From NCBI RefSeq assembly GCF_002258315.1, contig NZ_NOYD01000014.1:124001-188000 (forward strand): a DNA stretch of 64,000 bases, given 5' to 3'. Shown in pieces: positions 1 through 64,000 of this stretch. A model generated the notes under the pieces. That model was given only the letters and a program-made list of their open reading frames with translations, ran no database searches and was not told where the DNA came from. The position numbers were made by a program, and so were the translations under genes. Numbering within the stretch: position 1 is the first letter of the stretch; every line of letters begins with the position of its first letter. The stretch is from Rhodococcus sp. 06-462-5. Its GTDB lineage: Bacteria; Actinomycetota; Actinomycetes; Mycobacteriales; Mycobacteriaceae.

Positions 1-1
1 C

Positions 2-886
2 TACGGGCACGGTACGACGGGTGTGCTCGAGGCCTGTGGGCCGTCGAGGTACGCCAACCTTCTCGGCAGTGCCCCCATCGTGGCGGCGCTGGTGCTCAAC
101 GGCTACGCCGTTGCGATGACCGACTACCAGGGCCTCGGGCTCGGCGGGTCGTATCACCCGTACCTGGACTCGAAGACGTTCGGCTACAACATGATCGATG
201 CCGTCCGTGCGGCCAGGAACTTCATGCCCACCCTGAGTTCGCGGTGGGCTGCCTACGGTGTCTCGCTCGGTGGCATGGCGGCCTGGGCGGCCAGCGACCG
301 CAATGCCGAGTACGGGGGCGGGCTCGAGCTGGTGGGCACCGCGGCGATGGTGCCGGTGTCGGACATGTCCGGCTTGGCCGATGCTGCCGCGAATCAGACT
401 CTGACGCGGGCCCAGTACCCGCTGCTGATGTACGCGCTGCACACGTTGGCGATCAGTCATCCCGAGATGAACCTCGACGACTACCGATCCGGGTTGGCGC
501 GGGAGCGGTGGGACGACTTCATGGAGTGCGTACCGCCGAAGTCCGACGACGTGCCCGGTCTCCTGGCGGGCCTGCAAGCTTCCGACCTGACCCCCGTCAG
601 CGTCGAAGCGACGGATCGTCTACGCGGATACCTGGCGGATATGGCTCTGCCGCAGCAGCGTTCGTCGACACCACTGTTGGTGATGTACGGCAGCGAGGAC
701 GATCTGATTCTCGAACCGTGGACCGAGAAAGCGTTGCAGCGCGCGTGTGATTCCGGAGACCTCGTTGAATACGAGCTGCATCAGGGCGAGGGTCACGGCA
801 ATCTGGACAGCAGTCGGTCGCTGCCGTGGGTCAAGGGCATGTTCGCCGGCCAACGACCGGTGAACACGTGCGAGCTGAATCGATGA
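2..886 (+). CDS. Secretory lipase (LIP family), 5'-truncated by window edge
   Basis: This is the C-terminal part of an alpha/beta-hydrolase of the actinobacterial secretory lipase (LIP) family; the reading frame is open through the left edge, so the N-terminus and signal peptide lie outside. The visible product begins YGHGTTGVLE, which matches the equivalent segment of the paralogues at 1581 and 4110. The nucleophile elbow reads YGVSLGGMA (G-x-S-x-G), followed by a probable catalytic Asp in YGSEDDLI and a His in GEGHGNLD. The elbow differs from the GGSQGG of both paralogues, which suggests a somewhat different specificity. It overlaps the next gene by four bases (ATGA), so it is translationally coupled to a Wzz-like gene. 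By family it would hydrolyse acyl esters outside the cytoplasm; the substrate is unknown. Confidence 0.9.
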   Translation, partial: YGHGTTGVLEACGPSRYANLLGSAPIVAALVLNGYAVAMTDYQGLGLGGSYHPYLDSKTFGYNMIDAVRAARNFMPTLSSRWAAYGVSLGGMAAWAASDRNAEYGGGLELVGTAAMVPVSDMSGLADAAANQTLTRAQYPLLMYALHTLAISHPEMNLDDYRSGLARERWDDFMECVPPKSDDVPGLLAGLQASDLTPVSVEATDRLRGYLADMALPQQRSSTPLLVMYGSEDDLILEPWTEKALQRACDSGDLVEYELHQGEGHGNLDSSRSLPWVKGMFAGQRPVNTCELNR

Positions 887-1584
887 TCGCACCCACGGGT
901 GTGCCGACCCTCAAAGATTACGGCCGTATTCTGTTGTCCGGCTGGGCATTGATCCTGGCCGCTGCGATTCTGTCGGCGGGCACCGGGTGGTTGGCGACGC
1001 AGTTGGTCGAGCCCACGTACACCGCAGCGTCTCGGGTGTTCGTCACCGCGCCCGGTCCCACGTCGCCCAAGAACTCGCTCGACGGCAACCGTGGGTCACT
1101 GGTTCGCGTCGAATCGTATGTGGTGTTGGCAACGGGCGAGCAGGTGTTGCGCCGGGTCATCGCCTCGCAGGGGTTGGCCGTCGAACCCGACGAGCTGAAG
1201 AACGACATCACGGTGGTGCCCACTCCGGGATCCGCCCTGATGGAGATCTCGGTGGTGAACTCGAACGCCGAGCTGGCTCGGGACATCGCCAATTCTGTTG
1301 CAGTGCAGCTCAGCAAGCTCGTGGGTGAGATCGACCTGGGTGCCGACGGAGCGGTGTCGGCGGTGACGCTCGTCGACGCGGCCACCACTCCCGATTCGGT
1401 CACCACACCCAAGCCGACGAGCAACATGATTCTGGGGGGAGTGATGGGCGCGATCGTGAGCAGTGTGCTGGTTCTGGCCTTCGGAATTGCACGCGACTCG
1501 ATCGACCATCGCGATCAAGTGGAGAACATCGTGAAGCAGGCGACCGCGGCCAAGCGGACGCCTGCCACAGAGGGGGTCCGATGA
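883..1584 (+). CDS. Wzz-type chain-length determinant-like membrane protein, no kinase domain
   Basis: A 233-aa protein with the layout of polysaccharide co-polymerases: a short cytoplasmic N-terminus, a membrane helix at about residues 19-39, an extracytoplasmic domain, and a second helix near residues 183-203 followed by a short basic tail. The segment after helix 1 (EPTYTAASRVFVTAPGP) and the motif NAELARDIANSVAVQL correspond to conserved parts of the other Wzz proteins in this window. No Walker motifs or tyrosine cluster are present, so it cannot be a BY-kinase itself and could act as a CapA-like adaptor. The start at 883 is chosen over an upstream in-frame start because it forms an ATGA overlap with the preceding lipase; the stop overlaps the next lipase in the same way. 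Being sandwiched between lipase genes is unusual. Confidence 0.85.
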   Translation: MIAPTGVPTLKDYGRILLSGWALILAAAILSAGTGWLATQLVEPTYTAASRVFVTAPGPTSPKNSLDGNRGSLVRVESYVVLATGEQVLRRVIASQGLAVEPDELKNDITVVPTPGSALMEISVVNSNAELARDIANSVAVQLSKLVGEIDLGADGAVSAVTLVDAATTPDSVTTPKPTSNMILGGVMGAIVSSVLVLAFGIARDSIDHRDQVENIVKQATAAKRTPATEGVR

Positions 1585-2825
1585 CACTGTCTCGAAAGCG
1601 CAGAGTGAGCCGAGCGGGCGGTGCCTGCGCACTGGCCTTGATCATGGTGACGTCGGGGTGCGCCTCCGACGATCCGCCTGCCGATCCGTACTCGGTGTCG
1701 CAATCCGCGGCGTTCGGTGCCACGCTCGACGCCGATTACGGTGAAGCCGGCCCCGGTTCGCTCGAGAGTGCGCAGCAATTGCTGACCATCGATCGCCGGG
1801 TCAGTGCGGTCTCCTCGGTCGCCGCGCGGGTGGTCTACTCGTCCACCTCCGGCGTGGACGGTTCGCCGCAGCGCGTCTCGGGCACGATCTTCGCGCCGGA
1901 AGGCACTCCGCCCGAGGGCGGTTGGCCGATCATCGCGTACGGCCACGGCACCACCGGTGTGCTCGAGGACTGCGCACCGTCGACCGATCCCGAGTTGCTC
2001 GGCAGCTCGCAGATCGTCGCAGCGCTGGTGCGTTCCGGAAATGTCGTCACGGTGTCGGACTACCAGGGGCTGGGCCTCGAGGGTTCGTATCATCCCTATC
2101 TCGACGCCCGTACCGTCGGCAACAACCTCATCGACTCGGTACGCGCTGCCCGCAAGCTGATACCCGAGGCCTCCACCAAGTGGGCGGCGTTCGGCGGGTC
2201 CCAGGGCGGCCAGGCATCCTGGGCCGCAAACGAACTCGCAGGTAGCTACGGCGAAGGCGTCGACCTGGTCGGCTCGGTCAGCTTGGTACCGGCGGCCGAT
2301 ATGGTCGGTCTGGCGGAAGCCGCCGCCACCGGCACCCTCACCGACGATCAGAAGCCGCTGCTGCAGTGGGTTCTGGTCGGCCTCGCCCAGTCTCACCCCG
2401 AACTGGACCTGGACGACTATCGCAGGGGCATCGTCGCCGAGAAGTGGGACGAGCTCTCGGCGTGCGGCGGCGTTCTCGCTGCCGACCGCACGTCCCTGGC
2501 AGCGCAGATCAGCGACGACGATCTGCGTCCGGCAACCCCCGAGGCGACGGCGAAGCTCGCGGACTACCTGCGGGAGATGAGCTTGCCGATGGCTCCGGCC
2601 GCTGCACCGATGCTGGTTCTCTACGGCGGCAAGGACACGCTGATCTCGCAGTCGTGGACCGAGGCCGCCATCTCGGCCGGCTGCGCCAACGGGGACTCCA
2701 TTCAATCTGTGCTCCAACCGAATTCCGGTCACGCAGACATCGACGGTGCTGCTGCGTTCGGATGGCTCGAAGACCGGTTCGCCGGTGCCGACGCCATCAG
2801 CTTCTGCCCGCCTCCTGCGCCATGA
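1581..2825 (+). CDS. Secretory lipase-family lipoprotein
   Basis: A 414-aa protein with a basic N-terminus, hydrophobic segment and lipobox VTSGC (lipidated Cys27), so it is predicted to be a lipoprotein on the outer face of the membrane. The alpha/beta-hydrolase signature is complete: GGSQGG with Ser207, a probable Asp352 in GGKDTLI, and His384 in NSGHADIDG. It is a paralogue of the flanking lipases. The ATG lies in an ATGA overlap with the Wzz-like gene and has a GGGGGT ribosome site just upstream. Its stop overlaps an in-frame ATG of the acyltransferase that follows, so the lipase, Wzz and acyltransferase genes appear to be one transcription unit. The family hydrolyses acyl esters; action on acylated surface polysaccharide or lipid is inference from location. 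Confidence 0.92.
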   Translation: MTLSRKRRVSRAGGACALALIMVTSGCASDDPPADPYSVSQSAAFGATLDADYGEAGPGSLESAQQLLTIDRRVSAVSSVAARVVYSSTSGVDGSPQRVSGTIFAPEGTPPEGGWPIIAYGHGTTGVLEDCAPSTDPELLGSSQIVAALVRSGNVVTVSDYQGLGLEGSYHPYLDARTVGNNLIDSVRAARKLIPEASTKWAAFGGSQGGQASWAANELAGSYGEGVDLVGSVSLVPAADMVGLAEAAATGTLTDDQKPLLQWVLVGLAQSHPELDLDDYRRGIVAEKWDELSACGGVLAADRTSLAAQISDDDLRPATPEATAKLADYLREMSLPMAPAAAPMLVLYGGKDTLISQSWTEAAISAGCANGDSIQSVLQPNSGHADIDGAAAFGWLEDRFAGADAISFCPPPAP

Positions 2826-2842
2826 CCTTGGAGAAGGTACCC

Positions 2843-4105
2843 ATGACCGCCACACCCGACAGCACTGCGACCGCCGCCACCGCGGTCGCCGATACCGGTA
2901 CCAAGCGACCTGCCCGCCTCGTCGGGCTCGACGGTCCCCGCGGATTCGCCTGCCTGTGCGTGCTCGCCGTGCACGTCGGCGGACATTATTCGCCGCAGAC
3001 CGTCCTGACCTACAAGCTCGGCGTGCTGGGGCAGGGGTTGATCTTCTTCTTCGCGCTGTCGGGCTTTCTGATCTTCCTCCCGATGGTACGAAAACTGTTC
3101 GCAGGCAAACCGATGCCGAACAACGTCAGCTACGCGATGCATCGGCTGCTGCGAGTGTTCCCGGCGTACCTGTTCATCTTCCTGTTCGCCAACTTCGTGA
3201 TGCGTGCGGTGTTCGTGGAGAACGCTGCTGTGGCCGAACAACATTTCACCGACAACGGTCTGGGCATCCTCACCGATCCGTTGACGCTGGTGGCCAATCT
3301 GACGCTGGTGCACACCTACATTCCGAGCATGATCCAGACCGGCATCAACCCGTCGTGGTCGTTGTCGCTGGAATTCGCGTTCTACATCGCACTACCGCTG
3401 CTGACGAGTATCGCCTTCTTCCTGCGCAAGCGAACGTCCATCTCGGCACCGGTGCTGGCGTTGATCCCGGTGGTGATCATGTTCGTCATCGGAATCACCG
3501 GAAAGCTGTACACCGCCTCGCGCGTGGGGCCGTCGGGCATCACCGATCCGAAGTTGCTGGAATGGGGACCCAACGAGATCGCGGTGCTCAGCCGTAGCTT
3601 CTGGTCGCTGGCAGACAATTTCACGTACGGGATGCTGGCGGCGGTGGTGTTCGTCGCGATCGACAACGGAATTCTCAGGGGTGCGATCGTCACCCGGATG
3701 CGGTGGTGGACGGGCATCGCGATGATCCCCACCGCGGTGATCTCACTGATGTTGATCGACGTCAACTCGCGCTGGCAGACATCCACCGTGTCGTTCGGAT
3801 CGGCGCTGCTCATTCTGTTCATCATCGTGCCGCTCGCACGCGGCGAGCGGTCCAAGTTGGCCGAACGAGCCGACTGGGCGCCACTGAGCTACGTGGGCAT
3901 GATCTCGCTCAGCGTCTACCTGTGGCACTTTCCCATCCTGATCATGTTGGGGCGCTTCGGATGGATGGCAGGCGACAGCCCGTTGGGACTACTGCGGAAC
4001 TTCGTGCTGGTGAGCGCGGTGAGCATCGCGTTCGGTGCGGTGACGTACCGATTCATCGAGAAGCCGTCGCTGACCTACGCGCGTAGATTCAAGGCGAGCA
4101 AATAG
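2843..4105 (+). CDS. Membrane acyltransferase, acyltransferase-3 family (OafA-like, no SGNH domain)
   Basis: A polytopic membrane protein of about 420 aa. The N-terminal block LDGPRGFACLCVLAVHVGGH contains the conserved Arg and the His expected in acyltransferase-3 proteins, and LIFFFALSGFLIFLPMV is the typical second helix region. About ten hydrophobic segments follow, ending with SVYLWHFPILIMLGR, a family hallmark. Such proteins transfer acetyl or other acyl groups to sugars or lipids across the membrane. The ATG at 2843 is preceded by GGAGAAGG at good spacing; an in-frame ATG at 2822 overlaps the lipase stop and is the alternative. It lies between two secretory lipases, which suggests a paired add-and-remove acylation scheme, though no substrate can be read from the sequence. 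Confidence 0.9.
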   Translation: MTATPDSTATAATAVADTGTKRPARLVGLDGPRGFACLCVLAVHVGGHYSPQTVLTYKLGVLGQGLIFFFALSGFLIFLPMVRKLFAGKPMPNNVSYAMHRLLRVFPAYLFIFLFANFVMRAVFVENAAVAEQHFTDNGLGILTDPLTLVANLTLVHTYIPSMIQTGINPSWSLSLEFAFYIALPLLTSIAFFLRKRTSISAPVLALIPVVIMFVIGITGKLYTASRVGPSGITDPKLLEWGPNEIAVLSRSFWSLADNFTYGMLAAVVFVAIDNGILRGAIVTRMRWWTGIAMIPTAVISLMLIDVNSRWQTSTVSFGSALLILFIIVPLARGERSKLAERADWAPLSYVGMISLSVYLWHFPILIMLGRFGWMAGDSPLGLLRNFVLVSAVSIAFGAVTYRFIEKPSLTYARRFKASK

Positions 4106-4109
4106 ATTC

Positions 4110-5327
4110 ATGCACATCGTCCGTAGGCTCGCCGCGCCGCTGGCGCTCCTCCCTCTGCTCGCGGGATGCGCCGTGGTGGTTCCGCTCGGCGGCCAGGCGC
4201 AGGGGGCGGTGGCGTCGGTGATCCGTGGTTCCGATCCGGAGCCGATGGACATCGCGAACCCGGGTACCGGAAGCGGCTCGATCGTGAGTGCCGAGACGAT
4301 GCCGAATCTGCCGCTGCCGGTGCGGATGTCGGGTATCGAAGCCGCAAAGGTGGTGTACCGCTCGGTGCAACCGGGTGTGGGCGAGCGCGAGGTATCGGGC
4401 ACGGTGTTCACCCCGTCCGGTGATGCGCCCGAGGGTGGGTGGCCCGTCATCTCCTACGCCCACGGAACCACGGGTATCGAGCAGGCCTGCGCGCCGTCGA
4501 GATCGGCGTCGTTGCTGGGGGCATCGGCGCTCGTACAGGGTTACACCGCAGCCGGATTCGCGGTCGCCATCACCGACTACGAGGGACTCGGACATCCGGG
4601 CAACCATGCCTACCTGGACAACATCACCGCCGGCTACGACGTGATCGATGCCGTACGGGCATTGCGTACGGTCTTTCCCGATGTGGGTCCGCGGTGGGCT
4701 GCGTTCGGTGGTTCGCAGGGCGGCGGTGCTGCCTGGGCGGCGAACGAACTCGCCGATTCCTACGCGCCGGAGCTGGATCTGGTCGGTGCGGTGGCTCTGG
4801 CACCCACCGCGAACATGGTGGGCCTGGTGGACAAGGCGGTGGCGGGCACGTTGACCGAGGACCAGGGACCGGTGCTGCAGTGGATTCTCGAATCACTCGC
4901 TCGACGTGACGAGAATCTGAACCTCGACGACTACCGCAGCGGCAACGCCGAGCGGGATTGGGACACGCTCACCCAGTGCACGCTGGACAAGGCGGGTGCG
5001 CGCACCGATGCGGCGAAGAGGCTCGGTAGCAAAGACTTTGCCCCCGAGTCCCCCGCGGCGGCTGCGGCGCTGCGTGAGGAGCTGACCCGGATGGCTCTGC
5101 CGAGGGGGCCGGCGTCGGCACCGATGTTGGTGGCGTACGGAGATGCCGACACCTACATAGACGTGGCGTGGACCGATGCGGCATTGCAGTCGGCATGCGA
5201 ACTGGGCGATGTCATCACCATCGACCGGCAGTCCGGGCGGGGGCACGGGGATGTGAACGGCGACGCCGTCAATCAGTGGATAGGGGATCGTTTCGCCGGG
5301 GTACCGGCTCAGAACGACTGCACGTGA
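4110..5327 (+). CDS. Secretory lipase-family lipoprotein
   Basis: A 405-aa third member of the lipase group. It has a lipoprotein signal with lipobox LLAGC (Cys20), the nucleophile elbow GGSQGG (Ser202), a probable acidic residue in YGDADTYID and a His in GRGHGDVNG. It starts four bases after the acyltransferase stop and its own stop overlaps a possible GTG of the next gene, so it continues the same operon. It shares the conserved block around ISYAHGTTGIEQACAPS with the other two lipases, so the three most likely arose by local duplication. Function by family is extracytoplasmic ester hydrolysis; whether the target is the polysaccharide made nearby, a mycolate or an external lipid is not shown. 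Confidence 0.92.
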   Translation: MHIVRRLAAPLALLPLLAGCAVVVPLGGQAQGAVASVIRGSDPEPMDIANPGTGSGSIVSAETMPNLPLPVRMSGIEAAKVVYRSVQPGVGEREVSGTVFTPSGDAPEGGWPVISYAHGTTGIEQACAPSRSASLLGASALVQGYTAAGFAVAITDYEGLGHPGNHAYLDNITAGYDVIDAVRALRTVFPDVGPRWAAFGGSQGGGAAWAANELADSYAPELDLVGAVALAPTANMVGLVDKAVAGTLTEDQGPVLQWILESLARRDENLNLDDYRSGNAERDWDTLTQCTLDKAGARTDAAKRLGSKDFAPESPAAAAALREELTRMALPRGPASAPMLVAYGDADTYIDVAWTDAALQSACELGDVITIDRQSGRGHGDVNGDAVNQWIGDRFAGVPAQNDCT

Positions 5328-5341
5328 GTAGGGGGAGCGTC

Positions 5342-6175
5342 GTGGGCTTGCGCAAGGATCTGACGGTACGGGCGAAGGATGTCATCAAGAGGCGGCTCGG
5401 ACGAGGCATTCCGGTGGAGCCGTTCGACGAGCCGTATCTTGTTGTTGCCGTGCTGGGGCAGTCCAATGCGCACGGTGCCGGCGTCGGATTGGACAGGGTC
5501 GGTCTGGATGCGCCGCATCCACGGGTGCATCAGTGGGCGGCCTCGGGTCGGTCGAAGAACACCATCGTGGCGGGGAGCAATCCTCTGTTTCACGAAGTAC
5601 CCTCCAAGGCAGTTGGATTCGGCCCCACCTTTGCCGCGCACCTCGCCGATACGACGGGTAGGCCGGTACTGCTGGTTCCGTATGCGCGCGGCGACTCGGC
5701 GTTCGCGCGGGTCAACGGCATCTCCTGGGATCCGGCCGACACCGGTGCCCGAGTCAACCTGTTCTGGAATGCGATGCAGCGCATCAGGACCGGGCTGGCG
5801 ACCAAGTCTGGTAACGAGCTCGTTGCAGTGCTGTGGCATCAAGGTGAGAGTGACGTGCCGTTGACGTCGGGGCCGGTGTATGCCGAGAAGCTCGACTCGG
5901 TGATCGACACCGTGCGTGCCGAGTTCGGCAACGTGCCGTTCGTCATCGGGCAGATCGTGCCGGACGAGATCGAATCGGGGGATGCGAACTACGCCGTCAT
6001 CGACGCGGTTCATGCCGATACGCCCCGGCGCAGGAAGGGTGTCGTCTTCGTGTCGGGCCCGGAGGGAATGTACAACAGCGAGACCGAGAAGATTCATTAC
6101 AACGCGGCAGGGCAACGGGAATTGGGTCGACGTATGTGGGAGGCCTACCAGGGCATGGCTCGAACTGCCGAGTAG
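5342..6175 (+). CDS. SGNH-fold carbohydrate esterase, sialate O-acetylesterase-like (SASA/CE6)
   Basis: A protein of about 277 aa with the SASA/CE6 block pattern: VLGQSNAHGAG (nucleophile Ser in GQSN), a middle block LLVPYARGDSA, VLWHQGESDV (the HQGE block), and a C-terminal HYNAAGQRELG carrying the probable catalytic His. These enzymes remove acetyl groups from sugars. No clear signal peptide is seen at the chosen start. GTG 5342 is preferred because GGGGGAG lies six bases upstream; GTG 5324, overlapping the lipase stop, is the alternative and adds six residues. It ends the acyl-editing operon, which fits a role in trimming O-acetyl groups of a polysaccharide or its repeat unit. Cytoplasmic versus exported location remains open. 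Confidence 0.85.
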   Translation: MGLRKDLTVRAKDVIKRRLGRGIPVEPFDEPYLVVAVLGQSNAHGAGVGLDRVGLDAPHPRVHQWAASGRSKNTIVAGSNPLFHEVPSKAVGFGPTFAAHLADTTGRPVLLVPYARGDSAFARVNGISWDPADTGARVNLFWNAMQRIRTGLATKSGNELVAVLWHQGESDVPLTSGPVYAEKLDSVIDTVRAEFGNVPFVIGQIVPDEIESGDANYAVIDAVHADTPRRRKGVVFVSGPEGMYNSETEKIHYNAAGQRELGRRMWEAYQGMARTAE

Positions 6176-6204
6176 GAAAACTAGTGCCAGGGATTCCCCG
6201 GTCG

Positions 6205-6717
6205 TCAGCTCTGTCGGCGGAGGGGCGACACAATTCGGTCGACCTCGGTGGCGATGTCGGTGCCGTTGCGGCCGGTCATCCCGGTGATTGCCTTGCGCGC
6301 CCCATCGCGTTCGTCCGGGCAGTAGTCGTATCCGTACATGGCAATGGCTCCGTATGTCACGGATCCCATGTCGCCCTCCCAACCGGCGATCGCTCCGGAC
6401 GAGTCCCGCCAGTCGCCGGGCACGGTGTAGCTGATCTTGTATTTGGTGTCGATCGGGATCGGGTCGCCCTCGGACACTTCGTTCTCGGGTGGCGGGAATT
6501 CCATCGAGGGGAAGCCTGGCGGCGGTCCCACGCGCGTGGACGTCGGTGCGGTCGATCCCGTCGGCTGTAGCGCAGTGGTGGTCGTGGTCGTGGCGGGTCT
6601 CGCGACTCCCTGGTGCGAGTCCGGTGCTTGCGGCCCTAGCTTGGGCAGCAGAAGACCCACCGCCAGAAACAACCCCAGCAACGCCGCGACGCGCAGCAGA
6701 CGCATTTCGAGACTCAC
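6205..6717 (-). CDS. Small anchored extracytoplasmic protein of unknown function
   Basis: A 170-aa protein with a hydrophobic N-terminal segment (about residues 7-24, RLLRVAALLGLFLAVGLLL) that lacks a lipobox Cys, so it is either a signal anchor or a signal peptide. A Thr/Pro-rich linker with a run of six Thr follows, then a compact domain with ISYTVPGDWRDSSG, YGYDYCPDERDG and GMTGRNGTDIATEVDR. I do not recognise the family with confidence. The GTG at 6717 has GGGGA at good spacing; an ATG at 6705 is possible. It converges on the esterase gene with a 29-base gap and is transcribed away from the region upstream of the first sugar transferase gene. Its C-terminus ends soon after the last recognisable motif, so a shortened copy is possible. 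Confidence 0.65.
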   Translation of the reverse strand: MSLEMRLLRVAALLGLFLAVGLLLPKLGPQAPDSHQGVARPATTTTTTALQPTGSTAPTSTRVGPPPGFPSMEFPPPENEVSEGDPIPIDTKYKISYTVPGDWRDSSGAIAGWEGDMGSVTYGAIAMYGYDYCPDERDGARKAITGMTGRNGTDIATEVDRIVSPLRRQS

Positions 6718-7039
6718 AACGCTTCCCCGGAGTCGTCACACGTTAGCACCCCGGTATCGGTCCCTCGTTCGACCGACAGTGCTTGACACATGACGTGGAT
6801 GTGGCACTAATAGGTGGTCGAGAATGACCGGAATGGGGGCTTCCGAAGAATTCGGCAACGCGGTGGACGCGTCTGGTTAATGCAGTAGAAACATGTAACG
6901 ACCTGCGGGTTCGTGTCGATCAACATATCGTTACCAAGTGACACAATAAGTACGAAAAGATAATCTTCACGACGGGGTGGCACGGAGCTGTGCCGATCAC
7001 GCAGGGGTTCGGCAACGCGTAAGTACCGAGGGGAAACAA
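6718..7039. promoter_or_regulatory. Divergent intergenic region with inverted repeat and boxes shared with the 38-kb wzz promoter
   Basis: This 322-base AT-richer stretch separates two divergent genes and holds no convincing gene. It contains GTAACGA (6895-6901) and its exact inverse TCGTTAC (6928-6934). ATGTAACGA (6893-6901), AGTGACAC (6937-6944) and AGTACGAAAA (6949-6958) recur in the same order upstream of the Wzz-kinase gene at 38092 (38026-38034, 38046-38053, 38063-38072). A GAGGGG ribosome site at 7029-7034 decides the GTG start at 7040. Confidence 0.5.
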
Positions 7040-8545
7040 GTGTCAGTCAGCGATCTGGAAGCGCAGAGTTCGGTTGTCTCGCGGCGTGACGCACGACGGT
7101 TGCGCAGATTTACATCGCGTCGTGAATGGGAGACGCACTACACCGAGGGACTCCGTGTCACCGACACGGTGGTCGTTCTCGGCGCGGTGACGGTTGCGCA
7201 GATCATCCGCTTCGGCGACATCGATTTTCGTGAACCGTGGTCCATCATCGGCTACTTCGGGATATCCGGAGTACTCGCAATTCTGTGGCTGGCGTTTCTC
7301 GCCATCTTCCGCACCCGCTCACCGCGGGTGATCGGCAACGGCTCGGAGGAGTACCGCCGCATCGTGTCGGCCACGTTCCGGCTCTTCGGAACCATCGCGA
7401 TCCTCTCCCTGTTGTTCCGTCTGGACATCGCCCGTCTGTATCTCGCGATCGCGCTGCCCGTCGGCCTGGTCGGACTTCTGCTGAGTCGGTGGGTATGGCG
7501 AAAAGTAGTGTCACGCAAGCGTGCTCGTGGCGGATACCAGACCTCGGTGCTCATCGTCGGCAGTCGGAGCTCGGCTCTGGCCATGGCCAAGTCGTTCGAG
7601 CGCTCTCCCGAGGCCGGCTACAGCGTGGTCGGCATCTGCCTACCCAACTACGAGCCCGGTAACGACACGTCCTTCACCATCGACGGCGTCGAGATTCCGG
7701 TGCTCGGTGACGAGCACAGTGTGGTCGAGGCCATCGAGACCTCCGGCGCAGATACGGTCGCCGTCACCGCCACCGAACACATCGGCCATCACGGACTGCG
7801 AAAGATGGTGTGGGACCTGGAGAAGAAGAAGGTCGACCTCGTCGTGTCGCCCGGAGTGGTGGACGTCGCGGGTCCGCGTCTGGTGATGCGTCCGGTGGCG
7901 AACTTTCCGCTCATCCATGTCGAGAAGCCGCAGTACAACGGCGCGAAGCGATTCGGCAAGACGGCGTTCGACTTCCTGTTCGCCGCCTCGATTCTGCTGC
8001 TGATTTCTCCGGTCCTGCTCACGCTCGCCGCAATCATCAAGCTCACCAGCAAGGGCGCGATCTTCTACAAGTCCGAGCGAATGGGTATCGACGGCAAGCC
8101 TTTCCAGATGATCAAGTTCCGCAGCATGGTGCAGGACGCAGACAAGCGAGTGCAGGAGCTGGCCGCCCTCAACGAAGGGGCAGGCGGGGTGTTGTTCAAG
8201 ATGCGAGACGACCCACGGGTCACCCGGGTGGGCAAGGTGATGCGCAAGTTCAGCCTCGACGAGCTGCCGCAGTTCGTCAACGTGCTCAAGCGCGAGATGA
8301 GTGTGGTGGGTCCGCGGCCGCCGCTGCGTAGCGAAGTGGAAACGTACGACGGTGAAGTGCGTCGTAGGCTGCTCGTCAAGCCCGGCATCACCGGGTTGTG
8401 GCAGGTGAGTGGCCGATCGGACCTGTCGTGGGAGGAGAGCGTTCGCCTCGATCTCTCGTACGTCGAGAACTGGTCCATGACAGGGGATCTGCTCATCATC
8501 GCCAAGACCGCGGTCGCAGTTCTCAAGAGTGACGGCGCGTACTAG
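7040..8545 (+). CDS. Initiating polyprenyl-phosphate sugar-phosphate transferase (PHPT), copy 1
   Basis: A 501-aa integral membrane enzyme that by family moves a hexose-1-phosphate from a UDP-sugar onto undecaprenyl phosphate, the first step of Wzy-dependent polysaccharide synthesis. The N-terminal third has four to five membrane helices, followed by a Rossmann-like cytoplasmic region (SVLIVGSRSSALAMAKSFE), another helix near residue 315, and the C-terminal bacterial sugar transferase domain. Landmarks of that domain are KSERMGIDGKPFQMIKFRSM, FSLDELPQFVNVLKREMS, VGPRPPL and KPGITGLWQVSGRS. GTG 7040 is chosen for its GAGGGG site; an earlier in-frame ATG at 6977 lacks one. It is closely similar to the copy at 10914, including the C-terminal DGAY. 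Sugar specificity cannot be read directly. Confidence 0.95.
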   Translation: MSVSDLEAQSSVVSRRDARRLRRFTSRREWETHYTEGLRVTDTVVVLGAVTVAQIIRFGDIDFREPWSIIGYFGISGVLAILWLAFLAIFRTRSPRVIGNGSEEYRRIVSATFRLFGTIAILSLLFRLDIARLYLAIALPVGLVGLLLSRWVWRKVVSRKRARGGYQTSVLIVGSRSSALAMAKSFERSPEAGYSVVGICLPNYEPGNDTSFTIDGVEIPVLGDEHSVVEAIETSGADTVAVTATEHIGHHGLRKMVWDLEKKKVDLVVSPGVVDVAGPRLVMRPVANFPLIHVEKPQYNGAKRFGKTAFDFLFAASILLLISPVLLTLAAIIKLTSKGAIFYKSERMGIDGKPFQMIKFRSMVQDADKRVQELAALNEGAGGVLFKMRDDPRVTRVGKVMRKFSLDELPQFVNVLKREMSVVGPRPPLRSEVETYDGEVRRRLLVKPGITGLWQVSGRSDLSWEESVRLDLSYVENWSMTGDLLIIAKTAVAVLKSDGAY

Positions 8546-8554
8546 TAGCGCCGA
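8534..8554 (+). terminator. Putative hairpin terminator after PHPT copy 1
   Basis: A perfect 6-bp stem, CGGCGC (8534-8539) and GCGCCG (8549-8554), encloses a 9-base loop and overlaps the stop codon of the sugar transferase. No T-tract follows, which is common in actinobacteria. It may end or attenuate transcription before the small gene at 8598. Confidence 0.4.
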
Positions 8555-8597
8555 CGCTCACCCTGCGGACGGTCGGTTTTGTTCGTACCATGACGCA

Positions 8598-8897
8598 ATG
8601 ACAACTGTTTCGGAGAACGGACGTGGCATGACCATGGCGCAGAATACGTTTCACGATTTCTTGGCCGATCGCGTCGACGTGATCGCCAAGGTTCATCTGA
8701 ACAGGTCCACCTCGCTGCACGCGGTGATCTCCGACAGCGTCGATGCCTACACCTCGGCGTTCGCGGAGTATCACGGCACGGATGCACCCCTGGATCTACT
8801 CGCTGCTGAGGTCCGCTCGGAACTGAGCGATTTCATCCACCGCTGCGCCGAGGCCGTCGAAGAACCGGAGAACCCGCAGTTTCCCGTTCGTCGCTGA
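8598..8897 (+). CDS. Small hypothetical protein (about 99 aa)
   Basis: A soluble, acidic, mostly helical small protein with no signal peptide or membrane segment. I do not recognise a family. It contains FLADRVDVIAKVHLNRS and a Leu-rich helix ending ELSDFIHRCAEAVEEPE. ATG 8598 is used; ATG 8628 is an alternative that would remove ten residues. It lies between the first initiating transferase and UDP-glucose dehydrogenase on the same strand, but a hairpin precedes it and about 190 bases separate it from the next gene, so operon membership is uncertain. Codon use looks like its neighbours, which supports a real gene. Confidence 0.55.
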   Translation: MTTVSENGRGMTMAQNTFHDFLADRVDVIAKVHLNRSTSLHAVISDSVDAYTSAFAEYHGTDAPLDLLAAEVRSELSDFIHRCAEAVEEPENPQFPVRR

Positions 8898-9028
8898 GAG
8901 ACCTTCGCTTTGCCGGTTGTTCAACTGGTCCTGTGACCGCAGTCTCCTGGGTGACGGTCCTGATCGCCTGTGTTTACTATTCCCGTATGTGCGCGTGACC
9001 TGAAGGCGATGTCCTCCAGGCGCTTACT

Positions 9029-9043
9029 GTGACGGGTCGTCAC
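9029..9043. promoter_or_regulatory. Inverted repeat GTGACG-GGT-CGTCAC upstream of ugd
   Basis: A perfect 6-bp inverted repeat with a 3-base centre lies 45 bases before the UDP-glucose dehydrogenase start. It shares the GTGAC/GTCAC half-sites seen upstream of other polysaccharide genes here (10634, 37920). It could be an operator or a short leader hairpin; no consensus promoter is obvious. Confidence 0.35.
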
Positions 9044-9087
9044 GGGCTCTTTTCGAGTACGCCATTGTTCAGAACGACTGACGGGGA

Positions 9088-10416
9088 ATGGAACAAATGC
9101 GAATCACAGTGTTCGGTACCGGTTACCTCGGTGCCACTCACGCGGCATGTATGGCCGAGCTCGGCCACGAGGTTCTGGGCGTGGACGTGGACCCGGCCAA
9201 GCTCGCGAAGCTCGAAGCCGGCGAGGTCCCGTTCTGGGAGCCCGGTCTCGAAGAGGTGCTGCAGCGCAACATCGCGGCCGGACGTCTGCGGTTCACCGCG
9301 TCGTACCAGGAAGCCGCGGACTTCGCGGAGGTGCACTTTCTCGGTGTCGGTACGCCCCAGAAGAAGGGGGAGTTCGCGGCCGACATGAAGTTCGTGGACT
9401 CGGTCATCGAGACTCTCGCGCCATTGCTCACCAAGCCCGCCGTGATCTTCGGTAAGTCGACCGTCCCCGTGGGTACGGCGGAGCGGCTCGGCAAGATAGC
9501 TCGCGACCTCGCACCTGCCGGTGACGACGTCGAGGTCGCGTGGAACCCCGAGTTCTTGCGCGAGGGCTTCGCTGTCAAGGACACACTGCATCCCGACCGC
9601 TTGGTGCTGGGCGTCGATCGTTCCCGTCCGGGCCGTGCCGAGGAGCTGGCTCGCGAGGTCTACGCGCAGCTTCTCGACGAGAAGATCCCGTTCCTGGTCA
9701 CCGATCTGGCGACGGCCGAGCTGGTCAAGGCATCGGCCAACGCATTCCTGGCCACCAAGATCTCGTTCATCAACGCCATCGCGGAGGTGTGTGAGGCCGC
9801 GGGAGCCGACGTCACCGTGCTCGCCGACGCCATCGGCCACGACGAGCGCATCGGCCGCAAGTTCCTCAATGCCGGCATCGGCTTCGGCGGTGGCTGCCTG
9901 CCCAAGGACATCCGGGCGTTCATGGCGCGGGCCGGCGAACTGGGCGCTGACCAGGCACTGACGTTCCTGCGTGAGGTCGACAACATCAATATGCGACGCC
10001 GCACGCGCATGGTCGAGTTGGCGCGTGAGGCCTGCGGGTCTCTACTCGGTGCACGGGTCGCGGTCCTGGGCGCGGCCTTTAAGCCCGATTCGGACGACGT
10101 TCGTGATTCACCGGCCCTGAACGTGGCCGGGCAGATCCAGCTCCAGGGTGCAGCGGTCAACGTGTACGACCCGAAGGCCATGGAGAACTCCCGCGCACTG
10201 TTCCCCACCCTGACCTACAGCAGTTCCGCGCTCGAAGCGTGCGAGGGCGCTGACGTGGTGCTGGTGCTGACGGAGTGGAAGGAATTCAAGGCACTTACTC
10301 CGCAGGACCTGGAGGGTGCGGTGCGCAGCAGGACGTTGATCGACGGGCGCAACTGTCTGGACCCGGAACAGTGGCGTGCGGCGGGTTGGAACTACCGCGG
10401 GTTGGGCCGTCCCTGA
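9088..10416 (+). CDS. ugd: UDP-glucose 6-dehydrogenase
   Basis: A 442-aa cytoplasmic enzyme that oxidises UDP-glucose to UDP-glucuronate with two NAD+. The N-terminal Rossmann fold shows FGTGYLGATHAACMAELGHE; a central helical domain has VAWNPEFLREGFAV; and the catalytic Cys lies in GIGFGGGCLPKDIRAF (Cys270 from the 9088 start). The C-terminal UDP-binding domain has VLGAAFKPDSDDVRDSPALN. Length is normal for the family. ATG 9088 and ATG 9097 are both possible; GGGGAATGG lies upstream of the second. It supplies glucuronate for the exopolysaccharide and substrate for the epimerase-like enzyme at 17096. It follows the PHPT gene but has its own 190-base upstream region. Confidence 0.96.
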   Translation: MEQMRITVFGTGYLGATHAACMAELGHEVLGVDVDPAKLAKLEAGEVPFWEPGLEEVLQRNIAAGRLRFTASYQEAADFAEVHFLGVGTPQKKGEFAADMKFVDSVIETLAPLLTKPAVIFGKSTVPVGTAERLGKIARDLAPAGDDVEVAWNPEFLREGFAVKDTLHPDRLVLGVDRSRPGRAEELAREVYAQLLDEKIPFLVTDLATAELVKASANAFLATKISFINAIAEVCEAAGADVTVLADAIGHDERIGRKFLNAGIGFGGGCLPKDIRAFMARAGELGADQALTFLREVDNINMRRRTRMVELAREACGSLLGARVAVLGAAFKPDSDDVRDSPALNVAGQIQLQGAAVNVYDPKAMENSRALFPTLTYSSSALEACEGADVVLVLTEWKEFKALTPQDLEGAVRSRTLIDGRNCLDPEQWRAAGWNYRGLGRP

Positions 10417-10913
10417 TCGCAGTGGCAAAGGCCGATTCCTGAAGTTCATTCAAGGGAATGAATTTCGGGACCACTGGGGCATCTTCGATGGAATCCAATT
10501 TTCGCGCTGGTTGCCAGCCCGTATTGGGTACTTCGCTCGCTTCGACGTGCGTCTCGGGGTGCTGTAGCCCTTTATCGGCAGTAAGCACACGCTGCGATAT
10601 AGGATAATTGCCCTAAAAACAACTTCGATACCTGTGACGAGTCACAGCTCATGTTCAATCCGCTTGTCGCAGAGCAATTCTGGGCGGAAAAATTGCTAGC
10701 GCAGTTCGATTGTTCTCGCGGATCGCAGCACTACCTTCGATGTGGTAAACAACGTCAATGCTGTTATTCGTTTGTGATCTATGCCGCTCGCATGGTGGTA
10801 CATCAGACGGCATGGGACTATTTCAATTCGATACCAGTCGCACAGCGGATGGGTATCGATCGGATTCATCCGCTCGCCGGTGGCGTGCGTACTAGTGCAG
10901 AGGAGGGGAGCAC
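10417..10913. other. 497-base gene-free region before PHPT copy 2, with a perfect palindrome
   Basis: No convincing gene is seen; short open frames here lack ribosome sites and recognisable content. Composition is AT-richer than the flanks, especially 10580-10700. It holds the palindrome at 10632-10647 and ends with AGGAGGGG at 10901-10908, which sets the GTG start of the next gene. The length suggests a promoter with a long untranslated leader. Confidence 0.5.
10632..10647. promoter_or_regulatory. Perfect palindrome CTGTGAC-GA-GTCACAG
   Basis: A 16-base perfect inverted repeat (7-bp arms, 2-base centre) about 270 bases before the second PHPT gene. The outer TGTGA/TCACA resembles a CRP/GlxR site, but the spacer between these half-sites is four bases instead of the usual six, so a different regulator is at least as likely. 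Confidence 0.45.
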
Positions 10914-12425
10914 GTGGCAATGGTCGGGGCTGCACACCGCTCTCTCTGGGGATCTCCCCGGCGCTCGGACGTCGTGGCAACGCGCACGCTGACATCGCGG
11001 CATGTGTGGGAACGGAAATACATCGCACGCCTGCGGGTGACCGATGTACTGGCTGTGGTCCTGTCGGTTGCACTGGCCCAGATCGTGCGGTTCGGGAGTG
11101 TCGAGACCACGGCCTTGCTCTCGACCATGACGTACACGGGTGTCTCCGTCGCACTGGCCGGTTTCTGGATCGCGTTCCTCGCGATCTTTCGTACCCGATC
11201 GCCTCGTGTCATCGGCAACGGCGCGGAGGAGTACCGCCGCATCGTGTCGGCCACGTTCCGCCTGTTCGGTGTCATCGCCATCGTGTCGCTGCTCTTCCGT
11301 ATCGACTTCGCTCGCCTCTACCTAGCGATCGCGTTCCCCGTCGGACTGCTCGCACTGCTGCTGAGCCGGTGGACCTGGCGCAAAGCCGTCACTCGGCTGC
11401 GTAGCAAGGGCGAGTACAAGACTTCGGTCCTGATCGTGGGTAGCCGTACGGCCGCGGTGTCGATGGCGCAGTCGTTCGAGAAGTCTGCATCCGCGGGGTA
11501 CGCGGTGGTCGGAATCTGCATGCCCGGCTACGAAGCTCCGCGGGACGGCGTGGTTCACATCGAAGGAACCGACATTCCGGTGCTGGGCGATGAGCACGAC
11601 GTCCTCGCTGCGATCGAAGAGTGCGGTGCCGACACCGTTGCGGTAACGGCCACCGAGCACCTCGGCCACAAGGGTATCCGCAAGATGATCTGGGACCTGG
11701 AGAAGAAAGATGTCGACTTGGTGGTCGCGCCGGGGGTCGTCGATGTAGCCGGCCCGCGACTGGTGATGCGGCCTGTTGCCGGCTTCCCGCTGATTCACGT
11801 CGAGAAGCCGCAGTACAACGGTGCGACTCGGTTCAGCAAGACCGCCTTCGATCTCACATTCGCGGCACTGGTGCTGGTGCTGATCTCACCGATCCTGCTG
11901 GCCGTGGCCATCGCGGTGAAGGCCACGAGTCGGGGCCCGGTGTTCTACAAGTCCGAGCGCATGGGAATCGACGGTAAGCCGTTCTCGATGATCAAGTTCC
12001 GCAGCATGACTATCGACGCGGACAAGCAGGTTGCGAATCTCCTCGATCAGAACGAGGGTGCCGGCGGGGTTCTGTTCAAGATGCGTGACGATCCACGGGT
12101 GACGCCGGTCGGCAAGGTGCTACGGCGTTTCAGTCTCGACGAACTGCCGCAGTTCATCAACGTGCTCAAGCGCGAGATGAGCGTGGTGGGGCCGAGGCCT
12201 CCGCTGCGACGTGAGGTGGAGACCTACAACGGTGAGGTTCGACGGCGATTGCTGGTCAAGCCGGGAGTCACGGGTCTTTGGCAGGTCAGTGGGCGATCCG
12301 ACTTGTCGTGGGAAGAGACTGTGCGGCTCGACCTTTCGTACGTCGAGAATTGGTCGATGGTGGGGGATCTGCTGATCATCGCCAAGACCTTGAGGGCAGT
12401 GGCTGGAAGCGACGGGGCTTACTGA
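10914..12425 (+). CDS. Initiating polyprenyl-phosphate sugar-phosphate transferase (PHPT), copy 2
   Basis: A 503-aa paralogue of the enzyme at 7040 with the same layout: N-terminal membrane helices, Rossmann-like middle domain (SVLIVGSRTAAVSMAQSFE), a further helix, and the C-terminal sugar transferase domain with KSERMGIDGKPFSMIKFRSM, FSLDELPQFINVLKREMS and KPGVTGLWQVSGRS. Differences concentrate in the first 60 residues and in the linker after the Rossmann fold. The GTG at 10914 is preceded by AGGAGGGG at five bases; ATG 10920 is too far from it. It heads the gmd-fcl run and the AT-rich flippase/polymerase block, so it probably starts the fucose-containing polymer, while copy 1 may serve another polymer. 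That division is inference. Confidence 0.95.
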   Translation: MAMVGAAHRSLWGSPRRSDVVATRTLTSRHVWERKYIARLRVTDVLAVVLSVALAQIVRFGSVETTALLSTMTYTGVSVALAGFWIAFLAIFRTRSPRVIGNGAEEYRRIVSATFRLFGVIAIVSLLFRIDFARLYLAIAFPVGLLALLLSRWTWRKAVTRLRSKGEYKTSVLIVGSRTAAVSMAQSFEKSASAGYAVVGICMPGYEAPRDGVVHIEGTDIPVLGDEHDVLAAIEECGADTVAVTATEHLGHKGIRKMIWDLEKKDVDLVVAPGVVDVAGPRLVMRPVAGFPLIHVEKPQYNGATRFSKTAFDLTFAALVLVLISPILLAVAIAVKATSRGPVFYKSERMGIDGKPFSMIKFRSMTIDADKQVANLLDQNEGAGGVLFKMRDDPRVTPVGKVLRRFSLDELPQFINVLKREMSVVGPRPPLRREVETYNGEVRRRLLVKPGVTGLWQVSGRSDLSWEETVRLDLSYVENWSMVGDLLIIAKTLRAVAGSDGAY

Positions 12426-12500
12426 TCACTCATGCCGAGTCCTATTGAAAATTCAGATCTGTCGGGCCCACACATGTGGGGCCTTGGAGGAGCGGAAACG

Positions 12501-13523
12501 ATGAAGCGCGCGTTGATAACTGGGATCACTGGCCAGGACGGTTCATACCTGGCAGAACTCCTGCTCAGCAAGGGATACGAGGTGCACGGCCTGATCCGGC
12601 GGTCGTCCACCTTCAACACCTCTCGCATCGATCACCTGTACCAGGATCCGCACGACAAAGACGCCAAGCTGTTTCTGCACTACGGCGACCTGAGTGACGG
12701 CGCACGGTTGGTCACTCTGCTTACCGAGATCCAGCCGGACGAGGTCTACAACCTGGGTGCGCAGTCGCACGTCCGCGTCAGCTTCGACGAACCCGAGCAC
12801 ACCGGCAACACGACCGGCGTCGGGTCCATCCGTTTGCTTGAGGCCGTCCGTCTCGCGGGACTACAGTGCCGTTTCTATCAGGCGTCGAGCTCCGAGATGT
12901 TCGGCGCAACTCCGCCCCCACAGAACGAAGGGACTCCGTTCTACCCCCGCTCGCCGTACGGCGCCGCCAAGGTCTACGCCTACTGGGTCACCAAGAACTA
13001 TCGCGAGGCGTACGGCATCTTCGCCGTCAACGGCATTCTGTTCAATCACGAATCTCCGCGCCGTGGAGAGACTTTCGTTACCCGCAAGATCACCCGCGCG
13101 GTCGCGCGCATCAAGGCCGGCCTGGAACAGAACGTCTACATGGGCAATTTGGACGCCATCCGCGACTGGGGTTACGCGCCGGAGTACGTCGAGGGCATGT
13201 GGCGCATGTTGCAGGTCGATGAGCCGGACGACTTCGTGTTGGCCACCGGTGGCAACTTCTCGGTGAAAGACTTCCTCGTGGTCGCGTTCGAGCGGGCCGG
13301 CTTGGACTGGGAGAAGCACGTCAAGTTCGACGAGCGCTACCTGCGCCCCACCGAGGTGGACGCTCTCATAGGTGACGCAAGTAAGGCCGAAGCGAAACTC
13401 GGGTGGAAGGCCACGGTGCACACGCCCGAACTCGCGAAAATCATGGTCGACGCAGATATCGCGGCACTCGAGCACGAGGGACGTCCGTGGATCGACCGTC
13501 CGGCACTCCCGGATTGGGCATGA
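12501..13523 (+). CDS. gmd: GDP-mannose 4,6-dehydratase
   Basis: A 340-aa extended short-chain dehydrogenase that converts GDP-mannose to GDP-4-keto-6-deoxy-mannose using bound NADP(H). It begins [20 protein letters not shown], the family's nucleotide-binding signature. The SSSEMFG block and the catalytic pair Tyr153/Lys157 in [11 protein letters not shown] are present, as are [16 protein letters not shown] and [17 protein letters not shown] 12501 is set by GGAGG about ten bases upstream and by the sharp start of homology; an upstream in-frame ATG at 12432 adds unrelated residues. The stop overlaps the next gene's ATG, coupling it to the fucose synthase. Together they make GDP-L-fucose. Confidence 0.97.
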
Positions 13524-14515
13524 GTACCGTGGCGACGAATGGATCGGCGGTTTCCGATTACACGCCAGCTCCACTCGATCGAGACGCGCCGTTCTACGTT
13601 GCTGGGCACCGCGGTTTGGTCGGATCGGCTATCTGGCGGCAGCTCGAGTCATCCGGTTTCAGCGATCTGATCGGCCGCTCGTCGTCCGAACTGGATCTCA
13701 AAGACCGTGACGCGGTCTTTGCATTCTTCGAGGAGACCAAGCCGGCTACGGTGGTGCTGGCAGCCGCCAAGGTAGGCGGCATTCTTGCCAACAGCACATA
13801 TCCCGTCGATTTTCTTTCGGACAACTTGCGCATCCAGGTGAACGTGTTGGATGCAGCTCTGGCACAGAACGTCGAGCGGGTGCTGTTCCTCGGGTCGTCG
13901 TGCATCTATCCGAAGCTGGCTCCACAGCCGATCAAGGAGGAGTACCTCCTCACCGGGCACCTCGAGCCGACCAACGATGCGTACGCCATCGCGAAGATCG
14001 CGGGCATTCTGCAGATTCAGTCGGTGCGTAAGCAGTACGGCCTGCCGTGGATCTCCGCGATGCCGACCAATTTGTACGGGCCGGGTGACAACTTCTCACC
14101 TAAGGGCTCGCACGTCCTGCCAGCGCTGATCCGTCGTTACGACGAGGCTCGCCGCGACGGTATCGACACGGTGACGAACTGGGGCAGCGGTTCTCCGCGA
14201 CGCGAGTTCTTGCACGTCGACGACATGGCAGCTGCGTGCATCCACTTGCTCGAGAACTACGACGGGCCGGATCAGGTGAACGTCGGCACCGGCGAAGACG
14301 CCACGATCAAAGAGATCGCCGACATCGTGGCAATTGCAGTCGGGTTCGAAGGCGAGACCGAGTGGGACAACTCCAAGCCGGACGGCACACCGCAGAAGCT
14401 TCTGGACGTGACCAAGCTTCGGGACTCTGGATGGAAGCCGCAGATCGACCTGGCGTCTGGCATCGCTTCGACCGTCGAATGGTACCGAGGCCACGTCGAT
14501 AGCCTGCGCGAATAG
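13520..14515 (+). CDS. fcl: GDP-L-fucose synthase
   Basis: A 331-aa extended SDR enzyme that epimerises and reduces GDP-4-keto-6-deoxy-mannose to GDP-L-fucose. Visible motifs are [17 protein letters not shown] (nucleotide binding), [18 protein letters not shown], the catalytic Tyr155/Lys159 in AYAIAKIAG, and [12 protein letters not shown]. An N-terminal extension of about 20 residues precedes the fold. It starts in an ATGA overlap with gmd. About 100 bases separate it from the flippase gene, and GC content falls from that point, so this gene marks the last typical-composition gene before the variable block. Confidence 0.96.
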
Positions 14516-14619
14516 TAAATGGGCTAATAGCAATGACGCACACTAGACCGGCAACTGCCCGGCAAACTGCACGATGTGGCAGGGTTCTTGCAGAAGCCCG
14601 ACCAGAGGCGGGCTGAGAG

Positions 14620-15954
14620 ATGGCCAGGACATCAAGTGCTTCGGCTGAGTCTGCAACCGATGGCGACCTGCGCCTAATTGGTCTAGATAAGCCCATCGAG
14701 CACGTCTGGCACCGTTTCGCTGGTAGGTTCAACCGCTCAATCGGTCCCGCACTCACGTCTATGGCCGCGAATAGTCTCGTTAACTTGATTATTGTGGTCA
14801 TCTCCGCGCGGAAGCTGGACCCTGAGCAGATGGGAGCCTTTCTACTGGCGTATAGCACCATCGTATTCGCGACAGGAATAAATCAGGCGGTCAACGTAGA
14901 ACCGCTGATGCTCGTCGCGAGTCGGAACGCTAGTATCTTGAGCGCAATAAATCGTCGAATGGTTCTGCGGGCGACACTCAAATTTGGCCTTCTCTTGTCG
15001 TCCGCTTTGGCACTGTGCTCGTTGGCGCTTCCACGAACGTGGATACTCCTAGTACTGGCAATGAGTGTGACGCTACCGCTCGTATTAGTGCTTGACGCTA
15101 ACCGCGTCGTACTACAGTCGGGCGCGCGGGGTTGGCAGGCGCTGCGGATTGACTGCCTCCTGTACTTCTCCCTGCTGCTCACATTTGCGCAATTTATGAT
15201 GGGTGGTTCGTCTGCCTTGCATGCGTTAATGGCCTACTTAATTCCCGTGTCTATTACGGGAGGGTGTGTGGTTCTCGCGGTTGAGAATCTTGCGCGTTAC
15301 AGGACGAAACACGGCCTGGCCAAAATTCCAGGCAAGTATCGGAGGGATCTAGGGGCTGAGTTTGGAGTAATGCAAGGCGCAAATCAAGCGATTCTTTACT
15401 CTACACCCTTGTATCTATCGTTAGGAGACACTGCGGGATTTCGGGGCATACAGGTTCTATTCGGACCTATGAACGTGTTGTTTACTGCCATTAGAGTTGC
15501 TGTGGTACCACGAATTACGAAGGCTATTCACCAAAGCCCCGCCCCTGGGGCCTGTTCAGTCTGGCTATCGCAGGGATGGCCAATACTTGCATCGGGTCTT
15601 GCATTCTCAAGTATAGTGATTGGCGTTGGCGACTTCGTTGGGCCATTGTTTCTCGGCGAATCCTTTCAGTATGCGAGGGGGTTAATCCTGCCAATATCTC
15701 TGCAATACTTAGCCCTGTCTCTAATCAGTTTTTCTACTCTAATGCTGAGAGCGACAGCACGCACATCGCTGAGCTTGATCGCTCGCGTGTCTCAAGCAAT
15801 TCTCGCGATTGTTGGCGGACTTATCGCCTGGCGCATCGGCGAATTGGAAACTCTCGGCTGGGCTCTGGCTATATCGACGGGTATTTCTGCGGCAGTATGG
15901 ATTAGCTTGTCGTTCATTGCCGCTCGGCAATTTTCATCGGAAGGAGCAATATGA
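14620..15954 (+). CDS. Wzx-type polysaccharide flippase
   Basis: A 444-aa protein with about twelve hydrophobic helices and a short soluble N-terminus of about 45 residues. The layout fits the MATE-like/Wzx oligosaccharide flippases that move lipid-linked repeat units to the outer face of the membrane. No sharp motif defines the family, so the call rests on topology plus context: a GT4, an epimerase and a polymerase follow with four-base overlaps. ATG 14620 has GAGAG just upstream. Composition is clearly more AT-rich than gmd-fcl and includes codons rare in the neighbours (ATA, TTA, AGG), which suggests acquisition by transfer. Which initiating transferase feeds it is not shown, though copy 2 is nearest. 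Confidence 0.8.
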   Translation: MARTSSASAESATDGDLRLIGLDKPIEHVWHRFAGRFNRSIGPALTSMAANSLVNLIIVVISARKLDPEQMGAFLLAYSTIVFATGINQAVNVEPLMLVASRNASILSAINRRMVLRATLKFGLLLSSALALCSLALPRTWILLVLAMSVTLPLVLVLDANRVVLQSGARGWQALRIDCLLYFSLLLTFAQFMMGGSSALHALMAYLIPVSITGGCVVLAVENLARYRTKHGLAKIPGKYRRDLGAEFGVMQGANQAILYSTPLYLSLGDTAGFRGIQVLFGPMNVLFTAIRVAVVPRITKAIHQSPAPGACSVWLSQGWPILASGLAFSSIVIGVGDFVGPLFLGESFQYARGLILPISLQYLALSLISFSTLMLRATARTSLSLIARVSQAILAIVGGLIAWRIGELETLGWALAISTGISAAVWISLSFIAARQFSSEGAI

Positions 15955-17099
15955 AGATCCTGCATCTAGTACCTCTAATTGGAGCAAATGCAGAATACGG
16001 AGGCCCTGCTCGCGGGACTATCCGTCAGGCTATTGCGTTGACGGATAGAAGTCACTCGGTTACTGTGCTCTCGCTGTGGAAGGGATTAAAACCCGAAGGT
16101 CCGGCAAATGCTGGCGTTGAATTAGTGACTTTTCCTGCCCATCAGCTACCTATTCTGCCGGGATTTGGTGGCCTAGTCTCGATCGCCGCATTGAACTGGC
16201 TGCGCCACAACGTCAGGAATTTTGATGTCGTCCACATTCACGGTGGGCGCGAAGTGTGGATTCTCAACGCATGCCGGATTATATTGAAGGCTGGCGTACC
16301 CTTTGTGATACAAACCCATGGCATGCTGAACCCACGTAAAACAAAGACGGTCCAGTCCTACGATTCCGTGATGACACAGCGCGCCTATGCCCCAGCGGAT
16401 GCAGCTTTGTACCTCACAAACTACGAGGAACGGCAGCTCAATAAATGGAATTGGATGCCGAGGACTGAGCTAGTTTTAAATGGAGTCGATGACCCCGCGA
16501 TGCAGTTGCCAGTGGGAATCGGAGATGGCCGCCTGCGTGTAGTGACCACGGCACGCATACATCCACGCAAGCATATGCCAGATTTGGTAGCGGCGGTGAG
16601 CAAGTTGTTGCAGCAAAACATTCAAATCAGTCTGGACATTTATGGGCCAGACGAGGGGGACGTGGTTAATGTGGAAGCCGCCATTTCCCGGAATGGAGTG
16701 CAAGATAGCGTCCGCTATTGCGGACCGCTGGCGTATGGAGAAGTTAGGTCGGCTTTGAGCCGTTATAATGCGTATGTGCTGCCGTCGCGGCATGAGCCAT
16801 TTCCCAACAGCCTACTGGAGGCGCTAGCCACAGGTTTGCCATCCATCTGTACCGAAGAATGTGGAATAGCTCCGTACTTAGAGGCCAATCACGCTGGAAT
16901 CGTCGTGCAGCATGGAGCAGACGGAATTGCTCAAGGCTTGAAACGGCTTGCTGAGGAGCCGAATCTTAGGCATGAGCTAGGGCAGAATGCCCTTGATCTT
17001 TGCAATAGCACATTCTCCATGAGCGCTGTTGCAGAACGGTTAGAGGAGATCTACCTGCAATCAAGCAGGTCTGACAGAAATCAGGGGGCAAGGTTGTGA
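15951..17099 (+). CDS. Glycosyltransferase family 4 (GT-B fold)
   Basis: A 382-aa cytoplasmic glycosyltransferase. The N-terminal domain has YGGPARGTIRQAIAL, and the C-terminal nucleotide-sugar domain has VVTTARIHPRKHMPDLVAAV, then the GT4 signature VLPSRHEPFPNSLLEALATG with its conserved acidic residues and GIAPYLEANHAGIVV. It begins in an ATGA overlap with the flippase gene and has GGAAGGAG upstream. Donor and acceptor sugars cannot be deduced. Like its neighbours it is AT-richer than the flanking genome and most likely belongs to an exchangeable serotype-like cassette. Confidence 0.92.
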   Translation: MKILHLVPLIGANAEYGGPARGTIRQAIALTDRSHSVTVLSLWKGLKPEGPANAGVELVTFPAHQLPILPGFGGLVSIAALNWLRHNVRNFDVVHIHGGREVWILNACRIILKAGVPFVIQTHGMLNPRKTKTVQSYDSVMTQRAYAPADAALYLTNYEERQLNKWNWMPRTELVLNGVDDPAMQLPVGIGDGRLRVVTTARIHPRKHMPDLVAAVSKLLQQNIQISLDIYGPDEGDVVNVEAAISRNGVQDSVRYCGPLAYGEVRSALSRYNAYVLPSRHEPFPNSLLEALATGLPSICTEECGIAPYLEANHAGIVVQHGADGIAQGLKRLAEEPNLRHELGQNALDLCNSTFSMSAVAERLEEIYLQSSRSDRNQGARL

Positions 17100-18049
17100 C
17101 TTCTCGAGTACTGGTTACTGGCGCAGCGGGGTTTGTTGGCAGCACCATTTCTGACAGTTTGCTTCAAGAGGGCTACGAGGTCTTGGGTGTTGACAGTATG
17201 AACGACTACTATGACCCAGCGATGAAAGAGGACCGGCTGAAGAAACTCTCTGGGAGGGAGCGCTTCACTTTCATCCGGGGTGACCTCCTGGATCTTCCAC
17301 TCAAAGAAATCATCGAATCGGCTAGCTTCGTTGTCCATCAAGCCGGTCAGCCAGGTGTTCGTAATTCTTGGTCTAGTGGCTTCGATGAATATGTAAGTCG
17401 GAATGTTATCCTTACGCAACGCCTTCTCGAAGCTTCGAAAGAATTCTCGATCGAACGATTTGTGTACGCATCGAGCTCTAGCTTGTACGGTAATCAGGAG
17501 CACTGGCCTTGCTCGGAAGCAGCTACACCTCAGCCGTTTTCACCATATGGAGTGACCAAGCTTGCTGCCGAACATCTCGTTTCTTTGTATGCGGAGAATT
17601 TCGGACTGCACACTGCCTCTCTCAGGTATTTTACTGTGTATGGTCCCGGACAGCGTCCAGATATGGCCTTTCACAGATTCTGCGAAGCAACAATTTCCGG
17701 AAACCCCGTAAAGATATTCGGTGACGGGGGCCAGCGGCGCGACTTTACCTACGTCGACGATATTGTCCGCGCAAATATATTGGCCATGACTCATTCGAAT
17801 GTCGGCAAAGGATCCATTTACAACGTTTGCGGAGGGACGGATGCCACCGTGAATGATGTGTTAGAGACGTTGGAACGCATAGCAGGCTCTCCGGTTCCTG
17901 TGGAGCGCGTGCCAGCTGTTTCTGGCGACGTACGCAGAACTGCTGGCGACTCGAAGAAAATTAGAGACGAGCTAGATTGGTCTCCGAAAACGTCGCTTCA
18001 CGACGGATTATCGGCGCAGTTGGCGTGGCACAAAGGTAGGGACCGTTGA
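17096..18049 (+). CDS. NAD-dependent sugar epimerase, UDP-glucuronate 4-epimerase-like
   Basis: A 317-aa extended SDR with GAAGFVGSTISDSLLQEGYE (NAD binding), ASSSSLYGNQ and the catalytic Tyr/Lys pair in FSPYGVTKLAAEHL. The segment DSMNDYYDPAMKEDRLKKL, with a basic residue run after NDYYD, is characteristic of UDP-glucuronate 4-epimerases. That fits the ugd gene upstream, giving UDP-galacturonate from UDP-glucuronate. UDP-glucose 4-epimerase or another nucleotide-sugar SDR is the alternative. It starts at a GTG overlapping the GT4 stop (GTGA) and its own stop overlaps the polymerase start. AT-richer composition matches the rest of the block. Confidence 0.8.
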   Translation: MTSRVLVTGAAGFVGSTISDSLLQEGYEVLGVDSMNDYYDPAMKEDRLKKLSGRERFTFIRGDLLDLPLKEIIESASFVVHQAGQPGVRNSWSSGFDEYVSRNVILTQRLLEASKEFSIERFVYASSSSLYGNQEHWPCSEAATPQPFSPYGVTKLAAEHLVSLYAENFGLHTASLRYFTVYGPGQRPDMAFHRFCEATISGNPVKIFGDGGQRRDFTYVDDIVRANILAMTHSNVGKGSIYNVCGGTDATVNDVLETLERIAGSPVPVERVPAVSGDVRRTAGDSKKIRDELDWSPKTSLHDGLSAQLAWHKGRDR

Positions 18050-19503
18050 TCTCCCTCTCGGTCGCCTCGGGAGCGCGGTCGAATTTAGTTCCTACTTCAG
18101 CCTTGTATGTTTTGGTTTTTATTGCAATCTTCTACCTAACTCCGAAGTTCGAGCTGCCCAGCGATTTGCAGATCTTAGGGTTCACGGGTTGCTGCATCAT
18201 AGTGGCCGTCATTGCGGTGATGCTCAGCAGGTCTCGCGCCGCTACTTTCGAAATACCCGTCGGAGTTGGTGCCTTCATTATATCCATCTATTGTGCGCGC
18301 ATTATTTACGATTTGGGTAAGCCCGCACTACAGTGGGTAAACGTAAATGTTGAGGCGACTTATGGACTAGCCGTTCTTTCCACCGCGTTATTCTCGCTTT
18401 CATTTTTTATAGGCTATCTGGCAGCAAGACCAAAGCTCAAGGGGGTGGTTGGTCGATTGAGGGTCAATGAACAGGAGATATTAGCGGCTCGGCGTGGAAG
18501 CTGGTTGCTCTTTGCTATTGGCCTTTGCGCAATAGCCGCAACTCTAGTCATCGCCGGCGGTCCGCTTGCATTCATCTCTACTCGTGGGTCGGCTACAGCG
18601 ATTGAGAGCGTCGCTGCGATCCAGTACACCATGATGCTTGGCGTAGTAGCCGCGGTGTTACGTATCTCGTTGTCGTTCCTACCTGGCAATCCGGGCAGTT
18701 CAACGGATCTGAGGTTCGGCCTCTTGATGGCATTCCCTGTCGTTGCGATTACCCTGGCCGAGGGGTCACGCCGTTACGCGCTTCCTCTGTTGGTAGGCCT
18801 ATGTATTAGCTGGTTCATAATTCGCCGCGGCAGCATCCCTGTCCTCAAAGTTGCTCTTGTGGCTGTCTTGGGCGTTGTGCTCGTATTGCTTCCTCTCGAA
18901 TCTGTCCGGGAGGGTGGGAGTGATTCCGGCGGGAGCTTTGCCTCGGCGGTCGTGCGGTTCGGTGGCGACCCGGCGGGTGCTTTTGAGGGACTTTTCTCAA
19001 GCCAGTCGACCTCGATGCTCCCCGCCTTTGCCATGGCAATCCAGGATGCTGAATCGGCTGGTATCGATGAGGGTCTCGGTAGGTACACCCTAGCAGAGAC
19101 GATCTTGCAACCGATTCCGCAACAGATTTGGCCGGGAAAACCTGAATCGCTGCGAAATGAGTTAATTGAGTACCGGTACGGTCTGTCTAGCTCAGGATGC
19201 ACTTCTCTGTGTCCAACCTACGGTCCGGTGTCGACGTTCTATGCGGATTACGGTCTGCTGGGTGCCACTATCGGTGGTCTACTGATCGGGCTGTTCGCGG
19301 CTTGGTGGACCAAAGTGTGCTTTCGTCGCGGCCTCTTTGGTGTCCTCGCTTACGCAGGAACGTACTGGGGATTTCTATACATGTGGTGGAGTTCGGTTTC
19401 TGCTTTAACGATCATGGTTTTGTTTTTTGGAATTCCCCTTCTGATATTGGCGAAGTTGACTAAGTCCTCTTTAGATAAAGACGTTCCTACCGCCATTACC
19501 TAA
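18046..19503 (+). CDS. Wzy-like O-antigen/exopolysaccharide polymerase
   Basis: A 485-aa protein with roughly ten to twelve hydrophobic helices and a large extracytoplasmic loop at about residues 280-385, the layout of Wzy polymerases and of oligosaccharide repeat-unit polymerases. Sequence motifs are weak, as usual for the family. The chosen start is TTG at 18046, which overlaps the epimerase stop (TTGA) and lies five bases after AGGTAGGG. It completes the flippase, transferase, epimerase and polymerase run. It converges on the acetyltransferase gene after a 38-base gap. GC content recovers somewhat toward its end. Function by family is joining lipid-linked repeat units at the outer membrane face. 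Confidence 0.78.
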   Translation: MISLSVASGARSNLVPTSALYVLVFIAIFYLTPKFELPSDLQILGFTGCCIIVAVIAVMLSRSRAATFEIPVGVGAFIISIYCARIIYDLGKPALQWVNVNVEATYGLAVLSTALFSLSFFIGYLAARPKLKGVVGRLRVNEQEILAARRGSWLLFAIGLCAIAATLVIAGGPLAFISTRGSATAIESVAAIQYTMMLGVVAAVLRISLSFLPGNPGSSTDLRFGLLMAFPVVAITLAEGSRRYALPLLVGLCISWFIIRRGSIPVLKVALVAVLGVVLVLLPLESVREGGSDSGGSFASAVVRFGGDPAGAFEGLFSSQSTSMLPAFAMAIQDAESAGIDEGLGRYTLAETILQPIPQQIWPGKPESLRNELIEYRYGLSSSGCTSLCPTYGPVSTFYADYGLLGATIGGLLIGLFAAWWTKVCFRRGLFGVLAYAGTYWGFLYMWWSSVSALTIMVLFFGIPLLILAKLTKSSLDKDVPTAIT

Positions 19504-19541
19504 AGTCGGGCACAGATGTGGACCACTGTTAAAAAAGAGGG

Positions 19542-20108
19542 TTACACGATCAAGTTATTCGTATGAAGAGTGCCTGCGGGGATGTTGCGCGTCACCAAGG
19601 ACGTTGCGCCAATGACGGAGTTTCTTCCAATCGTAGTTCCACGTAATATCGTCGCTCTCGTTGCAATCCAGCAACCGTCCTCTATGGTGATTGCTGCATT
19701 GTCGAACTCAAAACTGGGTGAGTGGCGGTCGTGGCTGCCGGTGCAGAGCAGGACATCTTGCGAGACGCATACATTCTGACCGATTGTAATGTGCTCTAAG
19801 TTTAGGAGCCACGCGCGTTCGCCGATCCAGCTGTGGGCACCGATGGTGAGCTTCCATGGCCAGTGGATTTTCACTCCGTGTCGAATAAGCACGCCATCTG
19901 CAATGTTTGCTCCAAACATTCTCAATATTTTGATGCGAATTGCATTCGGCATCCACCATCGTGGAAGGACAGTCGTGGACACGATCATCCAAGCTACTTG
20001 AACTGGAATTGACCGACCTTTGTCATAGCCGGTACCCATAAAGTTTGCGAGTTGTCTCTCACCGCTCTCGGAGTCCGGCCGCGGTTTGTCTCCAGGATTT
20101 TTTATCAC
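19542..20108 (-). CDS. WcaF-like hexapeptide-repeat sugar O-acetyltransferase
   Basis: A 188-aa left-handed beta-helix acyltransferase. After an N-terminal helix segment (VQVAWMIVSTTVLPRWW) come hexapeptide repeats from about residue 75: NIADGVLIRHGVKI, TIGAHSWIGERAW, ITIGQNVCVSQDVLL, and the block CTGSHD that carries the probable catalytic His, then TIEDGCWIATRATILRGTTI. This is the arrangement of the colanic acid WcaF group. The GTG at 20108 overlaps the stop of the upstream glycosyltransferase and has AGGGAAGGG at suitable distance; a longer in-frame ATG start at 20144 lies inside that gene. It probably acetylates a sugar of the repeat unit in the cytoplasm using acetyl-CoA. Confidence 0.9.
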   Translation of the reverse strand: MIKNPGDKPRPDSESGERQLANFMGTGYDKGRSIPVQVAWMIVSTTVLPRWWMPNAIRIKILRMFGANIADGVLIRHGVKIHWPWKLTIGAHSWIGERAWLLNLEHITIGQNVCVSQDVLLCTGSHDRHSPSFEFDNAAITIEDGCWIATRATILRGTTIGRNSVIGATSLVTRNIPAGTLHTNNLIV

Positions 20109-21352
20109 TTGAGATCGCCCTTCCCTGATACGTGACCCAACCATAGCTGGAATCGGTCAATTGCAAAGTTTCTGTCCAGGTTTGCTCGGTAGAAGTCACC
20201 ACCGTTTCGCGCCAGGCTCGTAGCTAACCCACTGTCTCCCATTAGCGTCTGGATCGCTTCGATCAGCGCTTCGGGGTCTCCAGGTGGGACCACAATTCCG
20301 GCTTGTGAATCGCGGATTTCGTCGGCTGTTGCGCTACGTCTGTCAGTGGCGGCGATAATTGGTCGTTCCATCAGAAAATAGGTTGTTAACTTGCTGGGCA
20401 CAGCGGTATCGACAACACCCGCTCGTTCATTGACTAAGAGCATATCGGAGGCGGCCAAAGCGCTTTGAAAATCGTCGTCATCCAATGAGTCGAGGAATTG
20501 TAAGTTGGGAAGGTTTCCTGCAAGCTTAGTTAGGTGTTCCCTCTGATTCCCATCGCCAAGTAAGACAAAGTACATTGGCAATGCTGAAAGGTGGGCTGCT
20601 TTCGCTGCGTTGATGACATTCTCGAGTCCCTGCTTAGCACCCATATTTCCGGCGTGAAGTATTACGGTGCTGCGTTCCGGCCAGCCGTGTTTTTCTCTGG
20701 CGTTATGCGCAGTCGTTTCCGCATTTTTGACAATATGTGTCCAGTTCCTGATCGTAACTATCTTCCGGGGTTCGATCGACATGCCGTCAGTTAAAGTGGA
20801 TCTGAACCGGTCGTGAATTACCAGTACTCCATCCGCTGACCGAAGAACCGCAGATTCGAGTTTCGCGGCCAGCCCCGATATCTTCGTCGGTTGGTCTGAG
20901 ATTTCAGCCAAACCTTTGCTGTATATGTCTTGAACCCAGATTCCGAGTTTTGGACGCCTCCGGAAGGCACGCAATCTCAGGGAAACGAGGAGTGTTGAAA
21001 GAAGTGCTGGCGACGTACATATTACAACATCCGGTTTGTTCCAGTTCTGCAAGACTGCGCCGAGACCGAAACTTAGTTCGAGTAGAATACGCTTCGCGTT
21101 GGTGAGGTGTCGCGGTGTGTACTGCCTTACTCTCCGTACGGCGACACCATCAATTGTCTCAGACATTCGTTTGCCCGGATATCCGTCGGAGACTTCCCAC
21201 GAAGGATAATGAGGGTAACCAGCGATGACTTGGACTGCGTGCCCGCGTTGGTGAAGGCCGTTTGCTAGATCGGTCGCGTAGGGGGCGATGCCAGTCTGTT
21301 CTGGCGCGTAGTTAAGCGAGATGATCGTGACTCGTGCCTTTTTAGCGTTCAC
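20105..21352 (-). CDS. WcaI-like glycosyltransferase family 4
   Basis: A 415-aa GT-B enzyme resembling the colanic acid WcaI fucosyltransferase-type group: it begins with VTIISLNYAPEQTGIAPYA and has GHAVQVIAGYPHYPSW, GIWVQDIYSKGLAE and VILHAGNMGAKQGLENVI, all typical of that subfamily. The C-terminal part contains VPSKLTTYFLMERPIIAA. It is translationally coupled to the WcaF-like acetyltransferase. Its direction is opposite to the flippase/polymerase run, so the AT-rich block has two converging transcription units. With GDP-fucose made upstream, a fucosyl transfer role is plausible but not demonstrated. A 470-base gene-free stretch lies before its start. Confidence 0.9.
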   Translation of the reverse strand: MNAKKARVTIISLNYAPEQTGIAPYATDLANGLHQRGHAVQVIAGYPHYPSWEVSDGYPGKRMSETIDGVAVRRVRQYTPRHLTNAKRILLELSFGLGAVLQNWNKPDVVICTSPALLSTLLVSLRLRAFRRRPKLGIWVQDIYSKGLAEISDQPTKISGLAAKLESAVLRSADGVLVIHDRFRSTLTDGMSIEPRKIVTIRNWTHIVKNAETTAHNAREKHGWPERSTVILHAGNMGAKQGLENVINAAKAAHLSALPMYFVLLGDGNQREHLTKLAGNLPNLQFLDSLDDDDFQSALAASDMLLVNERAGVVDTAVPSKLTTYFLMERPIIAATDRRSATADEIRDSQAGIVVPPGDPEALIEAIQTLMGDSGLATSLARNGGDFYRANLDRNFAIDRFQLWLGHVSGKGDLK

Positions 21353-21821
21353 ATGGAAATCCTAAATGATGACTGGTGTTCGGCGCACCTTTTGAGGGGT
21401 GTTGCAATTGGAACGCTGTCGAATAGCCATTCTCGTCACGTTGGTCACGCCGGCCGGCCGATGAGGGACACTGAGATCGAGGAACTTGGTGTGCCGGTCG
21501 AAGGACGCAATCCTGTCCTGTCCGCGCAGTTCATCCACAACCGAGTACTGTGTCGAGACCGTCCGAACGCGGATCGCGTCTATAGTGCGCCATCGAAGGG
21601 GTTGGCCGCGAACTGGGTGTCAACGAGGCTCGAGCCGTGTCGGGTTTCTCGCCGCGTTTCGCAAGCGTAGGAGCGGCAGAGGAAGCCCAAGACGTTGCAC
21701 AGTTGGCTCTCCGGTGCCAGGGGTCTGTCTCTCCGGCATGGGTTATTTTCCTGTTGTTCGACCGTGTCTGGAGTCGGAGGAAGAACCGGCAGGTGCTGAG
21801 GAAGTGCGGCATGATCTCCAC
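21353..21821. other. Gene-free divergent region at the edge of the AT-rich block
   Basis: Open frames exist on both strands here but show no recognisable domain, no convincing ribosome site and biased, Arg-rich composition typical of shadow translation in GC-rich DNA. The stretch holds the promoters for the minus-strand WcaI-like gene and the plus-strand membrane protein. Composition changes across it from AT-richer to GC-rich, so it may contain the junction of the acquired block. No terminal repeat was found by eye. Confidence 0.4.
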
Positions 21822-22949
21822 ATGAGCCACGAGAAGCGGAAGGATTGGCTGTTTCTGCTGTGGTTTGCTTTGGCCGTGACTCTGATCGGCGTGCTCCTCA
21901 TCCCCTCTCGCAGCGGTAACGCTGACGACGTGTGGTATCGCCTCGCTGGATCTGATGCAGGTCGTTATATCGGGCTGGCGCAGGGCGACCCGACTGCGTA
22001 TCCGTGGGGCGGGCGTTGGTTGGTGCCGCGGGTGGCATCGCTTGCGGATGGCGCATCGGTGGGCGCGCTGCAGGCGCTGAACTATCTGTTCCTGTCTCTC
22101 GCGGTTGCGGCGATCACCTACCTCGCTGCGGACTACGCCTTGTCGGCTTCAGCAATGGTTGGTGCGTGGGCCTTCAGCGCGACAGGTGTGGCGCTGCTCG
22201 TGCTGTTTCAAAACCCGTTTCTGGTCGATTCTGCGGGTCTGTTCGTGTTCGCGCTCATCGGCATCGCCTATCGGCGAGAGAACTACTGGGCACTCGCGGC
22301 TCTGGCCGTACTGGGCGTCACGATCAAGGAAGTGGTGATCGGATTTCTGCTGTTGCTGTTGCTGCGTCGTCGGTGGCGGGAGCTGACAATTGCGTGTGTC
22401 CTGTCTGCCGGGCTGCTCTACTACGGAGTGGTGTCGTCAGCCCCAGGCTCTGCCCTGCTCCCCGAGTTCTCCGTTGGGCTCGTTGTGAAGTTTGCATTCG
22501 GGTTGGGAGCAGCGTGGCTTCTCGCCGCGATAGCGGTTCTGCAGATTTCGCGCGGGCGGAAGGTGGTTGCGCGACAGGATCTTCAGTACTTCTCATTGAC
22601 AATAGTCTTGAGTGTTGCGGTTCTTCCCCTCGCTACCGACACCAGTCGACTACTGGTGTTCGCCCTTCCGGCCGTGGTGCCCCTCTGCGCGATGGCCCTC
22701 TCGGAGTCGGGCAAAGTCCGCATCGCGGTTGGCGTCATGTTCGCGATCCCTGCGGTCGTCTCGGTCATCCCGTCCCGATTCACATACTCGTTGCGCCCGC
22801 AGCCGTTCGAGCAGTTGGAGTCTTGGTACAGCGCGAACACTGAGCTGATTGCAGTCTCGGCGCTACTGGCTCTGATCGGGGCTGTCGTTGCCTGCTGGCC
22901 AGCCATCCTCGGGCTGACGAATCGCCATCAAGTCGATGCTCGTTCTTGA
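21822..22949 (+). CDS. Polytopic membrane protein of unknown function
   Basis: A protein of about 375 aa with roughly ten hydrophobic helices. The first extracytoplasmic loop carries acidic and aromatic residues (NADDVWYRLAGSDAGRYIG and YPWGGRWLVP), a pattern reminiscent of GT-C-type mannosyltransferases, which use acidic residues in loop 1. I cannot assign a family. ATG 21822 is chosen because a soluble start (MSHEKRKDW) leads straight into the first helix; a longer frame exists upstream but is Arg/Cys-rich and looks non-coding. It converges on the SGNH gene after 14 bases and has no co-transcribed partner. A role in polysaccharide assembly or modification is inferred only from position. Confidence 0.7.
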   Translation: MSHEKRKDWLFLLWFALAVTLIGVLLIPSRSGNADDVWYRLAGSDAGRYIGLAQGDPTAYPWGGRWLVPRVASLADGASVGALQALNYLFLSLAVAAITYLAADYALSASAMVGAWAFSATGVALLVLFQNPFLVDSAGLFVFALIGIAYRRENYWALAALAVLGVTIKEVVIGFLLLLLLRRRWRELTIACVLSAGLLYYGVVSSAPGSALLPEFSVGLVVKFAFGLGAAWLLAAIAVLQISRGRKVVARQDLQYFSLTIVLSVAVLPLATDTSRLLVFALPAVVPLCAMALSESGKVRIAVGVMFAIPAVVSVIPSRFTYSLRPQPFEQLESWYSANTELIAVSALLALIGAVVACWPAILGLTNRHQVDARS

Positions 22950-22963
22950 AGTCACAGCGAAGC

Positions 22964-23653
22964 TCACCCCAATACACCGATGACCGCACCCGCAATGGTT
23001 CGGTGACCCGCGTCGTTGGGATGCAGACCGTCGGGGTCCATCATGTCCGGATGATCGGCGAGTGGCTCACCGATGTCGAGATATCGGGCCTCCGCGCTTG
23101 CGGTTGCGGCCTTCACTCCGTCGATCAGAATCGCGAAGTCCGCCGGGGGCTCGGTCGAGTCCCAGATCGGGCTGGTGACTATCACCTTCGTGTTCGGTGC
23201 CACAGCTTTGATGGCCTCGAACAGCGATAAAGCAACAGCCCCGGTGACGCTCGAGGTGCCGGCCTCGTAATCGTTGCGGCCGCCGGACACGATGACGATG
23301 TCCGGTTGGGCTGCGGCAACCACATCCAGCTTGATCGCGTAGTCCGTCTTCTGGCCGAGATAGCTCGTGGTGTAGCCGGAGCCACCTTCGGCGAGGTTGA
23401 GCTCGGACCATCCCATCGCCGCCGATACGAGCGTCGTCCACCGCTTCCCGTTGGAGGAGGCGCCGGTGCCCTTGCTGTACGAGTCACCCAGAAACACGAC
23501 CACGGGCACCGAATCCGGGATGAACCGTGTGGGAGCTGGTGCTGCCTGTGGAGGCTCCGACCGTGAGCCGATCTGCCATCCGAGAATTCCGCTGAACGCC
23601 ACGATCAGAACCGAGACAGCGATGTAGATGAGCACCGCCCTCCTCGCCTTCAT
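22964..23653 (-). CDS. Membrane-anchored SGNH/GDSL hydrolase
   Basis: A 229-aa protein with an N-terminal membrane helix (about residues 7-27), a Pro-rich linker and an extracytoplasmic SGNH domain. Block I is VVFLGDSYSKGTG with the nucleophile Ser58, the Asn block is GGRNDYEAG, and the C-terminal DGLHPNDAGH supplies Asp208 and His211. All catalytic residues are therefore present. It is the last gene of a seven-gene minus-strand operon and starts in an ATGA overlap with the lipoprotein gene before it. It probably removes or transfers acyl groups on a surface glycan; the substrate is not known. Confidence 0.9.
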   Translation of the reverse strand: MKARRAVLIYIAVSVLIVAFSGILGWQIGSRSEPPQAAPAPTRFIPDSVPVVVFLGDSYSKGTGASSNGKRWTTLVSAAMGWSELNLAEGGSGYTTSYLGQKTDYAIKLDVVAAAQPDIVIVSGGRNDYEAGTSSVTGAVALSLFEAIKAVAPNTKVIVTSPIWDSTEPPADFAILIDGVKAATASAEARYLDIGEPLADHPDMMDPDGLHPNDAGHRTIAGAVIGVLG

Positions 23654-24432
23654 GGTGCCGGCACTCCCACTGCATCGATCAGGGCATCAGCGACCGCCAC
23701 GGCCCATAGTCGTGACCCCTCGGAATTGGGGTAACGATTCGCGCCGTCGTACGTTCCCTCCGCACCGTTGACCGTCGCCGCCGCATCGATGATCTGGAAG
23801 TCATTCTTCCGGGCGGAAATTTCCAGATCATGGACGTTGGCGCGCACCTGGTCCCCGATGTCCTCGGGCTCCTTCGGGGACGGTTGCAGTATCGCGACCA
23901 CCGCTGCCTGGGGGTACGTCTCGGCGAGTGTGCGCAGCAGCGGAACGGACTCGACGGCGAGCGTGCGAGGACCCATGTCGAGACCGTTGTTCACCAACAC
24001 CACATCGATATTCGACGGTGGACGGATCTGTGGAAGCGCGCTCGTCAGAAAACCGACGTTGCGTGAGACCGACGCGTTCCACAGAGAGATCGGTGTGCCG
24101 ACACCGTCAGCGACGGAAATTGGCGGCTCGAGGTAACCCGCACCCGCCGCAAAATTCCACTCGTGGATCACCGCTGGGCGGCCGTACTCCTGCGCCAGGC
24201 CCTGCATCGTCAAGAACACCCAACCACCGAGCGAGATGCCGGTACCGTCGCCGACGAGCAGCATGTCGACGGGATCGTTCGCCGCAGCCAATCTGCTGGA
24301 CAGCGGTTGCTGTGCAACCGAATTTGTTGTTGCGGCCGTGACAGGGCGGTACGTGTCCGGGGTGCTGCACCCCGCAGCCGCTAGGAGCGTCACCGCCACG
24401 ACCACGGCGGCTGCCACGCGTCGCGGTGTCAT
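23650..24432 (-). CDS. SGNH-like lipoprotein with degenerate catalytic motifs
   Basis: A 260-aa lipoprotein with signal peptide and lipobox AAAGC (Cys22). The fold resembles SGNH hydrolases: LLVGDGTGISLGG at residues 58-70 matches block I, VVLVNNGLDMGP matches the Asn block, and DGANRYPNSEGSRLWA matches the C-terminal block. However, the nucleophile position reads Gly63 (GDG instead of GDS), and the usual DxxHP segment reads NRYPN, without His. It may therefore be a non-catalytic partner or glycan-binding protein for the intact SGNH hydrolase downstream. It overlaps genes on both sides by four bases. Remote homology was judged by eye only. Confidence 0.75.
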   Translation of the reverse strand: MTPRRVAAAVVVAVTLLAAAGCSTPDTYRPVTAATTNSVAQQPLSSRLAAANDPVDMLLVGDGTGISLGGWVFLTMQGLAQEYGRPAVIHEWNFAAGAGYLEPPISVADGVGTPISLWNASVSRNVGFLTSALPQIRPPSNIDVVLVNNGLDMGPRTLAVESVPLLRTLAETYPQAAVVAILQPSPKEPEDIGDQVRANVHDLEISARKNDFQIIDAAATVNGAEGTYDGANRYPNSEGSRLWAVAVADALIDAVGVPAP

Positions 24433-25523
24433 GAGGTCAACCGCCGACGGGATGCGCCTTTCGGATCGGCCATCGCGTCACGCATCGTGTGGACCATGTG
24501 CTCCCACGACGGAAACTCGAAGCCGGTCGGCATCGGGAGTGGACCACGGGACAGGCTCAGCGTGATGGCCTGCGCCACTGCGTCGATGTCGGTGGGGTCG
24601 CAGTAGCGCACCGACTCACCGAGCAGTTCTCGGAAGATCGGCCGTTCGCTCACCAGCACGGGTGCGCCGAGACGCACCGCCTCGAGTGGGGGTAGCCCGT
24701 AACCCTCATTCAGAGAGAGATAGACGAACAGGGCGGTATTGCGATATAGCCATGCCAGCTGTTCGGTCTCGACGAAACCGGTGTAGCGAATGGAGCCGTC
24801 GTCGATGGCCGCGAGTACCCGGTGCTCGAGCTGGTCGGCCTTGCCGTTCGCCGGACCAACGACCACGAACGGGTGGCTCGGTGAGATCGCGCCCGAACGG
24901 ACAGCGGCGGAGAGGGTTGTCGCCAGATTCTTCCGGGTGTTCAATCGTCCGACGGACAGCACGAAGGAGCTGGGCCGAAGGTCGAGCGCCGGAGGTGGTT
25001 CTGGATTCGCGCCCAGTAGCGCGTGTGAGATGCCGAAGCCAGTGACGGCGGACGGTGCCAGGCGCGGGTTGTGCTGAACAATGCGAGCCGCCTCGGTACT
25101 ACTGCTGACGAACAACACGCTCGCCGCGCGTGCGGCGATCATGATGGGGGAGAGGTAGACGCGCTCGATCGCCGTGAACCATTCGGGGTTGGACTGGAAC
25201 AGCGCGTCGTGCACGAAGACCGCCGATTTGCCCAGCAGCGGAGAATAATTGGAACCCCATGCCATGTCGTAGGGGCCGAGGCGTACACGCAGCGATAGCT
25301 CGATCATGTTCTTCAGCGGCTGCGTCGGTAGGTATGTGCGGATCCACCGCACCCCCTGCCTTTTCAGATCCGAGGCCTCCGCCGGGGTGGGACTGCGCCG
25401 CAGCGCCACAGTGAGCACATCGTCGGGAAACTCGCGTCGCCACGCCGCGATCTTCTCGTGTGTGATGACGATGCCGGCGGGGGGACCGCCGAACCAGTAG
25501 TACCCGTCGAACAAGACCCTCAT
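24429..25523 (-). CDS. Glycosyltransferase family 4
   Basis: A 364-aa GT-B glycosyltransferase. The N-terminal acceptor domain starts MRVLFDGYYWFGGPPAGIV; the C-terminal domain has VLSVGRLNTRKNLATTLSAA, YTGFVETEQLAWLYRNTALF and the GT4 signature YLSLNEGYGLPPLEAVRLGAP with its Glu pair. The ATG at 25523 overlaps the stop of the flippase gene and gives a clean N-terminus; a longer frame upstream is not supported. It resembles mannosyl/rhamnosyl-type enzymes of the WbdA/WcaI kind, but specificity cannot be set. It belongs to the minus-strand second polysaccharide operon. Confidence 0.92.
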   Translation of the reverse strand: MRVLFDGYYWFGGPPAGIVITHEKIAAWRREFPDDVLTVALRRSPTPAEASDLKRQGVRWIRTYLPTQPLKNMIELSLRVRLGPYDMAWGSNYSPLLGKSAVFVHDALFQSNPEWFTAIERVYLSPIMIAARAASVLFVSSSTEAARIVQHNPRLAPSAVTGFGISHALLGANPEPPPALDLRPSSFVLSVGRLNTRKNLATTLSAAVRSGAISPSHPFVVVGPANGKADQLEHRVLAAIDDGSIRYTGFVETEQLAWLYRNTALFVYLSLNEGYGLPPLEAVRLGAPVLVSERPIFRELLGESVRYCDPTDIDAVAQAITLSLSRGPLPMPTGFEFPSWEHMVHTMRDAMADPKGASRRRLTS

Positions 25524-26752
25524 GCCGTCTCCGTTCTGTCGCGTCGTGGCAGTACGACGAGCATCGCCACCGACACAGCGATGCGTAGCGCGCTCAGGAC
25601 GATGAGAGTCCACACCAGACCCATTGCACCGCCGATGAATACAGCGATGCTTTGGCTCCCTACATCCACGAGGACCGATATCAATCGCGCTCGATGTGTG
25701 AAGACAGGGCTGACGAAGAATCGAGTGGCCATCAGTGCTACCTCGAAGGTCTGCGCAGACAGGATCGCCAAGCCCACCGGAACTACGTAGGGAAGCGCGG
25801 TGGCGGGGCCGATGTCGGAGAACACCGTCGAGAGTGCGGTGTACCCCACCAGTCCACACGCGCCGAGGCCGAGGGCAACCGCGATATTCCATCGCACCGA
25901 GACGGGCAGGACCGCGCGCGTGCCCTGAACACTGAGAGTGGCGAACTGCTTGAAGATCAACGGTTGGATGCTCTGAATGATGACGAACGCTGGCGCGAAC
26001 ACCAGCGAGTAGGCGAACCGAATACCGGCAGTGGCGGTGTCGTCCTGGATCAGATACAGCAGCAGTGTCGCGATCTGGCTGCCGATTCCCAGGTAGACGG
26101 CCTCTGCGGTGATGCGCCAGGCGATGGAGAAATGAGACTCGGACTTGATGGTGGACGTGGCGTTACCGCAGAAGGCGATGCCGATGGTGAGCACGATGAG
26201 CAAGGTGCACAACCACATCGGCAGCAGCGCAGCGCTGTCGACACCGAGCGCGAGGGTTCCCGCGCAGACGAACGCGCCGGCGGCATAGATTGCCGCCAAC
26301 CAGGCCGCACGGGAATAGCGGCCTCGGATGATCAGGACCTGACGCGGAAGGTCGCAGATCACCATCGCCCCAGGCAACGCCGCAACCGCGCCCGCGTATC
26401 CCCACTCACCGCCGCGGCCGATCCACAACAGTGCCGCCACGGCAACGACGGTCGCGAATGCGATGGTGCCCCGCCAGCTCGAACTCCGGTCGATGGAATT
26501 TTCGGGGCGGACGCCGAGCCGTGCAGCGTCGACTATCGGCGCGTATATTCCCCAGGCTCGGGAGGTGCCCACGGCAATGAACCCCAGCGCTGCACCGACC
26601 GACAGTGACGCGAACTCGCCGACCGTCAACGACACACCGGCCGTGACGTTGAAGACGAAGAAGCCGAGGGACCACAGGCCTTGATCGAGAGTGCGGATCA
26701 GCACGCCAGCCCGGGTGACGGACGCGTTCTCAACGGCAGCACTGGTGGTCAT
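25520..26752 (-). CDS. Second Wzx-like flippase / polysaccharide membrane transporter
   Basis: A 410-aa membrane protein with about ten to twelve helices and very short loops. It starts MTTSAAVENASVTRAG and lacks a signal peptide. No transporter motif is diagnostic; the call rests on size, topology and its place between two GT4 genes in an operon that also contains a polymerase and a Wzz-kinase. The ATG at 26752 overlaps the stop of the preceding GT4 gene. It is GC-rich like the genome, unlike the flippase at 14620. It would be the flippase of a second Wzy-dependent polymer. Confidence 0.75.
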   Translation of the reverse strand: MTTSAAVENASVTRAGVLIRTLDQGLWSLGFFVFNVTAGVSLTVGEFASLSVGAALGFIAVGTSRAWGIYAPIVDAARLGVRPENSIDRSSSWRGTIAFATVVAVAALLWIGRGGEWGYAGAVAALPGAMVICDLPRQVLIIRGRYSRAAWLAAIYAAGAFVCAGTLALGVDSAALLPMWLCTLLIVLTIGIAFCGNATSTIKSESHFSIAWRITAEAVYLGIGSQIATLLLYLIQDDTATAGIRFAYSLVFAPAFVIIQSIQPLIFKQFATLSVQGTRAVLPVSVRWNIAVALGLGACGLVGYTALSTVFSDIGPATALPYVVPVGLAILSAQTFEVALMATRFFVSPVFTHRARLISVLVDVGSQSIAVFIGGAMGLVWTLIVLSALRIAVSVAMLVVLPRRDRTETA

Positions 26753-27999
26753 CGAGTTCGACCCGCCCGGCCGGGAAGTGCAGCATCGAATGCCAGGCCT
26801 TCGGCGTAGAGCTGCGCGACAAGGTCGACGAACCGCTGTTTCGTCCACTGAGTCGTGCTGATGCGCGGCATCTGCGACGCGCGAATAATTGCGTCTGCCA
26901 GCGTGTCTCGCGTGGTTGCGGCATCGGCCGGTAGCACTACCCCGGACGTGCCGGAATCCTCGAGCACCGAACTTGCTCCGGTTCGCTCGAAACACACCAC
27001 CGGTAACCCGCACGAGGCGGCCTCGCCCACGACCCCGCTGGCACCTTCCCGTCCCGAGGGGTGCATCAGTACATCCGCTTGGACCATCATGTCCAATACC
27101 GCTGTGCGGTCGAGTGATCCGTGGAAAGTCACCCGATCCTGCACCCCGAGAATCTCTGCCCTGCGATGCAGATACGTTCCGTGGCTCGTGCTGTCGAAGC
27201 CCACAATGTGCAGATGGGCGTCCTGCAACGCCGTGGCTGCCAGCGCCTCGATCGCCAGTTCCTGCCGCTTGCGCGTGATGAGATGCCCGACGACGAGAAT
27301 CGCGAGGCCGTCGTGTTCGGCCCGTACAGGCCGATCGGCCGGGAGATCGACGACGACATTGGGGAACCGATGGCACCGTGTATTCGTCTGTGCGACAGTG
27401 GCTTCCATTGCTCCGTTCTGTGCAAGTACCAGGTCGCACCGACGAGCGATACGCGTAGCCGGGATCGAGGCGACTCGGTCACGCACCATCTGCAGAAGCC
27501 ATTGCTTGCGTGACGAGCGCGAGGTGGGCGAGATGGCGAACACGTCGGCGACACCGCCCGCGCCGACCGGGCCCCAGACCTTGTGGATGTTCGGCGACAT
27601 CCTGGTGATCGGCGTCGACAGAATCTCCGAGGCGAACGTGACGTGGTGCGCATAGACCACGGAGAACGTCCGCTCGATCTCACGGACGTACGGGACGGCC
27701 AATCGAACCCAGAGTTCGTGCTCGATGCGGGTGAACCGGGGATAGTGCCATCGAAAGAACGACGGAGCCATCGGGATCTCGACGGTGACGACCTCGAGGT
27801 GCCGTTCGAGCTCGGCCGGTACCCGCCCAGCGCAGGCCTGGGCCGAGCGACGCATCGTCACCAGGATCACCGTCGCCCCAACCGTTCGGGCGTGTTCGAG
27901 GGTGGCAATCAAGAACTGCCATCCGATGCCCGGTTCGCTGGGCATGTCCGGGTGAACGGTGAACGAGCACAGCACTATTGCGTGTCTCCGGTTGCTCAT
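26749..27999 (-). CDS. Glycosyltransferase family 4
   Basis: A 416-aa GT-B glycosyltransferase. Visible features are an N-terminal SEPGIGWQFLIATLEHA, a central VWGPVGAGGVADVFAISP, and a C-terminal GT4 domain with ILVVGHLITRKRQELAIEAL, VTFHGSLDRTAVLDMM and LMHPSGREGASGVVGEAASC followed by GLPVVCFE. The acidic signature segment here is HPSGREGASGVVGEA, a recognisable variant of the usual E-x7-E. Both ends overlap neighbours by four bases. Sugar donor unknown. Confidence 0.92.
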   Translation of the reverse strand: MSNRRHAIVLCSFTVHPDMPSEPGIGWQFLIATLEHARTVGATVILVTMRRSAQACAGRVPAELERHLEVVTVEIPMAPSFFRWHYPRFTRIEHELWVRLAVPYVREIERTFSVVYAHHVTFASEILSTPITRMSPNIHKVWGPVGAGGVADVFAISPTSRSSRKQWLLQMVRDRVASIPATRIARRCDLVLAQNGAMEATVAQTNTRCHRFPNVVVDLPADRPVRAEHDGLAILVVGHLITRKRQELAIEALAATALQDAHLHIVGFDSTSHGTYLHRRAEILGVQDRVTFHGSLDRTAVLDMMVQADVLMHPSGREGASGVVGEAASCGLPVVCFERTGASSVLEDSGTSGVVLPADAATTRDTLADAIIRASQMPRISTTQWTKQRFVDLVAQLYAEGLAFDAALPGRAGRTR

Positions 28000-29393
28000 G
28001 AGGCTACCGCCGCTCGGTGGCGTCGGCGTTTGTGAGGGTGACCGAGCCTGCGGACATCGTTTTCCTCCGACGCGGAACTCGATCCGCTGCGCGCTGCCGT
28101 CACCGTGAGCGCCATGAACACCCAGGGAAACGCAAACCAGATCACGTTCGTCACCGATGTGCAGATGGCCAATGCGATGAACAGGGGGAGTGCGTGCCTC
28201 TTGTGCCGCACTCCCAGGAACAGGCTTATCGCGAGTACGGCAAAGAAGGCGCTCCCTACGAAGCCGACGTCGTAAATCAGCCCCAACCACATCGAACTGA
28301 GATACGCAGCAGCGACATTGGTGGGATCCACCGGATTGAACTGGGGGAACGTGTTGAACCCGGTTCCGATCGCCGCACTCCAGTCGCGGGCCGCGATCTG
28401 GTCGATCGCGATGTTCCACAGCTGCAGCCGATACGCGCCGGTGCCACTCTCGATATCGATGACGTGGACGACCCGCCACAGGAACGTGTCCGCATCGCCC
28501 ACCCGGTAGTAGACGTCGTGGAGATACGCGACGCCGACCGTGAACGCCAGCAACGAACACACGATGGTCACCGGGTATCTGGCCGCGTTTCGTCCCATCA
28601 CGCAGACAACGACGACTGCGAGGGCAATCCACGCCGCCCGAGTAGTGGTGAGTATCAGCGCCACGGGGATGGGGGCCGCCAGCAACACCACCTGCCGGGT
28701 CACCACCGACCCATCGCCTGCGAAGTAGTACAGGACCCCGATCCACCCGGCGCACAGGCACCCCATGATGTTGGGCTCGAAGGCCAGGCCGGCGACGCGA
28801 GTGCTGGGGTCCAACACGAAGCCGACAATACTGACAGTCGAGATCGCAGACAGGATTGCGGTACCCGACCGCACCACGAATCTGGGGTCGAGAGCCACCC
28901 GAGTCAGGGGGACCACAGCGATCAGTGCCACGATCAATTGCACGGCCATGCGCAGGCTGGCTGCAGTTTCGGGGGCGAACAGCATGCCGGAGGTGAGCCC
29001 CACGGCAACCAACCCGACCGAGCCGCTGATCAGGCCCACGATGAACGGCGACCGAGTTCTGGCACTGGGCTCGCGGCCGGCGTAGGCGTAGAGCGCGAGG
29101 AGAAACAACGGAGTCGCGGCGTACTCGGGACGGACGGTGAAGCCGCCTACTGTGACCTGCAGTCCATTGGCGCACAGTGCAAAGAAGTAGATGCTCCATG
29201 CCCATCGGATACTTCGGATCGACAGGATCGCAGCAGCGACCGCTGCTGCCACGCACATCGCGGCAATGGCCACCAACGGTGCAGCCAATGCGACGCAGAC
29301 CGCCACGACAGCCAACGCCACCAGCCCGCACAACTCTGCCGAGGACGCACCGGATCGACCACTGGTCGATCGACCACTGATACGCGGACGCAC
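27996..29393 (-). CDS. O-antigen polymerase/ligase-family membrane protein (Wzy-like)
   Basis: A 465-aa protein with about ten to twelve helices. The large extracytoplasmic region has GAYRLQLWNIAIDQIAARDW followed by AAIGTGFNTFPQFNP, which is the typical Wzy_C pattern of O-antigen ligase/polymerase proteins, and TTTRAAWIALAVVVV in the preceding helix. The C-terminal tail is strongly basic. It lies 15 bases after the Wzz-kinase gene and overlaps the GT4 gene that follows. With its own flippase, transferases and co-polymerase it forms a complete second assembly set, lacking only an initiating transferase, which could come from the copy at 7040 or 10914. Confidence 0.85.
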   Translation of the reverse strand: MRPRISGRSTSGRSGASSAELCGLVALAVVAVCVALAAPLVAIAAMCVAAAVAAAILSIRSIRWAWSIYFFALCANGLQVTVGGFTVRPEYAATPLFLLALYAYAGREPSARTRSPFIVGLISGSVGLVAVGLTSGMLFAPETAASLRMAVQLIVALIAVVPLTRVALDPRFVVRSGTAILSAISTVSIVGFVLDPSTRVAGLAFEPNIMGCLCAGWIGVLYYFAGDGSVVTRQVVLLAAPIPVALILTTTRAAWIALAVVVVCVMGRNAARYPVTIVCSLLAFTVGVAYLHDVYYRVGDADTFLWRVVHVIDIESGTGAYRLQLWNIAIDQIAARDWSAAIGTGFNTFPQFNPVDPTNVAAAYLSSMWLGLIYDVGFVGSAFFAVLAISLFLGVRHKRHALPLFIALAICTSVTNVIWFAFPWVFMALTVTAARSGSSSASEENDVRRLGHPHKRRRHRAAVAS

Positions 29394-29408
29394 CTCCCAC
29401 AGATCCGA

Positions 29409-30809
29409 TCAGTGCCGGTTGGTGCTGATGGTCGGTGGTGTTGCAGCGCGAGCCGGGGTACGGCCCGGCTCGAAGTCGTATCCGTAGCGGTACTCGGACT
29501 TCCTCGACGTCGGAACCACCGACATGACGACCCCGAGAAGTGGAGCCCCGATCGTCTCCAGATTCGCCGCGGTCCTACTCACCTCGTCGCGCCGAGTGAA
29601 GCCGTAGCGAGTGACGAGGATCGTGCCGTCGCACTGGGTTGCCAGAGTTGCGGCATCGGTGACCGGCAGCACCGGAGGGGAATCGACCACCACGTAATCG
29701 AATGCGCGCTTGAGCTCGTGCAGGAGTGATTGCGCGGCAGTGCTTCCCAGCAGCTCGCTCGGGTTCGGTGGGGCCGGTCCCGCGCCCAGAGCCCACAGAT
29801 TGTTGAACGTGGTGGTCTGAACGACCTCGTCCACCGTGGCCTCGTGCGAGAGTACCGAGCTGACTCCCACCGATCCAACGATGTCGAGGTACTCCGAGAT
29901 GCGTGGCCTCCGCAGATCGGCGTCCACCAGAACCACCCTGTTGCCCACCTCGGCCAGAGACAGCGCGAGATTGACGGCGGTGACCGATTTTCCCTCTCCA
30001 GCAATGGAACTGGTGATCAGTAGCAAGCGGGGAGGGTTGTCGACGGCGAGGAACTTCAGATTCATCCGCAATTCCCGGTACGCCTCGGCAACGGGGGCAG
30101 TGGACCGGCCGAAGTCGATGGCCGCAGTGTCTCGCACTTTCTTGGCGTACGGGATGGTGCCCACCAATACGCTGTCGGTCAGCTCCTGCAGTTCACCGGC
30201 CTTCTTCACCGTGTTGTCGAGCCTGTCCCGGACGAGAGCTCCGGCGATACCGACCAACAGCCCGATCGTCATACCCAGGATCACGTTGCGCAGCTTCTTC
30301 GGTGTCACCGGTGCCGTCGGGGTCTCGGCCGCTTCGGCTACGGCCACCGACGCGGACGCAGTCCCCCCGTCGGCCGGGGTCTCCAACTCACTGACGAGTG
30401 CGGGGAACTGCTCTCCGAGTGCGTTGGCGATGTCGCGGGCACGCAGTGGCGACGTATCGAGCACGGACGCGTCCAACAGCACCGAGTTGGGTGTGGATGT
30501 TGCCTCGATCTGCGCACTGAGTTCGTCTGCGCCGATGGGAAGCGACAACTGATCGATGACTCGCTGCGCCAGGGTGCGTCCGGTGAGGAGTTCGGCATAG
30601 GAAACAACGCGCTGCTGCGAGGCCAAATTGCTTTGATAAACGTCACTGGCGGTGACAGCCGTTGTCGAGACGAAAAAGCGAGTGGTGGCCTGATAGGCGG
30701 GCGTGGACAGAAGCGAGAACAGCACGGCCGCAGTGGTTCCGACGATCGTTGTCGCCACGATGGTCAGCCATCGCGCGCGGAGCGCCGCCGCATACTCGCG
30801 AATCATCAC
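29409..30809 (-). CDS. Wzz-BY-kinase: polysaccharide co-polymerase fused to tyrosine autokinase
   Basis: A 466-aa two-domain protein. The Wzz part has helix 1 (about residues 14-36), an extracytoplasmic domain starting TPAYQATTRFFVSTTA with QRVVSYAELL, and helix 2 near residues 175-193. The cytoplasmic BY-kinase part has Walker A SSIAGEGKSVTAVNLALSL, Walker A' VLVDADLRRPR and Walker B VVVDSPPVLPVTDA. The C-terminal YRYGYDF supplies three tyrosines for autophosphorylation, though the cluster is short. The GTG at 30809 follows GAGGAGG by six bases; ATG 30806 is equivalent. It heads the seven-gene minus-strand operon and should set chain length of that polymer. Confidence 0.95.
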   Translation of the reverse strand: MMIREYAAALRARWLTIVATTIVGTTAAVLFSLLSTPAYQATTRFFVSTTAVTASDVYQSNLASQQRVVSYAELLTGRTLAQRVIDQLSLPIGADELSAQIEATSTPNSVLLDASVLDTSPLRARDIANALGEQFPALVSELETPADGGTASASVAVAEAAETPTAPVTPKKLRNVILGMTIGLLVGIAGALVRDRLDNTVKKAGELQELTDSVLVGTIPYAKKVRDTAAIDFGRSTAPVAEAYRELRMNLKFLAVDNPPRLLLITSSIAGEGKSVTAVNLALSLAEVGNRVVLVDADLRRPRISEYLDIVGSVGVSSVLSHEATVDEVVQTTTFNNLWALGAGPAPPNPSELLGSTAAQSLLHELKRAFDYVVVDSPPVLPVTDAATLATQCDGTILVTRYGFTRRDEVSRTAANLETIGAPLLGVVMSVVPTSRKSEYRYGYDFEPGRTPARAATPPTISTNRH

Positions 30810-31023
30810 GCGGCTACCTCCTCGGCGGGGTAAATCTGTGCGGCGTCACCGGTCGCCCGAATGTCATCGTCCATCAATCTACTGGCAGGGGATGAAATTG
30901 GCGGACTAACCACACGACCTAATCCGATACGCCCGCTATCGATGAAAGCTACTGAGGCGAAACATGCTTCGTATCGGTTTGTGGAATCGAAACCTACCGA
31001 CGATAGGTGTTGTGCGGTGCGAA

Positions 31024-31893
31024 TCAGATCGGTGTCCGACGCCAGAACGCTCCGGAACCGTCGATATCGACGATCTCCTCGTCGATGGAATGGGCAAGCC
31101 GATAATCGCGCACCGCCTGCCCCGCTTGGGAGGAATGGCTGCCGTAATCGTCGATGATGCAGAATCCGCCGGGGGACAGTTTGGGGTACAACGATTCCAG
31201 GGCCTGGATGGTGGACTCGTACATGTCCCCGTCCAATCGCATCAGCGCCAGCGACCCGACAGGGGCGGTAGGAAGTGTGTCCTTGAACCACCCCACGAGG
31301 AATTGCACCCGATCGTCGAGCAGGCCGTAACGATCGAAATTGTGCTGCACTGTTCTGGTTCCGACAGCGAGCCCGCCGAGCTCGTGATTGCGGTCGCCTG
31401 AATCAGCGGGGAACCTGGTGGGATCGGGTGGAGGCAGACCCTCGAACGAGTCCGCGACCCACACGACGCGCTCCCGGTCGCCCCACGCGACGAGGTTGGC
31501 CTTCATGAAGATCGATGCGCCACCCCGCCACACACCCGTCTCGATGAGATCGCCCGGAACGTTCTCCGACACCACGGTGGCGATACATTCCTCGATGTTG
31601 GTCATTCGAGCCAGACCGATCATCGACTCGGCCCGCGACGGCCAGTCCAGGCCGAGCTCGCGCTGGTGTTCGTCGTAGGGCTTCTTGATGGCGATCTCGA
31701 CATCGAATTTCGCTGCGACCTGTGCGAATCTACTTGCCAGCCGTTTCGGCAGCGAGGGGTTGCCCTGCCACCGAACGCCGCCGAGCACCGAGTCGTTGTC
31801 TTCGGCAAGGGCTCCCGTCAAAGACCGTTTGACGAGGTTCAGATACAACCGTCGAACATCATCGGAGTTCGTCTGATCGTTGATCATCGGCAC
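31024..31893 (-). CDS. TylF/MycF-family SAM-dependent sugar O-methyltransferase
   Basis: A 289-aa class I methyltransferase of the macrocin O-methyltransferase (TylF/MycF) family. Motifs are PGDLIETGVWRGGASIFMK (SAM binding), VWVADSFEGLPPPD, and LMRLDGDMYESTIQALESL with the metal-binding acidic residues, then PGGFCIIDDYG. The family methylates hydroxyl groups of sugars on macrolides and, in surface-glycan loci, of polysaccharide sugars. GTG 31893 and ATG 31887 are both possible and neither has a strong ribosome site. It is separated by 214 bases from the Wzz-kinase gene and by 46 bases from the acyltransferase upstream, so it may share that gene's transcript. Confidence 0.9.
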   Translation of the reverse strand: MPMINDQTNSDDVRRLYLNLVKRSLTGALAEDNDSVLGGVRWQGNPSLPKRLASRFAQVAAKFDVEIAIKKPYDEHQRELGLDWPSRAESMIGLARMTNIEECIATVVSENVPGDLIETGVWRGGASIFMKANLVAWGDRERVVWVADSFEGLPPPDPTRFPADSGDRNHELGGLAVGTRTVQHNFDRYGLLDDRVQFLVGWFKDTLPTAPVGSLALMRLDGDMYESTIQALESLYPKLSPGGFCIIDDYGSHSSQAGQAVRDYRLAHSIDEEIVDIDGSGAFWRRTPI

Positions 31894-31939
31894 ACACTAG
31901 CAACGAAATACGCGGTGTGCCTTGCGATGTACTCGAGGC

Positions 31940-34090
31940 TCATGCCGGCAGCAGCGCTTCCTCGAGACGCGGAATCAGGTATTCGCCGTACTGCCGGGTG
32001 ATGTGCCCGGTGTCCCAACTGATCACGATGTCGGATACGAACAGTGGGCACGTGTTGCGGTAGCAGAACCAGGCCCGAGTATCGATCAACGTCGCACCGG
32101 TCTGCTGGGCGGCAGCCTCGTCAGCACTGTGCTTGGCCAGCCAATTCTCCGATATGGTGCTGATGCAGTTGGATGGCACCGCCAACCTTCCCGCGCACTC
32201 GGTAGCGGCTTTGACAAGTGGATTCGGGGTGAGGATGACAACGGCGGCATCGCTGGGCGCAATACGGTCGATGATCTCGGTTCGGGCCGTGGTCCACGCT
32301 TCCTCGGAACCCTTGTTGTCCACCATCGCCTGGATTCCGTACTCCATGTCGACCATCACCACCATGTCGGGTCGGGCGCTGTTGATCTGATCGGCCACCT
32401 CGTCCCGGCTCGAATTGCATCGATCGGTCGACTCCTGATCCACCCCGATGGTCACGTCGGAGGCAATGAAGGGGCAGTTGTTCAGGCCTATACCGTGCAC
32501 CCGAAAACCGTTGGGCACCAGAGCTCCAGCGATGGCCGGCAGCCACGAAGCGGAGAACGAATCACCGACGACGATGGCCGACTGCGGCGCATCCGGTGCC
32601 CCGAAATTGCAGATGTCGAGGCTGAGCTCCGGCGGATCCAAGCACCCGGCTTCCGGCGTCATCTCGATGGGTTTACCGCTCTCGACATCGTCCAATGGCG
32701 GACTCGTCGCCGGAAAGGTTCTGGCCGCGAGCGACTCTCGGATGGCGGCCTCGAGTGGATCCTGAGTTTGACCGACGGCCGCCGCGGCGAGCACCGGCTT
32801 GGGGCCGTCGTCCCGCAGCACGACTGACGGTTGATTGAACAGCGCGACGAGAAGAAAGACCATCACCACACCCATGGCACCGACGAACACCCGCTGCCCG
32901 TCGTTGTTGTCGTTCGAAGGCGCTCTGTGTCCGCGGCTTCGGGAACGGGGCGCGAGGAAATTCGAGTCGAGCACGGCCTTCTCGACCAGGTGGTACGACG
33001 CGATGGACAACACCACGGTGCCCACAATGACGGAAACGTAGTACGTGAGTCCGACGTTCATAACGGTCAGGAGGAGTACGACCAGCGGCCAGTGCCACAG
33101 ATACAGCGAATAGGAGATCGCACCGATGTAGACGACGGGTCGCAATCGGAGAGGCCATGTCACTGCGAGGCCGGTGGAGCCGATTCCCGCAGCGATCACC
33201 ATGCAGGTCGCAATCACCGGAAGCGCGCCGTAGGGGGCCGGAATGGTGTAGGTGACCTCGAAGGTAAATTGGGCGTAGAAGATTCCGACGAGGCCGGTTA
33301 CGGCCATGACAGACCTGAGCCACACGGGTGTGCGATGAAAGAGGGGAGCAGCGGCGGCCAGTAGCGCCCCAGCGGCCAACTGCCAGATTCGGCTGAAAGT
33401 GGAGAAGTATGCGGCCGTCGGACTGGCCACGCTCTCGTCGATGGCCCAGAGGAACGACACTGCGGTGGCAATGATGGCGAACCCGGCCACGAAAGGCCGC
33501 AGCGGCAGGTTCTTTCCCGACCGGGTAGCGATGAACAGCAGCCCCACCATCAGAAGCGGCCACACGACGTAGAACTGTTCCTCCACTGCGAGGGACCAGT
33601 AGTGCTGTAGAGGTGAATGCGGCAGCGCCGTCTGGAAGTAGTCGGTGCCGACCGAGATCAAATGCCAGTTCATCATGAACGCCGCCGACCACCAGGTATC
33701 GACGACGATGGACTCGAATCGGCCTGTGAGCACCAGTACGTACGACGCGGTAAGGGTGGCACCCATGACCAACAATGCCAACGGCAGGATGCGACGGGCA
33801 CGTCGACGATAGAAGTCCGCGATGGACACCCGCCCATAGCGCAAACCCTCTCGCAGTAGGAGGCTGGTGATGAGGAATCCCGAGATGACGAAGAACATGT
33901 CGACACCGACGTATCCACCTTCGGGCCAACGGAAGACGTGGTGCGTGATGGCCAGTGTCACCGCGATCATGCGCAGACCCTGAATGTCGAGCAAGAATCC
34001 GAAATCGTTGGACTTCCCGGGTGCAGAGGCAGCTTTCGGTGGTGTCACAGTGGCCGACGTGGAGTCGGCTCTTCTCGCGAGCAGAGTCAT
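31940..34090 (-). CDS. Acyltransferase-3 with C-terminal SGNH domain (OafA/OatA-like)
   Basis: A 716-aa protein with two parts. Residues about 30-390 form the membrane acyltransferase: LDIQGLRMIAVTLAITHHVF with the conserved Arg and His, GGYVGVDMFFVISGFLI, DFYRRRARRILPL, HYWSLAVEEQFYVVWPL and YSLYLWHWPLVV. After a further helix near residue 415 comes an extracytoplasmic SGNH domain with SAIVVGDSFSASWLP (Ser nucleophile) and a C-terminal DTGHITRQYGEYL carrying D-x-x-H. Cys pairs in the domain suggest disulphides. Such fusions O-acetylate polysaccharides or peptidoglycan outside the membrane. It is divergent from the hexapeptide transferase gene. Confidence 0.95.
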   Translation of the reverse strand: MTLLARRADSTSATVTPPKAASAPGKSNDFGFLLDIQGLRMIAVTLAITHHVFRWPEGGYVGVDMFFVISGFLITSLLLREGLRYGRVSIADFYRRRARRILPLALLVMGATLTASYVLVLTGRFESIVVDTWWSAAFMMNWHLISVGTDYFQTALPHSPLQHYWSLAVEEQFYVVWPLLMVGLLFIATRSGKNLPLRPFVAGFAIIATAVSFLWAIDESVASPTAAYFSTFSRIWQLAAGALLAAAAPLFHRTPVWLRSVMAVTGLVGIFYAQFTFEVTYTIPAPYGALPVIATCMVIAAGIGSTGLAVTWPLRLRPVVYIGAISYSLYLWHWPLVVLLLTVMNVGLTYYVSVIVGTVVLSIASYHLVEKAVLDSNFLAPRSRSRGHRAPSNDNNDGQRVFVGAMGVVMVFLLVALFNQPSVVLRDDGPKPVLAAAAVGQTQDPLEAAIRESLAARTFPATSPPLDDVESGKPIEMTPEAGCLDPPELSLDICNFGAPDAPQSAIVVGDSFSASWLPAIAGALVPNGFRVHGIGLNNCPFIASDVTIGVDQESTDRCNSSRDEVADQINSARPDMVVMVDMEYGIQAMVDNKGSEEAWTTARTEIIDRIAPSDAAVVILTPNPLVKAATECAGRLAVPSNCISTISENWLAKHSADEAAAQQTGATLIDTRAWFCYRNTCPLFVSDIVISWDTGHITRQYGEYLIPRLEEALLPA

Positions 34091-34412
34091 CTACGATCCC
34101 CGATGTGGTTGCGCGATACCGGAATACCCGGACGATGTCGCGAATGATAGTCCGAATCGGTGCGCGTGTTCGCGGTAAGAAATCTGCGCTTTTCAACGAA
34201 TTGCCGAGACTCGCCGAATTGTGTTGTCCGCGGTCGGGTGAATGCCTCCGTAGCCGACCGGATGATTGTTTGAGTAGTCATTACTGGTAGGTAAGAACGG
34301 TTTACGTTGCGGCACAATATTGTTCGCCATGCGTAAAGCCCGCGATCGGGATGCCGATGCCGGGCCGGGGAGCTACCGTGAGCGCATCGGTTGCGACTCG
34401 AGGGAGTGCGTC
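34091..34412. promoter_or_regulatory. Divergent intergenic region between acyltransferase-SGNH and hexapeptide transferase genes
   Basis: A 322-base stretch with no convincing gene. It is AT-richer around 34160-34330, as expected for back-to-back promoters. The only clear element is CGAGGGAG at 34399-34406, the ribosome site that supports ATG 34413. No strong inverted repeat was found by eye. Confidence 0.4.
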
Positions 34413-35117
34413 ATGCTGCACGCGTTGATCGACAGGATCTATTGGCGACTGCGTCACCGACATATGCCCGACGACATTCCAGCCGGAACGTTGATGAGCT
34501 TCGTCCTCGACCGGGTGGCGCAAGCTCTACGTGGCCAGATTCTCGGGTTGCCGTACGTGAAGGGACCGGCGGTGCACTTCCGCGGTCGCGGGGTGAAAGT
34601 ACGTAACGCGGCGAAGTTGCACGTCGGCACCGGCGTCGTGTTCGGCGACGGTGTCGCGATCGACGCGCATTCCGCACACGGCATCACAATCGGAGATCGG
34701 ACCACGGTGGGCCGCGGATCGTCGATCAACGGGTCCGGGGTGATCTCGGAACCCGGCGTCGGCGTGGTGATCGGTGACGGCGTCGCAGTAGGGATGTACA
34801 ACGTGATCTGGGGGCAGGGCGGCATCACCATCGGGGACAACGCGATGATCGGGCCACATGTCTCGATCTTCAGCGAAGACCACGAATTTGCCGATATGTC
34901 CGTGCCGATGAATCGCCAGGGATTCATCCGTAGCCCTACGGTGATCGGCTCGGACACCTGGATCGGTGCTGGTTCCGTCGTTACCCGGGGTGTGACCGTC
35001 GGTGAGGGGGCAATCGTCGGCTCCGGGTCCGTGGTGACGAAAGATGTGGCACCGTACACGATCGTGGGAGGGGTGCCGGCCAAGCTGATCAAGGCGCGGG
35101 AGCACACTGCCGGATGA
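34413..35117 (+). CDS. Hexapeptide-repeat acyltransferase
   Basis: A 234-aa left-handed beta-helix acyltransferase. Repeats run from about residue 60, including LHVGTGVVFGDGVAIDAHS, ITIGDRTTVGRGSSINGSG, VVIGDGVAVGMYNVI, ITIGDNAMIGPHVSIFSEDH (with the probable catalytic His) and TVIGSDTWIGAGSVVTRGV, ending with the family hallmark VGGVPAKLIK. ATG 34413 follows CGAGGGAG; a longer in-frame start at 34320 adds 31 unrelated residues. The stop overlaps the GT2 gene start (ATGA). It probably acetylates a sugar intermediate in the cytoplasm. Confidence 0.92.
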   Translation: MLHALIDRIYWRLRHRHMPDDIPAGTLMSFVLDRVAQALRGQILGLPYVKGPAVHFRGRGVKVRNAAKLHVGTGVVFGDGVAIDAHSAHGITIGDRTTVGRGSSINGSGVISEPGVGVVIGDGVAVGMYNVIWGQGGITIGDNAMIGPHVSIFSEDHEFADMSVPMNRQGFIRSPTVIGSDTWIGAGSVVTRGVTVGEGAIVGSGSVVTKDVAPYTIVGGVPAKLIKAREHTAG

Positions 35118-36055
35118 GTCGGCCGGAGGTCTCCATACTGATCGTCACCTACAACAGCTCGCACGTGATCGGTGATTGCCTGGCGGCGTTGGGCTCGGAC
35201 CATGAGGTCATCGTCTACGACAACGCCTCGTCCGACGCGACCGTGACTCTGATCGAAGAGAATTTTCCGCATTGTTCGGTGATCGCAGGGAACCGGAACC
35301 TGGGCTTTGCGGGTGGAGTGAACAGAGCTGCAGCGCAGGCCACCGGCCGAAACATCATGCTGCTCAACCCCGATGCGGTAATCGCGGCCGAGGATGTGTG
35401 GATCCTCGCCGAGACCGTGGCGTCCACGCACGGCGGAATCGTGGCCCCACTAATCCACACCGAGGGCGTCCGAGTGGCTGCTGCCGGGCGGATGCCGACC
35501 GCGTGGGCGATGGCCTCGCACTACTTCGGGCTGTCCAGACTCGCCCGTGGCCGACGCAGGCTGCAAGGGCACTACCTGCTGCCGTCCGACATAGGCGACG
35601 ACGTGGTATCCGTCGACTGGGTCACCGGCGCTTGTCTGATCGTCGACGCCGAGACCTGGCGTCGAGTCCGCGGACTGAGCGAACGCTGGTTCATGTACGC
35701 CGAGGACATCGAGTTCTGTTGGCGGGTGGGCCGTAGTGGTGGCGCGGTAGTGATTCAGCCGTGTGCACGGGCACGGCATCTGGTGGGCAGGAGCAACAAC
35801 AAAGCCACAATGGAGACCAACTCCGCCTGGGTGCTCAACCTCTACGAGTTCTACCGCAGAGACCTGGCCCGGTCAGGACTGCAGCGGCTGTGGTGGGGCG
35901 TGGTGGTTGGTGCTGGTCTCGCGTTCCGGGCGCTGGTGTTCCAGCTGCAATCTCTGCGGAATCCCGCTGCTGGACAGCGTGATTCGGCCCGAAATTTTGC
36001 GCGTCATTCTCGCGCGGTCTTCGGTTCGCTGACCACCGAGTCCGACGGCAGATGA
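35114..36055 (+). CDS. Glycosyltransferase family 2, rhamnosyltransferase-like
   Basis: A 313-aa GT-A enzyme of the WbbL/RfbF-like GT2 group. It begins VSILIVTYNSSHVIGDCLAA, has VIVYDNASSDATV, the GNRNLGFAGGVNRAA block, LLNPDAVI (with the metal-binding acidic region), VDWVTGACLIVDAETWRRV and FMYAEDIEFCWRV (the ED catalytic region). A helical, possibly membrane-associated C-terminal part follows. Rhamnose is the usual donor in this subgroup, but dTDP-rhamnose genes are not in the window. It is coupled to the hexapeptide transferase, and its 3' end overlaps the convergent GT4 gene by 52 bases. Confidence 0.92.
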   Translation: MSRPEVSILIVTYNSSHVIGDCLAALGSDHEVIVYDNASSDATVTLIEENFPHCSVIAGNRNLGFAGGVNRAAAQATGRNIMLLNPDAVIAAEDVWILAETVASTHGGIVAPLIHTEGVRVAAAGRMPTAWAMASHYFGLSRLARGRRRLQGHYLLPSDIGDDVVSVDWVTGACLIVDAETWRRVRGLSERWFMYAEDIEFCWRVGRSGGAVVIQPCARARHLVGRSNNKATMETNSAWVLNLYEFYRRDLARSGLQRLWWGVVVGAGLAFRALVFQLQSLRNPAAGQRDSARNFARHSRAVFGSLTTESDGR

Positions 36056-37140
36056 CTGCGTAGCGCGCTGTCGTAATCGGCGCAGACCCGCTCCCACGTG
36101 TAGTGATCGTGAGCGCGTTGGGTCGAGATGGTACTGAACTTCTGCTGTAGATCGGTGTCGTTGAGCAACGTTTCGATACCTGCGGCAATACTGTTCGCCG
36201 TCGGGTCGACGAAGAGTGCTCCATCGCCGAGAACCTCGCGGTTGTAGACGGTATCTCTGGCCACTACTGGTGCCCCGCACGCCATTGCCTGCACCAAAGC
36301 CGGGTTTGTGCCGCCCACGCTGTGACCGTGGAAATATGCCCCGGCGTTCTCCCACAGTGAGAACAATGTGTCGTCGTCGCTCAGATGCCCGTACCACCGA
36401 ACGTTGGGATTCTCCGCGGCGAGAGCGGCCACGCGTTCGTCGAATTCTCCTCCGTAGCCTGAGGATCCCACGATGACCACTTTCACACGGTCGCAGAGCT
36501 TCTCGGCCGCATCGAGAAAGGCGGCGATCGTGTTCTCGGGTACGAAGCGTGCGACCATCAGCACATACTTGCGTCGACCGAGCCCGTCGGGTGGGTCATC
36601 TCCAGTCCGAGGATCACCACCGTACGGAATGAACACCCCGGTTCGGCCCGAGAGGTCCTCCCATCGAGCACCGAGTTCACGTGAGTCGTAGATCAGCGTA
36701 GTGGCATGCTGCGCCGTCGCGCGCCCGCCGATGGCGAAGATCGTCTTGGCGACACGGCCCCATTTCTCACGTTCCCACTCGATACCGTCGACGTTGACCA
36801 TCGTGGGAATTCCCCGGGCGCGAAGCAGTGGCAGCCAAAATCCATTCGCAACGTTCATCACCAGTGCCACATCGGGTTTCGTGGCAACGGCGTGCAGAGC
36901 GGAGGTGGCTCCATATGTGAGAGTGCTTGCGGATTTGCTGTCGATTCCTGGCGTGATCACCGACCGCACTCGGTGATCTTTATCTGCCGGATTCGAGCTC
37001 AGTGCAGTATGTCTGCCGTAGACCACCACGTTCCAACCGCGATCGGCCAGGTAGGGGGCAAGGTGTCGAACCAGGGTCTCGAATCCACCGTAGAAACTCG
37101 GATATCCGCGCGTGCCGATTATTGCGATCGTACGAGTCAT
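36004..37140 (-). CDS. Glycosyltransferase family 4 with DUF1972-type N-terminus
   Basis: A GT-B glycosyltransferase of about 378 aa. The start TIAIIGTRGYPSFYGGFET is the signature of the DUF1972 rhamnosyl/galactosyltransferase group, followed by VNVDGIEWEREKWG. The C-terminal domain has YVLMVARFVPENTIAAFLDA, VRWYGHLSDDDTLFSLWENA and HGHSVGGTNPALVQAMACGAP. ATG 37140 is used because GGTGGGGG lies about six bases upstream; GTG 37152 would precede that site. It shares its last 52 bases with the opposite-strand GT2 gene. Its 5' side faces a long gene-free stretch that contains a decayed wzz gene. Confidence 0.93.
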   Translation of the reverse strand: MTRTIAIIGTRGYPSFYGGFETLVRHLAPYLADRGWNVVVYGRHTALSSNPADKDHRVRSVITPGIDSKSASTLTYGATSALHAVATKPDVALVMNVANGFWLPLLRARGIPTMVNVDGIEWEREKWGRVAKTIFAIGGRATAQHATTLIYDSRELGARWEDLSGRTGVFIPYGGDPRTGDDPPDGLGRRKYVLMVARFVPENTIAAFLDAAEKLCDRVKVVIVGSSGYGGEFDERVAALAAENPNVRWYGHLSDDDTLFSLWENAGAYFHGHSVGGTNPALVQAMACGAPVVARDTVYNREVLGDGALFVDPTANSIAAGIETLLNDTDLQQKFSTISTQRAHDHYTWERVCADYDSALRSHLPSDSVVSEPKTARE

Positions 37141-37452
37141 GTGTGCCCCCACCGGAAAGTGATGCGCTGTGCGCTCGTCGACCTCCGTGCACGATCGATA
37201 AATGCGCCGTCGAGCGCGATGTTATACAACAATTTCCTAGTTGGCTGAGTAAGTGAGAGATGCGAATACTTGGGCGCGCGAACAGCTTTCGGAAACAGTC
37301 AACGACCCGTAGAATTGGACGCCGATGCAGGAATGGATCCGAAAAGACGGTTTAGACGCCGGTGGGTTCCCCGAATTGCTGGCAGTATTGAATTGGTCGG
37401 TTTGTTACGTTGGCCGGTAAGTTCGCTAAAGTACTGATTGGGGATGGTGTGA

Positions 37453-37629
37453 CGAATCGCAGAGGGGTCAACGGCACGAGAAATCGCAAAGACGATCGCT
37501 GCGGGATGTGGGTTGATTCTCGTGACGCCGATGTACGAATCGCGCGCCCAGGTGTCCAAGCTGATCTCGTCCGCTGCCGACAGGTCTCCGGAGCTCGCGC
37601 GGGGGATCGGCAACGCGGCCGCGAAGTAA
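37453..37629 (+). pseudogene. Decayed wzz (chain-length determinant) fragment
   Basis: A 58-residue open stretch bounded by stops reads, in one frame, AAGCGLILVTPMYESRAQ then VSKLISSAADRSPELARGI and GNAAAK. TPMYESRAQ matches TPVYESRTQ and SPELARGIGNAAA matches SPELARDIANTMA of the intact Wzz at 43661. In that protein 76 residues separate the two motifs; here only 11 do, so the middle is deleted, and no proper N-terminal helix or second helix remains. GTTACG and GTGACG boxes lie upstream, as for the intact gene. It is most likely a remnant of a third wzz copy in this stretch. Confidence 0.7.
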
Positions 37630-37919
37630 GTCAGCGCACTCGGTCCGAGCTGGATTGTCCCCAGCTGTCGATCCTGGTCGATATCGCATCGCGTGGCGTG
37701 TCGTGGCGCCGCTTCGAGCGCGGCATCCGATCCGGGCGAGAAAGGCGGCTGCAGGGGTGAGTCGACCGGCAGTTCGAGACCGGTGGGGTGTTCAGGATCA
37801 CTTAACGTGACGTGACGGGTGCGTGCTTGTCTATCGTCGGTGCACAGGCGTCTGTCACCGTGGTGGAGGAGCTCAGCCGAACAACGAAGTTCGCGCACAG
37901 AATCAGGCCCGGTTCCTCG

Positions 37920-37931
37920 GTGACACGTCAC
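37920..37931. promoter_or_regulatory. Inverted repeat GTGAC-AC-GTCAC
   Basis: Five-base inverted arms with a two-base centre, 160 bases upstream of the Wzz-kinase start. The same GTGAC-NN-GTCAC core forms the middle of the palindrome at 10632-10647 before the second sugar transferase gene. Confidence 0.35.
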
Positions 37932-38091
37932 AACGGGGAATTGACTTGATTGTGCTCGCATATCGAACGAATGAATTGACTCGCGTTGCGCCCGGGTCCA
38001 TCCGGTGCACGGAATGCGACCAGCTATGTAACGATTGAGCCACGCAGTGACACGTCGCGAGTAGTACGAAAACAAATTAGGAGCGCGAAGC

Positions 38092-39714
38092 ATGGAGATA
38101 CAGGATTATCTGAGAATCCTGAAGGCGAGGTGGATCATCATCGCCGTCACCATGATCGTCGCCATCTTGGGTGCCCTGGGCGCGTCCCTGTTGACGACGC
38201 CGCTCTACGAGTCGAGCGCACGGATGTTCGTCTCCACCTCCGGTGGAACGTCGGTGAGTGAGACGTACCAGGGCAACTTGTTCTCGCAGCAGCGAGTGGC
38301 GTCCTACTCGGAGTTGGTGACCAGCGAGGCACTGGCAGCCCGAGTGCTCGACGTCCTTCCCCTCGGATTGACGCCGTCGCAGTTGGCCGCGAAGGTCAAG
38401 GCGTCGTCGACTCCCGACACCGTTCTGTTCGACATCACCGTCACCGACCCGTCCCCCGCGGTGGCTCGCGACATCGCCAACGCGATGGCCTCGGAGCTGA
38501 CATCACAGGTACGCGACCTCGAAACCCCCGAGGACGGCGGAACCCCGTCGGCGGGAGTGAAGACCTTCCAGCAGGCCGATGCGTCCGCATCGCCGGTCAG
38601 CCCGAACACCAAGCGAAACCTGGCCCTCGGTGCGGCCGTCGGCCTGTTGCTCGGTATCGCACTTGCCGTATTGCGTGATCGTCTGGACAACACCATCAAG
38701 GACCGTCGCGAGATCGAGTCGATCTCCGGCAAGGCGTTGGTGGGCACCATCCCGTTCGACAAGGAGCGCAAGACGCATCCGGCCGTCGACTTCCAGGATC
38801 TTGCCCAGTCGTCCAGTGCCGAGGCCTTCCGTGAGCTCCGCACCAACCTGCAGTTCCTCGAAGTCGACCATCCTCCGCGCGTCATCGTCGTCACCAGCGC
38901 GATTCCGAGTGAAGGCAAAACCACAACAGCGGTGAACTTGGCAATCTCGCTCGCCGAGGCCGGCCACCACGTCGCCCTTGTCGAGGGCGATCTGCGTCGG
39001 CCCCGCGTCTCGAAGTATCTGGGTCTCATCGGTTCGGTCGGCCTCAGCACCGTCCTTGCCGGACAGGCGAAGGTCGACGAGGTGCTTCAGCCGACCAGGT
39101 ACGAGGGACTGCAAGCCATGGCGTCCGGCCCGATTCCGCCGAACCCGTCCGAGCTCCTGGGCTCGGAGGCATCTCGGGCGCTGTTGGTGGAACTCCGTTC
39201 CAAGTTCGACTACGTCATCATCGACGGCGCACCTCTGTTGCCGGTCACCGACTCGGCAGTCCTGACGACGCACGCCGACGGTGCTCTCCTGGTCACCCGA
39301 TACGGGCACACCAAGAGCAACGAATTGTCCAGGGCCATTGGCAACTTGGAAACGATTGGTGCGCACGTCCTCGGTGTGGTGCTGGCATTGACGCCCTCCA
39401 AGAAGGGCGACATGTACAGCTACTCGTACAACTACACCGCCGATACCAATCTGCCCAAGCAGGTGACACCGCCGGTTCCCGCGCCTGCACCTCAGGCTCC
39501 GGTCGCAGCGCCGGCTCCTCCGACCCCCGCAGCGGCACCTGCGCCGCAACCGACCTCGGCGCGCCCCGGATCGACCCAGACCGCATCGGCTGCACCGAGC
39601 GCAGCCGCACGTACTGCAGCTCCCGCCGCCGCGCCGTACTCGCGGGCACGGCGTCCCGAGGCACCCGGTGATCTGCCCAGAAACGGCGTCGAGAACCCCC
39701 GTCTGAGGAAATAG
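38092..39714 (+). CDS. Wzz-BY-kinase with long Pro/Ala-rich tail
   Basis: A 540-aa co-polymerase/tyrosine autokinase. The Wzz part has helix 1 (about residues 14-36), TPLYESSARMFVSTSG, QQRVASYSELVTSEAL, DPSPAVARDIANAMASEL and helix 2 near residues 175-195. The kinase part has Walker A AIPSEGKTTTAVNLAISLAE, Walker A' ALVEGDLRRPR (Glu-Gly in place of the more usual Asp-Ala) and Walker B VIIDGAPLLPVTDS. The tyrosine cluster MYSYSYNY follows at about residue 440, then an unusual tail of about 90 residues rich in Pro and Ala, possibly a flexible spacer. ATG 38092 follows TTAGGAG. A strong hairpin lies just after the stop. Confidence 0.95.
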   Translation: MEIQDYLRILKARWIIIAVTMIVAILGALGASLLTTPLYESSARMFVSTSGGTSVSETYQGNLFSQQRVASYSELVTSEALAARVLDVLPLGLTPSQLAAKVKASSTPDTVLFDITVTDPSPAVARDIANAMASELTSQVRDLETPEDGGTPSAGVKTFQQADASASPVSPNTKRNLALGAAVGLLLGIALAVLRDRLDNTIKDRREIESISGKALVGTIPFDKERKTHPAVDFQDLAQSSSAEAFRELRTNLQFLEVDHPPRVIVVTSAIPSEGKTTTAVNLAISLAEAGHHVALVEGDLRRPRVSKYLGLIGSVGLSTVLAGQAKVDEVLQPTRYEGLQAMASGPIPPNPSELLGSEASRALLVELRSKFDYVIIDGAPLLPVTDSAVLTTHADGALLVTRYGHTKSNELSRAIGNLETIGAHVLGVVLALTPSKKGDMYSYSYNYTADTNLPKQVTPPVPAPAPQAPVAAPAPPTPAAAPAPQPTSARPGSTQTASAAPSAAARTAAPAAAPYSRARRPEAPGDLPRNGVENPRLRK

Positions 39715-39717
39715 GCG

Positions 39718-39749
39718 CTGGGCGATCGGAATCCATCACGATCGCCCAG
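39718..39749. terminator. Bidirectional hairpin terminator after the Wzz-kinase gene
   Basis: CTGGGCGATCG (39718-39728) and its exact inverse CGATCGCCCAG (39739-39749) form a perfect 11-bp stem with a 10-base loop, three bases past the Wzz-kinase stop. It also covers the end of the convergent holin-like gene, so it can serve both strands. It marks the left edge of the phage-like cassette. Confidence 0.7.
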
Positions 39750-39927
39750 AGCTTCGCTTGGGCCGTCCACTCGCGCCGACGACTACGCCCGCGAGGGTCA
39801 TCGTGGCGAGTACGACCGGTGTCGTGACATTCGGTACCTGAGCGGCGATGGCGACAGCGAACAGTATCTGAATCACGGCCGTCACCTTGTCGCTGATGCT
39901 GGGTTCGATCGGCTTCTTCTGGCTCAT
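39736..39927 (-). CDS. Holin-like small membrane protein
   Basis: A 63-aa protein with a soluble N-terminus (MSQKKPIEPSISDK), two short hydrophobic helices (VTAVIQILFAVAIAAQ and VVLATMTLAGVVVGAS) joined by a tight turn, and a basic tail. This is the size and topology of actinophage holins, though such small proteins have little diagnostic sequence. Its start has a good upstream GGAG (CAGGAGCCACTC). It lies at the left end of a group of phage-like genes and points the opposite way from the LamG-like and hydrolase genes. A plain two-helix membrane protein is the alternative. Confidence 0.6.
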   Translation of the reverse strand: MSQKKPIEPSISDKVTAVIQILFAVAIAAQVPNVTTPVVLATMTLAGVVVGASGRPKRSSGRS

Positions 39928-40022
39928 GAGTGGCTCCTGACCTGTGGAATGTGGATTACCAGGCCGAAGCTACACCCTGCGTGCGCCATGAAAGGTGTTC
40001 GGTTACAGCGCATTCGGGAGTT

Positions 40023-40184
40023 GTGTGCCGCAGGGAAGAGGCTCTCGACACGCGTTATGCGCCCTTCACGCTGCGCGCTCGCGTCGTAGATCAGGCCGGT
40101 GAGCCGATCCCCACCAAGGCCGCAGACATCGTCCTCGACGCCAACGGCGAAATCGACGACATCATCATCAGGACGGTGGTCTGA
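40023..40184 (+). CDS. Small phage-like protein
   Basis: A protein of about 53 aa ending TKAADIVLDANGEIDDIIIR plus TVV. The C-terminal part is compact and acidic, with alternating hydrophobic residues, as in small structural-module proteins next to phage tail genes; I do not recognise a named family. The start is uncertain: GTG 40023 is used, but no good ribosome site lies before it, and the gene could be the stump of a longer one truncated at the cassette edge. The next gene's ATG begins two bases after its stop, so the two are likely co-expressed. Confidence 0.4.
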   Translation: MCRREEALDTRYAPFTLRARVVDQAGEPIPTKAADIVLDANGEIDDIIIRTVV

Positions 40185-40185
40185 C

Positions 40186-40916
40186 ATGGCGTACATGCGC
40201 GACAAGCGCGGGTCCCGGCTCGACCACCTCGACCCCCGCCGCGACCTCCCATCGTCCCTGCTCGCCTGGTACGACCCGTCGATTCTCGCGATCGCGTCGG
40301 GCGCGACAGTGCCCTTCCTGCCCGACATGTCGGGCAACGGACACCACCTCACTCAGGTCACTGCGGCACGTCGACCAACCGTCGCGACCAATCCCGCAGG
40401 CAAGAAGTACCTTGCGTGCGGTGCGAACGCCTACCTGACTCGCTCCCTGCTCGGCAACGGCGACTGGCTGCAGCCGAGTGCCGGTATCGCACAGCCGCTC
40501 ACCTTCATCGCCGTCGCACGGGCAACCGTGGCCGCACCGAACGGCACCCCCCCGGGTACCTCATCAGCGGCACCGCGCAGGACTGCACCGTCGCCCTGGA
40601 CAGCAACCTCGGCTGCGTGCAGATCCGGGCTGCATCGAACTCCAGCGGTGGACCCGCAGCCGACGACGGGCAGTGGCACATCTTCGCGGCGATCCTCACT
40701 CCACTCGGCAACGCCACGCTCATCGACGGCTATCTCGTCGCGTCGTCCACGACCCAGACGCACGGCGCGAACACGCTGCGCGGACTGGCGCTCGGGTCGA
40801 ACGGAGGCGGTACCGCGCCGTGGGTGGGTGACATTGCCGAAGCGATGGTCTTCAACTCCGCGCTCACCTTCGAGCAGGTCGCACTCATCACAACCGCATT
40901 GGGGGAGAAGTGGTAG
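40186..40916 (+). pseudogene. LamG/concanavalin-like (phage tail-type) protein, frameshifted at a C7 tract
   Basis: Two frames make one protein. The first runs from ATG 40186 (MAYMRDKRGSRLDHLDP, then LAWYDPSILAIASG and PFLPDMSGNGHHLTQV) to the run of seven C at 40547-40553. The continuation GYLISGTAQDCTVALDSN to ALTFEQVALITTALGEKW lies in another frame, as if one C were missing. The pattern LAWYDPS, DMSGNGHHL, DGQWHIFAAIL and GDIAEAMVFN is that of concanavalin/LamG-like domains of phage tail and bacterial surface proteins. The cause may be a real frameshift, slippage-based phase variation or a sequencing error. Its stop overlaps the hydrolase gene start. Confidence 0.7.
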
Positions 40917-41677
40917 CCACCGCAACACCGCAGCAGATGATCACATTCGAGCAGACCGTCCAGCCGAACGGTCAGGCCTGCCGCATCTGGGAACCCCCGG
41001 TGCTACTGCCCGACGCGCCCCTGATCATCGTGTCCCATCAGTACACCGGCAACGAGCAGATTGCCCCGAGCGCAGCGGGCTACACCTACGCCGTGATCAC
41101 CGCCTGCATCGCCGAAGGGTGGCGGGTGGCCGCGTCCAACATGCACGCGAACTCGTGGGGAAACCCGACTGCCGTCAACGACAACGTCGATCTGTACTCG
41201 ATGATGAACACCCGCCAGGCCGTGCCGAAGGTCCTCATGTGGGGTCAGTCGATGGGTGGCCTCGCATCGGCACTAGCTGTCCCGGACGGCCGCATCCCCG
41301 TGGTCGGTGTAGCGCTCATCGACGCCGTGACCAACCTCGCGAAGGCATACGGACCGAGCGCCGGATTCGCCGACTTCTCGGGCACTATCAAGACTGCGTA
41401 CGGCATCGCCTCGGATGGCTCGGACTACGCGGCGAAAACGGCGGGATCAGACCCGAACTTACTGGCCGCGTCCGCCTTCACTTCCAAGCGCTGGCGGTTC
41501 TACCAGTCGACCTCAGACACCACGCAGGTCGAGAAGGCGACGAACGCTGACGCATTCAGAACGAAGATCGCGGCGGCACCGGAGTCCGGAATGGTCACCC
41601 ACCGCGGCGGGCACCTCGCGAACTACTGCACCCACCCGGCTGACTTCGTCGCGTTCGCGAAACGCTGCTTCGCGTAG
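40910..41677 (+). CDS. Alpha/beta-hydrolase in phage-like cassette
   Basis: A 255-aa alpha/beta-hydrolase without signal peptide. The nucleophile elbow is LMWGQSMGGLASAL (G-x-S-x-G); a probable oxyanion/first strand is LIIVSHQYTGNEQ, and the catalytic His is in VTHRGGHLANYC. The GTG at 40910 follows GGGGGAG and overlaps the end of the LamG-like gene. The link to a LamG-like gene and a nearby holin-like gene suggests a phage tail- or lysis-associated esterase acting on the mycolate envelope or on polysaccharide, analogous in idea to LysB, but it lacks diagnostic LysB motifs. It meets the SGNH gene tail to tail with no gap. Confidence 0.8.
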   Translation: MVATATPQQMITFEQTVQPNGQACRIWEPPVLLPDAPLIIVSHQYTGNEQIAPSAAGYTYAVITACIAEGWRVAASNMHANSWGNPTAVNDNVDLYSMMNTRQAVPKVLMWGQSMGGLASALAVPDGRIPVVGVALIDAVTNLAKAYGPSAGFADFSGTIKTAYGIASDGSDYAAKTAGSDPNLLAASAFTSKRWRFYQSTSDTTQVEKATNADAFRTKIAAAPESGMVTHRGGHLANYCTHPADFVAFAKRCFA

Positions 41678-42448
41678 CTATTCCGAGCTGTCTACCGGCC
41701 GATTCTCGATCGCGGTCTGGATCTGCGGCGCGAGCAGGTCAGCCATGTACTGGTGACCTTCATCGGTCGGCAGCGAGCCATCCTGTCCGATGAACTTCGC
41801 GTTCTCGCCGCGAAACCAGCCCTCCGCGATTGGGTCCACGAATGTGGCACCCGCGGCTACTGCGTTCCGTTGCAACACGTCACGAACTGCGAGAATGTCA
41901 CCGGGCACCTCGGGGTCCGGGGATGGCGGGCCGACCACGACGAGTGAGGCTTCCGGCGAACGTGACCGGATCAGTTCGTAGAGGTTGCGGCTGGTGGTGT
42001 CGACGTCCATGCCGCGGTCGTACCCTCCACCGAACACGACAACGAGATCGACGAGCGGCCTCGGGGTGTTAGCGAACAGGTCTTGGAACGTGTAGCCGGT
42101 CGGACCTCGCCGCGTGTACCCGGTGCTGAGTGACGCTTGACTCGTGAACGTGAATCGGTACGCGCCCTCGTTCAATCCGATGTTCGCGCGCTGCACCCAG
42201 TTCTGGCGTTTCAGCCCACCTTGCAGCGAACCGGCCGTGTACGAGTCCCCGATGACGAAGACGGATGCTGCAGGTTTCGGCGGTGGCGCGGTGTAAATCG
42301 CCGCTGCGCTCTGCGCCTCGTTGGTCGTGCGGCTGAACTGGCCGTTCTGCCAGACCACTCCCGCGACGACTGCGATCAGGGTGAAGGCCACCAGTAGTCC
42401 GACTGCGACTTTGCTGCGGTCGTACGCACGCGGGTCCGTGTTTGCCAT
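41678..42448 (-). CDS. Membrane-anchored SGNH/GDSL-like hydrolase in phage-like cassette
   Basis: A 256-aa protein with an N-terminal membrane helix (about residues 13-33), a Pro-rich spacer (APPPKPAAS) and an SGNH domain with VFVIGDSYTAG (Ser69). The middle block VVVFGGGYDRGMD lacks the usual Asn, and the C-terminal block DGSLPTDEGHQYMAD lacks the usual D-x-x-H-P, although D-E-G-H could serve. Activity is therefore uncertain. The ATG at 42448 lies only seven bases after a 19-base sequence repeated at 43456, which may be a promoter. It resembles the anchored SGNH protein at 22964 in layout. Confidence 0.82.
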   Translation of the reverse strand: MANTDPRAYDRSKVAVGLLVAFTLIAVVAGVVWQNGQFSRTTNEAQSAAAIYTAPPPKPAASVFVIGDSYTAGSLQGGLKRQNWVQRANIGLNEGAYRFTFTSQASLSTGYTRRGPTGYTFQDLFANTPRPLVDLVVVFGGGYDRGMDVDTTSRNLYELIRSRSPEASLVVVGPPSPDPEVPGDILAVRDVLQRNAVAAGATFVDPIAEGWFRGENAKFIGQDGSLPTDEGHQYMADLLAPQIQTAIENRPVDSSE

Positions 42449-42454
42449 GCGTGC

Positions 42455-42473
42455 ATCATGCCGTACCGCCCGG
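42455..42473. repeat. 19-base repeat, copy 1 (ATCATGCCGTACCGCCCGG)
   Basis: An identical 19-base sequence occurs at 43456-43474. Both copies lie upstream of minus-strand genes of the phage-like cassette, in the same orientation, 7 and 50 bases from the start codons. A shared promoter or operator, or a recombination scar, are the main options. Confidence 0.6.
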
Positions 42474-42533
42474 TCTGGCCGCTCGGCAAGCTGCCGTGTC
42501 CCCAGCGGCTTTCGAGCTGTGCAGATGATCGCG

Positions 42534-43406
42534 TCAATCCTCCGCAGGGAACACGAAGTGCGAGAGAAATCCACCAACCGGCCGACCGAGAGACGCCCCG
42601 GGTAGGGGAGGTGATTCACGGGCGAACCGCTCAACGGCCGACCCCACCATTGCGAACCCGGCAGCCGGAACGGGTGGCTCGAACGGCCAGGTGAACTGTT
42701 GCGGTTGAGGCCAAAGCATCAGCAGTTGACTCGTTGTCGTGGACTGGATTTCCGAGGTCATGAGATCGACGACCACCTTTGCCGTGGACGTGCCGTACGT
42801 CGAAGCGCAGCCAATGGTCGAGAGGAAGACGTCCCCGATCATCAGGTTGTGTTGCTGCAGGTGCAGATTGGGCTCAGCTCCCAACTTGGGCTTCGTGCCG
42901 GTTTCGGACAACAGGGACTGGCTCCACCAGGTATTTTCGGCTAGGCCATTCGAGCTAGTTCGTCCAAGAAAAACCCGCCAGTGGTCGGGAGGTCGGCGGT
43001 TCGCGAAGACGTGCTTCAGATCAGATTGTTGAACCGCGTGATGCGGATCGGCGAAGGCCCTCATCATGCAGGTTTTCACCGCCCAGAGCGCGAGCAATTG
43101 AGCAGAACCTGCGTCCACGAGTGTCTGTTTGCCGTGCACCATAGGCCACAACGTCGGCTCTGTAGCAACCTCAAGGTCATTCATCCAGCCGTTGTTGCAC
43201 TGCGCGCAGACCCGTTTCACCTGTGTTTCTTCAAACGGGGTCTTCCCCCGGAGGTTCCTTGCATCTCCGGACATTAAGTTCTTATGTCTGTAGTTCGTGA
43301 CCTCGTCTGTATGCAACCGTCTGTACGCATTCCGAAAAACGTGCTCTTTCGTCACGGGCCGGTTGCCGCAGAACACGCAGGATCGACCGGCGTTCGCCTC
43401 TGTCAT
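42534..43406 (-). CDS. HNH-type zinc-finger protein, putative endonuclease
   Basis: A 290-aa soluble protein. The N-terminus has CVFCGNRPVTKEHVFRNAYR and then RVCAQCNNGWMNDLE: two C-x2-C knuckles around a T-K-E-H element, the pattern of a widespread HNH-like family. The remaining 200 residues are unassigned, with several Trp-rich segments. ATG 43406 is chosen because it directly precedes the first knuckle; a longer frame upstream has no support. It sits at the right end of the phage-like cassette and has a copy of the 19-base repeat 50 bases upstream. A role as a mobile-element or defence nuclease is inference. Confidence 0.75.
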   Translation of the reverse strand: MTEANAGRSCVFCGNRPVTKEHVFRNAYRRLHTDEVTNYRHKNLMSGDARNLRGKTPFEETQVKRVCAQCNNGWMNDLEVATEPTLWPMVHGKQTLVDAGSAQLLALWAVKTCMMRAFADPHHAVQQSDLKHVFANRRPPDHWRVFLGRTSSNGLAENTWWSQSLLSETGTKPKLGAEPNLHLQQHNLMIGDVFLSTIGCASTYGTSTAKVVVDLMTSEIQSTTTSQLLMLWPQPQQFTWPFEPPVPAAGFAMVGSAVERFARESPPLPGASLGRPVGGFLSHFVFPAED

Positions 43407-43455
43407 GAGCGTGCTTCCGCAACGTTGGGATGCTGACCGATTCGCATGTGCAGCA

Positions 43456-43474
43456 ATCATGCCGTACCGCCCGG
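43456..43474. repeat. 19-base repeat, copy 2
   Basis: Identical to 42455-42473. It lies 50 bases upstream of the HNH-like gene start on the minus strand and near the right edge of the cassette. Similarity between the two sites ends soon outside the 19 bases. Confidence 0.6.
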
Positions 43475-43660
43475 CGCTGCCTCGCCTGAAACGGGTGCAT
43501 AACGCGAGATATTTGTGCGAACAAGCCGGTCGATTCCATAGCCTCGAGACGCGAAAGTTCATTCGATTGAACGACGTTACGGGTGTCAAAGCCGGCCAGG
43601 TCGGTGCGTCGAGGAGTTCTCATAGCGTGACGCGAGACTGGGAGATGGGGAGGGATCGGG

Positions 43661-44272
43661 ATGTCGGTGCGTAGCTTCGTGAAGACCGTGATCGCGGGCT
43701 GGCACGTCGTTGCCGTGTCCATCGCGCTGTCGATGGCGACGGCATTCGGAATCACCTCGCTGATCACACCGGTGTACGAATCACGCACTCAGATGTTCGT
43801 CTCCACCTCGGGGTCCTCGACCGTGAGCGATACGTACGTGGGGAACTTGTTCGTGGGGCAGGCAGTGTCGTCGTATGCAGGACTGGTGACCAACGAGGCT
43901 CTGGCCTCGAAAGTGATCGCCGATCTCGCACTCGATCTCACTCCGGCGGAGTTGATCGAGAAGGTGACAACGTCGTCGTCGCCGGACACCGTCGTGTTCG
44001 ATATCGTCGCCACCGATACTTCGCCGGAGCTCGCGCGCGATATTGCGAACACCATGGCCACAGAATTGAGCGCCCTGGTTGCGGAGCTCAACGCTCCCGG
44101 AGACGGCGAGCCGCCCTCGGTGGCGTTGAAGATGTACAGCCAGGCCGAAGCGTCGGATGCACCGATCAGCCCGAACACCCGGGCCTACTTTGTGGGCGGA
44201 GCAGCAGTGGGGTTGCTCATCGGAACTGCGTTGGTGTTTGCCCGTCACCGCTCGAATGGGACCGGACACTGA
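43661..44272 (+). CDS. Wzz-type chain-length determinant, kinase-less
   Basis: A 203-aa Wzz protein with helix 1 (about residues 13-35), ITPVYESRTQMFVSTSG, AVSSYAGLVTNEALASKVI, DTSPELARDIANTMATEL, PISPNTRAYFVGGAAVGLL (helix 2) and a very short tail. It is clearly related to the Wzz half of the protein at 38092 but stops right after helix 2, so it has no Walker motifs or tyrosines. It may assist a BY-kinase encoded elsewhere or be a truncated descendant. ATG 43661 follows GGGAGGGATCGGG. GTTAC and GTGAC boxes at 43576 and 43629 resemble those upstream of the relic and of the 38092 gene. Confidence 0.93.
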   Translation: MSVRSFVKTVIAGWHVVAVSIALSMATAFGITSLITPVYESRTQMFVSTSGSSTVSDTYVGNLFVGQAVSSYAGLVTNEALASKVIADLALDLTPAELIEKVTTSSSPDTVVFDIVATDTSPELARDIANTMATELSALVAELNAPGDGEPPSVALKMYSQAEASDAPISPNTRAYFVGGAAVGLLIGTALVFARHRSNGTGH

Positions 44273-44347
44273 TCGGACTCATTTCGGAGAACCCAGTTCC
44301 TAGCGGTTCATCGTCCGGATCCCCGGGCCGACCGAGTTGCCGAGTGA

Positions 44348-46123
44348 TCAGCACTGCAGAACGTCGATGCTCACCGTCGGCTGATCCACCAGAGGCTGCA
44401 CGGGTACCGTCGCCTCGCCGGGAGCGGAAGGCTCCTCGAGTTCCCACGTCACCGTCTGTGACTTGCCCGGCGGAATGGTGAGGTAAGCAGCCTGCACCGG
44501 CCGGCCGAGCTCGGTGCCGGCCTGGATGGAGAATCCCGTGATGCCGTTGACCTTCATGGACGTGATCTTCGCGCCCTGAGTGCCGTACAGGTAGACGATC
44601 GATTCGTTGGTGCCGTACTCCGCCGTCGGCTGGAACGTGCTTGCCACGTAGGGCGTGAGGCCGTTCGGATTCACGTTGTTGGTGAGTGTGGCCGTCACGG
44701 TCGACTTGCGGGTACCCGCCGTGCAGGATTCAGCCGAATACGTGATGTCGCGCGTCAGGTAGTAATCGAGCTTGTTACCGCCGGCGTTGTTGACCACCAC
44801 ATTGGCGTACGGGGCCGGGCTGTCCGGCAATACGTGACCCACCTTGGTACCGGCCAGAATTGCCTGCTCGGCCGGATCAGCGCTCCACACCGAGATGCGA
44901 CCCTCGCTGCCGGCGCGGCCCACCGCGTCGAGCAGCGACCTGGTGGGTGCTGCGCCCGTGGTCATCTTCTGCACCACCGCCGCGGCAATCTCCTGGAGAT
45001 ACGCCTTGCGAGCCAACTGGTCGTCGCCGAACCTGGCATACGCCGTGCTGAGAGTTATTTCGACGACGTTCTCGGCAGTGATCTGCTCACCGTCGGCCAA
45101 CGCAACCGGGCCGGTGGCATCGAGGATGTAGCTCAACGCGATCGGGTCGGTGGCGATGGCACCGTTGAGCACCTCACCCGTCTGCTCCGTCCACATCGAC
45201 GACCAGATCTGGCCGGCATACGGAAAGTGCGGGCTCGCATTCGAGTTACGGAAGTCGATGGTCGTCCTCCGAGGAGCCCATAGCGCGTTGTATTCGGGGC
45301 CCAGATCGATGGGCTGCTCGGCAAACTCGAGTTCGTTGTTGCTGCCGAGAGTATCGACGCGGGCCGTGCCGTTCTCGGCCCGAATGATGCCGTAGCCACC
45401 GAGCAACCCACCGGTGCCCCGAGCCTCCGCGTTGGTCTGGAACGCGAGAAAGTAACTGCGCGGGCCGTTGTCGCCGAGCATCGACGGCAGCAGTTCACTG
45501 GCGATCCGGGTGTTGGTGAGCAGATTCGCGAGTTCGTGAGTCTGGTCGATTAGTGACGTGCGAGCCTCGTCCACCACGCCGAGGAAGGCGGGCTCATCCA
45601 CCTGCTGGGCCCGCTCACTGAGCTCGTCGGCTGCGGCGGAGGTCTGCTGCAGTACCGGCTGCGCGTCCCGCAGGGCCGCGGTGTCCACCTTGCCGCCGCC
45701 CTCCACGAGGCTGCTCGGATTCAAGCTCGCACCCGCGGCCGACGCGGGGGCGAGCACGTCCACGGCCAGTCCCTGCACCACGTCGCTGATCTGAGCTACC
45801 GATTTCAGGGGACTACCGAGATATGGAACGGCTTTGGCGATGGAAAACGGTATGGACGTCGTTGCCGATACAGCGTCGTCCGCGGATTCGGAGGCGCGAG
45901 CCGCGGCGGCCTCGGCTCCGGCCGAGTCGCCGTCGAGCAATGCGTCCTTGGCCTGTGTGGCCGAGTCGCGGGTGGCAGTCAAACTCGACTGCGCGGAATA
46001 GGCTTCGTAACCAAGCCAGACCGCAAAAGCTATGACGATGACCAGAAATACCCCCACCGTGATGAGAATCGGCCGCTTTCTGCCCGATTTCCGGCCCCGG
46101 GTATCGGTGGAACTGGTTGCCAT
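44348..46123 (-). CDS. DUF4012 membrane-anchored extracytoplasmic protein
   Basis: A 591-aa protein with a basic N-terminus (RGRKSGRKRP), one membrane helix at about residues 20-40, an Ala/Ser-rich helical region (about 45-95) that may form a coiled coil, and a large extracytoplasmic DUF4012 domain. Typical blocks are RSYFLAFQTNAEARGTGGL, GGYGIIRAENG, DFRNSNASPHFPYAGQIWS and YILDATGPVALADGEQIT. Its function is unknown; members recur in actinobacterial exopolysaccharide loci. ATG 46123 is preferred for its clean basic-plus-helix start over an upstream GTG at 46219. It is divergent from the NRPS gene and convergent with the Wzz gene. Confidence 0.9.
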   Translation of the reverse strand: MATSSTDTRGRKSGRKRPILITVGVFLVIVIAFAVWLGYEAYSAQSSLTATRDSATQAKDALLDGDSAGAEAAAARASESADDAVSATTSIPFSIAKAVPYLGSPLKSVAQISDVVQGLAVDVLAPASAAGASLNPSSLVEGGGKVDTAALRDAQPVLQQTSAAADELSERAQQVDEPAFLGVVDEARTSLIDQTHELANLLTNTRIASELLPSMLGDNGPRSYFLAFQTNAEARGTGGLLGGYGIIRAENGTARVDTLGSNNELEFAEQPIDLGPEYNALWAPRRTTIDFRNSNASPHFPYAGQIWSSMWTEQTGEVLNGAIATDPIALSYILDATGPVALADGEQITAENVVEITLSTAYARFGDDQLARKAYLQEIAAAVVQKMTTGAAPTRSLLDAVGRAGSEGRISVWSADPAEQAILAGTKVGHVLPDSPAPYANVVVNNAGGNKLDYYLTRDITYSAESCTAGTRKSTVTATLTNNVNPNGLTPYVASTFQPTAEYGTNESIVYLYGTQGAKITSMKVNGITGFSIQAGTELGRPVQAAYLTIPPGKSQTVTWELEEPSAPGEATVPVQPLVDQPTVSIDVLQC

Positions 46124-46329
46124 CGTCGGTGGCCTCTCGGTCGAGGAAATGTATTCGAGTGCACAGCCTAAAGGGGAGGAGTCGATCTGGCGTACCTGTC
46201 TTCGATCCAGGTAGAGCATTCACAGTGTGTCGACTAGTTTGTAGTGGGCGATGAAAAGATCGACGTCGATGAGCGGTGCCGCCGGCCGAATCGAAGCCGT
46301 CAGGGTGCGTGCGTTGAGGAGGTCGGGGA
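46124..46329. promoter_or_regulatory. Divergent promoter region of DUF4012 and NRPS genes
   Basis: A 206-base divergent region. A perfect 12-base palindrome, ATCGACGTCGAT, lies at 46259-46270, 60 bases before the NRPS start. GAGGAGGT at 46315-46322 is a strong ribosome site and fixes the NRPS start at GTG 46330. No iron box is visible here. Confidence 0.5.
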
Positions 46330-49300
46330 GTGTCGCCAGAGGCGGATCAGCGGTTCGAGGATGGCCGCTTCCCTCTGTCGGCTGCTCAGATGAATATCTA
46401 CCTCGCTCAGCAACTGGCACCGGATGTGCCGTTCACCATTGCTCAATACGTCGAAATCCGCGGCGATATCGATCCGTCCGTGTTGATTCGCGCGACGGAC
46501 ATCGCCTGCCGACAGCTCGAATCGCCTGCCGTGCGGATCGGCGTGGACGACGGTAACCCGTACCAGTGGTCGGACCTGCGGGTGCCGTACGCGATGATCT
46601 ACCGCGATTTCACCGACCGAGACCATCCCATCGAGGATGCCAAGCGCTACATGGACGAGCAGTACCGGCAACCGGTGGATCTGGTTCGCGACCAACTGAT
46701 CGCCTCCGAGATCATCCAGGTGGGCAGCTGCCACTACTACTGGTACAGCCGGGCTCACCACATCGTGATGGACGGACTCGGCGCAATTTCGGTGCAGGAG
46801 CGCACCGCTGCGGTGTACACCGCGTTGATCTCGGACACCGAGATCCCGAAGACCCGGTCCATCGGAGTGCGAGAGATCTACGACTACGAGGCCGCGTACC
46901 CCGACTCCTCCCGCTACGAGACCGATCGCCAGTACTGGCTCGGTCGACTCGACGGCCACCATGAGGCCCCCAGGCTGGCCGGCAACCCCCGCGAACCGGC
47001 CGCTCCCAGCGGAGTGACGGTGAGTGTCGGTGCCGTCTTGGACGCAGACCTCACCGAAGCCGTTGCCGCAGTGGCGCATCGGTACAACTCCTCCGACGTC
47101 CCCGTTGTGCTCGCCACGTTCGCGCTCTACCTCGCGCGCATGACCGACACCGAAGACGTCATGCTCAGCTTGCCGGTATCGGGTCGAGCGACCACCAAAC
47201 TGCGGGAATCGTCCGGCATGATGTCCAACGTCGTACCGCTGCGCATCGGTGTCGAACCGGGGGTCACCGTCGAGGAACTTCTTCGACGGATCCAGGTGGA
47301 ACTCACCGGCGCACTTCGCCATCAGCGATTCCGCGTCGAGGACATGCAGCGAGCGACCGGCGACGGCACCGGCAGTGCCGCGGCCGGACGCGGAGTGTTC
47401 GGTCCCACGGTCAATATCATGATGTACAACAGCACAATTCGGCTCGGCGACGTCGTCGGTGAATACCGCGTGCTCTCCAGCGGACCCATCGACGACATGA
47501 TGGTCAACGTCTACCCCGGCGTCGCAGGCACCAGTACCCGCGTCGACTTCCTCGGCAACCCGGCCCTCTACAGCACCGACGAGCTCGCAGCCCACCATCT
47601 ACGCTTCCTGGCACTCCTGCGCGAGGTGGTCCACGCCCCCGAGGGGCTCGCGGTGTCCGAGCTCGAGGTGATCGACGCCGAGGACAAGGCAGCGGTGATC
47701 GGCGCATCTGCGACGGCAACCCCCGTGCCGCTGACCTCGCTACTGAGACGCGGCGCGGTGGTGCGTGCCACAGGAGTCGATCAGTCCAGTGAAGACTTCA
47801 TCAGTGTGGTGGAACATATTGCTGCGCAACTCGTCTCGATAGGCGCGTCGAGCGAGACGCGCATCGCCGTTGCCATCGAACGCTCCTACGAGTCCGTGCT
47901 CGCATCATGGTCGGTCTCCACTGCCGGCGCATCGTTCGTTCCCCTGGACCCCACCGAACCTGCCGAGCGGCTGGCCGCAGTGCTCGTCGACGCGAACGTC
48001 GCCTTCGGTGTCACCACAGGGGCTGTGCTGGAACAACTTCCGAGCACGATCGAATGGTTCGACATCGAAGACCTACTCGACGCCGACGCGAGGCCGTTCA
48101 CGCCGCCGACCCTGCACGTCGACAACGAGGCCTACGTCATCCACACCTCGGGGTCGACGGGTAAACCCAAGGCCGTCAGCGTCACTCACCGCGGACTCGC
48201 GCAACTCGCGGCCAACGTCGTCGAGAAGTACGCCGTCACCCCCGACTCGCGCGTGCTGCACGCCGCATCGCCGGTGTTCGACGCGTGCATCCAGGAAATA
48301 CTCGCCGCGTTCGCTGCGGGTGCCACCCTGGTGATCGCCCCGGCCGACGTCTACGCCGGTCCCGCCCTCGCCGGCGTGCTCGACCGCGAGAAGATCACGC
48401 ATCTGATCACCTCGCCGACGGTGCTGGCCACTCTCGACCTGGACGACCTCAGCTCCATCGACGTCTTCGACGTCGGGGGAGAGGAGTGCCCACCCGCGTT
48501 GCGGGACCGGTTCGTCTCTGCCGATCGAACGATGCGCAACGCCTACGGACCGACCGAGGCCACGGTGCTGGCCACGCTGTCCGAGCCGATGCACGCCGCC
48601 GAACGGGTGACCATCGGCTCGCCACTGCCGGGTGTCCGCGGGCTGGTGCTCGACGCCCACCTGCGGCCCACTCCGTGCGGAGGCGTCGGCGAGCTCTATC
48701 TCGGCGGCGACGGACTCGCCCGCGGGTACAGCGGGCAGCCGGGTGTGACCTCGACGCGGTTCGTCGCAGACCCCGGGGTAGCCGGAGCTCGGTTGTACCG
48801 CACGGGAGACATCGTTCGCCGGTCGTTCGACGGATCGTCGCTCGAATACCTCGGCCGCAGTGATCAGCAGATCCAGCTGCACGGGCGTCGTCTCGAACTC
48901 GGCGAGGTGGAGTCCGCGGCAACGACGTGCGCGGGGGTGACCGCCGCAGTGGCCGTCGTTCGCGACAACCGACTCGTCCTGTACGTCACGGGAGTCTCGG
49001 CGGATCTCGACGGTCATCTCCGGAAACGTCTGCCCGCCTGGATGGTTCCCAGCATCGTCGTCGTTCTGGATGCACTACCCATGACGGCGAGCGGCAAGGT
49101 CGACCGTCGTGCGTTGCCTGCCCCCACCGCATTCGTCGATACCGAATACGTTGCTCCGCAGACCGATACGGAACGTGCCGTGGCGAAAGCCTTCGCCGAC
49201 GTCCTCGGTGTCGAGGATGTGGGGCGCGAGCACTCCTTCTTCGAGCTCGGCGGTGACTCGCTCAGCGCTACCCGCGTTCTCGCACGCCTCGGTTCCGCAG

Positions 49301-52300
49301 TCTCGTTGACCGTGTTGTTCGCCGACCCCACCGTCCGCGCAGTCGCCGCGGCCGTCGATGTGTCCGCGACGCGTGAGGTGTCGCTCGAGCTTCTCGATAC
49401 CGTTGTGCCGGGCCGTATCCCGCTGTCGTATGCCCAGCAGCGGTTGTGGTTCCTCAACCAGTTCGATCCCGCATCGCCCGCGTACAACATGCCGGTCGCA
49501 GTGCGAGGCGGAGCCGGAGACGATCCCTCGATGGTTCTGACGGCTTTGCGCGACGTCATCGAGCGACACGAAGCCTTGCGCACGTACTACCCGGCCGACG
49601 ACGACGGGCCGCGGCAGGTGGTGCGGCCCACCGACACCGTCCTCGTCGAGGTGCCCGAGCGCACTGTCTCCGAGCGTGACCTCGACTCTGCTGTCGCAGC
49701 GGCCGTGGCCGCGGGATTCGATGTGTCGGCCGAAGTGCCCATCCGCGCAACACTTCTGAGTGTGCAGGAATCGGGCGAGACCATCGTCGTGGTGGTGGTG
49801 CACCACATCTCGATGGACGGGTGGTCGGTCGACCCACTGGTACGCGACTTCGCTTTCGCCCACGCCTCTCGCGGAGCGGGTCACGCGCCCACCTGGCCGC
49901 GCCTGCGTGCGCAGTACGGCCAGTACGCGGTGTGGAACCGGGCGATGGTGGATTCGGTTGCCGACGAACAGCTCTCGTTCTGGACCTCGGTCTTGAGTGA
50001 TTCAGTTTTGGGTGGTACCGACACGGCCGCGGCGGAGCTGCCGACGGACTTCCCCAGGCCTGCAGTGCAATCGATGATCACGGACGCCGTTCCCTTCGAG
50101 ATCGGGTCACACCTGCACGCGGGTATTCGTGAGCTGGCCCGATCGACCCACTCGACCACCTTCATGGTCCTCCATGCCGCCGTGGCCGCCGCCCTGAGTC
50201 GATTCGGTACGTCGAACCGCGTGGTGGTCGGATCCCCGACTGCAGGGCGAGGTCACGAAGCGCTCGACGAGATGGTGGGCATGTTCGTCGGAACCCTGCC
50301 TCTCGCAGTCACAGTGGACCCGTCGGTGAGTTTCGCGTCGTTGCTCGATGCAGTGCGCACCGCGGACCTCGACGCCTTCTCGCATTCCGACGTGCCGTTC
50401 GAGCGCATCGTCGACGCCCTGGCGACCGATCGATCCCTCGACCGGCATCCGTTGTTCCAGGTGATGTTGGCATTCGACAATGCACCGCACCGGTCGGTCG
50501 AGGACCTGCCCGTCTCGGTGCTGGAGATAGCGACCCGCACATCGGAATTCGATCTGACGCTCGTGCTGGCGGACGAACAGGGTGATTCGGCTTCGTCGAC
50601 CGGCCAGATCGAGTACGCAGTGGACCTGTACCACCGGGCAACCGTCGAACAGTTCGCGTCGGTGATTCTGACCATCCTGAACGCGGCGGTCGCGAACCCC
50701 GCAGTTCTCGTCGGCGACCTCGCCCTCGCCGACACGCCGGCACTGCCTTCCTCGACACCCAGCGGCACGCTGCTGGACGTATTGATAGGTGGCGCAACCA
50801 TTTCCGGTGACGCTGTCGCCATCGACGGCCAGGAATCGGTGACGTACACCGAGCTCGACCGTCGCTCGAACCGGATCGCGCGGCTGCTCGTCGCACACGG
50901 CGTCGGGCCGGAAACTCTTGTCGCTCTGTCTCTCGAACGCTCGGCCGAGTACATCGTCGCGCTGTGGGCCGTGGTGAAGGCGGGCGGGGCGTTCGTGCCG
51001 GTGGATCCGCGCTACCCGGCCGTCCGCCGGGAACAGATGCTGGGGCACATCGAGATCGGTTTCGGCGGAGTCGAGCCGACAGTGCACTGGCTCGACGAGA
51101 ATCAGGCCCAGAACTTCAGCGACCTGCCAATGACCGACGCGGACCGCCTGGCAGCGCTGACACCAGCGCACCCCGCCTACGTGATCCACACGTCGGGTTC
51201 GACGGGAACCCCCAAGCCCGTGGTGGTGACGCATCAGGGGGTGTACGGGCTCGCGCAGCAGGTCGTTCCGCGCTACGGGGTGTCATCGAGTTCTCGCGTG
51301 CTCCATGGCTACTCGGTCAACTTCGACGCCGCTGTGCTCGAACTCGTCCTTGCCTTCGGGGCCGGGGCGACCATGGTGATCGCGCCGCCCGAACTACTCG
51401 GCGGCGACGAGATGTCGGCCTTCCTCACTGCACATTGCGTCACCCATTACCTCTCCACGCCCGCGGTGCTCGCCACCGTGCCGCCGATCGCCGGCATCGA
51501 GACCGTCGCCGTCGGCGGAGACGTGCTGGGCCAGGGTGTCGTCGACGACTGGTCGGCAGGGCGGTCGATGCTGAACGCCTACGGTCCCAGTGAGGCAACG
51601 GTGGTGGCCACGCTGGCCGAGTCGCTTCGTACCGGTGAACCGGTCACCATCGGTCGGCCGCTGGAGCACGTGGGAGCGCTCGTGCTCGACGACCGGTTGC
51701 ACTCGGTGCCCTTGGGGGGCGTCGGGGAGCTCTACCTCGCAGGCTCGGGCGTGGCTCGCGGTTATCACTCGGACCCGGCATCGACCGCCGCGCGATTCGT
51801 CGCCGCACCTGGCGGCACTCGGATGTACCGGACCGGAGACCTCGTTCGCCAGCACGTCTCGGGCGGGCTCGACTACCGGGGGCGCCGGGACGATCAGGTC
51901 CAGATCAACGGTGTGCGCGTCGAACTGGGGGAGATCGAGAGTGCGCTGACGGCGCACCCCGACGTCAGCGCCGCAGTAGCGATACTGCGCGAGAACAGAA
52001 TTCGTGCCTGGGTGGTCGGCATCGACGAGCACGACGCTGCCCGGTGGCTGCTGGACAGGCTGCCGTTGTCGATGCAGCCGGCCGCCATCACCCGGATCGA
52101 CGGCATTCCGCTGACCGGTAACGGAAAAGTGGATCTCGTCGCCTTGACCGCGAAGACGCAGTCCGGCGGCGATCCGGCGGAGGCGCGCACCTTGGCGCAG
52201 GAGGTGATTCTCGGAATCTTCGCCGACCTGCTGGGAGTCGACGATCCGGCCGTCGACGACAACTTCTTCGTCCTCGGCGGGGACTCTCTCGTCGCGACGC

Positions 52301-55300
52301 GTGCTGCCACCCGTATCAGCGCTGCGCTCGGCACCAACGTACCGGTGCGGACCCTCTTCGAATCGCCCACCGCGGAACAGCTTTCGTCGGCAATCGAGTT
52401 ATTGTCCGACAACTACACCCCACTACCCGCTCTGGTCCACGATCCCGACGCAAGGTCGTACCCCGGTCTTGCCCCGGCCGAGCGACGAATCTGGCTGCAG
52501 AATCGATACGACCCCACATCGGCTGCGTACAACATCGCGTTCGAGGTGCCGCTTCCGGCAGACCTCGATCTCGATGTGCTGCGCGCCGCGATAGCCGATG
52601 TGCTGGAACGGCATACGCCGCTGCGCACGATGTATCCGTCGACTGGGGAAGGTCCCGTCACCGTTGTTCTCGACCCGCAGATCGTGCTGTCGACGTTGGA
52701 CGACGCTCATGCAGGGCTCGATGTTGCCCTGCATGGTTTCGACCTGACTCTCGAAGCACCGTTGCGGCTGGGCCTGCTGGATCGAGGTGGCGAGCGCGTG
52801 CTGTCTGTCGTCGCGCATCACATCGCGGTCGACGGCCTCTCGCTCCGTCCCCTGGCCCGAGACGTCGAAATCGCTGTCCTGGCCCGCATGTCCGGCTCCG
52901 TACCGGAATTCGGTTCTCTCACCGTCGACTACTCCGACTATCGACTGTGGCAGCGGGATGTTCTCGACACCGTGGCGTCGGATCAGCTCGAGTTCTGGCG
53001 ACGCACCCTGGGCGGAGTTCCGGAGTTCCTCGACCTGCCGACCGGAACCCCCGATGCCTCCGCCGATGCGACGGCCCTGGAGTTCTCCGTCGGCCCGGAG
53101 AGCCTGACTCGTCTGCGTTCGCTCGCGCATCGGTTGGGCGCGACGGTGTTCGTCGTGGTCCACGCGGCGTTGGCCGCCGTGCTGGCCGAAGCCAGTGGCA
53201 CCCAGGACATCGCCATCGGGACCCCGGTGGCGGGCCGATCCGACCCGGCACTCGACCATCTCGTCGGCATGTTCGTCGGGACCGTCGTACTCAGGACGGA
53301 GGTCGATCCGTCGACGACGTTCGAGGACTTCGTCACCGTGGTACGCGACGGGGATCTCGATGCCTTCGCGAACGCGGACGTACCGTTCGAGTGGGTGGTG
53401 GACGCGGTGCAACCCACCCGCGCGATCGATACCCACCCGCTGTTCCAGGTGCTCCTCGCCTTCGGTGATACAGCCACTCCGACAATCGAACTGGGCTCGT
53501 CCCCGATCACCCCGCGCCGGGTGGACATCACGGACACCCAGTTCGACCTGGAGGTCCTGGTCGAGGAGTCCGAGTCCGGATTGATCGGCCATCTCGGGTA
53601 CTCGCCCGCACGGTTCTCCCGATCGGTGATCCTCGGACTCGCGGAGCGCCTGACCGAGGTGTTGACCATGGTCGGGGCCCAGCCGAACATTCGGCTCGGC
53701 AGCGCAGACTTCGGGCACGTGGCGTCGGGCGTTACCTCGCACCGCGACAGTGCACCCGGACTCACACTGGCGGCAGTGTTTCAGCAGGCAGTGCAGAGTT
53801 GGCCCGACAATGTCGCAGTGATCGAGGGATCTCGATCACTGACCTACCGCGAGGTGGATCGACAGTCGAATGCGCTGGCAGACAAGCTGGTACGTGCAGG
53901 CGCTGGGCCAGGCACACTGGTGGCGATCGCCTACCCTCGCTCCGTCGACTACCTCGTCGCGATCTGTGCCGTGGCCAAGACCGGTGCAGGATTCCTGTCC
54001 ATCGACCCGTCTCAACCCGTGGCCCGGGTGCAGGAGATCCTCGAGCGCGCAGCCCCGGTCACGGGAATCTCGGCTGCACAATTTCATTCGGTCGGTAGTG
54101 ACTGGATGAGCGTCACCGGCGAAGAGCTCGATCACGTCGATGTTCGTGAGGCATCGCTGGACAGCGTGGCGTACGTCGTCTACACCTCCGGTTCGACGGG
54201 GGTGCCCAAGGGCGTACGGGTGACGCACCGCGGCATCGCGAATCTGGTGCAGAGCCAACGAGACCTCTTCGGAGTGGATCCGGAATCCCGGGTGCTCCAA
54301 TTCGCGTCGCCGAGCTTCGATGCGTCGATCTTCGAGACACTGATGGCCGTGGGTGCGGGAGCCGCCGTGGTGATCGTGCCGCCGGAGGTGCACGGAGGGC
54401 GTGAACTCGAAGCGCTCATCGAGCACCACCAGGTGACCCATGCCTGCCTCACGCCGACCGTTCTGCAGGTGACCGACGCCGAGGCCGTGCCGTCGCTGCG
54501 CGTGATCGTCATGGCGGGCGAGGCCGCCAATTCTGCACTGCTGCAACGATGGTCGAGTCGACGCTCGGTGTTCAACGCCTACGGTCCCACAGAGGGAACC
54601 GTCATGAGCACCTGCACCACGGACCACCGTGAATGGGGCGTGGCGATACCGGTGACCATCGGCGGGCCGATTCGCGGCTTCGACGCAGTGGTCCTCGATG
54701 CCCGTCTACGTCCGGTGGGCAACAACGTCGTCGGGGAGCTCTACCTGGGCGGGACCGGTCTTGCCGAAGGATACTTGGGGCAGAGCGGGACGACGTCGAG
54801 CAGCTTCGTTGCCAATCCGTTCGGTCACGGTCGGCTCTACCGCACAGGCGATCTCGTGCGCTGGGTTGTTCAGAACAGCGTGGTTCGGGGCAGCGATCGA
54901 GAACTCGAATATCTGGGCCGGGTCGATTCGCAGGTCAAGGTCCGCGGCCATCGCGTCGAGCTGTCCGAGGTGGAAGCGGCACTGCTGCGTCACCCGGAAG
55001 TGCGCCAGGCCAGCGTGATCGGCCGTGCACAGTCTCTCGCTGCCTACGTGGTGGGCGGCGTCGAACCGCGGGAGGCTCGCGATTTCCTGGCCAGGACACT
55101 GCCGGCGTACATGGTGCCCAGTACCGTCACCGTCGTCGACGCATTGCCGATGACGTTGTCCGGCAAAGTCGATGCGAGCAAGTTGCCCGAGCCCTCGGTC
55201 ATGTCGACCGAACGACGTGCTCCGGTCTCGGCGAACGAAGTACTGGTCCATGCCGTGTTCTCCGCGGTACTGCAGGTGGCCGCCGAGGACGTCGGTGTGG

Positions 55301-56205
55301 ACGACAACTTCTTCGATCTCGGTGGTCACTCCCTCTCGGCGGTGCAGGTGATGGATGCACTGGGGGACCGGCTGAGCCAGCGGCTTCCCATCAGCCTGCT
55401 GCTGATCCATCCGACGATCTCGGCCCTTGCGGCACAACTCGACAAGGGCGAGCACGGTGCCGACAGAGCCTTCGAGGTGGTGCTTCCGCTCCGAACCGAG
55501 GGCGTCGGCGCGCCGCTGTTCTGTGTGCACCCGGCCATCGGAATCGCGTGGAGCTATTTCTCGCTGCTCGGGGAGACCGAACGTCCGTTGTACGGCCTTC
55601 AGGTGCCCGGTATCGCCGACGGTGAGGTGGCACCGACCTCGATCGAGGAATTTGCCGAGAGATATGTGCGCGAGATCCGGGGCGTTCAGGCGCACGGCCC
55701 CTACCACCTGCTCGGTTGGTCGCTCGGCGGCGTGATCGCGCATGCTGTTGCGACACAACTGCAGTCGGAAGGTGAGGACGTCGCGCTGCTGGCGCTCGTC
55801 GACGCGCAGCTCTCGGCACCGGAGGGTGCTGCGGAGTTCGGTATAGACGATCTCGCTCGTCAGCTCGGAGTCGAGGGTGACTCGTTCGAGACCGTCGTGG
55901 ATGGGTTGCACGGCAGCAGAAGCGAACTGGCGTTTCTCACCGTCGATCATCTACGGCGAATGTATCGACCCGTCGCGATGGCTCCCACCTGGGTGGCGTC
56001 GTACACGCCGGCTGTGTTCGCCGGGCCGGTGCACTATTTCGCCGCCCGCGGCTCGCACGGCGCGGAGCAGTGGACGGAATTCGTGGGCGGGCGGATTTCG
56101 GTTCACCGGGTGGATGTAGAACACGAAGACATGCTGGGCGAGTTCGGTGCCCGTGCACTAGGCCGAGTGATCGGCACCGATGCGGTGGGGAAAGGTGTGG
56201 CGTGA
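46330..56205 (+). CDS. Three-module non-ribosomal peptide synthetase with thioesterase (C-A-T, C-A-T, C-A-T-TE)
   Basis: A 3291-aa NRPS. Condensation domains carry HHIVMDG (H143/H144), HHISMDG (H1158) and HHIAVDG (H2163). Adenylation domains carry TSGSTG at residues 606, 1621 and 2619, AYGPTE/AYGPSE and the catalytic Lys in GKVD. FDACIQE, FDAAVLE and FDASIFE all keep the Asp that binds an alpha-amino group. Carrier serines are S977 (GGDSL), S1986 (GGDSL) and S3001 (GGHSL). The C-terminal thioesterase has GWSLGG (Ser3131) and EHEDML with its His. No epimerase, methyltransferase or cyclase domain is seen. A leading C domain suggests an acyl starter or an upstream donor. The first A domain is compact, lacking a clear LTYxEL motif. 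Product: a peptide of three residues, possibly N-acylated; identity unknown. Confidence 0.95.
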   Translation: MSPEADQRFEDGRFPLSAAQMNIYLAQQLAPDVPFTIAQYVEIRGDIDPSVLIRATDIACRQLESPAVRIGVDDGNPYQWSDLRVPYAMIYRDFTDRDHPIEDAKRYMDEQYRQPVDLVRDQLIASEIIQVGSCHYYWYSRAHHIVMDGLGAISVQERTAAVYTALISDTEIPKTRSIGVREIYDYEAAYPDSSRYETDRQYWLGRLDGHHEAPRLAGNPREPAAPSGVTVSVGAVLDADLTEAVAAVAHRYNSSDVPVVLATFALYLARMTDTEDVMLSLPVSGRATTKLRESSGMMSNVVPLRIGVEPGVTVEELLRRIQVELTGALRHQRFRVEDMQRATGDGTGSAAAGRGVFGPTVNIMMYNSTIRLGDVVGEYRVLSSGPIDDMMVNVYPGVAGTSTRVDFLGNPALYSTDELAAHHLRFLALLREVVHAPEGLAVSELEVIDAEDKAAVIGASATATPVPLTSLLRRGAVVRATGVDQSSEDFISVVEHIAAQLVSIGASSETRIAVAIERSYESVLASWSVSTAGASFVPLDPTEPAERLAAVLVDANVAFGVTTGAVLEQLPSTIEWFDIEDLLDADARPFTPPTLHVDNEAYVIHTSGSTGKPKAVSVTHRGLAQLAANVVEKYAVTPDSRVLHAASPVFDACIQEILAAFAAGATLVIAPADVYAGPALAGVLDREKITHLITSPTVLATLDLDDLSSIDVFDVGGEECPPALRDRFVSADRTMRNAYGPTEATVLATLSEPMHAAERVTIGSPLPGVRGLVLDAHLRPTPCGGVGELYLGGDGLARGYSGQPGVTSTRFVADPGVAGARLYRTGDIVRRSFDGSSLEYLGRSDQQIQLHGRRLELGEVESAATTCAGVTAAVAVVRDNRLVLYVTGVSADLDGHLRKRLPAWMVPSIVVVLDALPMTASGKVDRRALPAPTAFVDTEYVAPQTDTERAVAKAFADVLGVEDVGREHSFFELGGDSLSATRVLARLGSAVSLTVLFADPTVRAVAAAVDVSATREVSLELLDTVVPGRIPLSYAQQRLWFLNQFDPASPAYNMPVAVRGGAGDDPSMVLTALRDVIERHEALRTYYPADDDGPRQVVRPTDTVLVEVPERTVSERDLDSAVAAAVAAGFDVSAEVPIRATLLSVQESGETIVVVVVHHISMDGWSVDPLVRDFAFAHASRGAGHAPTWPRLRAQYGQYAVWNRAMVDSVADEQLSFWTSVLSDSVLGGTDTAAAELPTDFPRPAVQSMITDAVPFEIGSHLHAGIRELARSTHSTTFMVLHAAVAAALSRFGTSNRVVVGSPTAGRGHEALDEMVGMFVGTLPLAVTVDPSVSFASLLDAVRTADLDAFSHSDVPFERIVDALATDRSLDRHPLFQVMLAFDNAPHRSVEDLPVSVLEIATRTSEFDLTLVLADEQGDSASSTGQIEYAVDLYHRATVEQFASVILTILNAAVANPAVLVGDLALADTPALPSSTPSGTLLDVLIGGATISGDAVAIDGQESVTYTELDRRSNRIARLLVAHGVGPETLVALSLERSAEYIVALWAVVKAGGAFVPVDPRYPAVRREQMLGHIEIGFGGVEPTVHWLDENQAQNFSDLPMTDADRLAALTPAHPAYVIHTSGSTGTPKPVVVTHQGVYGLAQQVVPRYGVSSSSRVLHGYSVNFDAAVLELVLAFGAGATMVIAPPELLGGDEMSAFLTAHCVTHYLSTPAVLATVPPIAGIETVAVGGDVLGQGVVDDWSAGRSMLNAYGPSEATVVATLAESLRTGEPVTIGRPLEHVGALVLDDRLHSVPLGGVGELYLAGSGVARGYHSDPASTAARFVAAPGGTRMYRTGDLVRQHVSGGLDYRGRRDDQVQINGVRVELGEIESALTAHPDVSAAVAILRENRIRAWVVGIDEHDAARWLLDRLPLSMQPAAITRIDGIPLTGNGKVDLVALTAKTQSGGDPAEARTLAQEVILGIFADLLGVDDPAVDDNFFVLGGDSLVATRAATRISAALGTNVPVRTLFESPTAEQLSSAIELLSDNYTPLPALVHDPDARSYPGLAPAERRIWLQNRYDPTSAAYNIAFEVPLPADLDLDVLRAAIADVLERHTPLRTMYPSTGEGPVTVVLDPQIVLSTLDDAHAGLDVALHGFDLTLEAPLRLGLLDRGGERVLSVVAHHIAVDGLSLRPLARDVEIAVLARMSGSVPEFGSLTVDYSDYRLWQRDVLDTVASDQLEFWRRTLGGVPEFLDLPTGTPDASADATALEFSVGPESLTRLRSLAHRLGATVFVVVHAALAAVLAEASGTQDIAIGTPVAGRSDPALDHLVGMFVGTVVLRTEVDPSTTFEDFVTVVRDGDLDAFANADVPFEWVVDAVQPTRAIDTHPLFQVLLAFGDTATPTIELGSSPITPRRVDITDTQFDLEVLVEESESGLIGHLGYSPARFSRSVILGLAERLTEVLTMVGAQPNIRLGSADFGHVASGVTSHRDSAPGLTLAAVFQQAVQSWPDNVAVIEGSRSLTYREVDRQSNALADKLVRAGAGPGTLVAIAYPRSVDYLVAICAVAKTGAGFLSIDPSQPVARVQEILERAAPVTGISAAQFHSVGSDWMSVTGEELDHVDVREASLDSVAYVVYTSGSTGVPKGVRVTHRGIANLVQSQRDLFGVDPESRVLQFASPSFDASIFETLMAVGAGAAVVIVPPEVHGGRELEALIEHHQVTHACLTPTVLQVTDAEAVPSLRVIVMAGEAANSALLQRWSSRRSVFNAYGPTEGTVMSTCTTDHREWGVAIPVTIGGPIRGFDAVVLDARLRPVGNNVVGELYLGGTGLAEGYLGQSGTTSSSFVANPFGHGRLYRTGDLVRWVVQNSVVRGSDRELEYLGRVDSQVKVRGHRVELSEVEAALLRHPEVRQASVIGRAQSLAAYVVGGVEPREARDFLARTLPAYMVPSTVTVVDALPMTLSGKVDASKLPEPSVMSTERRAPVSANEVLVHAVFSAVLQVAAEDVGVDDNFFDLGGHSLSAVQVMDALGDRLSQRLPISLLLIHPTISALAAQLDKGEHGADRAFEVVLPLRTEGVGAPLFCVHPAIGIAWSYFSLLGETERPLYGLQVPGIADGEVAPTSIEEFAERYVREIRGVQAHGPYHLLGWSLGGVIAHAVATQLQSEGEDVALLALVDAQLSAPEGAAEFGIDDLARQLGVEGDSFETVVDGLHGSRSELAFLTVDHLRRMYRPVAMAPTWVASYTPAVFAGPVHYFAARGSHGAEQWTEFVGGRISVHRVDVEHEDMLGEFGARALGRVIGTDAVGKGVA

Positions 56206-57083
56206 TGAGCGAACAATTGGAGCCGTACGTCGATGACGTGCGAGCACACTACGACCTGTCGGACGAGTTCTTCGCTCTGTTCCTCGATCCGAGTATGACC
56301 TACAGCTGCGCCTACTTCGAGCGTGAGGACATGACGCTGGAAGAGGCGCAGACTGCCAAGATCGACCTAGCCCTCGGCAAGCTGGACCTGAAGCCGGGGA
56401 TGACGCTGCTCGACATCGGCTGCGGTTGGGGAGCTCTCGCCAAGCGAGCGGTCGAGAAGTACGACGTCAACGTCATCGGTCTGACGTTGAGCCGCAATCA
56501 GTACGAGCACGGACGCACCGTTGTTGCCGGCCTGTCGACCGACCGCACCGTCGACATCCGGTTGCAGGGGTGGGAAGAATTCGACGAGCCCGTCGACCGG
56601 ATCGTCAGTATCGGTGCCTTCGAGCACTTTCGACGCAACCGATACTCGGCGTTCTTCGCCAAGTGCCGCTCGGTACTGGCGAACGACGGGCGGATGTTGT
56701 TGCACACCATCGTCATCACGCCGCCCGATCCGACGTCCGGTGCCGGCGGCCTCACGCGCGAGGATGCGCACTTCTCCCGCTTCATCCTGCGCGACATCTT
56801 TCCCGGCGGACAGTTGACGCTCGTCAAGGTCATCAAGTCCAAGGCGGCCGAGGCAGGCTTCGAGTTGCTTCGGGAGCATCCTCTGAGGTTGCACTACGCG
56901 AGGACTCTCGATACCTGGGCCGAGAAACTGATCGCATCTCGCGACGAGGCCATTGCCGTGTCCTCGGAGGCGACCTACGACAAGTACGTGCAGTACCTCA
57001 CCGGCTCGTCGGAGCGATTCAAGAGTTCACGTATCGACGTCGTGCAATTCACGCTGACGGCTACAGACATACCTGTGAAGTGA
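56205..57083 (+). CDS. Cyclopropane-fatty-acid/mycolic-acid synthase-type SAM methyltransferase
   Basis: A 292-aa protein of the CFA/mycolic-acid cyclopropane synthase family. It begins with VRAHYDLSDEFFALFLDPSM and TYSCAYFE, has the SAM-binding GMTLLDIGCGWGALAKRA, GLTLSRNQYEH, IVSIGAFEHF, FPGGQLTLV and LHYARTLDTW, in the usual order and at the usual length. The family methylates double bonds or hydroxyls of acyl chains. Its ATG overlaps the NRPS stop by one base (TGATG), so it is tightly coupled to the synthetase. It could modify a lipid tail of the NRPS product; a housekeeping mycolate or membrane-lipid role is the alternative. Confidence 0.9.
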   Translation: MSEQLEPYVDDVRAHYDLSDEFFALFLDPSMTYSCAYFEREDMTLEEAQTAKIDLALGKLDLKPGMTLLDIGCGWGALAKRAVEKYDVNVIGLTLSRNQYEHGRTVVAGLSTDRTVDIRLQGWEEFDEPVDRIVSIGAFEHFRRNRYSAFFAKCRSVLANDGRMLLHTIVITPPDPTSGAGGLTREDAHFSRFILRDIFPGGQLTLVKVIKSKAAEAGFELLREHPLRLHYARTLDTWAEKLIASRDEAIAVSSEATYDKYVQYLTGSSERFKSSRIDVVQFTLTATDIPVK

Positions 57084-57097
57084 CAAGGATGCCCAAC

Positions 57098-57772
57098 ATG
57101 AAGAACGCTCGACTCGGTTTTGTCAGTGGACTGTTCACCGCAGCGGTCCTGGCGCTCACCGCGATGGCTCCCGGTACCGCTGCTGCGGCACCCCTACCGG
57201 TCGTCGGCCCCGGCAGTGGTTTCGTCACCACCGGTGGTATCGACGACCTCACCGCGTGCTCCATCGCGGCCGTCGGATATGACGACGCCGGCCGACTCGT
57301 CGCCCTGACCGCCGGACACTGCATTCTGCGCACGGGTCTGCCCGTCACCCTCGTCGGATCGCCCGCGGCCCCGGTCGGCACTACGGCCGTCGGGCATTGG
57401 GGACCCGATTACGGTGTCATCGTTCTCGATCCCACCAAGGTCACGCCGGTATCGAGTCTGGGCGGAATCACCGTGACGGACATCGGCATCGGATCGGTGG
57501 GTCAGCCGGTCTGCAAGAGCGGGGTCGGCAGCGGACTGACCTGCGGCACCATCGTCGACAACCGAGGCAGCGACCTGATGTCCGATGCCGTCACCGTCTG
57601 GGCCGACTCCGGGGCACCGCTGGTGGCCGGCACCACGCTCGTCGGAATCGCCAGCCATGCCTCGGGCACTCCGTTGCTCAGTCCCACCGCCTACGCTTCC
57701 GCGTCGGAGTCGTTGCGTTTGCTGGGTGAATCGGGGGCCCCGGGAGCGGGCTTCCGGCCGGTGGGAAGCTGA
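57098..57772 (+). CDS. Secreted trypsin-like serine protease (S1 family)
   Basis: A 224-aa protein with a classical signal peptide (basic MKNARLG, hydrophobic core, cleavage near GTAAAA-AP). The mature part has chymotrypsin-fold motifs: LTAGHC (His74), DYGVIVLD (Asp104) and WADSGAPLVAGTTLVGI (Ser171), with a Cys pair typical of actinobacterial S1 proteases. The nucleophile motif is ADSGAP instead of GDSGGP. ATG 57098 has AAGGA eight bases upstream; ATG 57089 is too close to that site. It follows the methyltransferase by 14 bases and may be in the same transcript. A role in processing or self-defence for the peptide is possible but unproven. Confidence 0.88.
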   Translation: MKNARLGFVSGLFTAAVLALTAMAPGTAAAAPLPVVGPGSGFVTTGGIDDLTACSIAAVGYDDAGRLVALTAGHCILRTGLPVTLVGSPAAPVGTTAVGHWGPDYGVIVLDPTKVTPVSSLGGITVTDIGIGSVGQPVCKSGVGSGLTCGTIVDNRGSDLMSDAVTVWADSGAPLVAGTTLVGIASHASGTPLLSPTAYASASESLRLLGESGAPGAGFRPVGS

Positions 57773-57785
57773 TCGACAGAGCTTC
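57763..57785. terminator. Putative hairpin terminator between convergent genes
   Basis: GGAAGCT (57763-57769) and its exact inverse AGCTTCC (57779-57785) make a 7-bp stem with a 9-base loop that contains the protease stop codon. It lies between two convergent genes and may end transcription of the NRPS operon. No T-tract follows. Confidence 0.4.
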
Positions 57786-57809
57786 CGGGGATGGCGCGAT
57801 AGTTCGGAC

Positions 57810-58832
57810 CTACGCCCGATCCTTTCCCGCCTGGTGCGTCGGATCGATGAGGAACAGGCTGCTGCCGTCCAATCCGTCTCTGCGATGGATGTTTCCGCGC
57901 AATCCGGCTTCGACCAGTCGTGCCGCGATCTCGTAGATCTCCTCGAGGCGATCGTCGGTGAGATCGGGCCTGATCGCGAGATGGATCTCGTCGCCGATGT
58001 GGCGCAGTACCGCCTGAAAGTTCGGGCTCACCGCGCTGTAGAGCTCCTCGCATTGGACAACCAGCGCGTCGGACATCACGAAGTCGTCCTCGGCTCCGAG
58101 CAACGGGATGACGCCGAAGTCCTCGAGAAGGTTGATCAGCTGTACCCCACTACGTCCGGCCGCGGTCGACCGATCCGCCAGCACACCGGATTCCACTTCC
58201 TTGGTCGTGAAGATCAGTGTCGCTTCGGCGCTGGGATCGAGCAGGCCAAGATCGGCGCGCATTGCCGTCAGCAGCAGCGAGTGCATTCTGGTGATGTACG
58301 CGTGCTCGCTCTGCAGACGTTCGTGTGCCGGAGCGGGTATTCCGGTCTCGGGAGCCAGCGGGGTGAACACCCGACGATCGATGCCCGTCGACAACTCCAA
58401 CGCCAACGGATGAACCCGCCTGCGCGCGACCACCAACGCCGCAGTGAGCGCCAGATTGAGCTGGTCGTACGCCTTGTCCAACGCCCGCGTCGCAGCTTTG
58501 AGGTCACCGACCGGCGTCGAGACCACCGCAGCCGAAATCTCCTCGGCCACAACTCGATCGACATTGGACAGCGCGAAGAGTAGTTCCTGGTAACGCGCCG
58601 TCACCTGGTCGCGGATCCACGAGTCGTTGTCGCTGGACTGGCGCACCTGGCGATCGACGGAGGTGTGCAACGCCGCCAACTCCCGCGACATCACATCCTC
58701 GTTCGCGCCGACCCGTCGGACACTCATCGCCGCCCACGCGGCACCGAGCGCAGCGATGACGACGACGATCAAGGTCCATACCTGAATCGACGTCACACCG
58801 GACTCGGTAGCAGCTACGACGCTGGTAGTCAT
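57810..58832 (-). CDS. Membrane-anchored protein of unknown function
   Basis: A 340-aa protein with one N-terminal membrane helix (about residues 17-38, VWTLIVVVIAALGAAWAAM) and a mostly alpha-helical soluble part rich in charged and Leu residues. Segments include ELAALHTSVDRQVRQSSDN and VGDLKAATRALDKAYDQLNL, which could form coiled coils. I recognise no domain. It lies 49 bases after the tatB stop on the same strand and may be the last gene of the dioxygenase-Tat operon. The topology would place the large domain in the cytoplasm if the N-terminus is outside; this is not certain. Confidence 0.75.
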   Translation of the reverse strand: MTTSVVAATESGVTSIQVWTLIVVVIAALGAAWAAMSVRRVGANEDVMSRELAALHTSVDRQVRQSSDNDSWIRDQVTARYQELLFALSNVDRVVAEEISAAVVSTPVGDLKAATRALDKAYDQLNLALTAALVVARRRVHPLALELSTGIDRRVFTPLAPETGIPAPAHERLQSEHAYITRMHSLLLTAMRADLGLLDPSAEATLIFTTKEVESGVLADRSTAAGRSGVQLINLLEDFGVIPLLGAEDDFVMSDALVVQCEELYSAVSPNFQAVLRHIGDEIHLAIRPDLTDDRLEEIYEIAARLVEAGLRGNIHRRDGLDGSSLFLIDPTHQAGKDRA

Positions 58833-58881
58833 GGGCTACATCATGCCCGAATGTGTTACACGTTGTCCTTCTTTCGCCGCC

Positions 58882-59322
58882 CTAACCTGCAGCTGCGACA
58901 TCCGGCAGTACCTGCGCCGCGATGCGGCGTGGGTCGTGCTGGGGTAGTGAGTCGATGAGGATGCGTCGGGGATGCGATGCCGGCCCGGTGATGAGATATT
59001 TCTGACCGGGTCGCATGCGGGCTGCTTCGGTGAGCACCTGTTCCGGCCACTCGGATTTCGGAGCGGAGTCGGTGTCACGCAACGCGTCGGTGACGATGCG
59101 GCGTGGGTCGTATTGCCGCAGGTTCATCGATTCCCATTCGGAGCGTCGGAGTGGAACGCCCATTTCTGTTTCGGCCGCGGTGCGGGTGGTGTCGACGAAG
59201 TGGCGCACGGTGCGTACGGCGCGGGTCAGTTGATGGGCGTATCCGGGTAGGCGGGAGGGGCCGAGGACGAACCCGGCGATGATCGCGACCAGGAACAGTT
59301 TCTCGAAGGTCAAGCCGAACAT
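58882..59322 (-). CDS. tatB: Twin-arginine translocase subunit TatB-like
   Basis: A 146-aa protein with a TatB N-terminus: a short membrane helix (FEKLFLVAIIAGFVLGPSRL) with the Gly-Pro hinge before an amphipathic helix, then a long charged C-terminal region with the repeated element YDPRRI / HPRRI / HDPRRI. Tat B recruits twin-arginine substrates together with TatC. Its start overlaps the tatC 3' end by 13 bases. In actinobacteria tatB is usually unlinked from tatA-tatC, so finding it here in the same operon is uncommon and supports a dedicated system. Confidence 0.85.
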   Translation of the reverse strand: MFGLTFEKLFLVAIIAGFVLGPSRLPGYAHQLTRAVRTVRHFVDTTRTAAETEMGVPLRRSEWESMNLRQYDPRRIVTDALRDTDSAPKSEWPEQVLTEAARMRPGQKYLITGPASHPRRILIDSLPQHDPRRIAAQVLPDVAAAG

Positions 59323-60086
59323 GATGAAAGCTCCGGTTTCGGTGATGTCAGGGCGCGTCTGTCGTGTACTTCGGTGATGACGATTGCTGCTCCGAACAGT
59401 GTTGCCATCGGAACCGCTACGAGGAACATCGACAGGACGTCGGCCGCGGGGGTGACAAGTGCGCTGAACAGCGCGATGGCGACGACGCTGATGCGCCAGC
59501 TGCTGCGTAGCCTGCGTGCGGAGAGGATGCCGAGACAGTTGAGCATCACCAGCAGGGCCGGGAGGACGAAGGCGATGCCCGTGGCCAGCACGATCTTCAT
59601 CACGAAGTCGACGTAGTACGAGGCGTTGAGGATGGTGCTGTCCTGGTCGGAGGAGAATCCGGCGAGGACGCTGACCATGCGCGGGAAGATGGCGAACCCG
59701 AACACGCAGCCGGCCACGAACAGTGGAGCTGCGGCAGCGGAGAACCCGTAGACGTACTTCTTTTCCCGACGCGTCATGCCGGGGGTGAGGTAGGCGAACA
59801 GCTCACGCAGCCACACCGGAGACGACACGATCACGCCGGTGAACAGGGCGATCTTCAGTTCGAGATCGAAAGCGCCGGTGACGGTGTCGAAGTTGAGACT
59901 GGCCTGGCGAGTGAGGGCGAGTTCTTCGACGGGTGCGCGCAGGATGTCGAGAATCTGATCGGAGAGAGCGAATCCGATCGCTATGCCGACGAGCAGCGAC
60001 ACCGCCGCGCGTATCGCGCGACGACGTGCTTCGCGCGCATGCCCGGCAAGGGGCATCACTCCTCGCGCGGCGGTGGCTGTGCTCAC
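59310..60086 (-). CDS. tatC: Twin-arginine translocase subunit TatC
   Basis: A 258-aa protein with six membrane helices, the receptor core of the Tat pathway. Family landmarks are the cytoplasmic N-terminal HAREARRRAIRAA (a variant of the HLxELRxR motif), the block WLRELFAYLTPGMTRREKKY between helices 2 and 3, FPRMVSVLAGF and FALVTPAAD-like FSALVTPAADVLSM. It starts in an ATGA overlap with the tatA stop. Length is somewhat short but in range. Together with TatA and TatB it should export folded proteins; the adjacent dioxygenase-like lipoprotein is the obvious client. Confidence 0.93.
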   Translation of the reverse strand: MSTATAARGVMPLAGHAREARRRAIRAAVSLLVGIAIGFALSDQILDILRAPVEELALTRQASLNFDTVTGAFDLELKIALFTGVIVSSPVWLRELFAYLTPGMTRREKKYVYGFSAAAAPLFVAGCVFGFAIFPRMVSVLAGFSSDQDSTILNASYYVDFVMKIVLATGIAFVLPALLVMLNCLGILSARRLRSSWRISVVAIALFSALVTPAADVLSMFLVAVPMATLFGAAIVITEVHDRRALTSPKPELSSCSA

Positions 60087-60307
60087 GACGTGTGTCGGTA
60101 CGGAACCGGCGTGGACGCGTCGGCGAAGACCGGTGCCGTCGTGTCGTCACGTGGCGCGGTCTTCTTCTCCTCGCGCACTTCGTCTTTCAGGATGCGCAAC
60201 GATTGACCGACGCCCTTGGCCAGTGAGGGGAGCTTGGTGGAGCCGAACACGAGCAGCAGGATGGCCAGGACGATGAGAGCGTGCCAGCCGGTGAGGTTGT
60301 GCAACAT
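60083..60307 (-). CDS. tatA: Twin-arginine translocase subunit TatA
   Basis: A 74-aa protein with a single membrane helix (WHALIVLAILLLVFGSTKLP), the FG hinge, an amphipathic helix (LAKGVGQSLRILKDEVREE) and a short polar tail, which is the complete TatA pattern. TatA forms the transport element of the pathway. It begins 33 bases after the dioxygenase-like gene stop, with GAAGGAATCACC upstream, and overlaps tatC by four bases. Confidence 0.93.
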   Translation of the reverse strand: MLHNLTGWHALIVLAILLLVFGSTKLPSLAKGVGQSLRILKDEVREEKKTAPRDDTTAPVFADASTPVPYRHTS

Positions 60308-60340
60308 GGTGATTCCTTCGGTGGTGTGAGGTATGGGTGA

Positions 60341-61354
60341 TCAGTTGGTGGGTGCAGAGCCGCCGTTGGGCGGTCCGCCCGCCGGGGGAGTGCCGCCGCC
60401 CATGGGGGCCTGGCCGCCACCGCCGCCTCCGCCCGCGGGAGCAGCACTCATCGCCGGTTCGGTGGTGGCGTCGATCGCCACTGCGAGTGATCCGACGTAG
60501 CCGGAGGTGGGGTCGCCGGTGAACGTGCCCATCTCCAGCTCGTAGCCGTCGCCGAAGACATTGTCGTTGTCGAGGCTGCCCAGCTGGGTCAGGTTCTTCG
60601 TCGACTCGGGGTAGAGGTCGATCTTGTCCTGGTAGATCGTCTCGAGCATGTCCTGCGGGAAGGCGACCTGTGAGGTGGCAATGGCGTTGTCCACGTTGGT
60701 CGCCGACGCGGCGTCGGGGTAGACCTCGAAGTGCATGTGGGTCCAGCGACCGGAGTAGCAGCCGGGAACGATGGTCTCGAATGTGACGGTGCCGTCGGAG
60801 CCGGCGGCTTGGATGCCGCGGAGATACGTCTCGTCCTCGACACCCTCGGAGTACATCGAGTACTGGCCGTCCGCATCGCACTGCCACACGTACACGGCCG
60901 CACCCTCGTACGGTCGATTGTCGTTCGCCAGGTCGGTGAGCGTGAAGGTGAACGTGAGAGGCACTCCACTCACCGTGGTTCCGCCGTCCAGGCTGGAGGT
61001 GATGTCGCTGCGGACGATGCCCGATTCCTCGAGGACGTTGACGCCGTTGGTGCCGTCGGCCGGGTAGGGGCCATTGGTTTCCTGGGGGATCTCGCTCGTC
61101 GCTGTCGAGGTGGTCGTCGACGCGGTTGCCGTGGTGGCGGTGGAACTTCCGGCGCTGGAGGTGCTCGAGCATGCGGCCAACGCGAACGCGCCGGCTCCGG
61201 CGCCGACGAGGCTCAGCACGCGGCGGCGGGTGACGAGGGTGGTGATATCGAAGCCTGCGCCCTGGTCGACGACCTCCTCGGTGGGGCGATCGAGAAGTCG
61301 TCCCTCGTAGGCGGGTCCGTCGGGTGTATCGGTCGGCTCGGGGATTCGGGTCAT
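60341..61354 (-). CDS. Tat-exported lipoprotein with intradiol ring-cleavage dioxygenase-like domain
   Basis: A 337-aa protein. The N-terminus has a long polar lead, a twin-arginine segment TRRRVLSLVGAGAGAFALAAC (Arg-Arg plus lipobox LAAC), then a Ser/Thr-rich linker and an intradiol dioxygenase-like domain. The expected iron ligands are visible: Tyr in QCDADGQYSMY, and Tyr-His-His in PGCYSGRWTHMHFEVY. The C-terminus is a Gly/Pro-rich tail (GGGGGGGQAPMGGG). The family opens catechol rings between the hydroxyls using Fe(III). ATG 61354 follows AAGGAG. It heads an operon with tatA, tatC and tatB, which suggests cofactor loading in the cytoplasm before export. Substrate unknown. Confidence 0.9.
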   Translation of the reverse strand: MTRIPEPTDTPDGPAYEGRLLDRPTEEVVDQGAGFDITTLVTRRRVLSLVGAGAGAFALAACSSTSSAGSSTATTATASTTTSTATSEIPQETNGPYPADGTNGVNVLEESGIVRSDITSSLDGGTTVSGVPLTFTFTLTDLANDNRPYEGAAVYVWQCDADGQYSMYSEGVEDETYLRGIQAAGSDGTVTFETIVPGCYSGRWTHMHFEVYPDAASATNVDNAIATSQVAFPQDMLETIYQDKIDLYPESTKNLTQLGSLDNDNVFGDGYELEMGTFTGDPTSGYVGSLAVAIDATTEPAMSAAPAGGGGGGGQAPMGGGTPPAGGPPNGGSAPTN

Positions 61355-61484
61355 CGTCGTACGTCTCCTTCGTTGCGGCACTGAATGTTTCGGTAGTGCC
61401 AATACTCTGGGATGTTCCGGTGAGGACCCTGAACCCTCGCTGCGAGGTTCCTGTGAGCGGTGTCGTCGGATTTTGGCAAGCGGA

Positions 61485-61503
61485 GTAGCTAAGGCTAACC
61501 TCA
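61485..61503. promoter_or_regulatory. DtxR/IdeR-type iron box
   Basis: The 19 bases GTAGCTAAGGCTAACCTCA match 15 of 19 positions of the IdeR/DtxR consensus TTAGGTTAGGCTAACCTAA, with the core AGGCTAACCT intact. It lies 31 bases before the binding-protein gene and 130 bases before the divergent dioxygenase-like gene, so iron control of the former is likely and of the latter possible. Confidence 0.75.
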
Positions 61504-61534
61504 GTCTGTCCCGCTCTCGACGTACAGGATTTCG

Positions 61535-62563
61535 ATGACTCACCGTGCAACCACTCGCTTCGCTGCACTGTTCACCGCCGTGGCCGCCGCATCCATCGCG
61601 CTGGTCGGCTGCAGCTCCGCCGATACTGCGGAGGACGCGGCCGTCGCCCCGTCCACCGGCTCGTTTCCGCTGACCGTGCACCACATGTACGGAGACACCA
61701 CGCTGGACGAGGTGCCCGAACGAGTCGCGACGTGGGGATTCGGCACCACCGACGCGGTCCTCGCCCTCGGGGTCGTCCCGGTGGCGATGCCCTCGGCCGA
61801 GTACGGCGGAGGGGACGATCTGATCTACCCGTGGGTGTCCGACGCGATCGAGTCGTCGGGCGGTCCGGCACCGGTTCTGCTCGACAACGTCACGGACGCA
61901 CTGTCCGTCGAGAAGCTTCTCGCTACCGACCCGGATGTCGTGTTGGCTCCGCACTCCGGGCTGACGCGGGCCGAGTACGACGCGGTGACCGCTGCCGGAG
62001 TTCCCGTCATCGCCCCGCCCGAGGAACTGTGGTCGACGCCGTGGCGCGATGTCATCACCACGACGGGTGATGTGCTCGGAGTGCCGGACAGGGCAAGTGA
62101 TCTCGTTGCCGACCTGGACCGCCAAGTGCAGGACGCAGGCGCACAGCATCCCGAATTCGACGGCCGCACAATCGCATACGTGTCCGAGGCTGCGGACGTG
62201 TACTACCTGCTGCTGCCGTCGGACCCTCGGGTGGAGCTGCTCGAGAACCTCGGCTTCGCCTCGCCTGCATCGGTGACCGACCTCGCGACCGACGATGCCA
62301 CGTACTCGACAACGGTCTCGGCCGAGAACATCTCGAAAATCGACGCCGATGTGGTGTTCACTCAGGTCGACAGCGACGACGCCCTGCAGCAGTTCCTCGA
62401 TTCGCCTGTCTCACGCCAGATTCCGGCTGTTGCAGCAGGTGCGGTAGCCGGATTCGTCGGCCAGGAAGCCGGAGCTGCAGTGGGCCCGACGGCACTGTCG
62501 ATTCCGTACTTCCTGCCGACCCTGGTCGACGGACTTGCTGCTGCAGTGAACACCGACCGTTGA
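61535..62563 (+). CDS. Iron-siderophore ABC transporter substrate-binding lipoprotein (FecB/FepB-like)
   Basis: A 342-aa lipoprotein with signal peptide and lipobox ALVGC (Cys26). The mature part follows the class III binding-protein plan: GDTTLDEVPERVATWGFGTT, DAVLALGVVPVAMPSAEYGG, the LLATDPDVVLAPHSGLT segment, a long linking helix and a C-terminal lobe with SRQIPAVAAGAVAGF. This family captures ferric siderophores or haem and delivers them to an ABC permease, which is not encoded in the window. An IdeR-type box just upstream supports iron repression. It is divergent from the Tat/dioxygenase operon. Confidence 0.92.
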   Translation: MTHRATTRFAALFTAVAAASIALVGCSSADTAEDAAVAPSTGSFPLTVHHMYGDTTLDEVPERVATWGFGTTDAVLALGVVPVAMPSAEYGGGDDLIYPWVSDAIESSGGPAPVLLDNVTDALSVEKLLATDPDVVLAPHSGLTRAEYDAVTAAGVPVIAPPEELWSTPWRDVITTTGDVLGVPDRASDLVADLDRQVQDAGAQHPEFDGRTIAYVSEAADVYYLLLPSDPRVELLENLGFASPASVTDLATDDATYSTTVSAENISKIDADVVFTQVDSDDALQQFLDSPVSRQIPAVAAGAVAGFVGQEAGAAVGPTALSIPYFLPTLVDGLAAAVNTDR

Positions 62564-62633
62564 CGACGATGGGGTGCGGTGGAGGGCATTCGGAAGAGCC
62601 CGGAGGTGCTTGCGCGCGAGTAGTCTGACCGCA

Positions 62634-62954
62634 ATGACATCGGTCGACTCCGGGAGTGCGCTCATGACCTCACGCTTGCCCGACGTGTTCAGCCCGTCTG
62701 CAGTGCAGTACGGCGAGACCGTCAGAGTGGACGACCGCACGACCATTCTGCCGGTATCGCGTCGATCGACTCGGGGAGCAGAGACCGCAGTGGGGCTGTT
62801 CACCATCACGGACGGCACGGCGGTGTGGACCCCAGCCGTCGATGCCGGCCGCATCCAACTGATCGGTGTGCTCACCGGCCTCGTTGCTGCGACATTGGGA
62901 TGTGCTGCGGTCCTGAGGCGGCCGCCGTGGCCGACCGTCACCATCGATCGTTGA
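62634..62954 (+). CDS. Small membrane protein with GerW-like motif
   Basis: A protein of about 106 aa. The segment QYGETVRVDDRTTILPVSRR and GLFTITDGTAVWTPAVDAGR resembles the start and end of GerW/YtfJ-type domains, but the glycine-rich middle of that family is absent. A C-terminal membrane helix follows (LIGVLTGLVAATLGCAAVL) and a short Pro-rich tail. ATG 62634 is used; ATG 62664 is an alternative. It is close behind the binding-protein gene on the same strand, but no functional link is evident. The family match is weak. Confidence 0.6.
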   Translation: MTSVDSGSALMTSRLPDVFSPSAVQYGETVRVDDRTTILPVSRRSTRGAETAVGLFTITDGTAVWTPAVDAGRIQLIGVLTGLVAATLGCAAVLRRPPWPTVTIDR

Positions 62955-62960
62955 CCCAGG

Positions 62961-63449
62961 TCACGCCTGACGAAGGACGTCGCGTGTGAGCTCGAGCTGG
63001 CCGAGGTGCTGGGCCAGCTCGCGCACCAGGTGCGTCAACACCCACTCCGGGGTGGCGGTTGCGAGCTCCGGGCGGGTGGTGCCCATGACGGTCCGATCGC
63101 GAATCCCCTCGCGTAAGCCGACATTCACCCACTCGGGTAGACGCGCTCGAACCTCGTCGACCCGTGTGGTCAGTTCGTCGACCCGGCCCTCGGCCGTGAA
63201 TTCGGCGGCGCGGTCCCGCGGGATCTTCAGACCGGCGATCACCGAGCCCGCCCAGTACTCGATCACCGCCACGCAGTGGAACACGATGGCGTACGGACTG
63301 TTGGCACCGGGCAGGTCCGGCTTCGTGTTGGCCAGCTCGTCGCCCAGGTCCCGGAGGATTTCCGTCATCGACGACAGGCTCCCGCCCGTGATCGCCAGAA
63401 AAGCGTCAGCGACACGGCTTGCGGCGTCGTCCTGCTGCGGTGTCACCAC
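62961..63449 (-). CDS. DinB-like (DUF664-type) protein
   Basis: A 162-aa helical protein of the DinB-like superfamily. The three expected metal-binding His positions can be placed in YAIVFHCVAVIEYWAG and in WVLTHLVRELAQHLGQLELTRD, the latter being the typical C-terminal helix of mycothiol-dependent DinB proteins. These are metal-dependent thiol-transferase-like enzymes or of unknown function. It starts with GTG and converges on the small membrane protein after 6 bases. No link to the neighbouring iron or polysaccharide genes is apparent. Confidence 0.8.
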   Translation of the reverse strand: MVTPQQDDAASRVADAFLAITGGSLSSMTEILRDLGDELANTKPDLPGANSPYAIVFHCVAVIEYWAGSVIAGLKIPRDRAAEFTAEGRVDELTTRVDEVRARLPEWVNVGLREGIRDRTVMGTTRPELATATPEWVLTHLVRELAQHLGQLELTRDVLRQA

Positions 63450-63591
63450 GGGTGCGGCTCGACGTCGTCGAGGAAACAGCCGTACAGATCACTTCCTGGT
63501 TCGCCGTGCATCACCGGACCGTACACCCGTTCGCCTGCCCATGTGCCTGGGTCCTGGCCCTTGGGCGACAGACATTGCTGCGACCGCGGAA

Positions 63592-64000
63592 TCAGAGCCG
63601 ACGGCTCACCCGAACCACCGCATCGCGCAACGTCTTCGAGTGCACACCGGTACCGCCGACCGTCCTGGAACGCTCGATTGCGGTGTCGATGCGCCACGAG
63701 GAGGCGTCGAACAGGGCGGTGATGTCTTTCGCGGTGACGGTGGCCTCGTGCGGAGGCTCGCCCTCGTGTGAATGATGTTGTGCGCCATCGTGCAGATGCC
63801 CGACGATGAGCAGCGAACCGCCCGGCGCAACCCACTGCGCGATGTGTCGATAGAACTCCAATTGCGGAATCGACGGATGCGCGTAGTGGGTCATCACCAG
63901 ATCCCATCGCTCGGTCGGATTCCAGGTCGTGAGGTCGGATTCGATCCAGGTGACGTCGACCCCTGCATGTTGTGCCTGCTGTGCGGCGGTGGTGAGGGCC
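63592..64000 (-). CDS. Class I SAM-dependent methyltransferase, N-terminus outside window
   Basis: The C-terminal 135 or so residues of a methyltransferase whose frame stays open through the right edge. Visible parts are VTWIESDLTTWNPTERWDLV (motif around the adenine-binding acidic residue), MTHYAHPSIPQLEFYRHI, and the strand-5 block WVAPGGSLLIVGHLHD. This resembles TehB/thiopurine-type methyltransferases. A GTG inside the gene could be taken for a start, but the sequence before it continues the fold, so the gene is partial. A 142-base gap separates it from the DinB-like gene. Confidence 0.82.
   Translation of the reverse strand, partial: ALTTAAQQAQHAGVDVTWIESDLTTWNPTERWDLVMTHYAHPSIPQLEFYRHIAQWVAPGGSLLIVGHLHDGAQHHSHEGEPPHEATVTAKDITALFDASSWRIDTAIERSRTVGGTGVHSKTLRDAVVRVSRRL

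Follow-up and report, generated by a model that had tools for sequence, protein, structure and literature searches.

What a group of phage-like genes is, and how it came to lie between two wzz genes, is the question raised by this locus of Rhodococcus sp. 06-462-5, which we analyzed within a 64,000-nucleotide stretch of DNA (the window; contig NZ_NOYD01000014.1, positions 124,001 to 188,000). The sequence-only reading had placed a cassette at 39736-43406 and proposed either a prophage remnant or a domesticated release/lysis-type unit. Its position between two wzz genes, wzzK and wzz2, held, but its limits had to be revised to ~40041-43480, i.e., 3.4 kb. The phage origin of the cassette is confirmed, and judged by its genes, it consists of two convergent cargo genes joined to the 3'-terminal part of a siphophage tail operon. 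The features of the region are as follows.

38092-39714, + strand: wzzK, Wzz plus tyrosine-kinase protein, host flank (Pfam Wzz, 3.1e-10; AAA_31, 1.1e-9)
39736-39927, - strand: small membrane ORF (the "holin"), host gene outside the cassette (6 of 36 relatives have a homologue beside wzzK)
40041-40066, + strand: left junction (T-site), containing GTTATGCGCCCTT, which codes ALDTRYAP; host homology ends at 40066 and phage homology starts at 40041
40041-40184, + strand: 3'-terminal piece of a minor tail gene whose 5' part is missing (phrog_35351, 7e-7)
40186-40916, + strand: LamG-type tail gene, frameshifted (phrog_10356, both halves, 5.8e-9 and 1.1e-10)
40910-41677, + strand: alpha/beta-hydrolase, tail esterase (phrog_10356, 9.8e-46)
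41678-42448, - strand: SGNH protein, convergent cargo gene, with a hydrophobic stretch at the N terminus (Lipase_GDSL_2, 1e-9)
42455-42473, - strand: first copy of a 19-bp element (exact repeat D4), 6 nt before the SGNH ATG
42534-43406, - strand: HNH-like CxxC/CxxCNNGWM protein, accessory cargo (10 of 400 other family genomes have a homologue)
43456-43474, - strand: second, exact copy of the element on the right cassette edge, followed after 49 nt by the HNH ATG
43489-43512, + strand: right junction (A-site), AAACGGGTGCATAACGCGAGATAT, followed by host sequence (related sites in G023, G015, and G022)
43661-44272, + strand: wzz2, host flank (Pfam Wzz, 4.3e-8)
44348-46219, - strand: p623, 623-aa host protein, right anchor (9 of 36 relatives have it 3' of wzzK, 89 to 96% identical)

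The gene first described as small and tail-module-like does belong to a phage tail, but it is not a whole gene; all that remains is a 3' fragment, joined to host DNA at ~40041-40066. This fragment (40041-40184) and the tail gene at positions 7013-7564 of the viral contig IMGVR_UViG_2643221954 (L120) share 91% identity over 46 aa and, at the DNA level, 84% over 183 bp; the fragment's identity to Bakery gp36 is 52% over 33 aa, and searched alone against the phage records, it gave no match at 1e-5. The neighboring LamG-like protein has the claimed domain (Pfam Laminin_G_3, 1.8e-9, second half only) but not an intact ORF, the frameshift lying in a 7-C run (40547-40553), owing to which the two halves were searched separately; identity is 37% to Faja gp31 and 37 to 38% to ArV2 gp24. 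The alpha/beta-hydrolase is present as described, its Pfam match (Hydrolase_4, 9.4e-4) falling under the family cut-off, and is 51, 46, and 42% identical to its counterparts in L120, ArV2, and Faja, respectively; the alignment retains S114, D203, and H235, a triad assigned by eye. A single 852-aa PHROG, phrog_10356, matches the LamG halves and the hydrolase co-linearly, and the gene order of the window (tail gene, LamG plus alpha/beta-hydrolase, convergent SGNH) is also that of L120, which has the 19-bp element too. The best matches of the cassette proteins are not confined to chromosomal non-phage loci. Among 37 genus genomes, the hydrolase is found in one, the window's own; 33 of 400 other family genomes have distant relatives of it (23 to 43% identity), where the two contexts inspected by eye were non-phage in appearance, and a protein search of viral_contigs and genome_contigs gave no match.

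The SGNH protein is also present as described. Alignments show that its catalytic S69 (the Ser in GDS) is retained and that the catalytic His and the oxyanion Asn, which in active SGNH enzymes are the His in DxxHP and the Asn in GxND, are lacking; because GGGYD (residues 140 to 144) replaces GSRND and DGSLP (223 to 227) replaces DGxHP, the protein is probably catalytically inactive. A protein search of viral_contigs gave no match, relatives on plasmids amount to 2 of 72,556 records, and the AF2 model built from the single sequence (pLDDT 57) was too poor for use. The HNH-like protein stands as an ORF and, among the families and phage records searched, reaches phrog_38451 (3.3e-6) alone: no Pfam, NCBIfam, or PADLOC family was reached, protein searches of the phage records and viral_contigs gave none, and the motif itself (an EH and CNN pattern) was seen by eye alone. 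Its single-sequence AF2 model (pLDDT 32) was unusable; in 2 of 5 contexts inspected by eye, its homologues adjoin large ORFs resembling type I RM genes.

On the host side, wzzK DNA is 73 to 90% identical to that of relatives across most of the gene, and host DNA homology extends through the "holin" ORF to 40066. Four relatives (G015, G023, G008, and G022) have no sizeable insert at the comparable locus; the cassette is not fixed there. With phage structural homologues in co-linear order and relatives lacking the insert at that place, the interpretation as a prophage remnant is supported; the remnant is incomplete, in that one tail gene is truncated, the LamG gene is frameshifted, and further phage genes were unrecognized in the interval. 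As claimed, the seven ORFs scanned include no gene for an integrase, capsid, or portal. Base composition was discarded as evidence (63.5% G+C in the cassette versus 64.2 and 63.0% in the flanks; 58.4% in the HNH gene). At the same chromosomal spot, Rhodococcus sp. 14-1411-2a carries a parallel tail-end plus SGNH cassette that is unrelated to the window's; it includes a 500-aa minor tail gene (phrog_25765, 1.9e-44), and its left junction falls at the same tail codons (D-x-R-Y-A-P). In a third species a Wzy_C gene follows what is probably a tail scrap at this spot; the tail scrap of G016 gave weak matches (phrog, 0.012; tblastn, 0.006). The cargo of prophages and locus cassettes comprises Wzy_C, SGNH, and hexapeptide and type 3 acyltransferase genes, and these other passengers at the same spot suggest that viruses feed surface-coat genes into it. 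The sequence-only reading had drawn its idea of exchange between phage and polysaccharide genes from an SGNH gene in the second polysaccharide operon (22967-23653); as evidence this resemblance was rejected, the two proteins being 26 to 27% identical and in different clades, but the idea itself gains from the unrelated cassette of the same build in another species and from the Wzy_C, SGNH, and acyltransferase cargo. In L123, the tail motif reads ADTRYAP, and the DNA site is present there too.

Each cargo gene is preceded by one exact copy of the 19-bp element; these are the only two copies in the genome when up to 2 mismatches are allowed, and DNA searches located exact copies in L120, L121, KRD162, and 14-1411-2a. 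Its core (TACGGCATGAT) was inspected at 12 places among 17 loci that include phages, prophages, and host loci, and at all 12 it lies 6 to 8 nt ahead of a start codon. Three of the five exact genome_contigs matches (two Streptomyces and one Planctomycetota, L125 to L127) were left out of this count and look like chance because no start codon lies 6 to 8 nt downstream; the match in viral contig L122, inside a coding sequence, is also chance-like, L147 and L148 appeared unrelated by eye, and a 30-nt search of phages with the element returned chance-level matches only (E ~8). We report the start-associated element as a new observation. The parts of two articles that deal with the SAS of cluster K mycobacteriophages describe a conserved sequence a few nucleotides (3 to 9) before start codons, some copies (ESAS) having an inverted repeat and a putative promoter upstream (PMC3203893, PMC11373665). 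The present element resembles the SAS, as described there, in being short, conserved, and a few nucleotides (6 to 8 for the core) before start codons; however, it has 19 bp rather than the 13 bp of GGGATAGGAGCCC, its sequence differs, and it occurs in one or two copies per locus, at cassette edges, instead of many per genome. It is therefore the same kind of element as the SAS but not a member of it, and it offers a simple handle for finding such cargo.

How the cassette reached this spot can be read in more than one way. An ancestral prophage may have integrated and then been mostly deleted via chance microhomology (GTTATG-GCCCTT), with later phages recombining homologously at the shared flanks and replacing the content, so that the hotspot is inherited and not an active site; we give this reading a little less than an even chance. 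The left junction has microhomology with the phage tail gene, and the T-sites of G000, G016, and G023 share CTCGACAC-CGTTATG as well as host flanks, which fits one old event; however, the 14-1411-2a cassette combines an unrelated tail gene with a variant T-site, and the KRD162 prophage and viral contig L149 hold the site within their own tail genes. It is rather unlikely that a recombinase of the phage group recognizes the inverted T-site (in the tail gene) and A-site (beyond the cargo) and that the segment between them moves as a unit between phage and wzz locus, even though inverted GGGYGCATAAC halves flank both the insert in the window (40049-, 43488+) and the corresponding segment in phage L120 (7435-, 10455+). 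G000 and 14-1411-2a share the tail codons at which their left junctions lie, as G016 probably does, and an alignment read by eye shows the left flanks of five genomes diverging right after the site. The G015 prophage, in which a site matches the A-site at 22 of 24 bases, carries a perfect palindrome, CGGGCGCATAACGCGAGTTATGCGCCCG, 2.1 kb from an integrase gene. Attachment sites of tyrosine recombinases have inverted core arms around a spacer of 6 to 8 bp; the palindrome has an 11-6-11 layout, G008 has a near-palindrome, and the T-sites keep a single arm. The palindrome could, however, be regulatory, as in ESAS; no recombinase was recognized in the cassette, the spacers of the left and right sites differ, and a full attL/attR pair was not recognized, the site copies at the two ends being inverted and not direct. 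Moreover, L121 carries the element without either site, the tail gene of the G015 prophage encodes the peptide LDNRYAP without the DNA site, matches to the site pattern are partly chance (19 versus 7 in the control; 15 versus 8 in two whole genomes), and two Rhodococcus phages have attP directly beside the integrase, according to the relevant part of one article (PMC13313380). A bolder proposal, which we regard as doubtful, takes the same site pair to exist in host capsule loci: the tail-end/cargo segment of this phage group would be a discrete exchangeable cassette between inverted sites, one in the receptor-binding tail gene (ALDxRYAP) and the other beyond the cargo, and a phage integrase or host recombinase would swap such cassettes between phage tails and capsule loci. 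If true, cassette swapping would couple the receptor-binding end of the phage with a host gene altering that receptor.

Other alternatives concern what the cassette is made of. That the tail part alone is of phage origin, the SGNH and HNH genes having come later from cellular polysaccharide or defense loci, seems unlikely to us. In a tree with long branches, the window's SGNH clusters with cellular Rv0518-family enzymes, apart from the Gordonia phage esterases, and it may therefore derive from a cell; a 40% identical SGNH lies in what by eye is an apparent polysaccharide locus in G299, and relatives of the HNH-like protein are chromosomal or plasmid-borne. On the other hand, the stops of the SGNH and hydrolase genes abut at 41677/41678, and the 24-bp element context before the SGNH gene is identical in L120 and L121. 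A domesticated phage-tail particle or release/lysis unit is exceedingly improbable: the hydrolase triad is intact, but tape measure, tube, baseplate, and lysin genes were all unrecognized in the interval, the first tail gene is truncated, the LamG gene is frameshifted, and the SGNH protein lacks catalytic residues. The supposed holin belongs to the host, with homologues (47 to 66% identity) next to wzzK in the six relatives and no match among phage records (best PHROG, 0.21); no endolysin was recognized within the cassette interval either, and a holin/lysis cassette was rejected.

The cassette is very probably the remnant of a temperate Rhodococcus siphophage, its tail end and convergent cargo slot lying in a wzzK-p623 hotspot. 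The remnant would comprise the last part of the tail operon (minor tail gene end, LamG tail protein, and tail esterase) and a slot holding the SGNH and HNH genes, each 3' of one element copy. In the parent phage, adsorption to the host coat may have been helped by the esterase, and going by annotation, the slot would carry lysogenic-conversion genes altering surface polysaccharide. After insertion, the cargo alone may have been kept, with predicted expression from its own elements; since the SGNH protein is predicted to be catalytically dead, any present role would be binding rather than ester hydrolysis, the HNH-like protein may be a defense-like passenger, and a lysis function is not expected. 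The locus is best read as a hotspot: one phage group would bring in genes for surface modification through its tail-end/cargo slot and leave them in a capsule locus. In at least two species, material of phage origin lies in the spot beside wzz, and slot and spot together could give phages a concrete route to diversify actinobacterial capsule and exopolysaccharide loci; because the tail esterase adjoins surface-modifying cargo, receptor recognition and receptor change could travel together. We recognized no description of phage tail cassettes at the Rhodococcus wzz locus in the open-licence literature.

The same architecture can be followed in known phages. Four Gordonia phages (Matteo, Budski, Eyes, and DirtyBoi) have, like the window, a 256-aa SGNH with an N-terminal hydrophobic stretch, convergent with and right behind the last tail gene, from which it is separated by 2 bases; unlike these proteins, to which it is 29 to 30% identical, the window's SGNH lacks the catalytic His and Asn. 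Arthrobacter phage Faja has three separate genes (gp30-gp31-gp32) for tail fragment, LamG, and hydrolase, ordered as in the window, whereas gp24 of Arthrobacter phage ArV2 fuses LamG and hydrolase, its gp23 resembling the tail fragment by eye alone; unlike in the window, no annotated esterase/SGNH gene follows in either phage. Prophage remnants can carry lysogenic-conversion morons next to tail genes. The present cassette shares with them leftover tail genes, accessory genes with their own start signals, and, in relatives, surface-modifying cargo, and its cargo is convergent to and abuts the tail operon; unlike usual moron remnants, however, it recurs at one spot in a capsule/exopolysaccharide locus, and at least two species share the tail codons of the left junction. 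O-antigen conversion prophages (e.g., P22/Sf phages) carry Wzy or acetyltransferase genes, and polymerase and acyltransferase genes of the same kind occupy the cargo slot; O-antigen conversion genes act from the prophage, whereas here the cargo adjoins the host wzz genes.

The interval between the host genes wzzK and wzz2 contains a phage tail-end/cargo fragment with broken tail genes, placed in a variable spot beside wzzK; the cargo comprises the convergent genes behind the tail operon. The features of the interval are as follows.

38092-39714 (+), wzzK
39736-39927 (-), small membrane ORF, formerly called a holin
up to 40184 (+), 3' end of a phage tail gene
40186-40916 (+), LamG gene, split over two frames
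40910-41677 (+), alpha/beta-hydrolase gene
41678-42448 (-), SGNH gene
42534-43406 (-), HNH-like gene
43661-44272 (+), wzz2

The LamG frame switches inside a run of seven C residues (40547-40553), by mutation or sequencing error, and the convergent hydrolase and SGNH genes have adjacent stop codons. The window carries another SGNH gene at 22967-23653 (-) and more Wzz-type genes at 29409-30809 (-) and 826-1584 (+); at least four Wzz-family copies lie within 64 kb.

Apart from the small membrane ORF, the cassette is of phage origin, and the phage-like character proposed in the sequence-only reading is borne out by protein searches of phage records, which give co-linear homologues in Arthrobacter and Gordonia phages. 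The first half of LamG, its second half, and the hydrolase match successive profile positions of phrog_10356, an 852-aa virion structural protein (E values, 5.8e-9, 1.1e-10, and 9.8e-46, respectively). Hydrolase relatives were found at 1e-5 in 8 of 50,697 phage records (four Arthrobacter phages, two records each) and SGNH relatives in 6 of 50,697, every one a Gordonia phage, and the tail fragment alone matched none of these records at 1e-5. A 64-bp DNA match of Gordonia phage Bakery to the window covers the end of minor tail gene 36, the protein of which is 52% identical to the tail fragment over 33 aa. The closest phage seen is the IMG/VR contig IMGVR_UViG_2643221954_000001 (L120), whose tail gene (7013-7564) shares 91% identity with the window fragment over 46 aa and, at the DNA level, 84% over 183 bp from window position 40041; it is followed by a 574-aa LamG-plus-hydrolase protein (hydrolase, 51%) and a convergent SGNH (32%), with an endolysin and tail genes upstream. 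Of 400 other genomes of the family, 33 encode distant hydrolase relatives (23 to 43% identity; E values no better than 2e-18), and two of these cellular contexts do not look phage-like by eye, which disfavors a purely phage hydrolase family. The small membrane ORF, previously counted as a holin-like part of the cassette, is instead a host gene: it has no match among the 50,697 phage records at E values up to 0.1, its best PHROG value is 0.21, homologues (47 to 66% identity) adjoin wzzK in 6 of 36 relatives (G008, G009, G016, G022, G023, and G026), and the DNA homology of G023 runs continuously through it from 37761 to 40066.

The stretch downstream of the wzzK-like gene was compared in all 36 relatives, those of G018 and G031 stopping at contig ends. 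The conserved 623-aa host gene p623 is present there at ≥89% identity in nine relatives; with G006, G007, and G035 (49 to 63%) left out, the window and these nine make up 10 comparable loci. Phage tail material is clear in the window and in Rhodococcus sp. 14-1411-2a (G026) and probable in G016; cargo-type genes without recognized tail material occupy the spot in G009 (SGNH) and KRD162 (G030), G011 has a different ORF, and a sizeable insert is absent in G003, G008, G022, and G023. The DNA stretches of 14-1411-2a and KRD162 used here are contained without a single difference in G026 and G030, respectively. In KRD162 (L165, G030:C19:19145-27000, positions 673-5044), the wzzK-p623 interval is a coat-modifying gene cluster of acyltransferase 3, SGNH (with GDD for GDS), an ORF that looks hexapeptide-like by eye, and Wzy_C. 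In 14-1411-2a, the host sequence ends in GACGCACGTTATGCCCCC, reading DARYAP. Next come a minor tail gene of 500 aa (phrog_25765, 1.9e-44) and, convergent with it, an SGNH gene that has an exact 19-bp element; this cassette has no DNA match to that of the window beyond the flanks and the element. After the same site, G016 reads LDTRYAPVSG..., a probable tail scrap (phrog, 0.012) that matches the KRD162 prophage at 45% over 31 aa (E value of 0.006) and is followed by a Wzy_C gene (2.1e-14). G015 and G024 have wzz2, and p623 is absent from the stretch examined; between wzzK and wzz2, G024 has SDR-like and TetR-like ORFs, named by eye.

At the left junction, phage homology begins at 40041 and host homology stops at 40066; thus, 26 bases fit both host and phage, and these contain GTTATG-GCCCTT and encode ALDTRYAP. 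The left flanks of the window genome, G008, G016, G023, and G026 align as far as this site and then diverge, while the sixth row of the alignment, G015, aligns poorly there. At the right junction, host similarity returns at 43487-43492 (BLAST), or perhaps at 43475 (by eye), directly past the second 19-bp element. Empty sites, which the sequence-only reading had suggested looking for, do exist in relatives: G015 and G022 lack the insert and keep one related site each (GGGCGAATAACGCGAG and GGGCGTATAACGCGAG, respectively), and G023 has two inverted sites ~120 bp apart. An 18-mer site search with one mismatch gave 19 matches (7 exact) in 16 of 37 genomes versus 7 for a reversed-pattern control, and a 14-mer search with one mismatch in two whole genomes gave 15 versus 8; because the controls reach such numbers, single matches mean little, and the site claim is based on positions at the cassette ends and within phage tail genes (L120, KRD162, and viral contig L149). 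In L121, another viral contig, the element is present and neither site was found. The inverted sites may be attachment sites, regulatory inverted repeats, or mere microhomology. Elsewhere in G015 (L155, G015:C1:574000-584000; 5077-5104 and 5114-6373), a perfect palindrome, CGGGCGCATAACGCGAGTTATGCGCCCG, separates a Fic-domain gene from the Wzy_C cargo gene of the prophage; an integrase gene follows after a further 2.1 kb. In G023 (L042, reverse-complement 7438-7557 and 7929-9782), the 3' end of p623 is partly duplicated (80% over 40 aa) beside the full gene, possibly a recombination scar.

The 19-bp element, CCGGGCGGTACGGCATGAT, is an exact repeat on the minus strand, with one copy at 42455-42473, 6 nt ahead of the SGNH ATG, and the other, upstream of HNH, at 43456-43474 on the right cassette edge; for this second copy, the nearest ORF has just 14 aa and the HNH start is 49 nt away. 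The 5.76-Mb genome has no further copies at ≤2 mismatches. Exact elements occur in two viral contigs and, among genome_contigs (84,980 species), at two Rhodococcus loci; three further exact matches there are probably due to chance. The core, TACGGCATGAT, was found at 12 places in 17 loci picked after earlier results, with ATG or GTG 6 to 8 nt downstream in 12 of 12 and an ORF of at least 200 aa following at eight. The cassette has 75 17-mers in common with L120, L121, L123, and L151, versus a mean of 0.04 (maximum, 1) in 100 first-order Markov resamples; 51 of them are shared with L120, where tail-gene homology contributes. At other chromosomal positions, one-mismatch elements also lie near site-like sequence in L154 (G019:C36, ~5023-5090), close to an ORF resembling UDP-glucose dehydrogenase (by eye), and in L158 (G022:C15, ~4707-5000).

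Prophages of the same group in KRD162 and G015 share backbone DNA at both sides (tail side, 88%; integrase side, 78% and 86%), and shared DNA is missing from the tail-end/cargo segment in between. The cargo is Wzy_C in G015, a hexapeptide acyltransferase in KRD162, and SGNH in L120; for one ORF of L121, the label methyltransferase-like comes from inspection by eye alone (best PHROG, 0.25). The parent phage would have used its tail-borne hydrolase at adsorption and may have expressed the slot genes in the lysogen, altering the surface, and insertion would have left the cargo adjoining host polysaccharide genes. Hydrolase residues Ser114, Asp203, and His235 are invariant in all six aligned sequences. 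In alignment, the window SGNH keeps Ser69, has GGGYD replacing the GSRND or close form of most relatives, and has DGSLP in place of their DxxHP; at least one of Ser, Asn, and His is missing from 3 of 11 aligned SGNH proteins: Asn and His from the window protein, all three from the copy at the G030 locus, and His from that of G299. Having lost catalytic residues, the window protein may be decaying or may be retained as a binding protein. In a tree of 18 sequences, which includes 11 of 19 fetched family loci, it groups with cellular Rv0518-family enzymes (support, 98/97), although this placement, on a long branch, is unsure. Neither the Gordonia phage esterases nor the other window SGNH group with it in this tree, which weakens the earlier proposed likeness to the SGNH of the second polysaccharide operon. 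HNH homologues were found in 10 of the 400 other genomes of the family and on 10 of 72,556 plasmids, and two of five chromosomal contexts adjoin large ORFs resembling type I restriction-modification genes (by eye).

Among known phages, gp24 of Arthrobacter phage ArV2, annotated as a tail fiber, is a LamG-hydrolase fusion, whereas the window has separate genes; in Faja, gp30, gp31, and gp32 are separate genes arranged as in the window (gp30 is 39% identical to the tail fragment over 41 aa). In Gordonia phages Matteo, Budski, Eyes, and DirtyBoi, the SGNH esterase gene and the last tail gene converge, with 2 bases between their ends. In Arthrobacter phage Seahorse (L087, 1082-3990), the convergent gene behind the tail hydrolase encodes another alpha/beta-hydrolase, which is lipoprotein-like and a homologue of the tail esterase (30% over 216 aa), tail enzyme and cargo being from one family. 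The two core copies of L121, each ahead of an ORF of its own, parallel the two element copies of the window. The position of the window element resembles that of the SAS/ESAS of cluster K mycobacteriophages, which lie a few nucleotides from start codons and may carry an upstream inverted repeat and a putative promoter (PMC3203893, PMC11373665).
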